A DNA stretch of 34,933 bases from a virus (IMGVR_UViG_3300008262_004183:1-34933); one strand, 5' to 3'; numbered from the stretch's first letter, positions 1 through 34,933 are shown. The notes: generated by a model not told the origin, from the sequence alone. Translations and numbers: made by a program.

Positions 1-1292
1 ACTGGGCTACCGTCACTGCTGTCAATTTTAGTCAGTGTGGATACGTCATAGGTGTAAACGTCTCCGCCAGTTGATCCTGCTACGTAAATCCAACCGTCGG
101 CACTATCCACGGCCAAGCCCCAACCGTCTGTTTCAAGATCGTCGGCAAATCTTGCTGTCCATATTTTAGTGCCAGTGGCAGAGTACTTGCCTACTGAGTA
201 ATATCTGCTGGTGTTTATACCACCAGTATCAGAATGACTGAACAGAGCAATGACATTGCCGTCACTGTCATATTCTATGCTGTTTGCGATTTGTGGGAAA
301 TCTTCTGTAGGAACATTGGACACAAATGTCTGTACCCAAATGTTAGCATCTAGACCACTTAACACTGAAACACCGTTGCTGTCTACAATGTCTCCACTTG
401 CAGGTAATATTAAATTACCGTTTTGGTTGAATGTCCAAGTATGACTGCCATCGCCAGTAGTAATATTAACATCAACATTCGCACTAATGCCAACATCGTC
501 ACCATAGGCTTCAATAAACACATCGTCTGCGGCATACAAGTTAAGATCACAATCGCCCGTGTAACCTGCTGGACGAAGAGTTTCAATAGTTAAGTCACCG
601 TCACTACGCCAACTTATTTGACCATCGCCATCGCCTTCACCGCCTTGACTTAAATTGATCAGTTGTTTCCAAATTGGCTGTTGGGTTATAGTGCCGTTGT
701 AGGTAACAGTTGCAGTGGCGCCTTGAGCAATAGTAGTTGGATCAACACCTGTACGATTCGGCCAATTGAAATATATTAAATTGCCGTTAGTTTGAACGAG
801 GTCACAGGTCTGTACACCCCCATAGGCTACGCCAGCATCTATAGTCCAATCGCTGTTAGCATATGATCCGTTGGCTATAATAAACAATAGATCAGTATTT
901 CCAGTAGCATCTACAGTGATCATATTTAATGCACCACCACTTTGATTAATATCATAGGCTTCGCTGTTTACTACACTATAGTTGCCTTGATATTGTGATG
1001 TAAGGTTTTCGTAGTCTGCTGTACAAATATAAGTTGTACCGTCTGGTGTTAGAGCAATAGTACCGCGGGTATCACCTGTAGCACCTTCTGGGAAGTTTAC
1101 CGCACGTTCCGCAACACCGGCTGAGCCGCCACTTGTATCTAAATAACTCAAATCTCTCCAGGCTGTAGAACCCGTACCAATTTTTAATTTACCAGTATCA
1201 GTTTCAAAACCCGGTTCTCCTTGCGCTAAAGATGGATTAGCATCAAACCAATTTTGGGCTGTATCTCTTCTTAATTTAATTTGTGTTGCCAT
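1..1292 (-). CDS. Tail-fibre-like protein with Mtd-type N-terminus (partial, runs off left edge)
   Basis: I read about 430 codons from the ATG at 1292..1290 with no stop before the window edge, so the 3' end is missing. The N-terminus, MATQIKLRRDTAQNWFDANP, followed by a Q-G-E-P-G-F-E-T-D-T-G-K-L-K-I-G run and T-A-W-R-D-L, matches the pattern of the major-tropism-determinant N-terminal domain found at the start of many phage receptor-binding and tail-fibre proteins. The middle is Gly/Thr/Asn-rich beta-type sequence. The last visible part (D-G-W-G-L-A-V-D-S-A-D-G-W-I-Y-V-A-G-S-T) resembles one blade of an SBBP beta-propeller repeat. An AAGGA-type ribosome site lies about 8 bases before the ATG. 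It follows the 91-residue tail gene and is probably co-transcribed with it. The role (virion surface, host recognition) is inferred from domains and neighbours. Confidence 0.8.
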   Translation of the reverse strand, partial: MATQIKLRRDTAQNWFDANPSLAQGEPGFETDTGKLKIGTGSTAWRDLSYLDTSGGSAGVAERAVNFPEGATGDTRGTIALTPDGTTYICTADYENLTSQYQGNYSVVNSEAYDINQSGGALNMITVDATGNTDLLFIIANGSYANSDWTIDAGVAYGGVQTCDLVQTNGNLIYFNWPNRTGVDPTTIAQGATATVTYNGTITQQPIWKQLINLSQGGEGDGDGQISWRSDGDLTIETLRPAGYTGDCDLNLYAADDVFIEAYGDDVGISANVDVNITTGDGSHTWTFNQNGNLILPASGDIVDSNGVSVLSGLDANIWVQTFVSNVPTEDFPQIANSIEYDSDGNVIALFSHSDTGGINTSRYYSVGKYSATGTKIWTARFADDLETDGWGLAVDSADGWIYVAGSTGGDVYTYDVSTLTKIDSSDGSP

Positions 1293-1309
1293 GTTAATTA
1301 TTCCTTATT

Positions 1310-1585
1310 TTAAAAACTTGTAGATGCATTGCCGCCATCTATGTTTAATGAAAAGTTTATTTTATTGTTTTGGTCATCATAGTCAACACTAACACCGTTG
1401 TGTGTTCCGTCAACAATCATGTCCGCTGCATAATCCTGAGCTAGTTCTGTTAGCCCTTCAGCTGTGTTACCTATTAACGAATATATTTCGTTAAAATTAC
1501 TGTTTACTTTTTGAAAGGCTGTCCTTAAAGGATCCCCAGTCTTATCGTTTGCTGTTTGACCAATGTTAATAGTTTGTTTAGCCAT
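1310..1585 (-). CDS. Small structural protein, stand-alone tail-fibre N-terminal module
   Basis: This 91-residue protein begins MAKQTINIGQTANDKTGDPL and continues R-x-A-F-x-K-V-N-x-N-F-x-E-I-Y. The same module opens the giant tail protein encoded at 12956 (MAKQIIDIGVQGNDGTGDSI, then R-K-V-N-D-N-F-T-E-L-Y). Here the module is followed by only about 50 residues, so the gene is a short paralogue of the big protein's N-terminus. Its ATG overlaps the stop of the upstream tail gene as TAATG, which suggests translational coupling. In related phages this module starts virion structural proteins; an anchoring or assembly role is inference. No catalytic motif is visible. Confidence 0.75.
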   Translation of the reverse strand: MAKQTINIGQTANDKTGDPLRTAFQKVNSNFNEIYSLIGNTAEGLTELAQDYAADMIVDGTHNGVSVDYDDQNNKINFSLNIDGGNASTSF

Positions 1586-4203
1586 TATACTCTCCCAATA
1601 GCAACTTGGATAATTCCAGCTTCACCTGATTCTTTATCCTCTAATGCCTTTCCAATTATAGAACCTAGTTTTGGATCTATTGCTTTTACAGCATATCCTG
1701 ATGTTGGACTTGTTGTTAATAGGTCACCTTTTTTAACTCTACCAACAACTTTACAAGGTACTCTTCCAGCTAACGCAATACAAACTTTAATTCCCTGCTG
1801 TTCATTATTCATAACATACGCTGGATTAGTTGTAACTACACCTGCAGCTCTAGTATCGTCTCTTAAGGTTGTTGTTGTAACTTCCTTTTCGCCGCCAAAT
1901 ACTAGTACTGTTCCTGGTTCGTAATCTTGATCACCTTCATAAAATTCAGCCAAGTCAGCATAAGTAGCTTCTAATCGACTAGCACCAATTAATGACCATC
2001 GACCCTGAATACTTCCTGTTGTAGCATCAGCACCGGTTGATAACGACCTTGATCTAAGAGTACCGTTAGTTACATCCCATACACTATTAGTTAGCACTGA
2101 CCAGTTACCAGTAACCGACCCAGCTGTTGTAGATCCACCTGTTGTTATATTATCAACTTTTAATGTACCTGCTGTTACATCAAGTGTACCTTCAACTAGA
2201 GTAAATGTTGTGTTTGAATCTGCTGTACCTGTAGCAGTTGCATACTTTCGGCCACCAGGAGTGTATAAATTAAAAGTAGTTGATTCTAGTTCAATATGTT
2301 TCTGACCAGAAATTTCTAGCAACCCAGCATTAACGGTTGCACTACCAATTTTACCGTTGGTATCTCTTTGTACAATTGAACTTGCACTGGTAGTTGAGCT
2401 TAGGGTAACAACGCCGTAGGTCTTAGTCCCAGTCCTAGTCATAGCACCAATACTAGTACCAAATGCTGCGTGTTTAATACCATCACCGTTTTCAACAACA
2501 TCGTCTGGCGTAACTTCTCTAGGATAGGTTGAAACGCCTGTAAAGTTACCTAACACTCTGTTGGTAGACATTGCACTTAACTGGGATGTTGAAACGCTAC
2601 CAGCTGTTAACGTAACAAATCCGTCGGTAACTGTAAAGTTAGTGCTGTCAAATGTAGCAAGTCCTAGATCTTCTTGCAATCCAGTAGATACTGCTCTAGC
2701 CAGAGCCTTATTCATAGCCAGTTTGCTTTGTGCAATGGCTGCTGAGTTGCTCACCATTGAATTAACAATTTTTTGACTTTGGATAGTAGTAGTTAGTGAT
2801 CCAGTCGCAGAGTCGTATGCGGTATTAACATCACCTGTTGGTTGTGCAACATCTTTCCACTGTGCAACTTTGATAGTACCTCCATTTACGTAGGTAGCAT
2901 TTGTTGGACTTAAGAATCGAATACTGGTTGCATCAGCATAGGTTACACTATACACACCATTGTATAAGTTTGTTTCTGTGCCTAAGTTTACAACTCCACT
3001 TACAATAATACTCTGTGTTAGTTTAACAGGTATTACATTTCCTGGTAACGGATTAAACTGTAATGTAACAAATACGCTATTACCAAACGCACCAGTTATC
3101 GTTAACTCAATACTATCGTCAAATACTAATAATGATCCGTTAGCCGGAGTTGTAATTACAACGTTTTGAAGTTTATCAAGAGTACTGATATTTGCAACGG
3201 CTGCGTCTACATATAACTTAGTTGCAGCATCATTATTAATAACTGGGGGAGCAACACCACCGATAGTGTTATTGCCCATGTTTAAAGATCCAGTCATGGT
3301 TAACGCACCGTTTAGTGCAAGGTAACCTGGACCAATAAGTTGATTCTTAGGTATTGCACCGCCACCGTAGTCTAGACCTAATCTACGATCAATAAATCCT
3401 CGAGTAGCAGACTGTGTAGGAACAATTTCTGGAGCATTGTTAGTCATCGAAGTATCTGTTGAGAATTCATTAATAACAGTACCTCGTTTAAATCCTAAAC
3501 CATCTAAGTTACTTAGAGCAATACTACCAGCATAGGTAACAGTACCAGTACCTTGGTCAACTGTAAAGAATCGACCTACACGGAAGATACCATCCTGGTC
3601 AGTTGATACGTGGAATACACGACCAACACCTTCTTCTTTTACTTCTCCTGCAAATCCTGTTTTACTCTTAGCAGGGTTACCATAAATTTGAGCAGGATAG
3701 TTAGTTGTTGAATAACTTCCAGTACCGATGTCTAAGAAGTCGTGTCCAGTTGCACGGCAAGTACTAATACGTGTAGTAACTTGACCAAATGTACCTGCAG
3801 AGAAACCTAATCTTAAAGTATAGGCATTGGTCTTATCAAATGGTTTATTAATACCTAATGCATTAGTAGTTGCATCAGTAGCTTCTTGTCTTAGGTATGC
3901 TTTGTTGGTAATCTTTGTATTACCACCTGACTCGTCCCACTCACCTGGATCGTAGCTGTAGCTAAAGGTCACTGACATACTAGATACAGATATAATACTG
4001 CTTGCAACCACAGTTACAACGTTATTATAAAGAGTATTAACGTTACCAGTAACCTCCCAAATACTTCCCACAGTAGGAGCATATGATTGAGTTGGGATAG
4101 TTAGTTTAACAAGATACGGACCTGAACCTGTTTTAGAAACAAAACTAGTAACAGCTACTAAACTGCTTAGTGTAGCAATCCCAGGTAAGTTTTTATAAAA
4201 CAC
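1585..4203 (-). CDS. C-terminal part of giant tail-fibre-like virion protein (frameshifted from the upstream ORF)
   Basis: The 872-residue open frame starts at a GTG with no convincing ribosome site and lacks the N-terminal module typical of these proteins. Reading upstream in the same frame gives family-like sequence (I-K-V-E-G-H-N-N-P-L-Y-N-G, then V-N-V-F-Y-K-N-L-P-G) back to about 4290, where an in-frame TAG blocks it. It is therefore most likely the C-terminal quarter of the protein encoded at 4167-12956. About residues 175-285 hold the stretch common in marine T4-like virion proteins (F-H-V-S-T-D-Q-D-G-I-F-R-V-G, then L-S-N-L-D-G-L-G-F-K-R-G). The last about 130 residues (A-D-L-A-E-F-Y-E-G-D, E-P-G-T-V-L-V-F-G-G, A-G-V-V-T-T-N-P-A-Y) form a conserved C-terminal domain. 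Located on the virion tail by inference. Confidence 0.75.
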   Translation of the reverse strand: MFYKNLPGIATLSSLVAVTSFVSKTGSGPYLVKLTIPTQSYAPTVGSIWEVTGNVNTLYNNVVTVVASSIISVSSMSVTFSYSYDPGEWDESGGNTKITNKAYLRQEATDATTNALGINKPFDKTNAYTLRLGFSAGTFGQVTTRISTCRATGHDFLDIGTGSYSTTNYPAQIYGNPAKSKTGFAGEVKEEGVGRVFHVSTDQDGIFRVGRFFTVDQGTGTVTYAGSIALSNLDGLGFKRGTVINEFSTDTSMTNNAPEIVPTQSATRGFIDRRLGLDYGGGAIPKNQLIGPGYLALNGALTMTGSLNMGNNTIGGVAPPVINNDAATKLYVDAAVANISTLDKLQNVVITTPANGSLLVFDDSIELTITGAFGNSVFVTLQFNPLPGNVIPVKLTQSIIVSGVVNLGTETNLYNGVYSVTYADATSIRFLSPTNATYVNGGTIKVAQWKDVAQPTGDVNTAYDSATGSLTTTIQSQKIVNSMVSNSAAIAQSKLAMNKALARAVSTGLQEDLGLATFDSTNFTVTDGFVTLTAGSVSTSQLSAMSTNRVLGNFTGVSTYPREVTPDDVVENGDGIKHAAFGTSIGAMTRTGTKTYGVVTLSSTTSASSIVQRDTNGKIGSATVNAGLLEISGQKHIELESTTFNLYTPGGRKYATATGTADSNTTFTLVEGTLDVTAGTLKVDNITTGGSTTAGSVTGNWSVLTNSVWDVTNGTLRSRSLSTGADATTGSIQGRWSLIGASRLEATYADLAEFYEGDQDYEPGTVLVFGGEKEVTTTTLRDDTRAAGVVTTNPAYVMNNEQQGIKVCIALAGRVPCKVVGRVKKGDLLTTSPTSGYAVKAIDPKLGSIIGKALEDKESGEAGIIQVAIGRV

Positions 4204-7200
4204 ATTAACAGTAGTACCTGTAGCACTGATAACAGGGAATATACCATTATATAATGGATTGTTGTGTCCTTCGACTTTAATCCATGACTAGATGAATACG
4301 ATAAAGTTATAGAAGTAGTGCTGCTAGCTGTAACAACAAATAATCCGTTAAACAGCGGATTACTATTTCCAGATACAGTCCATCGGCTACCTACTTGAGG
4401 TGCTGTTGACACTGCACTAAAAGTTAATACAACAGAATAAGGGCCTGCGCCTGTAACACTAGAGCAACCTGTTACAACAATTCTTTCACCAGTGATCCAG
4501 GTTCCTGGATCATAATCGTAAGCAACTGTAATTTGATTTTTAGTTACACCGTTACTTGATGTTGTTTTTCTTTCTGCAGTTTGTGTTAGTACAGCTATTA
4601 AGCTAGCTGGTGTATAACCAGCATCGGGGTTACCGCCTGTTACTTTAATATCAGGAACACTAGTATATCCAAATCCTGGATATACAATTGTTATTCCATT
4701 AATAGATCCTGTTTGTTCATCAATGGTACAAGTTGCAACAGCCTGTACATCAGCACCACCGTCTACTTCGCTACCAATGGTAATAACAGGAGGTTGGGTG
4801 TAACCAGCGCCTGGATTAGCTCCATCTACTTGAAGGAATTTAATACTTGCAAGTGTAGCTGCAAGAGTTGAGCTAACTTCTGCACCATTCGGAATCCACA
4901 CTGCTGGACTAATGGTAAATTGATTAGAACTATCAACGCTCTGAATAACTGTTCCACTAGGGATAAACGCATTAGCATCAATGCTAGTAACAACCATACC
5001 TACTACTAGTCCAGTAGTTGATGCAACGGTTAATTGTGTAGAGCTATTTCTAGAAACAACTCTGTGATAACCATTATAACCGGATGTTAAAGTTATTATT
5101 TCGTCGTCAACATCGCCTACTAATGCATTATTAAGTTCAACTGTATATGGTGCAACAGCACTAGTTATTTCAACAATAACTGTTTTGGGGAAAGTAACAA
5201 TTTGGTTAATTCCGGTAACAGTCATTCCAATGTCTATACCGTCAAGACTATCTAAAGTTAATGAGTTAGATCCTTCAACACCGTTTGCGTTAACAGTAAC
5301 GGGTGATCCTTGACCTTGTATGTTATAGTAGCTATCAACAATTGGCAGATTTTCTGGTGTCCATGGTACATCAAAAGTAGCGGTCTTGATGCCGCCTTCT
5401 GGTATAGACTTGCTGACAAAACTTATTGCATCAATTGCTGATCCCTCTCCTACTAGGTTAACAGCTGGGTTAGGCTCTAATGTTAAGTATGCCGGTCTAG
5501 CTGTACCAAATTGGATAGTACCAGCTGGCTGAGAATCAGCAGGCCCGCTTATTTCTATAAAATAAATTGTAGATGGCGATACTGGAGGAGTAACGGCTAC
5601 AACAGTTTGTCCACTAATATATCCTTCACCACTAACAATCATTCCAGGAAGAACATTACCAGTAACACTAGATACAGAAAGGATATAGTCGCCGTCGCCA
5701 TTTGGTAGGATACCGCCACTGCTATATTGACCAGTTGGCCTAATAATAGCTGGAGTATAGCTTAATACTCTGTGTGTTCTTCCTATGTAACTAGTGATAT
5801 AGATACCTTTGTTAATTTGATCAACAGTTGTTTGTAGACCAATAGGAATAACAGCTATCTTATAATCTCCTACTAACGATCCCATTGTTTTTGTTGAATC
5901 GTCTGGATCTTCGTAATCTAAATTATTAATATCTGTAGCAATTTTATAGTAGTTAAATGAACTATCTGCTTTTAGAATAGCAACGTTGTCCGGCAATAAT
6001 TCACCTGTTGATTCAGTTAAACCATACGCAAGAATACGATAGATATCTGACAAGTTATCATTAAATTGTAATGCTGTACTTGGTCTTGTTGGTTTAACGT
6101 TATCAATGTTAATGAATTTTAAATTCTGTAAAACTCTAATACTAACAACTTGGCCATCAATTAAGGCAGCTTGTAATCCAGTAGTTGCTGTTCCGCTACC
6201 GCCAGTGGTACTAAGATTTAATTTTAAAACGTTAAAACCATTTAATGTTACAGCGGTATGTTCGATACTAGTCACTTCATAACGAGTCACTAGCCCGCCA
6301 GCTGCTGTGTGATCAATTTCAATCTCACTAATATTGTAAGGTATGTAAGAATATTGTGTAATATAAACCGATAGAGCTTGTTTAGTAGCCGTGGGAGTCA
6401 TTTCACTTGAAAATGCACCTTGCTTATAAACTCTAGCAGGTTGAACCATGTCAAATGCTAGTTGAACTGAATCTGGCTTTTCAGTTACATCGTAACCACT
6501 AGCACGTAGTCCATAGGTACCGTGTGCGTTAGAACCGGCTACTGAACGAATCTGTCCACCATTGTTAGCCCAGTAGTGTGTATGACAGTAGTAAGTGAAT
6601 GTTGATACCTGTTCTGAAACAGCACCGTTAGTACAGAATATTGCATAGCCCAAGTCGTTAATCATAGCAAAGTCGTTTGCTAGCATAGACTTGTTACCAC
6701 CCATCTCAATATTAATTCTTAAATTACCACCGGTGTTGATATAATCAATGACATCACTGGCAATACTATCTTTATCAGTTTGTATAGCTGTTCTAGCAGC
6801 AAGTTTATCAGTATCTAATCCTATTATAGTTGGATTAGATCTCACAGTTGCTGAATCAAAATCACCATCGGCAATAAAATCTTGAACTAGGTCAATTAAT
6901 TGACCAGTTTTTGTATACTCACCGTCACCGACAGTAACAGCTAACGCAGCGTTAACTACTTGATCAGATATGTTTCCAGGTGACTTAGTTACATTAGCTG
7001 TAGTAGCAGTAACAACTTGTTGTACTACAGTTTTTAATCTAGTCAACGCTGCTGAATATAATGTCGCATAACCATCAAGTTGAGAATTTTTAGTTTCTGA
7101 TATTTCTCGCATACTGTAGAACGACAGCGAAACATCGTAAGACATGCTATTGCCGCCATATACAATATCATAAATTATAGAATCAATAATTAAACCAAAA

Positions 7201-10200
7201 TCTCTACTAGCTTTAAAAGACGAGTATCCAGCATAATTTTTAAGAATGTAATTGTCGGCAATCCATGCTGTTATTTCATTTTGTAAAAATGTTTTATTAG
7301 CTATAATGTAGTCTTTAATTTTGCCGCCTGATACAGATGTGTTTACTGTATTAGGATAAATTAGTGCAGGAGCTGTTGCAAATCCTTGGTCAATAATAGT
7401 ACTGATTACTGATAATGAATCAGTTAATTCGTTTTCAATATTTGTATCTGTAGTATTTTCAAGAATTAATTCTTCAGCCTTGCCTAATCCGTTAAGAGTA
7501 AGTTGTTTTCCTAACTCTGAAACTAGTGTAGTATCAGGAATTGAATACCAGTATCCAGTTCTTACAGTTTGGAAATTTGACCCAGTGACTAAGTCATATG
7601 TTATTGAATCAATAACTAGTTTTAAATCTCTTGCATACTCATCATTGTTGTACTGTGCTACGGCATTATACGGAGTCTCAACGTCCATAGTTAAAACTAC
7701 GGTTGCTGTATTTTTGTCAAAGCTAACAACATCATTAACTTGATATCGAATACCTTGAACAAAGAACGCACATGGCGGTTGCGGTGGTCGAACATCAAGA
7801 CCTGAATTAGTTTGCCCCTGTACAGTAATAGTAATACCATTACCGTTTCCGCTTACAGTTTTTACTTGACATAAGAATCCGTTGCCTGATCCTATTATTC
7901 CAGCGGCAGCTGTTAGTCCGTCATTAATCTTGTAACCAAGTCCACCGTTATTAATATCAACATCGGTAATTACTCCGCCAACAACTGTGATATCTGCTGT
8001 TGCTTGAACACCAGTAACTGTTGCTGTTGTTCCTATTAACGGAACATCAGTGTAGTTTCCATCAGTATATCCAGTTCCTGGAATGATTCGGTCAACTTCT
8101 GTAATAGAATCGTATACAACGTCAATTATTCTACCCCATACTCGGCCTGCAAAGCCGTCAACAAATTGTCCGCCAGCAAACCTCTTAAAGTTATTAGATT
8201 GACTAAATGACGAACACACTTGACCGTAAGGTGATTTAGTTTTAATTTGACCTTCGGGGTCAAGCACCATTGCGAAACCTCCCTGTCTTTGGAAGGTTAA
8301 ATTGCTTACACGATTAGCATCGTTGGTTAACAATACATCAATTTCTGTATTATTTTTAGCAGGACTATTAATATCTAATGGGTCCGTTAGATAAAAGCGA
8401 CCAAAGTTAATAGTATCATAGATATGCCAGCCACCGCTTGCAATAGTTTTGTTTGTAGCATATACCGGATTATTAAAAGGGTATATTGTGGTACAATTCA
8501 TAATGTTACCTGAAACACTATCGATAGTAGCACGGCCGCGTTTAGCAGGGCCATTAACGATATAGTCGTCCATGATAACTTTACCAATCCATGATTGCGG
8601 AACCTGGCCTGTGCCTAGTGTAATAACTATTGACCCTGTAGTTCCACTAATTGTCATAGTTGAATCAGTTCCGTAATCATTGTCGTAATCATAGGTTTTA
8701 TCAATACCATTTAATTCAATAGCATCGATAACTGCGTCTCGATAAAAGAAGACTTTACGCCACGGGGATTGAGAGATTCGATTTAATGGTCGAATAATTG
8801 TTCTACGGAATTCATCACCGCGTATTGATACGTTTGGCGGAACTCTAATAGGAAAGTCTTCAAAATAAATACCACTTTCAACTTGGATAGTAATATTCAA
8901 ATCTTTAATAGTTTCGCCAAATTCTAATTCTTCCCCTATCTGGAAGAATCCAGGTTTAGTTAATCTAACCTGTATAATATCAGTACCGGTTGTAACGCCC
9001 GGAATATATTTTACAATAGTAGCGTATGCTTGAGAATTAATACCAACAATTACTTTGGCCGGAATAATGTCTAAGTTTTTTGGGCGTCCTTGATCAACGT
9101 AACCAGTGCCGCCGTTAGACACTTGTACGTTCCAAATACCTGTACCGTAAAATGCTGCAGGCGCAGCACCAACACCATATCTAATAATATCTAGTATGAT
9201 GTTCATGTTACTATTTGCATCTTCTTTAGATTCTAAAGATGCATTTTTGCCCGGGTTAAAATATTGAGTCTCTAATGTTTGATACCTAGTAGCTGTTTCT
9301 TGGCTTATAACTTGTTGTATTAAAATTTTAACAAACTCGATAGCATCGACTGTTTCTGTATATTGTGTACCAATAGCAACAGCCTTAGCACTGGCATTTC
9401 TAAAGTAACTCTTACCAACAGCAACAGCTTGGAAGGTGCCGCCGGTAACAATGTCAATGCTAATACCGTCAACAATTAATCCAACGTCTCTTCGGCATAC
9501 AGCCTCATCGTAGTTAAATCCGCCTACGTATGTTCTATCTAAGTAACTAATTGTGCTATTTGAAATGTCAATTTTGTTAGTGATAATTAGAGTTCTTGTA
9601 TTTCTTAAATCTGAATCATAAGATGTTAGCACAGGATAGACAATAGCAGGAGGCGAAACAGTATTGGAAGCTATTGTTTTTATTCCTCCAAACGTTGAAG
9701 TAATATTAGTTACAGCTGCTGATCCGCCAGTTAGTGCTAGATTAATTATTTGTGGTGTTAGGCTATATGTTACACTAGGTGCTGTATTTTCTACAACTAA
9801 TGCCGCTAAGTTTTGTGCAAAAGAAATAGCATCAACATAGTCTTGATCAACAGTTAGTGTTACTTGATTATAGATAAACTGTTTTAAATAAACGCCTTTG
9901 CTAACTGTTGCACTATTAACTGAATTTCCTAAACTACTGTAGCTTAACTCGTAACAAGTTGCTTCAATAATGTCTTTGATATTTTGTTTAAAAACACTAG
10001 AATTAAATTCGTATGTCGGTCTATTATCATTTAACCAACCTTCGGCTTCGTCGGCAATAAAATCTAAATTAGCTAGTAGTAATTGTCTAGCATTAGTTTT
10101 ACCTACAGCTAAGAAACTAGGACTTGTAAAACCTGGAGGGTCTCTGTTTTCCAAACCAGATGCTAAAAGGTCAATAGCACTTTGGAATATACCTGCAAGG

Positions 10201-12956
10201 TTAAATCCTTGGGGATCATTTACATCTCCAAGGATGTCTGGATCATTAATTACTGGAAATTCGCTATTTACAAAAGTTACAGCATCTGTTTGATAATCGC
10301 TTGATTCGTTTAGAATAGTATCTCTTGCTTCTTGTAATACAGTTGAGCTTGCAGTTACATCTGCACTAACAATAGCCACAGTTCGATCGTCTAAAATAAT
10401 ATTAGCTGCTGTAACTACGTTTGCGCTAATACCATATGCAACTGTTAAAGTTCCGCCGCTTTGTGGTGTTAATGTTACTTCTGTAGCGCCACCCTTAGTT
10501 GTAGTAATTGTAAATTTAGTATTGTTTACAACATTCTTAACATAATACATGAATCCTGTTACAATCCCGGCGCTTGCAGCCATAGTTCCAGTGCCTTCAA
10601 ACACTACTGGCATTCCGGTTACAAGATTTTCAGTATTAGATACTATCACTCCGGTTGATGTTACTGAAGAAGCAACTAATGTACCTGCCTCGTTATCTCC
10701 GTTGATTAATGTATCATTTCTGTACTGTTTAACACTTTGTTGATATAGTGTTGGCGGAGTAGTATTTCTAACAACATTTTCAATAATTGATTTAAGTCTT
10801 CTTACTAGATCAATTACCGGAGCTACTTCAATTCCTGAGACTGATCGATCATAAACGGTTAAGTTACCTGTAGCTGTTGCAAGAGGTAGGACTACTCCAG
10901 TAGGCGATGTAGAAATAGTAAATTTTGTATTATCAGTAATGCTGTAAACATAGTAAACAGTATTAGATACAATATTTCCAAAACTAGTTCCTCTGAAGAT
11001 GATTGGTTGGCCAACACTTAGGTTATTAGTAGATGTAATTGTTATACTATCATCAGTTGCATCTGTAGCCGTAGCTGAAATGCTGCTCTCTAACCAATAT
11101 CTATTTGCAGTTAGTAAAGTTTGCTGATTACCGCTATACATCATATCATAAGTTAAACTCCATAACAGATACTTTATATCTCTTTGATAGTTCACTCTAT
11201 TATAAGGTAAATTTGGATATTCTGAATTTAAGTATGCTACAGTTTCTGCTTGTATAAAGCTAATATTTGCTAAAATTAAATCTCTAGAACTGGCCTGGCC
11301 GTCAGTTGTACCAGGCAAGTTATTAATTACAACGTTTGGTAATTCACCAGTTAAGATTATACTAACAAGATAAGCAATATTTTCTTCTATATTAACTGAA
11401 TTTGTTTCCGCATTTGCTGCAATTAGTTCAGCTATTTCAGGAAGATCAATAATTTTCTCCCCTAAGTCAGTGATTACTTGAACCATTTGTTCTGCACTTA
11501 ATCCAGTGCCAGCAGTAGCAAAAGATAGACCTGCCTGTATAGTTTGATAGTTTGACTGGAAAACTAAATCAAAACATAAGGATTCAATAACATCTTCTAT
11601 GTAATTAGACAATCGTGTTTCGTCAAACGCATAGTTTAGTAAGGTGTCTCTTACAAATTTAATAGCATCAATAGTTTGTGTTAAACTAGCAGGCTTAATA
11701 ACTCTTAATATATCTGTAGTTGTATAAACTGTGTTGTAATTAGATCCTAAAACAAGATCGTAACCTACCGCGTCTAATATTGTATTAATATCGTTTTGAA
11801 AAGCTACCTTGTCATATCTAAAAGAGTTTACATACTTGTTATTAATATAAGCAATAGTTTCCGCTTGTATAAAAGTTCTATTTGCCTGTAACAAGTCAAA
11901 TGCATCGGTATAACCTGTATTTTCGCTGTTACCGCCAATTAATTCTGGAAGTGATGTAATTGTACTAAAAGTTTGATCCGGGCCTATTGTATAAGATAAT
12001 TTTTGTCTATATGGACCAGGTTCTTGGCTAGCTAAATTTATTAAGTTTTCAGCAGCTAAACAAGCAGCACCAAGACTCTTGTAAGCATATTGCCAGAATC
12101 TTCCTTCCTTACCAACTGGTGTTTTTTGCTGAAGATCGTCACCTGAAGTAGTAGAAACGTATAAATTAATCCCACTAGAGAAAGTTTGATTATCTACATA
12201 AAACTTTGTTGCAGCTTGTAAGTCGCCTGAGCCGCTAGGCGTTCCATATCCTTCTAACGGCGCCGGATGATCAGCAAGAATTAACTTACCAGTCATTGTA
12301 TCACCGCCGCGATAAACAATGTCTTTTCTTTGCATTGCTTCGGTACTTAGATAATTACTAGCCAAAGTACCATCATAGTCGGGATCTGATACGTTAGGTA
12401 TTAATGGTTGTGCTCTTGGTCGAATTACTCGAGATATTTGGCCATTTTCTGCAAGGGACAGATATGTTCGATCAGCATATCCTTTAGGAATAGCAAGTTG
12501 ATCTAAAGTAGTAGTAAATGCACTACCATGAACCGCATTAAATTGAGCTACAGCAGCTTCTGTAGGATCAGGTAATAAACCAATTGTTTGAGATCTAGCA
12601 TTTAGAGGAACTTTAAGTGCTGGTCGATCGTCACCAAATAATCCAGCAAGTGTCGCACTAATAGTTAATTGTTCGTCATCTGGAGTATTACCTGCTGTAC
12701 CGGTAATTGTGATACCGCTACCTGCAACTAGTGTACGAGCTGTGAGCTTATCGCCAGCAGTACTAGCCATAAGAATTTGATCAGCACCGTATGATTCGGG
12801 CGCATCGCCTAAACTAGTAAAGTTAATTTTTCCGCCAGCACCAAATACAGCATACAATTCTGTAAAATTATCATTTACTTTTCTAAATGATTCACGAATA
12901 CTATCACCAGTACCGTCGTTGCCTTGTACACCAATATCAATAATTTGCTTTGCCAT
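4167..12956 (-). CDS. Giant repetitive tail-fibre-like virion structural protein (N-terminal about 2,900 residues)
   Basis: Residues 1-40 are the structural N-terminal module (MAKQIIDIGVQGNDGTGDSI). Between about residues 355 and 1950 a roughly 30-residue helical-looking repeat recurs seven times (pattern Y-x5-RD-x3-I-D-x4-YDLV-x-GSN-x-QT). Two beta modules (S-V-G-Q-P-I-I-F-R-G-T and T-G-M-P-V-V-F-E-G-T) lie near 640-830. A pectate-lyase-like stretch (V-E-S-G-I-Y-F-E-D-F-P-I-R-V-P-P) is near 1350-1390. A Cys/His/Tyr-rich stretch (Y-Y-C-H-T-H-Y-W-A-N-N-G-G-Q) is near 2110. The last 43 residues (after S-Y-S-S-S-H-G) look nothing like the rest and come from a frame change; the true protein continues in the ORF ending at 1585. 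GGAG inside the last codons of the Fe-S carrier gene is the likely ribosome site. Long structural proteins of this style are typical of marine T4-like phages. Confidence 0.85.
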   Translation of the reverse strand: MAKQIIDIGVQGNDGTGDSIRESFRKVNDNFTELYAVFGAGGKINFTSLGDAPESYGADQILMASTAGDKLTARTLVAGSGITITGTAGNTPDDEQLTISATLAGLFGDDRPALKVPLNARSQTIGLLPDPTEAAVAQFNAVHGSAFTTTLDQLAIPKGYADRTYLSLAENGQISRVIRPRAQPLIPNVSDPDYDGTLASNYLSTEAMQRKDIVYRGGDTMTGKLILADHPAPLEGYGTPSGSGDLQAATKFYVDNQTFSSGINLYVSTTSGDDLQQKTPVGKEGRFWQYAYKSLGAACLAAENLINLASQEPGPYRQKLSYTIGPDQTFSTITSLPELIGGNSENTGYTDAFDLLQANRTFIQAETIAYINNKYVNSFRYDKVAFQNDINTILDAVGYDLVLGSNYNTVYTTTDILRVIKPASLTQTIDAIKFVRDTLLNYAFDETRLSNYIEDVIESLCFDLVFQSNYQTIQAGLSFATAGTGLSAEQMVQVITDLGEKIIDLPEIAELIAANAETNSVNIEENIAYLVSIILTGELPNVVINNLPGTTDGQASSRDLILANISFIQAETVAYLNSEYPNLPYNRVNYQRDIKYLLWSLTYDMMYSGNQQTLLTANRYWLESSISATATDATDDSITITSTNNLSVGQPIIFRGTSFGNIVSNTVYYVYSITDNTKFTISTSPTGVVLPLATATGNLTVYDRSVSGIEVAPVIDLVRRLKSIIENVVRNTTPPTLYQQSVKQYRNDTLINGDNEAGTLVASSVTSTGVIVSNTENLVTGMPVVFEGTGTMAASAGIVTGFMYYVKNVVNNTKFTITTTKGGATEVTLTPQSGGTLTVAYGISANVVTAANIILDDRTVAIVSADVTASSTVLQEARDTILNESSDYQTDAVTFVNSEFPVINDPDILGDVNDPQGFNLAGIFQSAIDLLASGLENRDPPGFTSPSFLAVGKTNARQLLLANLDFIADEAEGWLNDNRPTYEFNSSVFKQNIKDIIEATCYELSYSSLGNSVNSATVSKGVYLKQFIYNQVTLTVDQDYVDAISFAQNLAALVVENTAPSVTYSLTPQIINLALTGGSAAVTNITSTFGGIKTIASNTVSPPAIVYPVLTSYDSDLRNTRTLIITNKIDISNSTISYLDRTYVGGFNYDEAVCRRDVGLIVDGISIDIVTGGTFQAVAVGKSYFRNASAKAVAIGTQYTETVDAIEFVKILIQQVISQETATRYQTLETQYFNPGKNASLESKEDANSNMNIILDIIRYGVGAAPAAFYGTGIWNVQVSNGGTGYVDQGRPKNLDIIPAKVIVGINSQAYATIVKYIPGVTTGTDIIQVRLTKPGFFQIGEELEFGETIKDLNITIQVESGIYFEDFPIRVPPNVSIRGDEFRRTIIRPLNRISQSPWRKVFFYRDAVIDAIELNGIDKTYDYDNDYGTDSTMTISGTTGSIVITLGTGQVPQSWIGKVIMDDYIVNGPAKRGRATIDSVSGNIMNCTTIYPFNNPVYATNKTIASGGWHIYDTINFGRFYLTDPLDINSPAKNNTEIDVLLTNDANRVSNLTFQRQGGFAMVLDPEGQIKTKSPYGQVCSSFSQSNNFKRFAGGQFVDGFAGRVWGRIIDVVYDSITEVDRIIPGTGYTDGNYTDVPLIGTTATVTGVQATADITVVGGVITDVDINNGGLGYKINDGLTAAAGIIGSGNGFLCQVKTVSGNGNGITITVQGQTNSGLDVRPPQPPCAFFVQGIRYQVNDVVSFDKNTATVVLTMDVETPYNAVAQYNNDEYARDLKLVIDSITYDLVTGSNFQTVRTGYWYSIPDTTLVSELGKQLTLNGLGKAEELILENTTDTNIENELTDSLSVISTIIDQGFATAPALIYPNTVNTSVSGGKIKDYIIANKTFLQNEITAWIADNYILKNYAGYSSFKASRDFGLIIDSIIYDIVYGGNSMSYDVSLSFYSMREISETKNSQLDGYATLYSAALTRLKTVVQQVVTATTANVTKSPGNISDQVVNAALAVTVGDGEYTKTGQLIDLVQDFIADGDFDSATVRSNPTIIGLDTDKLAARTAIQTDKDSIASDVIDYINTGGNLRINIEMGGNKSMLANDFAMINDLGYAIFCTNGAVSEQVSTFTYYCHTHYWANNGGQIRSVAGSNAHGTYGLRASGYDVTEKPDSVQLAFDMVQPARVYKQGAFSSEMTPTATKQALSVYITQYSYIPYNISEIEIDHTAAGGLVTRYEVTSIEHTAVTLNGFNVLKLNLSTTGGSGTATTGLQAALIDGQVVSIRVLQNLKFINIDNVKPTRPSTALQFNDNLSDIYRILAYGLTESTGELLPDNVAILKADSSFNYYKIATDINNLDYEDPDDSTKTMGSLVGDYKIAVIPIGLQTTVDQINKGIYITSYIGRTHRVLSYTPAIIRPTGQYSSGGILPNGDGDYILSVSSVTGNVLPGMIVSGEGYISGQTVVAVTPPVSPSTIYFIEISGPADSQPAGTIQFGTARPAYLTLEPNPAVNLVGEGSAIDAISFVSKSIPEGGIKTATFDVPWTPENLPIVDSYYNIQGQGSPVTVNANGVEGSNSLTLDSLDGIDIGMTVTGINQIVTFPKTVIVEITSAVAPYTVELNNALVGDVDDEIITLTSGYNGYHRVVSRNSSTQLTVASTTGLVVGMVVTSIDANAFIPSGTVIQSVDSSNQFTISPAVWIPNGAEVSSTLAATLASIKFLQVDGANPGAGYTQPPVITIGSEVDGGADVQAVATCTIDEQTGSINGITIVYPGFGYTSVPDIKVTGGNPDAGYTPASLIAVLTQTAERKTTSSNGVTKNQITVAYDYDPGTWITGERIVVTGCSSVTGAGPYSVVLTFSAVSTAPQVGSRWTVSGNSNPLFNGLFVVTASSTTSITLSYSSSHGLKSKDTTIHYIMVYSLLSVLQVLLLMCFIKTYLGLLH
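4281..4292 (-). other. Probable single-base indel splitting the giant tail gene
   Basis: In the upstream frame the codons read AGT CAT GGA TTA AAG and lead to 43 residues of non-family sequence. One base further on (net -1) the frame gives I-K-V-E-G-H-N-N-P-L-Y-N-G-I-F, which matches the neighbouring repeat N-S-N-P-L-F-N-G-L-F in the same protein. Restoring one G (CATGGG) would join S-Y-S-S-S-H-G to I-K-V-E-G-H without loss. The span 1585-12956 is one base short of a multiple of three, which agrees. No X-XXY-YYZ slippery heptamer is visible, so programmed frameshifting is less likely than a sequencing or assembly error or a real mutation. Confidence 0.7.
7110..11890 (-). repeat. Seven diverged protein repeats within the giant tail gene
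   Basis: Seven copies share the core D-I-x3-I-D-x4-Y-D-L-V-x-G-S-N. Their approximate places are 11730-11890, 11515-11635, 11110-11280, 9920-10080, 9400-9590, 7540-7660 and 7110-7310. Example cores are NDINTILDAVGYDLVLGSNY, RDLKLVIDSITYDLVTGSNF and RDFGLIIDSIIYDIVYGGNS. Most copies are preceded by N-K/R-T-F-I-Q-x-E-x-x-A-Y-I. The copies are diverged at DNA level and are seen only in the translation. Confidence 0.7.
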
Positions 12957-12961
12957 TTATA

Positions 12962-13285
12962 TTATACTCCGAAACTTGATCCGCAGCCGCATGTTGTTGT
13001 TGCGTTAGGATTTTTAATTGTAAATTGAGAACCTTGTAGATCATCTTTATAATCTATTTCTGCACCTTGTAAGTATTGCATACTCATAGAATCTACAAGT
13101 ACTTTAAATTCGTCTAAAGGAATTTCAAAATCATCTTCGTTAATTTCTTCGTCAAACGTAAAACCGTAGCTAAAGCCACTGCACCCGCCACCCTGCACAA
13201 ATGTCCTTAATGCTAGTTTAGGATTGCCTTCTTCATAAAGTAAATCTTTGATTTTTTCTTTTGCTGATACAGAAATTGTGATCAC
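12962..13285 (-). CDS. erpA-like: A-type iron-sulfur cluster carrier (HesB/IscA/ErpA family)
   Basis: The 107-residue protein is full length for the family and keeps all three cluster-binding cysteines: Cys35 in GGGCSGFSY and Cys99 and Cys101 in the C-terminal CGCGSSF. Proteins of this family accept Fe-S clusters from a scaffold and hand them to apo-enzymes in the cytoplasm. The start is GTG at 13285 with AAGGAG six bases upstream. A late-promoter-like GATAAATAC lies 18 bases before the start, and the giant tail gene begins six bases after the stop, with its ribosome site inside this gene's last codons. It therefore appears to be expressed late and together with tail proteins. ErpA versus IscA versus SufA cannot be settled by eye, so the symbol is only indicative. 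Confidence 0.9.
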
Positions 13286-13302
13286 AATAACTCCTTATTA
13301 TG

Positions 13303-13311
13303 GTATTTATC
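13303..13311 (-). promoter_or_regulatory. T4-like late promoter (GATAAATAC)
   Basis: The minus strand reads GATAAATAC, seven of eight matches to the T4 late core TATAAATA. It lies 18 bases before the GTG of the Fe-S carrier gene. The identical nonamer precedes the 501-residue virion gene (17886-17894), which supports a real motif. Confidence 0.6.
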
Positions 13312-13345
13312 AGAACCATTTTATAATCTTAATGTAAATATAGTT

Positions 13346-13636
13346 ATGTATGTTGGTAGCGAATTTATAAAAACAAGCCACTATCGAACCAGTAAGACTG
13401 GTAAGGTACATGCCTATCTAAGACGAAAAACTGTTATAGTTTTTCGATGTGATTCATGCCAGGAAGTGTTTAGAAGAGAAAAGGGTAAGATTGACCCAAA
13501 AAGATTAAACAATAATTTTTACCACGTATGTTCAAATTGCGATGCTAAAAGATTTGCTCAAGAGAAGGGAGTAGAAGCACGTAGAATTTGGGATATGCCT
13601 GTTAGCAGTTTAAAAACTATAGGCAGCTACGATTAG
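13346..13636 (+). CDS. Small zinc-ribbon protein, function unknown
   Basis: This 96-residue basic protein carries two CxxC pairs, Cys35/Cys38 (C-D-S-C) and Cys62/Cys65 (C-S-N-C), spaced as in a zinc ribbon. The central part is rich in Lys and Arg (T-G-K-V-H-A-Y-L-R-R-K-T), which fits nucleic-acid binding. I know similar short proteins from marine T4-like phages but no assigned function. It is one of only two plus-strand genes and is divergent from the Fe-S carrier gene. There is no clear Shine-Dalgarno sequence. A TATAAT at 13322-13327 would place a transcript start only about ten bases before the ATG, but no good -35 is seen. Confidence 0.7.
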   Translation: MYVGSEFIKTSHYRTSKTGKVHAYLRRKTVIVFRCDSCQEVFRREKGKIDPKRLNNNFYHVCSNCDAKRFAQEKGVEARRIWDMPVSSLKTIGSYD

Positions 13637-13639
13637 TAA

Positions 13640-13647
13640 TATAAATA
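13640..13647 (+). promoter_or_regulatory. T4-type late promoter (perfect TATAAATA)
   Basis: TATAAATA matches the T4 late promoter core exactly and lies 24 bases before the ATG at 13671. It starts just after the stop of the zinc-ribbon gene. The expected start of transcription is near 13652-13655, immediately before the ribosome site. Confidence 0.75.
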
Positions 13648-13654
13648 AAAAACC

Positions 13655-13662
13655 TAAGGAGG
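13655..13662 (+). promoter_or_regulatory. Strong Shine-Dalgarno site (TAAGGAGG)
   Basis: TAAGGAGG is fully complementary to the 16S rRNA tail and ends eight bases before the ATG at 13671. It is the strongest ribosome site I noticed in the window and suggests heavy translation of the Lys/Pro-rich protein. Confidence 0.8.
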
Positions 13663-13670
13663 AACATAAT

Positions 13671-13952
13671 ATGTTCAAAGCAATTAAAGAGTTTTTTACT
13701 GGAAAATCAGTAGAAACAGCAAAGGCAGAAGCTCCGTATAAAGTTGAAGTGCCTACCCCTGCCCCCGCGCCGGAGCAAGTAGCACCACTACCTGTACCTT
13801 CCCCAGTTGCCGCTCAGGCCAGTGAAGCTGTAGTTTCTAGCATTGTTAAAGAAGAGCCAAAAAAACAGAGAAGCAAAAAACCTGCATCTCCTAAAAAACC
13901 TGGCTCAAATAAGCCTAGAAAACCAAGGGCACCAAAACAGCCCAAATCATAA
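13671..13952 (+). CDS. Pro/Ala/Lys-rich basic protein with histone-like tail
   Basis: The 93-residue protein has three parts. Residues 1-20 could form an amphipathic helix (MFKAIKEFFTGKS). Residues 25-50 are a Pro/Ala/Val linker (P-T-P-A-P-A-P-E-Q). Residues 60-93 are strongly basic with K-P and P-K-K repeats (P-K-K-Q-R-S-K-K-P, S-P-K-K-P-G, N-K-P-R-K-P-R-A-P-K). The tail resembles the C-terminal tails of H1-like and other DNA-compacting proteins, so non-specific DNA or RNA binding is likely, but no family is recognised. A perfect late promoter, an excellent ribosome site and a terminator that overlaps the stop codon make it a stand-alone, probably abundant, late product. A host-surface or lipid-binding role through the N-terminal helix is an alternative. 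Confidence 0.75.
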   Translation: MFKAIKEFFTGKSVETAKAEAPYKVEVPTPAPAPEQVAPLPVPSPVAAQASEAVVSSIVKEEPKKQRSKKPASPKKPGSNKPRKPRAPKQPKS

Positions 13953-13978
13953 TAAAAGGGCCTCCGAGCCCTTTTATT
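13951..13978. terminator. Shared hairpin terminator between convergent genes
   Basis: A perfect 11-bp stem (AATAAAAGGGC at 13951-13961 with GCCCTTTTATT at 13968-13978) has a 6-base loop and is followed by T-rich sequence on the plus side. It overlaps the stop codon of the Lys-rich gene (plus) and the stop codon of the DUF465-like gene (minus), so it can end both transcripts. It is stronger in the plus direction. Confidence 0.8.
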
Positions 13979-14165
13979 TTATATCGTTAATTTTACGATT
14001 TGTTTGCTCAATCTCATCTCGTAGTTTGAGCTTTTGTTTTTTAAGATCTTCAACTTTAAAGTCTTCAATCCGTCGCTCATACATTTCTTGTATACGACGA
14101 TCTAGATCGTCATGTTTTTCTTTTAGGTGCTCTACATGATGTATTAGTTTTTCTCTAGTAATCAT
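13974..14165 (-). CDS. Small coiled-coil protein, DUF465/YdcH-like
   Basis: I place the start at the ATG at 14165, which overlaps the uvsE stop as ATGA, giving 63 residues. A longer upstream frame would only retrace uvsE. The protein is almost wholly charged and helical (H-D-D-L-D-R-R-I-Q-E-M-Y, then V-E-D-L-K-K-Q-K-L-K-L-R-D-E-I-E-Q). The HxxLDxxI and LKKxKLxLxDEI positions match the short DUF465 (YdcH) family, whose function is not known. It is the last gene of the queD-like/uvsE operon, with its stop inside the hairpin terminator. Confidence 0.75.
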   Translation of the reverse strand: MITREKLIHHVEHLKEKHDDLDRRIQEMYERRIEDFKVEDLKKQKLKLRDEIEQTNRKINDIK

Positions 14166-15181
14166 ACGATTCCCTTCCACTGTTTGTATAGTTCCATACT
14201 GGCGAGGTTCTTGCCCTTGCTTTCGCACATTATGTCGAACTGGTCTAGAAAACTTGTTGCCCAATTATTAACTTCCTTGTTCCAATAAAAATCAGAGTGT
14301 GCTCTGAGCTTTGCTTTTTTATATCCAGATTCTAACAGAGCTTTGTAATCTGGCAAAGTGTTTGTACTGTGTCCGGTGAGTATATCTTCGCGAGATATGC
14401 TGTAATGCATAGCAGGGCGAACACCACGCCAACTCGCTTGAACCTGTTTAACTCTTGAGTCTTGACTATCGATATACTCTCCTTCTCGGACCCAATGATG
14501 ATGTATATCAAGAACAATAGGGACAATATCAGAAAGAGTAAGGCAATCATCTAAACCCCAGGCGTTTTCTTCGTTTTCAATAGTAATACAGTTGCGGGCT
14601 TCGGGGGTAAGCTGTTTGTAGGCAGATCGAATGCCTTCTGGACCGGCTCTACCCGAGATATGGACGTTGATTTTAAAGTCCTGAAACGATTTACCATATC
14701 CCATCCAACGGGCCATATCTGCATGATATTCAAACTCCTCTATTGATCTTTTGACAATTTCAGGGTTAGCAGAAGCAAGCACAGTAAACTGGCCAGGATG
14801 AAAACTAAGACGTGTACCGCTTCTACGAGCACTATCGCCAACAAGTTTAAAATTCCTAGCACAGTAATCCATAACGTCGAGTCGACGCCAAAAATAACAC
14901 CAGCTGGATTCAGTATATACAGGAAGGATATCACTGCTAATACGAACCATCCTAAGGGATTCATCTAGTTCTCCTACTCGCTCTACAAGTTTGCGAGTTG
15001 CTTCAATATTTTGGACCATAAGGTCCCAGAGCTTTTGTTCTGCAACATCTTTGCTCTGTCTATTTAACCATGCTACGGTTGTAGCACCAGTATTATATTG
15101 TTTACAGTCGTCTTTGGGTTTAATACCATTAACTTGATGTGGGTGATCGATCCATTTACATGCAAAACCAATTTTAGCCAT
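14162..15181 (-). CDS. uvsE: UV-damage endonuclease (UvsE/UVDE family)
   Basis: This 339-residue TIM-barrel nuclease nicks DNA on the 5' side of pyrimidine dimers and related lesions, starting excision repair without photolyase. The expected metal-site residues are visible in order: His128 (S-F-H-P-G-Q-F), His174 (N-V-H-I-S-G), Glu202 (I-T-I-E-N-E), Asp225 and His228 (L-D-I-H-H-H-W), His259 (M-H-Y-S), His295 (R-A-H-S-D-F) and Glu320 (D-I-M-C-E-S-K-G-K). The length is normal and nothing is missing. Such a gene suits a phage of sunlit water. Its ATG overlaps the stop of the 54-residue gene by eight bases, and it shares the consensus promoter at 15950-15977. Confidence 0.93.
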   Translation of the reverse strand: MAKIGFACKWIDHPHQVNGIKPKDDCKQYNTGATTVAWLNRQSKDVAEQKLWDLMVQNIEATRKLVERVGELDESLRMVRISSDILPVYTESSWCYFWRRLDVMDYCARNFKLVGDSARRSGTRLSFHPGQFTVLASANPEIVKRSIEEFEYHADMARWMGYGKSFQDFKINVHISGRAGPEGIRSAYKQLTPEARNCITIENEENAWGLDDCLTLSDIVPIVLDIHHHWVREGEYIDSQDSRVKQVQASWRGVRPAMHYSISREDILTGHSTNTLPDYKALLESGYKKAKLRAHSDFYWNKEVNNWATSFLDQFDIMCESKGKNLASMELYKQWKGIV

Positions 15182-15338
15182 TCCAATGCCTTATAACGCC
15201 TGCGACGATAAAAATGTTAGTGATAATGTATGTTAACACAATTATTGTTCTAATGCAAGCGATTCGGTCCGCTTCGTTGTCAGAAGCACCGGATTTTTCA
15301 CCTAGTGCTTTTGCCCAAAGTCTCCAAAGTCTACGCAT
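15174..15338 (-). CDS. Small membrane protein, 54 residues
   Basis: The ATG at 15338..15336 overlaps the stop of the queD-like gene (TAATG), and the TAA at 15176..15174 overlaps the start of uvsE. The protein has a basic, Trp-containing N-terminus (MRRLWRLWAKALGEKSG), a short acidic link (D-N-E-A-D-R) and one hydrophobic segment at about residues 29-50 (T-I-I-V-L-T-Y-I-I-T-N-I-F-I-V-A-G-V-I), ending H-W-N-G. The perfect fit between two overlapping genes supports it as real. Short proteins of this shape are familiar in marine T4-like phages, but the function is unknown; inner-membrane location is inferred. Confidence 0.8.
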   Translation of the reverse strand: MRRLWRLWAKALGEKSGASDNEADRIACIRTIIVLTYIITNIFIVAGVIRHWNG

Positions 15339-15865
15339 TAACCTTCGTATGTTGCCGAATTGCCTGCGTGTTCAAACACTTCTGCAGATTTTAGCTTAAC
15401 GCCTTGACCCACAGGATATCGTGCTTCAAAAACACGACCATCAGGATGGGTCCAACCACGACCTTCTTTGTATGCTTCTAAAATTTCATTCATTGTGTCG
15501 TAGACTAACTTAGCAAACAGTTCACAGCCAACACCGTCTACAATACGTAGATCAATAATGCCCATGTTTTTAAATCCGCCTTGAATTTTGTTTAGTTCTA
15601 CAAATGTTCCACGTTCTGGATCATCTTTGGCAATGACCATAGTATGATCAAATTGCCACTCACTCCATTCTTTGAACGCTTTGAGGCCGCCAAAGTCCAT
15701 AACCCAATTACGATCGTCTAGTGTTTCGGATTCAAAGATTAATTTAATGCCGATTGAATAACCGTGTAATAGTGAACAATGGCTGTGGGTTGAACGCCAT
15801 TGTCTAAAGCAGCATGACAGACCTCTGTCGTTGCCGTAAGTTTTTGTTGAAAGATATTTTGCCAT
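15338..15865 (-). CDS. QueD/6-pyruvoyl-tetrahydropterin synthase-like protein
   Basis: I use the ATG at 15865 (175 residues), which has GGAGAG just upstream, rather than an ATG 39 bases earlier without a site. Family features are C-x3-H-G (Cys30, His34 in H-S-H-C-S-L-L-H-G-Y), D-F-G-G-L-K at 57-62 and the Asp73-His74 pair (F-D-H-T-M-V-I). These enzymes act on dihydroneopterin triphosphate; QueD makes 6-carboxy-tetrahydropterin for 7-deazaguanine synthesis. The canonical H-G-H-N-Y zinc motif is H-G-Y-S here, with extra histidines at 27 and 29. No other queuosine gene lies in the window, so the exact reaction is open. First gene of the operon with uvsE. Confidence 0.85.
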   Translation of the reverse strand: MAKYLSTKTYGNDRGLSCCFRQWRSTHSHCSLLHGYSIGIKLIFESETLDDRNWVMDFGGLKAFKEWSEWQFDHTMVIAKDDPERGTFVELNKIQGGFKNMGIIDLRIVDGVGCELFAKLVYDTMNEILEAYKEGRGWTHPDGRVFEARYPVGQGVKLKSAEVFEHAGNSATYEG

Positions 15866-15908
15866 CTCTTCTCTCCTTTTTAAAAGTAGCAAGTTTGATG
15901 GCATGCAG

Positions 15909-15916
15909 AATTTATA
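15909..15916 (-). promoter_or_regulatory. Possible late promoter (TATAAATT)
   Basis: The minus strand has seven of eight matches to the late core, 44 bases before the queD-like ATG. It is weaker and further away than the other late motifs. With the sigma70 promoter just upstream it could give the operon both early and late expression. Confidence 0.3.
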
Positions 15917-15949
15917 TTGCGGGGTGAATGCCTAAGACCGCATAATATA

Positions 15950-15977
15950 ATTATACTTTCTTATTGATCGTTGTCAA
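15950..15977 (-). promoter_or_regulatory. Consensus sigma70 promoter for the queD-like/uvsE operon
   Basis: On the minus strand, TTGACA (15977..15972), a 16-base spacer and TATAAT (15955..15950) give a full consensus promoter. The -35 box lies inside the 3' end of the 112-residue gene. Recognition by unmodified host RNA polymerase, and so early expression of the queD-like, 54-residue, uvsE and DUF465-like genes, is inferred. Confidence 0.8.
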
Positions 15978-16299
15978 TAATATTGGTAACTATTTTTAAA
16001 TCAGGCCGCCCACCGTTTTGAATTCTAAGCTCTTCTAGTTTCTTTGATACTATATCAAAGTGATCATCAGTATCTTTCATAATAGCCAACATTGTAACCA
16101 TAGTTGAAAGACTCCAATGCCACCAACTAATACAAGTTATACTTAAAATGATTAATCCTGTGTAGAAAATTGTTGCCCAATGTGTACCGTAATATAGGTA
16201 CATAGATGCCGAAATCGCGCAGAATAATGCTGGTGCGATTACTGAGTAGATTCTCCAGCCTTTGATTTGTTTATAAAGTTCTTTAGTTATTGGTCCCAT
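15961..16299 (-). CDS. Small two-helix membrane protein, function unknown
   Basis: The 112-residue protein has two hydrophobic stretches, at about 17-37 (Y-S-V-I-A-P-A-L-F-C-A-I-S) and 41-58 (W-A-T-I-F-Y-T-G-L-I-I-L). A W-W-H-W cluster and a charged C-terminal part with a short helix (D-I-V-S-K-K-L-E-E-L) follow. No enzyme or holin signature is recognised; a holin-like or membrane-anchoring role cannot be excluded. A late-like AATAAATA lies 24 bases before the ATG, and an AAGG ribosome site is present. Its 3' end carries the -35 box of the next operon. Confidence 0.65.
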   Translation of the reverse strand: MGPITKELYKQIKGWRIYSVIAPALFCAISASMYLYYGTHWATIFYTGLIILSITCISWWHWSLSTMVTMLAIMKDTDDHFDIVSKKLEELRIQNGGRPDLKIVTNIIDNDQ

Positions 16300-16322
16300 G
16301 ATAATTTGCCTTAGTAGACAAA

Positions 16323-16330
16323 TATTTATT
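16323..16330 (-). promoter_or_regulatory. Possible late promoter (AATAAATA)
   Basis: The minus strand reads AATAAATA, one mismatch to the late core, 24 bases before the ATG of the 112-residue membrane protein, in the 63-base gap after the 501-residue gene. Confidence 0.45.
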
Positions 16331-16362
16331 GGTGAGGAAACAAGAATTAAAATCTAAGATAA

Positions 16363-17868
16363 TTATTGTCTTGCAATGGCTCCGAACGGTGCCCAAACAC
16401 CAGGCTCGCCGTCAGAAATACATACCCATCCAATGTAGTTATCTAGTTGTGGATTTTCATTCCACACTATGTCGCCTTTTCGATAACTTCCGTTAATTGG
16501 CATGTTTGATCCTACTGACATTTTTTTGCCGCCAAATCCAATAGAACCTTTAACATTTAAGTCAACAGTTGGATCTGAATTGTTAATGCCAATTGACACA
16601 GGCCCAAACATTTTAACAGGCCGTCTTAAATTTATTTTATTGCCTATAGAAATTTCATCTAACCCAGCATAGATAATATCATCGTCGTTTATTGATGCGT
16701 GGAAATGACTGCTAGAATTAAATTTTGATCCTGTAATTGTTAAACTGTTATTTGTATCGTTTAATATTATATTACTGGCTAAGATTGTTCCTCTTGATGC
16801 ATTAACATCACTTAAAAATACAGCTGACCCTTGAACCGCTAGGCTTGTTAGAGTTCCTAGACTGGATAGATTAGATGAGGTTACTGTATCACCTAATTTG
16901 TCTGTTGAAAGAATTTGTGCGCCATTAATGTAGTAAGATTGATTTTGTCCAATGTCAAAAGACTCACTAGTCCACACTCGATCAGGATTGGCCATTAATA
17001 ATAACGATTTTGGCGTACCTGTTCCTGACCAAAGAAGCCCTAATCCGTAACAAGATTGAGATCTTGTTGTTTTAAAATCTAAAGAACTGTTTCTCTCAAG
17101 TCTAGTATCTGTTACTAAATTATCAACTGTAAGTGTTCCGTGAACAATTAAATTGCCGGTTTTGTGTATTGAGTCACCAATAACAACTTCTCCGCTATTT
17201 TTAATAGTAACTCTAGCTGTGTTGTCTGTTATAAACGATAGATGATGATTGCTATATGTACCAATAGTGGCATAGTTTGCAGTCAATGAACCTATTGAAA
17301 TTTCAACATCGTTTTCTACTATAGAGATTGCTGTGTTAGGTTCATCAGTGCCTAGACCTAAACGTCCGAGTGCGCTATTAAAGGTAGCAAATTCTGATAG
17401 TGTTACATCGCCAGTAACGGTTAAATTTTTAAGTGTTCCTACTTCTTTTAGATTACTTTTAGTAATTTGGGAACCAAGAGCTGTTTGACTTATTACAGGG
17501 ACGTTATCAATTTTAAAAGACTTACCAGAATCTAAATCCAAATCCCCAGAAACCCATATCCTACCGCCGTCTCTGTAGGCCAATCGTGTGCTACCATTGC
17601 CCCAAGTCCAGCTAAATCCTTTTCCGTTGAGTTCTTCTTCTGTGGGAAATATCCAATTTCCTGCATCTAAAATATTCCCGCTTTCGGTAACAAGATTTTT
17701 AACTCTTATAGTAGTAGCTTCAATTGTTTGGGCATTAAGATATCCTTCAAGGATAATAGGCCCAACAATGTTCAGTTGGCCAGTATGGTGTACTGATCCT
17801 TCTAGCTTAGATAGTTCTAGCTTGTCAATTACAATTTTATCGTTTTGTATAGAAAAAAGTTGGCTCAT
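16363..17868 (-). CDS. Virion structural / tail-fibre-like protein (501 residues)
   Basis: The protein is made of beta-type, Gly/Thr/Ser-rich repeats such as G-N-L-I-V-H-G-T-L-T-V-D-N-L and L-G-T-L-K-N-L-T-V-T-G-D-V-T-L. This style is common in phage fibres and adhesins; a repeated motif with S-S-L-G-T-L-T-S-L-A-V-Q-G occurs near 360. The compact C-terminal part (about 455-501: S-Y-R-K-G-D-I-V-W-N-E, I-G-W-V-C-I-S-D-G-E-P-G-V-W) ends in a Trp-rich motif typical of small C-terminal modules in marine phage fibre proteins, perhaps the exposed tip. No enzymatic motif is seen. It has its own late promoter (17887-17894) and a purine-rich ribosome site (GAAGAGAG), and begins just after the terminator of the preceding unit. 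Confidence 0.75.
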   Translation of the reverse strand: MSQLFSIQNDKIVIDKLELSKLEGSVHHTGQLNIVGPIILEGYLNAQTIEATTIRVKNLVTESGNILDAGNWIFPTEEELNGKGFSWTWGNGSTRLAYRDGGRIWVSGDLDLDSGKSFKIDNVPVISQTALGSQITKSNLKEVGTLKNLTVTGDVTLSEFATFNSALGRLGLGTDEPNTAISIVENDVEISIGSLTANYATIGTYSNHHLSFITDNTARVTIKNSGEVVIGDSIHKTGNLIVHGTLTVDNLVTDTRLERNSSLDFKTTRSQSCYGLGLLWSGTGTPKSLLLMANPDRVWTSESFDIGQNQSYYINGAQILSTDKLGDTVTSSNLSSLGTLTSLAVQGSAVFLSDVNASRGTILASNIILNDTNNSLTITGSKFNSSSHFHASINDDDIIYAGLDEISIGNKINLRRPVKMFGPVSIGINNSDPTVDLNVKGSIGFGGKKMSVGSNMPINGSYRKGDIVWNENPQLDNYIGWVCISDGEPGVWAPFGAIARQ

Positions 17869-17886
17869 AATATATCTCTCTTCCAG

Positions 17887-17894
17887 TATTTATC
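17887..17894 (-). promoter_or_regulatory. T4-like late promoter (GATAAATA)
   Basis: The minus strand reads GATAAATAC (17894..17886), the same nonamer found before the Fe-S carrier gene. It lies 18 bases before the ATG of the 501-residue virion gene and just downstream of a terminator. Confidence 0.65.
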
Positions 17895-17920
17895 TGAAGT
17901 ATGAGCAACTGATCGTCAAA

Positions 17921-17946
17921 AAAATAGGGCCTTTCGGCCCTATTTT
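17921..17946 (-). terminator. Strong intrinsic terminator
   Basis: A perfect 11-bp stem, AAAATAGGGCC paired with GGCCCTATTTT, has a four-base loop. On the minus strand it is followed by a run of seven T. It overlaps the stop codon of the 396-residue gene and isolates it from the virion gene downstream. Confidence 0.9.
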
Positions 17947-19135
17947 ATGCTACTTTAAGTAGTATGGTGTCTTCGTTAATGCGACCGTTCATTTTAGTGT
18001 CAGTAGCATTAATATCTTCTAAGAACTTACGCAACTGTACCTTACCAGCAGCCTTAAACTCTTTAAGTTTTTCTTCTGGCTTACGGATAGTTTTTTGAAC
18101 ACTCATATTCTCATTAAAGCCAGTGATGCTAGTGCCTTTAACACCTAGCTCGTTAAATTCGCCGGCAACATATCTGCCAAGTTTACGAGTTTTAGTGTTA
18201 AACACCCACAGTTCTTTACTACCAATAATGTCAGTAGGGCTAACAGATACAAGTTTTAAAGGCTCGTCGGTCTTTTTATACTTGAGTTTAGCAACAATCT
18301 TTTCAGCAGGAACAGCCTTACGAGCACGTGGCTTCTTGTTAACTTTGGCTTCTTGCATGAGCATATTGCAAGCACTCTCAACTTCTTGCAAGAATTCAAT
18401 TAGCTTCTTAATTTGTTTACGGCTACGATGACTGTAACCTTCACGTAACTGTTCGTCGGCATTGCCGCCAGACAATTCAAGAAGTTCTGCTAGATCGCGA
18501 GCATAAAAGTCACGAATAATACGAGCATGAGCTGCTTTGGCCTGCTTGCCTTTGAGCAAGTTAAGAACCTTAAATGCCTTAGGATCAAAAGATTCTGGAT
18601 CCTTTTGCCATGCTTCGTAGGCATCTTCAATTTCTTCAGTCATTGCAAAAGTAGCTTCACGCACACGATCCTGAATAGTAACAACAGGCCCTGCTGGTTT
18701 GACTTCTTTCTTTTCTTCTTCCTCAATGTCGTATTTTCCACTCTCCATTGATTCGACAATGGCATTACGCAACCATTCAGAACTGTCTCGACCGTTGTTA
18801 AAATCAGTACGCTTAGGAGTCATGCCACGCAAAAGACAACTGGCAACAGCACCCATAGTACCACTAATACGGCTATCCTTTACCTTTTTAATTGCAGCAA
18901 TATCTTTTTTAGAACAGCCAACAGACTCCATCCATTTGAGAACAGCCGGCTTAGCAAATTTGCCATCAGTTTCTAACCGATAGTAATCCATACTACGTCG
19001 AAAGTGTGCATAAAATTGATCGGTACTCCAATTCTCGCAACCATCCCAAGTAGGGCTAGTGTCCTTAACTGCACGGGTACGATGAGCTATAACTTGCTTT
19101 TTAGTTACTCGAGTTTTGGTTGCGATTTTTGCCAT
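17945..19135 (-). CDS. Conserved phage protein of unknown function (396 residues)
   Basis: The start chosen is the ATG at 19135, eight bases after a GGAG; a GTG at 19144 directly abuts that GGAG and is unlikely. I do not recognise the family. The N-terminus is basic (M-A-K-I-A-T-K-T-R-V-T-K-K-Q), residues around 30-110 are Trp/Tyr-containing (W-S-T-D-Q-F-Y-A-H-F-R-R-S-M), and an acidic E-E-E-E-K-K-E run lies near 140. A helical middle and a basic K-K-P-R-A-R-K stretch near 270 follow. Overall it is soluble and highly charged with no signal peptide, which would fit nucleic-acid binding, but this is only a guess. It forms its own unit, from a consensus promoter overlapped by a perfect dyad to a strong terminator, so it is probably early and separately controlled. 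Confidence 0.7.
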   Translation of the reverse strand: MAKIATKTRVTKKQVIAHRTRAVKDTSPTWDGCENWSTDQFYAHFRRSMDYYRLETDGKFAKPAVLKWMESVGCSKKDIAAIKKVKDSRISGTMGAVASCLLRGMTPKRTDFNNGRDSSEWLRNAIVESMESGKYDIEEEEKKEVKPAGPVVTIQDRVREATFAMTEEIEDAYEAWQKDPESFDPKAFKVLNLLKGKQAKAAHARIIRDFYARDLAELLELSGGNADEQLREGYSHRSRKQIKKLIEFLQEVESACNMLMQEAKVNKKPRARKAVPAEKIVAKLKYKKTDEPLKLVSVSPTDIIGSKELWVFNTKTRKLGRYVAGEFNELGVKGTSITGFNENMSVQKTIRKPEEKLKEFKAAGKVQLRKFLEDINATDTKMNGRINEDTILLKVA

Positions 19136-19156
19136 TTGGGTCACTCCTAATGTTTA

Positions 19157-19172
19157 ACAATACTAGTATTGT
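19157..19172. promoter_or_regulatory. 16-bp perfect dyad overlapping a -10 box (possible operator)
   Basis: ACAATACTAGTATTGT is a perfect inverted repeat covering five of the six bases of the -10 box at 19168-19173. It would suit a dimeric repressor site, or form a hairpin at the start of the transcript. Confidence 0.5.
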
Positions 19173-19196
19173 ACAGTCTTTTGAATCTGTTGTCAA
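19168..19196 (-). promoter_or_regulatory. Consensus sigma70 promoter for the 396-residue gene
   Basis: On the minus strand TTGACA (19196..19191), a 17-base spacer and TACAAT (19173..19168) form a near-perfect promoter about 33 bases before the ATG. It lies between the end of the biosynthetic cluster and the 396-residue gene. Confidence 0.85.
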
Positions 19197-19217
19197 CTAA
19201 TTTTGGCTAGCTCAAAT

Positions 19218-19970
19218 TTACAATCTTTGTATATCATTTTCGGTACATTGTTCACCGTACTGTATTTCAACAATCCTACACGGTTCGTCAAACGGGTTAG
19301 TTAACTGATGCCATAAACCAACAGGAATATGTTGGAACTGGTGTAAGATACGTTCCTGCTCACCGTCGCCAAAATTTACTACACATCGTCCTTCAGATAT
19401 GTGCCAATGCTCTGCCCGATGATGATGTCTCTGCATACTTAAACTTTTGCCGGGCATCACTGTAAGTTCTTTTACCTTGGTTCCCGGTATCTCATGTAAT
19501 ACACGATAATACCCCCAAGGTCTTTCAGTCTTCGGTGCTTTCCATTCTTGTAAAATCCATCTACTAGAGTTTTGCTTGTCAAATCCGCCTACCCCAAACG
19601 TAAATGTAAGATTATCATCTTTGACGTCCATTTCTGGAATGTTAGCGTGTGTTCGATCTCCACCATTGGCAAATATTAATTTAGCGTCGGGATAATGTGC
19701 TCGGACCTGTTGTATAAAGTGTCTAGCAGATCCGTCAGTATCGTCAAATGTGTAAACTTCATCTACCATTGATAGATTGTTTATTATACATAGTCGTTCG
19801 TTCCAAGGCATAAAGGCACGCCCTTTTTTACGCTCTAACCATTCATCTGAATTTAATCCAACAATTAACATATCGCCAAGTGTCTTGGCTTGTTTAAAAT
19901 AGGCGATGTGACCAGAATGGAGGGGATCAAACCCACCAGTAACTAATACTATGTTCACAATTTTTTCCAT
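19218..19970 (-). CDS. Nucleotidyltransferase-cupin fusion (TagD/RfaE-like plus sugar-isomerase-type cupin)
   Basis: Residues 1-140 are a small cytidylyltransferase-type domain with G-G-F-D-P-L-H-S-G-H (12-21), G-L-N-S-D-E-W-L (38-45), a W-N-E-R motif (56-59) and a K-Q-N-S-S-R-W-I-L motif (132-140). Residues about 148-240 are a cupin like the C-terminal part of type II mannose-6-phosphate isomerase (R-P-W-G-Y-Y, then L-S-M-Q-R-H-H-H-R-A-E-H-W-H-I), with likely metal ligands His182-184, Glu187 and His188. Known relatives activate glycerol-, ribitol- or heptose-phosphates with CTP or ATP, and the cupin acts on hexose phosphates. Such a protein could make a nucleotide-activated sugar or polyol. 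ATG at 19970 or GTG at 19958 (GTGA overlap with the upstream stop) are both possible. Last gene of the long operon. Confidence 0.85.
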   Translation of the reverse strand: MEKIVNIVLVTGGFDPLHSGHIAYFKQAKTLGDMLIVGLNSDEWLERKKGRAFMPWNERLCIINNLSMVDEVYTFDDTDGSARHFIQQVRAHYPDAKLIFANGGDRTHANIPEMDVKDDNLTFTFGVGGFDKQNSSRWILQEWKAPKTERPWGYYRVLHEIPGTKVKELTVMPGKSLSMQRHHHRAEHWHISEGRCVVNFGDGEQERILHQFQHIPVGLWHQLTNPFDEPCRIVEIQYGEQCTENDIQRL

Positions 19971-21472
19971 TCATTATAAAGATTGGCTAGTTCTGGAAAA
20001 GTTTTTTCGAGACTAGTTCCTTTACGACTATCGTATTCTGTAAAGTATTGAGCAAAATTCTTTCTATTAATAGTTTGGTTAGCCGGTCTTTCTCGCATAA
20101 CAGCTAAATTACGTTTAACTTTTTCAATCTCAAAGTCGTAAAATCCATCAAAGTTTCCAACATCGATATTGTTCTCCATGAACACAATCGCTTCTTCTAA
20201 GTACCTTTCGAATTCTTCAGGCAAAATATGTATGTTCTGCCAAGCTGGATTTCTAAGCAATGGCACATCAAACCAAATCCGTTGGCGCGGGTGTACTTCG
20301 TAGTCTGGATGAGTGTTATACGGATCATGTATAGGAATGCGTTTAATACCCTGTGCATGACGATTATATGCTGTACGTAGGTCTAAAATATATTGTAAAA
20401 ACTCTTTAAACTTCGGAACACTTAATGCATTGAATGTGTTAATAAATGTCAATGTTGTATTACTTGTATCAGCAAGTAGATGCCTTACATTCTTTTGAAG
20501 GACAGAATAATCTAGGCCTGAACGAATATATTCCGCTTGGCCACCAACGCTGTCGAGACTTACAAATACAGCAAAGTTTTTTACAGCCATATTTACGTAC
20601 CAATGATTTCCTGATCCAGGATTCCAGCGTTCCTTATCTTCCCAAATTTTTATTTCTTCTAACTTTTTAAGTTTTTCAATAAACTTTCCAAACAGCTCAG
20701 GTTTCGGCGGACACATATTTGTTGTAACACTAACTTCAAGCCATTGGTTAGGATTTTCGTAGATGTAGTCTAACACTTTAAACGTGTTAGCATCCATCAA
20801 CGGTTCTCCACCAGTCATTCTTAAGACTTCTAATTTTTTGTATAAGTCTGGCCACCACTTCCAAAACGCTTCAAGATATGGATTATCTTCTTGTCTTACT
20901 TTTAAAGGCATTACACCTGCTGTCGTTAATGCATCAATATTGTTATGTTCAGTAGGAGACCCTTGAGAAGTTAGAATAGAGTATGGGCCAAATTCTTTAA
21001 CCTCATCTTCCCAAGCTGTTGAAAGGTGCGGACTACAGTACATGCATTTAAAATTACATGCCTGGTTAAAGTTCACTTCAACATACCGAGGCGTAACATC
21101 ACCAGTATCCATTGCCTCAAAGATGTCATACCTTGCATTTTGAGCCCAGTACTCTCCGCTACGATATATTCTATCGCTTCGGCCACCTACATCTTCAATT
21201 TTCCAGCAATAGCTACATCCCTGCGGGCGTTCGCCGCGTAACATCATACCTCGTTCTTTTTTCTTCTGTTCAGTGTTATGTAAAGCACTAGGGTTCTTTT
21301 GAAGCTGGCTAATATCAATACTGTGCAACGGTGGATGATAGCAACTTTGAGTCATACCGTTAGTAAGGTGCATAGATACCTGTGCCCATTTTGCATAGCA
21401 CATTGTTTTACTAATTCGGTTTAGTTGATGCTCTGCTTTATCTGCGTTATCATTGTAGTTGCTCATAGCCAT
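19955..21472 (-). CDS. Twitch-domain radical SAM protein (copy 1)
   Basis: The radical SAM cluster motif is Cys139-x3-Cys143-x2-Cys146 (Q-A-C-N-F-K-C-M-Y-C-S-P), followed by a G-G-E-P motif. Ahead of it an N-terminal domain holds Cys25, Cys44, Cys86 and Cys89, which suits an auxiliary-cluster (twitch) domain placed at the N-terminus. The C-terminus is charged and helical and ends F-T-E-Y-D-S-R-K-G-T. The enzyme should cleave SAM to a 5'-deoxyadenosyl radical and modify a substrate not identifiable here. It is a clear paralogue of the protein at 29501-30895, with identical spacing of the radical SAM cysteines. The start is ATG at 21472 or 21466; the second overlaps the upstream stop and is better spaced from AGGA. 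The protein is cytoplasmic. Confidence 0.88.
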   Translation of the reverse strand: MAMSNYNDNADKAEHQLNRISKTMCYAKWAQVSMHLTNGMTQSCYHPPLHSIDISQLQKNPSALHNTEQKKKERGMMLRGERPQGCSYCWKIEDVGGRSDRIYRSGEYWAQNARYDIFEAMDTGDVTPRYVEVNFNQACNFKCMYCSPHLSTAWEDEVKEFGPYSILTSQGSPTEHNNIDALTTAGVMPLKVRQEDNPYLEAFWKWWPDLYKKLEVLRMTGGEPLMDANTFKVLDYIYENPNQWLEVSVTTNMCPPKPELFGKFIEKLKKLEEIKIWEDKERWNPGSGNHWYVNMAVKNFAVFVSLDSVGGQAEYIRSGLDYSVLQKNVRHLLADTSNTTLTFINTFNALSVPKFKEFLQYILDLRTAYNRHAQGIKRIPIHDPYNTHPDYEVHPRQRIWFDVPLLRNPAWQNIHILPEEFERYLEEAIVFMENNIDVGNFDGFYDFEIEKVKRNLAVMRERPANQTINRKNFAQYFTEYDSRKGTSLEKTFPELANLYNEWKKL

Positions 21473-22131
21473 CCTAGCTTTGTTAGTTCTTCTTTTAGAT
21501 AATTATTAGCAAAATGCACGTATGCCTCTTCGTCTGGGTGTGTATCGTCTTGCAAGGGTAAATTGTTTTCGATTGTGTAGCTGAATATTGATTTATCTAA
21601 GAAATCTATTTTGTTACTTATTAAGTAGTTGTCAAAAGTTTTGTGAAATGCTTTTGGTATTGCCTGGTCCCACCCTTTGATCACTAATAGGTTGTTGGTA
21701 AATTTTTTAATAATTTTAAAATAAAATAACAACTCTTGTAAAACTTCTGCGCTGTCTACTAAAACATCCTTGCACTCTTTATGATAAAACAAGTAATCAA
21801 CTTGTTGACAACTATTAAGTAAATTAACTGATGATACTACAGTGCCCGGTGCTGGTCTTATTTTATTAAGTATGTGAGGGACTATACCTTCAGACTTACG
21901 TCTTTTATGTGACCTGCTCGCGCCAGTTATTTGCCATATGATTATATCGTTATCTGTAATGTTGTCGTTTAAGAGAAACTCTTGAAACCTTTTCATTTGC
22001 AACTGATTACTCGATCCCGGTATTGCGAGATTAACTAGGCAGAGGTTTGACTGGTTAGACAGTTCTTCTCCCCAGGTCTTTTTGAATCCCCAAGCCGATA
22101 AGCTACACCCTAGCACTATTAGTCTTTTCAT
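21463..22131 (-). CDS. SGNH/GDSL-hydrolase-like protein (222 residues)
   Basis: The block I motif is L-G-C-S-L-S with the nucleophile candidate Ser10 (Gly8-Cys9-Ser10 in place of G-D-S). A G-S-S-N-Q block (39-43) can supply the Gly and Asn of the oxyanion hole. The end has D-D-T-H-P-D with Asp195 and His198 spaced as the catalytic DxxH. The N-terminus is not a signal peptide. Members of this superfamily hydrolyse or transfer acyl groups, often acetyl groups on sugars. The ATG overlaps the stop of the preceding gene as ATGA, so it is tightly coupled to the next SGNH gene. Substrate unknown; a glycan O-acetyl group is a reasonable guess from its neighbours. Confidence 0.75.
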   Translation of the reverse strand: MKRLIVLGCSLSAWGFKKTWGEELSNQSNLCLVNLAIPGSSNQLQMKRFQEFLLNDNITDNDIIIWQITGASRSHKRRKSEGIVPHILNKIRPAPGTVVSSVNLLNSCQQVDYLFYHKECKDVLVDSAEVLQELLFYFKIIKKFTNNLLVIKGWDQAIPKAFHKTFDNYLISNKIDFLDKSIFSYTIENNLPLQDDTHPDEEAYVHFANNYLKEELTKLGWL

Positions 22132-22850
22132 TTTAACTTCTCGTAAAGGTACTTTGCTACTTCAAGAGCATCTTCAGCACCAGGGTGTAACAAGTCTCTA
22201 GCAGTTTGATTGTTTTTAAAATACTGGTCGCATCTCATGTAGTGTGCTGTCTCTGGAAAGAACGACACTGACACATACCGAGACCTTCCCTTCCACATTG
22301 CACTAGAGTTTCTACCTAAGTAGTAGTTCAAACACATCTCATTTGTGGGATTAATATATGTATTTGTCCAAAGGCTTGTTAGGTTAGTGTCTTCTATTTC
22401 TAAGTTGCTACCAAACAGAGTTTTATGGAATATTGACTTACTTACATCCATGTAACCGTTGCTGTAGTAGTATCTAAATCTGTTTGGTGCAGACCAGTTT
22501 ACTACCACTCCATAAGGTATATCAAACTTTTCTATAATTATAGAGCCGTGGTTAATCATTGAGTTATTAGAGCTACCCGGAACACCTAAGTTAATAACAG
22601 GTCTTCCTAACATTTTTTCTAAGTTGTAAGATATTGTTTCGTCCTCAGCTAGTCCAACTCCGTATGTACACGAGTCTCCTAAGAGTACAACAGAATTTTT
22701 CCAATCAATATCCTTCCATTCTTTAGTTCTAAACCCGCTTTGATTTTCAATGTACCTTACATCTTTAGTATGATACGTCCAGTCTTTGGGCATTTTTCTT
22801 TTGTTTAGGTACTTCTTTGTGTTATTAATCCAGGTGTTCATTGTTATCAT
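22128..22850 (-). CDS. SGNH/GDSL-hydrolase-like protein (240 residues)
   Basis: Block I is a standard L-G-D-S-C-T-Y-G-V-G (Ser60), and G-S-S-N-N at 92-96 supplies the oxyanion residues. D-L-L-H-P gives Asp219 and His222 as the catalytic pair, so a complete triad is visible. About 50 residues precede block I and are rich in Trp, Lys and Tyr. There is no signal peptide, so it should act in the cytoplasm of the infected cell. The first ATG (22850) is chosen because AAGGAA ends four bases before it; another ATG three codons later is less well placed. It begins one base after the stop of the SPASM radical SAM gene. Confidence 0.82.
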   Translation of the reverse strand: MITMNTWINNTKKYLNKRKMPKDWTYHTKDVRYIENQSGFRTKEWKDIDWKNSVVLLGDSCTYGVGLAEDETISYNLEKMLGRPVINLGVPGSSNNSMINHGSIIIEKFDIPYGVVVNWSAPNRFRYYYSNGYMDVSKSIFHKTLFGSNLEIEDTNLTSLWTNTYINPTNEMCLNYYLGRNSSAMWKGRSRYVSVSFFPETAHYMRCDQYFKNNQTARDLLHPGAEDALEVAKYLYEKLK

Positions 22851-22851
22851 A

Positions 22852-23958
22852 CTATTCCTTGTTAGCGAACAAGATGTCTATTGCCCGCTCTTTGTTTGCA
22901 CTCTTGCCACATTGTACCCAACATTGGGAAAGAGACTTTGACTCCCAAGAGTCGGTATAAACTTCTAAAATTTGGTTATCGAGTATTTCTTTTAAAGATC
23001 GGTGATTTAGATTATTTGTGATACCTAATTTAACTTGTAACTCTTGCATTTCTCTCGATTCTGGAACATACTGCGGGCCTTGCATCTTGTTACCTACAAA
23101 ACAACAAGGGTGTACCCTTCCAAGGGCATCAACATATATTTCAACAATTTCTTTTTGAGAGTAAGGTACTGGTGCATTTCTAAAAGACATACATTGGATG
23201 CAACCTTCTTCTTTTACTGGTTTTGGCAAATCAGCTCGCCACCCGACAGGAGCAGGAACATAATGTGTGTCAACTGGGTTGAATGCATGGTTAATAACAT
23301 ATTCAAGGTTATAGTCTTTGTCATAAACAGGCATACCAGTGCCATCAACACCAAATGGATTCTTAAGGACAAACCTAATATCGTATTTTTCTGCTAAATG
23401 TCTAGCTTGCTCAACTTGATGTACATTGTGTTGAAACTGTAAAAAGTCCCAGTGTGCTTCTGCTCCAGTTGCTTTATAAGATAGCATGTTCTCCCATACC
23501 TTGTGCCACCTTACGTTTTTACGATATATGTGATTAGTATCCTCTAAACCGTCAACTGAGAACGTGACTACTCTGTGTGGAATTATGCCGTTATACTCTT
23601 TTCTTTTAGCAAATAAGTTTCCTATCTTTGTAAAGTATTCTGTCCCTCTTAGACCACCGTTAGTGTTAAGTTGTATGTTTCCAGGACTGTATTCGCAGAT
23701 ATACTCTAGTATCTCATAGAGGTCGGTACACGTAATGGGATCGCCATGGGTGCCGCAAATAATCCAATTATAAACTCTACTTACTAGTTCAACTGGGAAC
23801 CAACTTTTAAATTGAGATATGGTTATGTCTGTTTGAATTAACGCAGGATCAACATTAGGGCTGTTCCTTAAAAACCTCGGACACCCCGGACATGCGGCAT
23901 TGCACTTAGTTGATAGTTCTAAGTGTATAGCGGAGATATCTTTATAATTCCAAGGCAT
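22852..23958 (-). CDS. Radical SAM protein with SPASM-type C-terminal cysteines
   Basis: The core motif is Cys19-x3-Cys23-x2-Cys26 (T-K-C-N-A-A-C-P-G-C-P), close to the N-terminus as in the SPASM group. Further cysteines near the C-terminus (G-C-I-Q-C-M, H-P-C-C-F-V-G-N, Q-C-W-V-Q-C-G) are arranged for one or two auxiliary Fe-S clusters. S-V-D-G-L and N-T-N-G-G match core strands. SPASM enzymes modify peptides, sugars or cofactors, and the substrate here is unknown. It differs from the two twitch proteins in this cluster and lies between SGNH genes; it overlaps the preceding SGNH gene by 17 bases. It is 368 residues long and looks intact. Confidence 0.88.
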   Translation of the reverse strand: MPWNYKDISAIHLELSTKCNAACPGCPRFLRNSPNVDPALIQTDITISQFKSWFPVELVSRVYNWIICGTHGDPITCTDLYEILEYICEYSPGNIQLNTNGGLRGTEYFTKIGNLFAKRKEYNGIIPHRVVTFSVDGLEDTNHIYRKNVRWHKVWENMLSYKATGAEAHWDFLQFQHNVHQVEQARHLAEKYDIRFVLKNPFGVDGTGMPVYDKDYNLEYVINHAFNPVDTHYVPAPVGWRADLPKPVKEEGCIQCMSFRNAPVPYSQKEIVEIYVDALGRVHPCCFVGNKMQGPQYVPESREMQELQVKLGITNNLNHRSLKEILDNQILEVYTDSWESKSLSQCWVQCGKSANKERAIDILFANKE

Positions 23959-24787
23959 AGTTCTCTTTTAAAAATTTATATATGTATTCTGCAACTACCC
24001 GCTGCCCTTCTATAGTCCAGTGATTACAGGGAGTTATATATGTTGATGGCATCTTTAATCTAGCTGAATACCCCCACAGGCTGTCTCCACCGTTTTCTTT
24101 TTTTAGGAAGTCAGCTGTAAAGTTTACAGGAATATAATTAGTCCAATCAACCATATTGAGTAGATTGCTGTCGCTACCAAGCACTTCTTTCATTTTTTGA
24201 ATATTAAATAACGTATCAAATGCACTCGCAAATACAAATTCAAATCCACGTGCCTTGCTGAAGTTTTCTACTTCAGCAATAGCAGTTAATGTTTCAATTA
24301 CTGAAGTTTTTTCAGAGTGTCCGTACCTTGCATACCACTCTTCAACCTTTTCTATTGGCTCACCTTTGTGAAGATTTGGAATAGGCCAAATTGTTAGCCA
24401 ATGCATGTGGTCTTTACCTATATAGTCTTGTTTAAGAAAATCAAACCTTTGTAGTCCACTTATCATGAATACTACAATTACCTTTCCAGTAGTCTTAGGT
24501 ATTTCGTTAAGATATATTTCTTTTGATGCGCCTCTATTGCCAACACCGTTAACAGCCAAGTTAATGACTTTAAAGTTTCGTAAGTGATTTTTAGACAATT
24601 GAGATGCCCAGTTATTCTCCATCTGATGATCTCTATATAACTCGCCTACTACGTTAAAGTGCGGATTTCCTTCGTGTTTTTTCCAAACATCTAAAGGGTA
24701 AGCTCCAATACCCTGTGTAAAGCTGTCCCCTATAGCAATAATCAAATTGTCGTTAGCTTTAATAGTAGGCATGTAGTCCTTTAGCAT
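23942..24787 (-). CDS. SGNH-hydrolase-like protein, paralogue A, lacking the usual catalytic Asp
   Basis: Block I is I-G-D-S-F-T-Q-G-I-G (Ser22), and N-G-V-G-N-R-G (about 79-85) provides the Gly and Asn positions. The expected C-terminal DxxH is replaced by T-P-C-N-H (His256), with no Asp three residues before the His. A central I-S-G-L-Q-R-F-D-F and a W-P-I-P motif are shared with the protein at 26073-27089 (P-S-G-L-E-R-F-D-F and W-P-H-P), so the two are paralogues. This may be a dyad-type or altered hydrolase or transferase. It sits downstream of a putative glycosyltransferase and overlaps it by seven bases. Confidence 0.75.
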   Translation of the reverse strand: MLKDYMPTIKANDNLIIAIGDSFTQGIGAYPLDVWKKHEGNPHFNVVGELYRDHQMENNWASQLSKNHLRNFKVINLAVNGVGNRGASKEIYLNEIPKTTGKVIVVFMISGLQRFDFLKQDYIGKDHMHWLTIWPIPNLHKGEPIEKVEEWYARYGHSEKTSVIETLTAIAEVENFSKARGFEFVFASAFDTLFNIQKMKEVLGSDSNLLNMVDWTNYIPVNFTADFLKKENGGDSLWGYSARLKMPSTYITPCNHWTIEGQRVVAEYIYKFLKENYALEL

Positions 24788-26076
24788 ATTTTAAAGTACT
24801 CCTTGTAATAAGTTTGAAACTCTATAAACGGACTAGTAAAATTGTGCTTGCATTGTCTTAGAACAGATCTATTATGCTCTAATATAGGTTGTAACGATTT
24901 GTACCAAGATACTTTGTCTTCTATTTTATTAATCTTATTAAGAGCATTGACTATCTTTTGAAATCGCTCTCGATCGTCACATTCGTCGTAAGACTCGTCA
25001 ATGTACGGATGAAAGGTTTTATATCCAAGTTCTTTAAACTTTTTTAAGAAACCTTTACTACCTACAATAATAAATGGTTGGAGACAAATAATTGGTTTGT
25101 ATGTCTTTTCACTTATAAACAATGTGTTCTCTTTCTGATAATACGATGCCTCTGTTACCACCGACACCCAAGTGTGTTTGTATAATTCTTTTAATATTCT
25201 ATTAAACACACTCCCGTCTTCAACGAATCCACGAGGTAATGATAACGGTAAATTGTCCATTGCTTTTTTAATAACTGTACTCTCAAACCCTAACACACTA
25301 AATGATGAAATCTCCGGCATTGTAATATACCCCTGTGTGTTGATACCTTCTTTAACTATATTTAGGTAGTTCTCAATTCGATGAGCCCTGTAAGTTCCTC
25401 TATTCAAGCAGTCAAATAATTTTATAGAAGTATAGTTATCAGCTTTGTATTCTACTAAGTCTTCAAAATTAAAATTGTATTTTAAGTATTCTGCACGATC
25501 CATAATAAACTTATCAAATATCGCAACAGGTATTACTTTAATTTTTTCAGGCGCAAACCACTTCTTACTATGCCATAGATCATACGAGTTAGATGCATCT
25601 TGATTGCCGGTGATGTATACAATTGCTCTAGGGTTAATTTTAAATGTCTTACATTCCTTATGAATAAAGTCCCAAAGCCAATCTGTTTGGTATCCCTCAT
25701 GGCTTTGGTCTATAAGGAATAATGCATTGCCTTCTCTCAGATCATTTAGGTATGTAGTGTTTAACACGCTGAACAAACTAGGAACATTCTCGTTGTATGG
25801 GGGGCCTGCCCATTCAACTGGATGGTGTGCTACCCCTGTAGAGATTACATAGTGTTTTGGTTTGTTCTCTAAGGAAAACGCCTTTACGGTATTATCCACG
25901 TTTAATTCAAAGAATCGCGATGTAAAGTCTGAAAATTTAAATCGGGTATTACCGCTCTCGTATGATGTATTTTTGTCTAAGAAGTTACCAGTCTTGTTAG
26001 CAATAGCCATAACAAGATTGTAATAAGGATCGTTGAATATTTTTAGATTGGTATAGTTCTCAAAAACAAAATTCAT
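24781..26076 (-). CDS. Putative glycosyltransferase-like protein, paralogue A
   Basis: This 431-residue protein is a paralogue of the one at 27092-28501. Shared blocks are S-T-G-V-A-H-H-P-V-E-W-A-G, I-D-Q-S-H-E-G-Y-Q-T-D-W-L-W-D, Y-I-T-G-N, and F-I-S-E-K-T-Y-K-P-I-I-C-L-Q-P-F followed by L-G-Y-K-T-F-H-P-Y-I-D-E. The S-E-K-T-x-K-P-I block, followed by a hydrophobic strand and Gly, recalls the nucleotide-sugar-binding part of GT-B enzymes such as GT10 fucosyltransferases (S/T-E-K-I-x-P-I), but I cannot assign a family firmly. No transmembrane segment or signal peptide is seen. The start overlaps the preceding SGNH stop as ATGA, so the two form a coupled pair. Confidence 0.6.
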   Translation of the reverse strand: MNFVFENYTNLKIFNDPYYNLVMAIANKTGNFLDKNTSYESGNTRFKFSDFTSRFFELNVDNTVKAFSLENKPKHYVISTGVAHHPVEWAGPPYNENVPSLFSVLNTTYLNDLREGNALFLIDQSHEGYQTDWLWDFIHKECKTFKINPRAIVYITGNQDASNSYDLWHSKKWFAPEKIKVIPVAIFDKFIMDRAEYLKYNFNFEDLVEYKADNYTSIKLFDCLNRGTYRAHRIENYLNIVKEGINTQGYITMPEISSFSVLGFESTVIKKAMDNLPLSLPRGFVEDGSVFNRILKELYKHTWVSVVTEASYYQKENTLFISEKTYKPIICLQPFIIVGSKGFLKKFKELGYKTFHPYIDESYDECDDRERFQKIVNALNKINKIEDKVSWYKSLQPILEHNRSVLRQCKHNFTSPFIEFQTYYKEYFKIC

Positions 26077-27089
26077 TTTAGATTTAGTATATGTTGATAC
26101 AATCTGCTTGCATACAGATCGTGTGCCTTAGCACTAGGATGAGCACATGCTGTCATCCAGCGGTTTGGAGATCCTTTTCCAATAAATTGAAAAAAGTACT
26201 CATTATTATCTTTGATACTGGGTTCTTGTGCCACTACAAACTGTGCCATAGTCTTGTGTCCGTTGGGTTCAAAGATATTACCCCATGGAAACAGATTTAT
26301 AAAGTTAGAAACTGTTTCGCTTCTAAAGAGAGGAATTTTCTGATTTATAAAGTTACCCTCTCTGTCTCTAAACACATTTATATCTAGTTGGTCTTGAAAG
26401 AACTTTTTATTAAATCGATCATCAAATGCAGGTGTGATAATCAGTTTAGCATGTTTAGCTTCACACCAAGTTAATAACTCTTGCACATGCCCCAGCTGTT
26501 CCATAACCGTAAAACGATCGCTATAAAGTGATTTAGCATATCCCTCCCATAGAGATTTCCTCGGCCCACTAGACATGCCGTCAGGATGCGGCCACATAGC
26601 CTTCCATCGATTTCCATCAACAACTTCGTCGTTAATAAAATCAAATCGTTCTAGACCAGACGGCATGTAGATAACGATTATTTCTTCGATGATGTTCCAG
26701 TTTATACTAGGATAGAAGTATAGCTCTTTTATTGTTGCTCTATTGCCGCACCCTCGTACTCCAAAATTTATTGGGGTATATTTGCCGCCAAAATACTTTT
26801 TGCATAGGACACTAACATAAGAGTTTTCTCTTTCCATAAAACGAAAATTTATCTTGTCATTATCTTCTGGCTTTAGAATAGGATACTTATCTAGTAGATC
26901 TTTTCTTTCTTTTGGAGTAATAGTAATTTCAAGTTGCTCTCCAACTTTTGGATGTGTCCATTTATAGTCAGTGTATAGCTCGTCGTTAACTGCTCCTTGG
27001 CCTTCAGTGTATGAACACCCAAGTGCTATAATTGCTTTACGTGTTCTTTTTAAGTCTTCGTTAATCTTTAAAATTTCTTCTTGAAACAT
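26073..27089 (-). CDS. SGNH-hydrolase-like protein, paralogue B, lacking the usual catalytic Asp
   Basis: Block I is L-G-C-S-Y-T-E-G-Q-G (Ser26), and G-V-R-G-C-G-N-R supplies the Gly and Asn positions. The C-terminal element is T-A-C-A-H-P (His317), where an Asp three residues earlier is missing, as in the paralogue at 23942. An insertion of about 60 residues follows block I (N-D-E-L-Y-T-D-Y-K-W-T-H-P-K), making it longer (338 residues) than the other three SGNH proteins. It lies directly between two putative glycosyltransferase paralogues and shares an ATGA overlap with the following one. The enzymatic role is unknown; acyl or sugar transfer on the same product as the other copies is likely. 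Confidence 0.75.
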   Translation of the reverse strand: MFQEEILKINEDLKRTRKAIIALGCSYTEGQGAVNDELYTDYKWTHPKVGEQLEITITPKERKDLLDKYPILKPEDNDKINFRFMERENSYVSVLCKKYFGGKYTPINFGVRGCGNRATIKELYFYPSINWNIIEEIIVIYMPSGLERFDFINDEVVDGNRWKAMWPHPDGMSSGPRKSLWEGYAKSLYSDRFTVMEQLGHVQELLTWCEAKHAKLIITPAFDDRFNKKFFQDQLDINVFRDREGNFINQKIPLFRSETVSNFINLFPWGNIFEPNGHKTMAQFVVAQEPSIKDNNEYFFQFIGKGSPNRWMTACAHPSAKAHDLYASRLYQHILNLK

Positions 27090-27091
27090 TA

Positions 27092-28501
27092 TTATTCCTT
27101 TACATAATCAAGTAGCTTAGTAAACGCACTGGGAATAATTTCTTCACAGTTTTTGTAAAAAACTTCTCGATTATGATTTAAAATGTCTTCTAACTTCTTA
27201 TACCATTCTAACTTCTCAGATGCAGTTAGTTTTTGTATTTTAGATATAGACTTTATAATGGCAGGAAATCTTTCCCATGTTGGTAACTCGTCGTATGTTT
27301 CATCAATATAAGGATGAAATGTTTTGTAGCCAAGATCCTTTAAGTTCTTTAAAGAATACTGATTTCCTGTAATAACAAACGGGTGACAACATGCAATAGG
27401 CTTAAATGTTTTCTCGCTAATAAAGCAAGTTAGTTCTTCGTCACTAAAAGACGCTTCACTTACTACAGTAAGCCAAGTATCTAACATTGTCTGCTCGTTA
27501 AACGCCGTAAGGTAAGCACCACAATCTCCGTCAGAGAAATTATTTAGATTGTACCCGGCAGGATTCTCAGGAGGCATCAGCGGCAACATATTTGCCAATG
27601 CTTCATATTCTTCAGGCATCAAAGTCTTGCCTTCATAGTATGACTTATGAGACTCAAATGCATTCATGCTTATAATATTATCTTTTACAAGATTAGCTTC
27701 CCAAAGATATTTAAAGAACCAGATCCTATGTACCCTTGGTCTTTTTTGTAGTGCGTTAAACGTTCTAATGCTGTTTAATTTTTCTGTTTTATAGTTTACT
27801 TGATCTATAAAAGACGGTAGTGGATTTTTCTTGTTAAACAACCCTCGCAAATGATGTGTTGCGTTGAAATGCATAACACCTTCGAAGTGAGGATAAGGAA
27901 GAACTAAGATCCTGTCTACTAAGTTCTTAGATTTTGCCCATGCTTCATATTGCCTTTCAGATTCTAAGTTTCCAGTTGCATAAATTATCTGTTTAGGATT
28001 TATACCAAAAAGATTACAGCAATTATGAAACCAGTCCCACAACCATGGTGTTTGATAACCTTCGTGGCTTTGATCAAAAAGAATGTAAGCACGGCCAGAC
28101 TGTAAATCTGCCATATATTGTTTGTTTAAGTAGAAGAATGCTGGTAACTTTCCTCTGTTATGTGCTCCTATAGTGACCGCAGGATTATTAGAACCATCCT
28201 CTCCGCACCAATCGGGAGGAGAATGTGCTACACCGGTAGGTATTACATATTTTTTATATCGTGGAGGTTCTCCGCTGTACCTAATATTTTTACCAAACAG
28301 TTTCCTAGAGTTGTATTCTGACTGGTTAAATCTTATAGCTTCTAAGGCCAACGGGCTAGGAGTAAATCGTCTAATTCCAGAGCTGTTAACATCTGGACAA
28401 GATACTAAGTTACTAAATGTTTCAAGATCCTCGTAGACAAAATGAACACCGCTAAAGTCGTCTGTAAAGTCTTTAATGAAGGTTTTAATTTTCTCAAGCA
28501 T
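27092..28501 (-). CDS. Putative glycosyltransferase-like protein, paralogue B
   Basis: I take the ATG at 28501, two bases after the epimerase stop codon; an ATG at 28543 would add 14 residues inside the epimerase gene, and neither has a clear ribosome site. The 469-residue protein shares with its paralogue P-T-G-V-A-H-S-P-P-D-W-C-G, F-D-Q-S-H-E-G-Y-Q-T-P-W-L-W-D, Y-A-T-G-N and C-F-I-S-E-K-T-F-K-P-I-A-C-C-H-P-F, followed by L-G-Y-K-T-F-H-P-Y-I-D-E-T. A GT-B type glycosyltransferase is a working guess from the S-E-K-T-F-K-P-I block and the neighbouring epimerase. It begins the tandem pair of glycosyltransferase-SGNH units. Confidence 0.6.
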   Translation of the reverse strand: MLEKIKTFIKDFTDDFSGVHFVYEDLETFSNLVSCPDVNSSGIRRFTPSPLALEAIRFNQSEYNSRKLFGKNIRYSGEPPRYKKYVIPTGVAHSPPDWCGEDGSNNPAVTIGAHNRGKLPAFFYLNKQYMADLQSGRAYILFDQSHEGYQTPWLWDWFHNCCNLFGINPKQIIYATGNLESERQYEAWAKSKNLVDRILVLPYPHFEGVMHFNATHHLRGLFNKKNPLPSFIDQVNYKTEKLNSIRTFNALQKRPRVHRIWFFKYLWEANLVKDNIISMNAFESHKSYYEGKTLMPEEYEALANMLPLMPPENPAGYNLNNFSDGDCGAYLTAFNEQTMLDTWLTVVSEASFSDEELTCFISEKTFKPIACCHPFVITGNQYSLKNLKDLGYKTFHPYIDETYDELPTWERFPAIIKSISKIQKLTASEKLEWYKKLEDILNHNREVFYKNCEEIIPSAFTKLLDYVKE

Positions 28502-28502
28502 A

Positions 28503-29504
28503 TTACATAAGTTTCTGAGACCAAGTCTTTGGAGTATATTCATTTATAATTTCTAAAGGATACGTGTAGTCAAAGGGTTTGCTACCTCTAGTTTTAATAT
28601 AATCTATTGTACTACGCACACCTTCAATAAGAGTAGTTGAAGTTTTATAATCTAAATTCATTCTAGCTTTAGTTGCATCGCAGGTTGCATATTTTACTTC
28701 TTTAGGCCGATCTGGCATGTAAATCGGTTGCCCATCAAAATTCATTTCTTTAATAATAATTTCGGCTAATTCTTTAATTGTTATAAATTCCTCATCAGGT
28801 CCTATATTAAAGGTGTCATTTTTAATATTTGGATCTAAGGCAAGTTTTTCAAGACAGTAGATACAATCGTCAATAAAACTAAAACATCTCATTTGTGACC
28901 CGTCGCCGTAGATAATTGGAGGTTTACCTTGCAGAACACGATTAATCATAATGCTCATAACATTGCGGAAAGGATCGTCATACCGTTGCCTTGGTCCAAC
29001 TATGTTGTGAGGTATAGCAACAACCCATTCCATATTATTCATTGGTGCTAGAGCTTTAAGCACATCTTCGCCGGCAACTTTAGCAATACCATACGGATCA
29101 ACGGGCATCGGTGTTTGTGTTTCTTTAAATGGATATTCTTGAATCCCATATCTTGCCATACTTGAACAATAAACGAATCTTTTTACTTTATTTTGTATTG
29201 CTGCACTTATGGTACTAACACTTGCTTGAAAAATATTATTAGTAATAAAATACGGACTAAAAATACTAAGACCTTCGTGTGGTGTAGCAGCTGTATGAAA
29301 AACTATGTCGCAACCCTTAGACACCTCGACCATAAAGTCTAAATGGCAACAATCGCCCCTTTTAAAATCTACACCCTTAGGGACATTATCAATGTATCCG
29401 CCGCTTAGATTATCACAACCTACTACATCGTGTCCTAATTGTAACATCCTATCAGCTAAATGACTTCCTAAAAAGCCTGCAACTCCTGTAATTAAAATTT
29501 TCAT
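28503..29504 (-). CDS. NAD-dependent sugar epimerase/dehydratase (extended SDR)
   Basis: The 333-residue protein starts with the Rossmann motif G-V-A-G-F-L-G (Gly7, Gly10, Gly13). It has Ser114/Ser115 in Y-C-S-S-M-A and the catalytic Tyr138-x3-Lys142 in Y-G-I-A-K. Such enzymes act on nucleotide-activated sugars by epimerisation, 4,6-dehydration or decarboxylation. The long C-terminal part with N-I-G-P-D-E-E matches the sugar-binding region of the UDP-glucose 4-epimerase group. The exact substrate cannot be told. It overlaps the twitch radical SAM gene by four bases (ATGA) and precedes the glycosyltransferase-like gene, which supports a sugar-nucleotide pathway. Confidence 0.9.
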   Translation of the reverse strand: MKILITGVAGFLGSHLADRMLQLGHDVVGCDNLSGGYIDNVPKGVDFKRGDCCHLDFMVEVSKGCDIVFHTAATPHEGLSIFSPYFITNNIFQASVSTISAAIQNKVKRFVYCSSMARYGIQEYPFKETQTPMPVDPYGIAKVAGEDVLKALAPMNNMEWVVAIPHNIVGPRQRYDDPFRNVMSIMINRVLQGKPPIIYGDGSQMRCFSFIDDCIYCLEKLALDPNIKNDTFNIGPDEEFITIKELAEIIIKEMNFDGQPIYMPDRPKEVKYATCDATKARMNLDYKTSTTLIEGVRSTIDYIKTRGSKPFDYTYPLEIINEYTPKTWSQKLM

Positions 29505-30895
29505 GTTTTTTTCTCTTCTGCTAGTTCTTTACAAAGTTTCCAAAATGATTCCATTTCTGGAAAGGTCTCAAGAAAATTAGTACCTCTGCGCTTGTCATAC
29601 TCTGTAAACCAATTATAAAAATCAATCCTGCCTTCTTTGACTCGTTCAGCATCATACTCTTTAGTTGCAAAGTAATCGCGAACTCTGCGAAACTTTTCGT
29701 ACTCCATGTCTGTAAATTTTGTAGGATCTATCTCGTTTCTATTATCGTCAATAAATTTTAAGATCTTATCAAAATACGGAAGATATGTTTCTTTAGGAAG
29801 TATTAACATATCGTATTGTAATGGTTCTTTTAAATAGGGCGTATCAAAACGAATTTTTCTACCATACCCTGTTGGGTTTAGAATCGGCTGATACTTCTCT
29901 CTCCACTCAAGAACTTTTTGTAAAAAATCAGTAAACGATGTAACGCTTAAGATATTAAACGTACACATGATTGATATTGGTGCTTTGGTTTTAGTAATGT
30001 AAGTATCTAAATTAGATTCCCATAGTTTAGTATCTAACCCAGTTCTCAAATACTCAGCCCGGTTATTCCAAGTGTCCATACTTGAAAACACCTTAAAGGT
30101 TTTGATCTTTTTATTATCAACAAGATCGTTAATGTTTTCACATAATCGATCAATATGCCTTGGAGTAAGACCAAAGTTGCTGTTTAGGTTTAACTCAAGA
30201 TGAGGTTTAGGTTCAGCTCGTAAGTGCTCGAATAGTCTCCAAGTGCTCTTATGCATTAAAGGTTCTCCACCTGTAATACGAAGAATGTTTAAAGTTTTAG
30301 AAACTTCTGGCCACCAACGCCACCATGCTTCAATATAAGGGTTTTCTTCTTCTTGATACGGCTTAAACCATTCTATATTTAATGTGTGATTTTTAACAGT
30401 TTCGTAAGGACCAAACTGTTTAATTTCACTTTGGAAGCTGCTACTACTCATAGGATGGCAATAGCCGCATTTAAAATTGCACTCGTTACTAAATGCAAGT
30501 TCGATGTATTCTGGATTAATGTTGTAGTCCCACGGACTGTTTACAATTTCTTCTAATCGTTCAGGCTTATATATGTTTGCATTACGATCGTGTCGGTCAC
30601 TTATATGAGTGTCACTGAGTCCCTCAACATTCCAACAATATTGGCAACCTTTTGGTTTTTCACCAACTAGCATTAACGCACGTTCTTTTTTCTTTTCGGG
30701 TGTATTATGTAGGGCCGCAGGATTTATTTTAATTTCTTCTAATGGAATATCGTGAGGTCTTGGATGATAACAACTGTGCGTCTGACCAGTATGTAAGTAG
30801 ATGCTGGTATGATGCCACTTTGCCAAACAAAAAGTTGGACTTATTTCGTTGGTAATTTTTATAACTTTTCTAATTCGATCAATTTCTGCGCTCAT
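29501..30895 (-). CDS. Twitch-domain radical SAM protein (copy 2)
   Basis: The cluster motif is Cys139-x3-Cys143-x2-Cys146 (N-E-C-N-F-K-C-G-Y-C-H-P), again followed by G-G-E-P (T-G-G-E-P-L-M-H). The N-terminal twitch-like cysteines are Cys23, Cys42, Cys84 and Cys87 (C-Y-H-P, C-Q-Y-C-W), matching the copy at 19955 to within two residues. Both share H-N-T-x2-K-K-K-E-R-x-x-M-L near 64-76 and end with F-T-E-Y-D-K-R-x-G-T. The function is an unknown SAM-radical modification. It begins the cluster after the 77-residue gene and has a GGGGAT ribosome site just before its ATG. Confidence 0.88.
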   Translation of the reverse strand: MSAEIDRIRKVIKITNEISPTFCLAKWHHTSIYLHTGQTHSCYHPRPHDIPLEEIKINPAALHNTPEKKKERALMLVGEKPKGCQYCWNVEGLSDTHISDRHDRNANIYKPERLEEIVNSPWDYNINPEYIELAFSNECNFKCGYCHPMSSSSFQSEIKQFGPYETVKNHTLNIEWFKPYQEEENPYIEAWWRWWPEVSKTLNILRITGGEPLMHKSTWRLFEHLRAEPKPHLELNLNSNFGLTPRHIDRLCENINDLVDNKKIKTFKVFSSMDTWNNRAEYLRTGLDTKLWESNLDTYITKTKAPISIMCTFNILSVTSFTDFLQKVLEWREKYQPILNPTGYGRKIRFDTPYLKEPLQYDMLILPKETYLPYFDKILKFIDDNRNEIDPTKFTDMEYEKFRRVRDYFATKEYDAERVKEGRIDFYNWFTEYDKRRGTNFLETFPEMESFWKLCKELAEEKKT

Positions 30896-30916
30896 AAGAT
30901 CCCCGTAGTTTAGTAA

Positions 30917-31150
30917 TTATTTCCAACGGAGGATGAACCAGTCTAAGTGTGAGCGTTTACGAAATTCAAATATATGATAAGCAGTTCGAGCTCGATACCC
31001 GAATGTATCAAAGCACCATTGATTTATTTCTGTATATGTATCTTCTGGATAAGGTTCTTTAAATCCGTCAACTACTAAAGGTTCTGTAGTATCGTCACTC
31101 CATACTTCAGTTACCCATTTTTTTCCATCTTTACGAAAGACTATGTCCAC
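30917..31150 (-). CDS. Small conserved phage protein of unknown function (77 residues)
   Basis: It starts at GTG (31150), overlapping the last ten bases of the 280-residue gene. The sequence is acidic at the front and basic and aromatic at the end (F-R-K-R-S-H-L-D-W-F-I-L-R-W-K), with a single Cys in I-N-Q-W-C-F-D-T-F-G. It has no signal peptide or membrane segment. No family is recognised. It lies immediately before the first radical SAM gene, but nothing marks it as a peptide substrate. Confidence 0.6.
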   Translation of the reverse strand: MDIVFRKDGKKWVTEVWSDDTTEPLVVDGFKEPYPEDTYTEINQWCFDTFGYRARTAYHIFEFRKRSHLDWFILRWK

Positions 31151-31983
31151 AATGAGTTGCGAATCTTGATAAGACGAATCATCATAGCTTCGTCTTCTGC
31201 TTCATAGGCGTTTTCTATTTCTTGGCTTTTGCCTAAAGCAATGCGACACATTTCTGCCATTTCAGGAGTTTTATCATCCATGTCTAACAGATGATACCCC
31301 TGTTCTCTACGTAGATCGCAGTAGGCTAACCAGCCACTAGCATCGTGTGGATCGGGACGATTAGGATAGACTTCTTTCCACCATTTGTAGAGTGCAAGGA
31401 TTTCTAAGGCCTTTTCTGCTTGATAAGTGGGCTTGCCAATTTTGGGATCACCGGGTTCAAAGCCTTCATCCTCTTTCCAGACAAGCTCGCTTTGCCATTT
31501 GAGATTGTCTAAGCCTGCTTGCGGGCATCGCCAAGTACGCCAACGGAACCAGCCACTTGCCCAGAAGGGGGCATCATACTTTTTCTTTTCGTCTTTTTCA
31601 GACCAGGCAATATGCCACCAAGCTAGTTCTACTTCAACAAATTCGGTAAGTTCGTTAAAAAGACATGGAAGAAAACGGTTGCCCACATCACGCCACTGGC
31701 CACGAGGGATATCACGAGGATGAGCTGTGAGAGCATGAGTCTTAGTGACCCAGCGATTGTTAATGTAGTATTTGATAGAATGAATTTGGTCAATTGGCCA
31801 CCACAGGAAATTTTGGATAGCATCTAATGCTTCTTCAGCAATCCAATAACGAATAGGATGAAGTTGTTTGCCTTCTTGTTCCCATTCGCGCCAGCCTCGA
31901 CCAGTTTTAGCGCCGCCTTTTTTAATGCCGCGTATCCAGTCTGCAAATGGAGTACAACTCCAATAATTACTTCTTTGTGCCAT
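31141..31983 (-). CDS. Trp-rich conserved phage protein of unknown function (280 residues)
   Basis: By my count about 22 of 280 residues are Trp, in blocks such as R-Y-W-I-A-E-E, L-W-W-P-I-D, L-A-W-W-H-I-A-W and G-W-F-R-W-R-T-W-R. A near-central motif, I-N-N-R-W-V-T-K-T-H-A-L-T-A-H-P-R-D, is striking. I recall very similar proteins in marine T4-like phages, always without a known role. No membrane segment, zinc motif or nuclease motif is visible; the high conservation suggests an RNA-, DNA- or protein-binding core. The ATG overlaps the stop of the PGDYG-like gene as TAATG. Confidence 0.7.
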   Translation of the reverse strand: MAQRSNYWSCTPFADWIRGIKKGGAKTGRGWREWEQEGKQLHPIRYWIAEEALDAIQNFLWWPIDQIHSIKYYINNRWVTKTHALTAHPRDIPRGQWRDVGNRFLPCLFNELTEFVEVELAWWHIAWSEKDEKKKYDAPFWASGWFRWRTWRCPQAGLDNLKWQSELVWKEDEGFEPGDPKIGKPTYQAEKALEILALYKWWKEVYPNRPDPHDASGWLAYCDLRREQGYHLLDMDDKTPEMAEMCRIALGKSQEIENAYEAEDEAMMIRLIKIRNSLWT

Positions 31984-32417
31984 TACATTTTCTCGTAGGT
32001 TTGTGCAAAGATATCTTTTTTGACTACGCCGTAGTCGCCTTCACCGTGGCGAACAATAATATCTTCACTAGGATTATAGTGTAACTTCTCACCCCAACTA
32101 GTGTCAACTGTTCCGGAATGATCTGCAACTTTAGCCACTTTAATAATTTTCTTAGGTGTGCAAATACCATTGCCTAAATCATCTTTAAGCTCGTCAAATT
32201 TTTCCGGACTCATAGGGTATTCTTCACCTTTAGGTCCGGTAAGGATATAAAATCCTTTGGGATAGTTAACCGGTCCCTCTAGTGTTTGAATGGTACCTGC
32301 TTCGTCAGCAATGCGATATTTTTCCTTAGCAGGTCGCTTGTAAGTCTTAAAACCACCGTCCTTGAACCATTCGTCGGTAATTCCTTTGCCTTCAACAATG
32401 TTAATTAAGTCTCTCAT
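31983..32417 (-). CDS. PGDYG-like protein of unknown function (144 residues)
   Basis: The C-terminus contains R-H-G-E-G-D-Y-G-V-V-K-K-D-I-F followed by A-Q-T-Y-E, which resembles the PGDYG domain seen in phage and bacterial proteins of unknown role. A similar half-motif lies earlier (L-T-G-P-K-G-E-E-Y-P-M-S-P-E-K-F), so the protein may hold two related halves of about 60 residues. It is soluble with no catalytic signature. It shares a 4-base overlap with the Bax-inhibitor gene upstream. Confidence 0.6.
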   Translation of the reverse strand: MRDLINIVEGKGITDEWFKDGGFKTYKRPAKEKYRIADEAGTIQTLEGPVNYPKGFYILTGPKGEEYPMSPEKFDELKDDLGNGICTPKKIIKVAKVADHSGTVDTSWGEKLHYNPSEDIIVRHGEGDYGVVKKDIFAQTYEKM

Positions 32418-33103
32418 TCTTTCTTTATTCCAAAAAGTTGTAACAAGTTAATAAACAAGTTGATAAAGTCCATGTAGAGTGTGAGAGCACCCAAGACTTC
32501 TTCGCGGCCCGAATTATCAACACTAACCATTTCTCTAATACGCTGTGTATCGTAAGCAGTTAGTCCTAAGAAAATAACAATTGCCAAGGCACTAATAACC
32601 ATCTGCATTACAGTACTTCCAATAAAGATATTGATAATGCTGGCAATGATAATAGCAATTAATCCAATAAACATAAATTGGCCTATACTAGTTAGATCAC
32701 GTTTAGTAAAATAACCATAAAAGCTCATAACACTAAAAAGGATTGCCGCGCCCATAAAGGCACTGACAATTGATCCCATAGTGAATACAGCAAAGATTGT
32801 AGCAAAGCTCAATCCCATTAATGCAGCAAAGCTATGCAAAAATACTTGCAATCCTGTTTTAGTAAATTTTTCTGCAGCAAAACTAAATGCAAGAATTGCC
32901 ACCAATGGTGAGAAAATTACAATCCATTTAGTTACGCCGGTAAAAAAGAATTGAAGTAGTTCCGGCGTAGTGCCAACAAAATAACTAACAATCATACTTA
33001 CCAATACGGCAATGCTCATGTGTCCGTAAACACGGCCCATTGCTGAATTAATTTCGGCAGCAGAACGGTATGTCATGCCACCTGTATAAGATGTCCCAAA
33101 CAT
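32414..33103 (-). CDS. Bax-inhibitor-1 family membrane protein (YccA/YetJ-like)
   Basis: The 229-residue protein has about seven hydrophobic segments, at roughly 27-44, 58-75, 86-108, 110-130, 140-162, 166-184 and 205-225. It carries the family signature A-Y-D-T-Q-R-I and L-Y-M-D-F-I-N-L-F-I-N-L-L. Asp185 and Asp212 match the aspartate pair that controls the pH-sensitive calcium leak in bacterial YetJ. The family includes YccA, which inhibits the FtsH protease in E. coli, and eukaryotic BI-1. It should sit in the inner membrane of the infected cell; protection of phage products from FtsH or control of ion leak are both possible, but not shown. It lies in the ligase operon, three bases downstream of the MazG-like gene. 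Confidence 0.9.
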   Translation of the reverse strand: MFGTSYTGGMTYRSAAEINSAMGRVYGHMSIAVLVSMIVSYFVGTTPELLQFFFTGVTKWIVIFSPLVAILAFSFAAEKFTKTGLQVFLHSFAALMGLSFATIFAVFTMGSIVSAFMGAAILFSVMSFYGYFTKRDLTSIGQFMFIGLIAIIIASIINIFIGSTVMQMVISALAIVIFLGLTAYDTQRIREMVSVDNSGREEVLGALTLYMDFINLFINLLQLFGIKKE

Positions 33104-33106
33104 AAA

Positions 33107-33502
33107 TTACTCCTTGTGTAAATAATTATTTAATTGCGGTGCTACCCAACCAACGGGTTTTAAGACTTTTCCATCTTCTCGCTTACGCACCTTACCTGTT
33201 TCTTTATCAATTTTAGCAAAATTAGTACGCATAACTTCTTTCCAAGCACCTTCGGCATCAAAGCCTGCTGAATGGATAGCACCAATAGTGACAACAATAA
33301 TGTCAATTAGTGCATCCAGTGTTTCAACCGGATCTGCTTCTTTTACACGGTGGTGATTGTCATCAAGCCCTTGTGCTACTAATAACTCTTTATATTCTTC
33401 CCTAATTAGGTCCAAATACATATCAAATTGCTTTTCATCGCCGTCGACACTTTGATCGCAGGCCCGCATGAACTTTTCTTGATCACGAAAAGGATTAGTC
33501 AT
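33107..33502 (-). CDS. MazG-type nucleoside triphosphate pyrophosphohydrolase-like protein
   Basis: The 131-residue all-helical protein has the paired acidic motifs of the family: Glu35-Glu36 and Glu39 in R-E-E-Y-K-E-L, then Glu60, Asp63 and Asp67 in E-T-L-D-A-L-I-D-I-I. It ends with K-R-E-D-G-K-V-L-K-P-V-G-W, found in phage PRA-PH-like members. Such enzymes hydrolyse NTPs or dNTPs to monophosphates, and may lower ppGpp or remove damaged nucleotides. The metal-binding set is complete, so activity is likely. The length suits a single-domain MazG-like protein. Confidence 0.82.
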   Translation of the reverse strand: MTNPFRDQEKFMRACDQSVDGDEKQFDMYLDLIREEYKELLVAQGLDDNHHRVKEADPVETLDALIDIIVVTIGAIHSAGFDAEGAWKEVMRTNFAKIDKETGKVRKREDGKVLKPVGWVAPQLNNYLHKE

Positions 33503-33750
33503 TATTTTAAACTCTCCAATGTTTGTCTTTTTGCTTCTTCTTTGACTTCTTGCTTATGAATAGTCTGTAATCCACGAAACATTTCTTCAACTACATGTAT
33601 AATAGCGTCTTTACCTTGATCGGTCAAGTGACTATATTCAGGACTTACAGAACTTTCGTGCCAAACTTTACCGTTCTGGCTAAGTTCAAGAAGTGCTCCG
33701 TATAACATGTCTTTGTGCATGGAGCGACGGATATCATATTTTCTCGCCAT
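33502..33750 (-). CDS. Small helical protein of unknown function (82 residues)
   Basis: I use the ATG at 33750 (M-A-R-K-Y-D-I-R-R), which has GAGG nine bases upstream and overlaps the ligase end by 17 bases. A longer frame starting at 33939 would only retrace the ligase gene in another frame. The protein is charged and mainly helical (D-A-I-I-H-V-V-E-E-M-F-R-G-L), with K-Q-E-V-K-E-E-A-K-R-Q at the end. No family is recognised. It is coupled to the next gene by a TAATG overlap. Confidence 0.65.
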   Translation of the reverse strand: MARKYDIRRSMHKDMLYGALLELSQNGKVWHESSVSPEYSHLTDQGKDAIIHVVEEMFRGLQTIHKQEVKEEAKRQTLESLK

Positions 33751-34933
33751 GGTCAAACCCTCTAAAATGTAAGAAGCGCGGAAAGCGTAAAGAGTAACTT
33801 CCATCTTGGTTTTGTGTGATAGCGTCAGCACGGACTTCCACAACTTGCCCAATAAGGGTTTCACGACTAGCCCAAAAAGTATCACGGTTGGTATCGCTAA
33901 ACCCAGACCCGCAGTTAACTCGAATTGATTTATTATCATCTACGCCTTCACAAACAAGAGCACCAAGTTTACCTACATTACGACCAGTGCCCTCTTCTAC
34001 GGCAGTAACAGTTAATGACACTTCAATAAATGGTTTAAGTTTAAGCCAACTTACACTACGTTTGCATTCGTAGCCAGCATCAGGATCTTTAATCATAATG
34101 CCTTCGTAACCACCGTCAATGGCCTTTTGATTAATAGCTTTAAATCGTTTTTGGCCTTCTTTAGTACCAAGGTCAACAAGTTCATTAGCAACATAGGTAA
34201 CATTAGGCAACATATCCTGATATGTTTCAACCCAAAATTTTACCATATTACTACGAGTCTGCTGGTCTTTATTGTAAACACCTTTTTCAAAATCTTCTAA
34301 GGGAATTACATCGAAAAGATTAAGCACAGCATCATTACTTTGCACATCGCTTTTTCGATGCACTTGTTTCATAAGATCTTGGAAACTACTAGACATAACC
34401 TCACCGTCAAGAACAACATCAACATTCTTGTCGGTGCCTTTAGATTTAATTACACTACTAATCTGTTCTGCTATGTGAGGAAAATTGACAAGCTCTTTGC
34501 CGTTACGACTAAACATATCAACACGACCGTCGGTCCTGACGATAGTAATAACTCGTACTCCGTCAAGTTTGACTTCGATAAGTTTCTTCCCAGATACCTT
34601 AGTCTCATGATTTGCGCTATCGTGAGCAAGCTGGCAACCAAACACAGGAATACTATAGTCAGCATATTTCTTCTCTACTACTTTATTAATTGTTTTTTCG
34701 CTTACACCACAACGCAAGTCTTTAATAAGGATACGACGATACCATCCGTTCCATTGCGACTTAGTTGCGGTATTCATCATCGCATCAACGGCACTCCTGG
34801 CAACATTGCCGGTGAGCTCACGATCATGTAAACGCTGAGCAATACTATTAAAACCATCCCAATGTAAGCCAGGCCCATCTTCATCTTTTTTCTCCGGTAT
34901 TTGTTTAAGTCCAAACGTTATCATTGGATCTAA
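33734..34933 (-). CDS. ATP-dependent DNA ligase, T4 gp30-like (5' end cut by window edge)
   Basis: The frame is open to the right edge (Leu-Asp-Pro precede the Met at 34924). Compared with T4 gp30, where the active Lys is 159, about 40 N-terminal residues are missing, so the Met at 34924 is probably internal. Counting from that Met, motif I is E-V-K-L-D-G-V-R with Lys119 as the adenylated residue. S-R-N-G-K-E (139-144) is motif Ia, L-D-G-E-V is near 172, F-D-V-I-P-L near 204, E-G-I-M-I-K-D (motif IV) near 274, and W-L-K-L-K-P (motif V) near 293. The C-terminal OB-fold is present. It joins nicks during phage replication and repair. Confidence 0.93.
   Translation of the reverse strand, partial: LDPMITFGLKQIPEKKDEDGPGLHWDGFNSIAQRLHDRELTGNVARSAVDAMMNTATKSQWNGWYRRILIKDLRCGVSEKTINKVVEKKYADYSIPVFGCQLAHDSANHETKVSGKKLIEVKLDGVRVITIVRTDGRVDMFSRNGKELVNFPHIAEQISSVIKSKGTDKNVDVVLDGEVMSSSFQDLMKQVHRKSDVQSNDAVLNLFDVIPLEDFEKGVYNKDQQTRSNMVKFWVETYQDMLPNVTYVANELVDLGTKEGQKRFKAINQKAIDGGYEGIMIKDPDAGYECKRSVSWLKLKPFIEVSLTVTAVEEGTGRNVGKLGALVCEGVDDNKSIRVNCGSGFSDTNRDTFWASRETLIGQVVEVRADAITQNQDGSYSLRFPRFLHFRGFDHGEKI

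Follow-up and report, generated by a model that had tools for sequence, protein, structure and literature searches.

Gene Content of the Locus

The window, i.e., the whole stretch of DNA analyzed here, is the complete IMG/VR record IMGVR_UViG_3300008262_004183 (34,933 bases), which derives from a phage of the T4-superfamily type and represents a genome fragment that contains no capsid genes. Between positions 19218 and 30895 it carries 11 adjoining open reading frames of 222–505 amino acids on the minus strand (Table 1): In the order of transcription, these are K (radical SAM, rSAM), J (epimerase), I (glycosyltransferase (GT)-like), H (SGNH4), G (GT-like), F (SGNH4), E (rSAM), D (SGNH2), C (SGNH1), B (rSAM), and A (nucleotidyltransferase–cupin). 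Eight of the ten junctions between them are overlaps of 4–41 bp, the other two are gaps of 1–2 bp. A preliminary description of this DNA had spoken of ten overlapping genes in one direction. The single strand stands, as do the gene classes (three radical SAM, four SGNH-type, two paralogous GT-like, one epimerase, one nucleotidyltransferase–cupin); overlap applies to eight junctions and not to the two gapped ones, and the gene number has to be raised to 11, which is also the sum of the description's own list (3+4+2+1+1).

Table 1. Genes of the cassette (A–K) and further genes of the window.
Feature	Coordinates	Strand	Evidence and remarks
K, N_Twi radical SAM (rSAMK), first gene of the unit	29501..30895	-	NF033640 309.4 bits, cut-off 170; CxxxCxxC and invariant N-terminal Cys
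J, SDR-type NDP-sugar epimerase	28503..29504	-	PF01370 1e-43; nearest solved structures UDP-glucose and other nucleotide-sugar epimerases
I, GT-B-fold glycosyltransferase-like, GT of the first GT–SGNH4 pair	27092..28543	-	AlphaFold2 pLDDT 87.9; best Foldseek PDB matches GT-B enzymes
H, SGNH4 family, CE2-esterase-like, partner of I	26073..27089	-	AlphaFold2 pLDDT 86.5; best match 2w9x; Ser and His invariant, DxxH Asp missing
G, second GT-B-like protein	24781..26076	-	40% identity to I (alignment)
F, second SGNH4-family protein, partner of G	23942..24787	-	Family of H, different clade in tree
E, radical SAM with SPASM-like C-terminus	22852..23958	-	PF13186 0.0086 and NF033640 37.6 bits, both below cut-off; CxxxCxxC in 25/25 family members
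D, SGNH2 family, esterase-like	22128..22850	-	PF13472 0.0066, below cut-off; SGNH4 immediately upstream in 36/37 relatives
C, SGNH1, GDSL-like	21463..22131	-	PF00657 0.00078, below cut-off
B, second N_Twi radical SAM (rSAMB)	19955..21472	-	NF033640 314.5 bits, cut-off 170
A, nucleotidyltransferase–cupin fusion	19218..19970	-	PF01467 6.8e-13 and PF01050 1.7e-24; nearest structures cytidylyltransferases; accessory, rare in relatives
Tail-fibre genes	3-12956		Flank of cassette
Tail-fibre-type protein, 2929 aa	4167-12956	-	Possible glycan acceptor
UvdE-type UV endonuclease	14162-15181	-	PF03851, E 2.3e-36
QueD	15338		Outside cassette
Virion structural gene	16363		Outside cassette
Bax1-I/YccA family protein, seven-TM	32414-33103	-	PF01027, E 1.3e-52
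MazG	33107		Outside cassette
ATP-dependent DNA ligase	33734		Outside cassette

None of the module proteins of the window contains a strong hydrophobic or transmembrane segment. The T4-type late promoter TATAAATA matches once in the window and not at the module, which is below chance expectation, and scans for sigma-70 promoters and terminators gave results at about chance level. Judged by sequence comparison, the cassette exceeds chance through the homology of its genes and the conservation of their order in other contigs. Among the surrounding genes, the one encoding the Bax1-I/YccA family protein is also kept in same-backbone relatives (L023, L024, L027, L045, L046, L111).

Gene Order in Related Phages

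Gene I yielded no matches in a single-sequence search; its relatives were found by an alignment-based search. Alignment searches of viral contigs provided confirmed loci for the GT (29), for SGNH4 (the best 80 of 144), and for the radical SAM family (the best 80 of at least 577), from which near-identical copies were removed before co-occurrence was counted. The analyzed loci are the best-scoring relatives, and the fractions describe the kin of this module rather than phages overall.

Within this set of non-redundant loci, the GT lies directly upstream of SGNH4 in 47 of 47 cases and SGNH4 directly upstream of SGNH2 in 36 of 37. Loci seeded with the radical SAM family (44, from the best 80 of at least 577) contain a GT in 43 cases, in 37 of them on the same strand and no more than eight genes downstream; the epimerase (19) and SGNH4 (15) are less constant. 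The order rSAM–(epimerase)–GT–SGNH4–SGNH2–rSAM is found again in several T4-like backbones. Moreover, the pairwise distances of GT and SGNH4 correlate with a Mantel r of 0.80 (75 pairs, permutation maximum 0.16), and r is 0.70 among pairs below 70% identity. The window itself holds two GT–SGNH4 pairs, I–H and G–F, which suggests two glycan steps or two acceptors, and in two relatives (L120 and L127) the epimerase is fused to the GT. The preliminary description had proposed a joint pathway and looked to repeated co-occurrence in other phages for its support: Such co-occurrence is what we observe, and together with the paired duplication and the epimerase–GT fusion it supports the joint pathway; the predicted GT-B fold and the glycan theme of that proposal are likewise supported, as described below.

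Accessory genes in the phage loci encode a 2OG-Fe oxygenase, a UDP-glucose-type dehydrogenase, a carbamoyltransferase, a b4GalT-like GT, and a KedN5-like B12-rSAM, the last with a score below the cut-off of that model. An amidinotransferase identity considered for f45 (L105) was dropped, as neither NCBIfam nor Pfam gave a match.

Predicted Folds and Enzyme Classes

Both GT-like proteins are without a match in Pfam and PHROG, and G also in NCBIfam, so that neither qualifies for a described glycosyltransferase sequence family in these libraries. For I, an AlphaFold2 model was calculated on the family alignment. Its best Foldseek matches in the PDB are trehalose-6-phosphate (T6P) synthase, glycogen synthase, BshA, WaaG, and GT10-type enzymes, the top one with a modest E of 1.5e-3 at a probability of 0.99. 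Against viral predicted structures, I finds uncharacterised phage proteins of one family (best E 9e-17), among them a 788-residue protein named UDP-glucose/GDP-mannose dehydrogenase. The family is thus assigned a two-Rossmann GT-B fold, predicted rather than solved. A GT-B or related fold for the products of 24781 and 27092 is what the preliminary description had named as support for its proposal: The confident model is that of I, and G is its paralogue.

H, for which the Pfam search gave no family match, is predicted to adopt an SGNH/CE2-like fold: Its AlphaFold2 model, likewise calculated on the family alignment, retrieves the CE2 esterase 2w9x first (E 8e-4, probability 1.00), followed by EstA and TesA. 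The SGNH4 family retains the serine of G[DC]S and the histidine of CxH in 81 of 81 members, with the usual aspartate of DxxH (position H-3) missing, and the SGNH2 family carries DxxHP in 44 of 57. None of the four SGNH genes reaches a Pfam gathering score; the GDSL-lipase matches of C, D, and F are weak and below cut-off (Pfam E 0.0006–0.009). In the libraries searched, neither the GT-B-like nor the SGNH4 family passes a cut-off. J scores 149.9 bits with PF01370 (cut-off 20.9) and YxxxK is present in 70 of 70 relatives, which marks it as a predicted extended SDR NDP-sugar epimerase, and both halves of A exceed the Pfam cut-offs.

Radical SAM Enzymes and Their Probable Link to Surface Glycans

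B and K lie well above the curated cut-off of NF033640 (‘N_Twi_rSAM’), E lies below it and, while possessing CxxxCxxC, is a more distant SPASM-like enzyme. The invariant cysteines of N_Twi_rSAM comprise C139/C143/C146, which form the CxxxCxxC motif conserved in 145 of 145 relatives, and the extra N-terminal C23/C42/C84/C87. An identity as viperin was rejected, its scores being weak and far under those of NF033640. In two relatives, L012 (5695-7794) and L017 (4996-7791), the radical SAM proteins possess one or two additional N-terminal repeats of unassigned type; a LamG/ConA-like domain considered for these longer proteins is unsupported by Pfam (hhalign E 0.056).

The strongest outside clue to the function of this family comes from a bacterial contig (L212, 8579-11143, minus strand), on which a single open frame of 854 amino acids combines a Wzt-type ABC ATPase, Wzt_C, and N_Twi_rSAM. 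Its neighbors are WbsX, an ABC-2 permease, RmlC, RmlD, and three further N_Twi_rSAM genes. By analogy, this fusion to an O-antigen exporter component beside glycan genes ties the N_Twi_rSAM family to surface glycans and points to glycan editing, and the accessory genes of the phage loci point in the same direction. Some of these accessories (carbamoyltransferase, oxygenase, B12-rSAM) also recall antibiotic pathways. The maturation of peptides is a frequent role of radical SAM/SPASM enzymes, and related radical SAM enzymes of phages are weakly similar to peptide maturases, so that a small diffusible or peptide-linked product of RiPP- or aminoglycoside-like character might be made in place of a polymer glycan. 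We regard such a product as improbable: The core order contains no recurring small gene among open reading frames of at least 70 amino acids, and O-antigen export is the best bacterial context of the radical SAM family.

Probable Exchange between Phage Backbones

The carriers of the module possess at least two clearly distinct Gp23 capsid proteins, one being nearest to Melnitz and HTVC008M (66–68%), the other to Vibrio phage 2.275.O and PA5oct-type phages (68–72%). In the SGNH4 tree, some branches of which are weakly supported, H of the window clusters with phages of a different backbone, whereas relatives that share its backbone but have a short module stand apart; its identity is 51–52% to the former group compared with 30–32% to the latter. 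These phylogenetic patterns identify the module as a putatively horizontally mobile cassette that moves between phage backbones. In a tblastn search of the cultured-phage collection (HTVC008M, Mosig, and Melnitz are among its members), B, H, and I were without a match, and K is matched in two Vibrio phages only, at about 30% identity. Relatives in cells are rare, with next to none for the GT and SGNH4 families: A species-level genome scan returned one match, and the rSAM and GT families occur in 2 of 299 genomes each in one sampled phylum. A bacterial GT relative adjoins genes for a DegT aminotransferase and a GHMP kinase.

Proposed Function and Target

From these assignments the following sequence of steps may be drawn. 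The nucleotidyltransferase–cupin protein and the SDR epimerase would, according to their families, make an activated sugar, which the enzyme of predicted GT-B fold would then transfer. The paired SGNH4 protein, together with SGNH2 and SGNH1, could add or remove O-acyl groups, and the N_Twi_rSAM enzymes, to go by the Wzt fusion and their context, might modify the sugar or the growing glycan by radical chemistry, for instance through epimerisation or deoxygenation. Finally, the product might be joined to proteins of the virion itself, such as those of the tail fibres, which is the least certain of the steps. That the module is a glycan module at all is very probable.

In the commonest backbone, the cassette comes directly after tail-fibre-type genes (f11), and the unit continues with overlapping junctions through conserved GT8-like and unclassified genes; a gene among the conserved neighbors in some of these loci has a weak, sub-threshold CBM5/12 match. 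A complete O-antigen export locus (initiating transferase plus Wzx/Wzy or Wzm/Wzt) was not found, and a crude hydropathy scan of 188 partly overlapping loci revealed no recurring polytopic exporter-like family beside the module. Because of this continuity with tail-fibre genes and the missing exporter, we favor decoration of virion fibres and infer late expression. The modest Foldseek E of I, the missing DxxH aspartate of SGNH4, and the lack of a late-promoter match at the module count against this reading.

A close rival places the same enzymes at the inner membrane, where they would work on a lipid-linked or LPS-linked glycan: An infected host would have its O-chain or another surface glycan changed (serotype conversion), which would block superinfection or free progeny. 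With this agree the Wzt-fused bacterial N_Twi_rSAM in its ABC-type O-antigen locus, which fits virion decoration equally, the DegT and GHMP-kinase neighbors of the bacterial GT relative, and the preference for O-chain modification that the pelagimyophage authors express for the glycosyltransferases of these phages (PMC7029224). The junction of the unit with tail-fibre genes speaks against it, as does the lack of an exporter-like family, although host exporters could serve. On balance, we consider host-surface modification a serious but tentative alternative.

The third conceivable target is DNA. Phage glycosyltransferases are known to glycosylate DNA, and the window holds a QueD gene, yet the module lacks a gene for modified-base synthesis, its synteny in the commonest backbone is with tail fibres and not with replication genes, and we know of no role of SGNH esterases in DNA modification. 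Hypermodification of the phage DNA with sugar is the most improbable of the alternatives.

We therefore arrive at the reading that a mobile phage cassette makes and edits a short glycan in the late tail-fibre stage, virion target included, to which we give a probability of roughly one in two. Its most specific form is only tentatively put forward: The glycan coating the tail fibres of the phage itself would be edited by radical SAM enzymes in a dedicated viral pathway, GT and SGNH esterase would form an obligate pair, and the cassette would be swapped among distant T4-like phages. Aquatic phages are frequently reported to carry radical SAM genes to which no role has been assigned. Linking one large group of these genes to a fixed GT–SGNH–epimerase unit and, via the Wzt fusion, to glycan chemistry offers a concrete, testable function. 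Should the glycan indeed sit on the fibres, the interpretation of marine phage sequences with regard to host range and recognition would change.

Comparison with Known Systems

A cultured counterpart of the radical SAM genes is the cluster of Vibrio phages K566/K567 (L203), which comprises four radical SAM enzymes, of which at least two exceed the NF033640 cut-off, together with two GT8 and a GT4-like protein; in K566 the rSAM–GT8 cluster spans 11656-18392, with PagP nearby. The identity of the radical SAM enzyme is only about 30%, and the SGNH, GT, and epimerase families of the module are not represented among the genes scanned. The O-antigen locus of L212, which is ABC-transporter-dependent, resembles the module in placing NF033640 radical SAM enzymes beside glycan enzymes; it differs in its Wzt-type ATPase, ABC-2 permease, and dTDP-rhamnose genes, none of which is present in the phage module, where SGNH enzymes are found instead. 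To our knowledge, neither radical SAM nor SGNH enzymes are involved in the described virion glycosylation of mycobacteriophages. What these phages would share with the proposal made here is the placement of glycans on virion proteins, in their case capsid and tail tube (Freeman et al. 2023, as cited in PMC12619734).

The nearest described system is the pelagimyophage host recognition cluster, whose defining position is between VrlC and gp14. This variable island holds several GT8 and radical SAM cassettes along with tail fibres, and it is also reported to contain rfaE and genes for UDP-glucose dehydrogenase (Zaragoza-Solas et al. 2020, PMC7029224). The statement of the preliminary description that no described system has this set was therefore too strong: In both cases, a variable island of T4-like aquatic phages combines GTs and radical SAM genes with tail fibres. 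The part of that report considered here does not name an SGNH–GT unit or a fixed gene order, both of which characterize the module (PMC7029224), and the carriers of the latter include other capsid types. As these clusters are already published, the module is to be seen as a better-defined new version of them; the additions are a unit both fixed and mobile, two families below every library cut-off, their fold assignments, and the link of the radical SAM family to Wzt.
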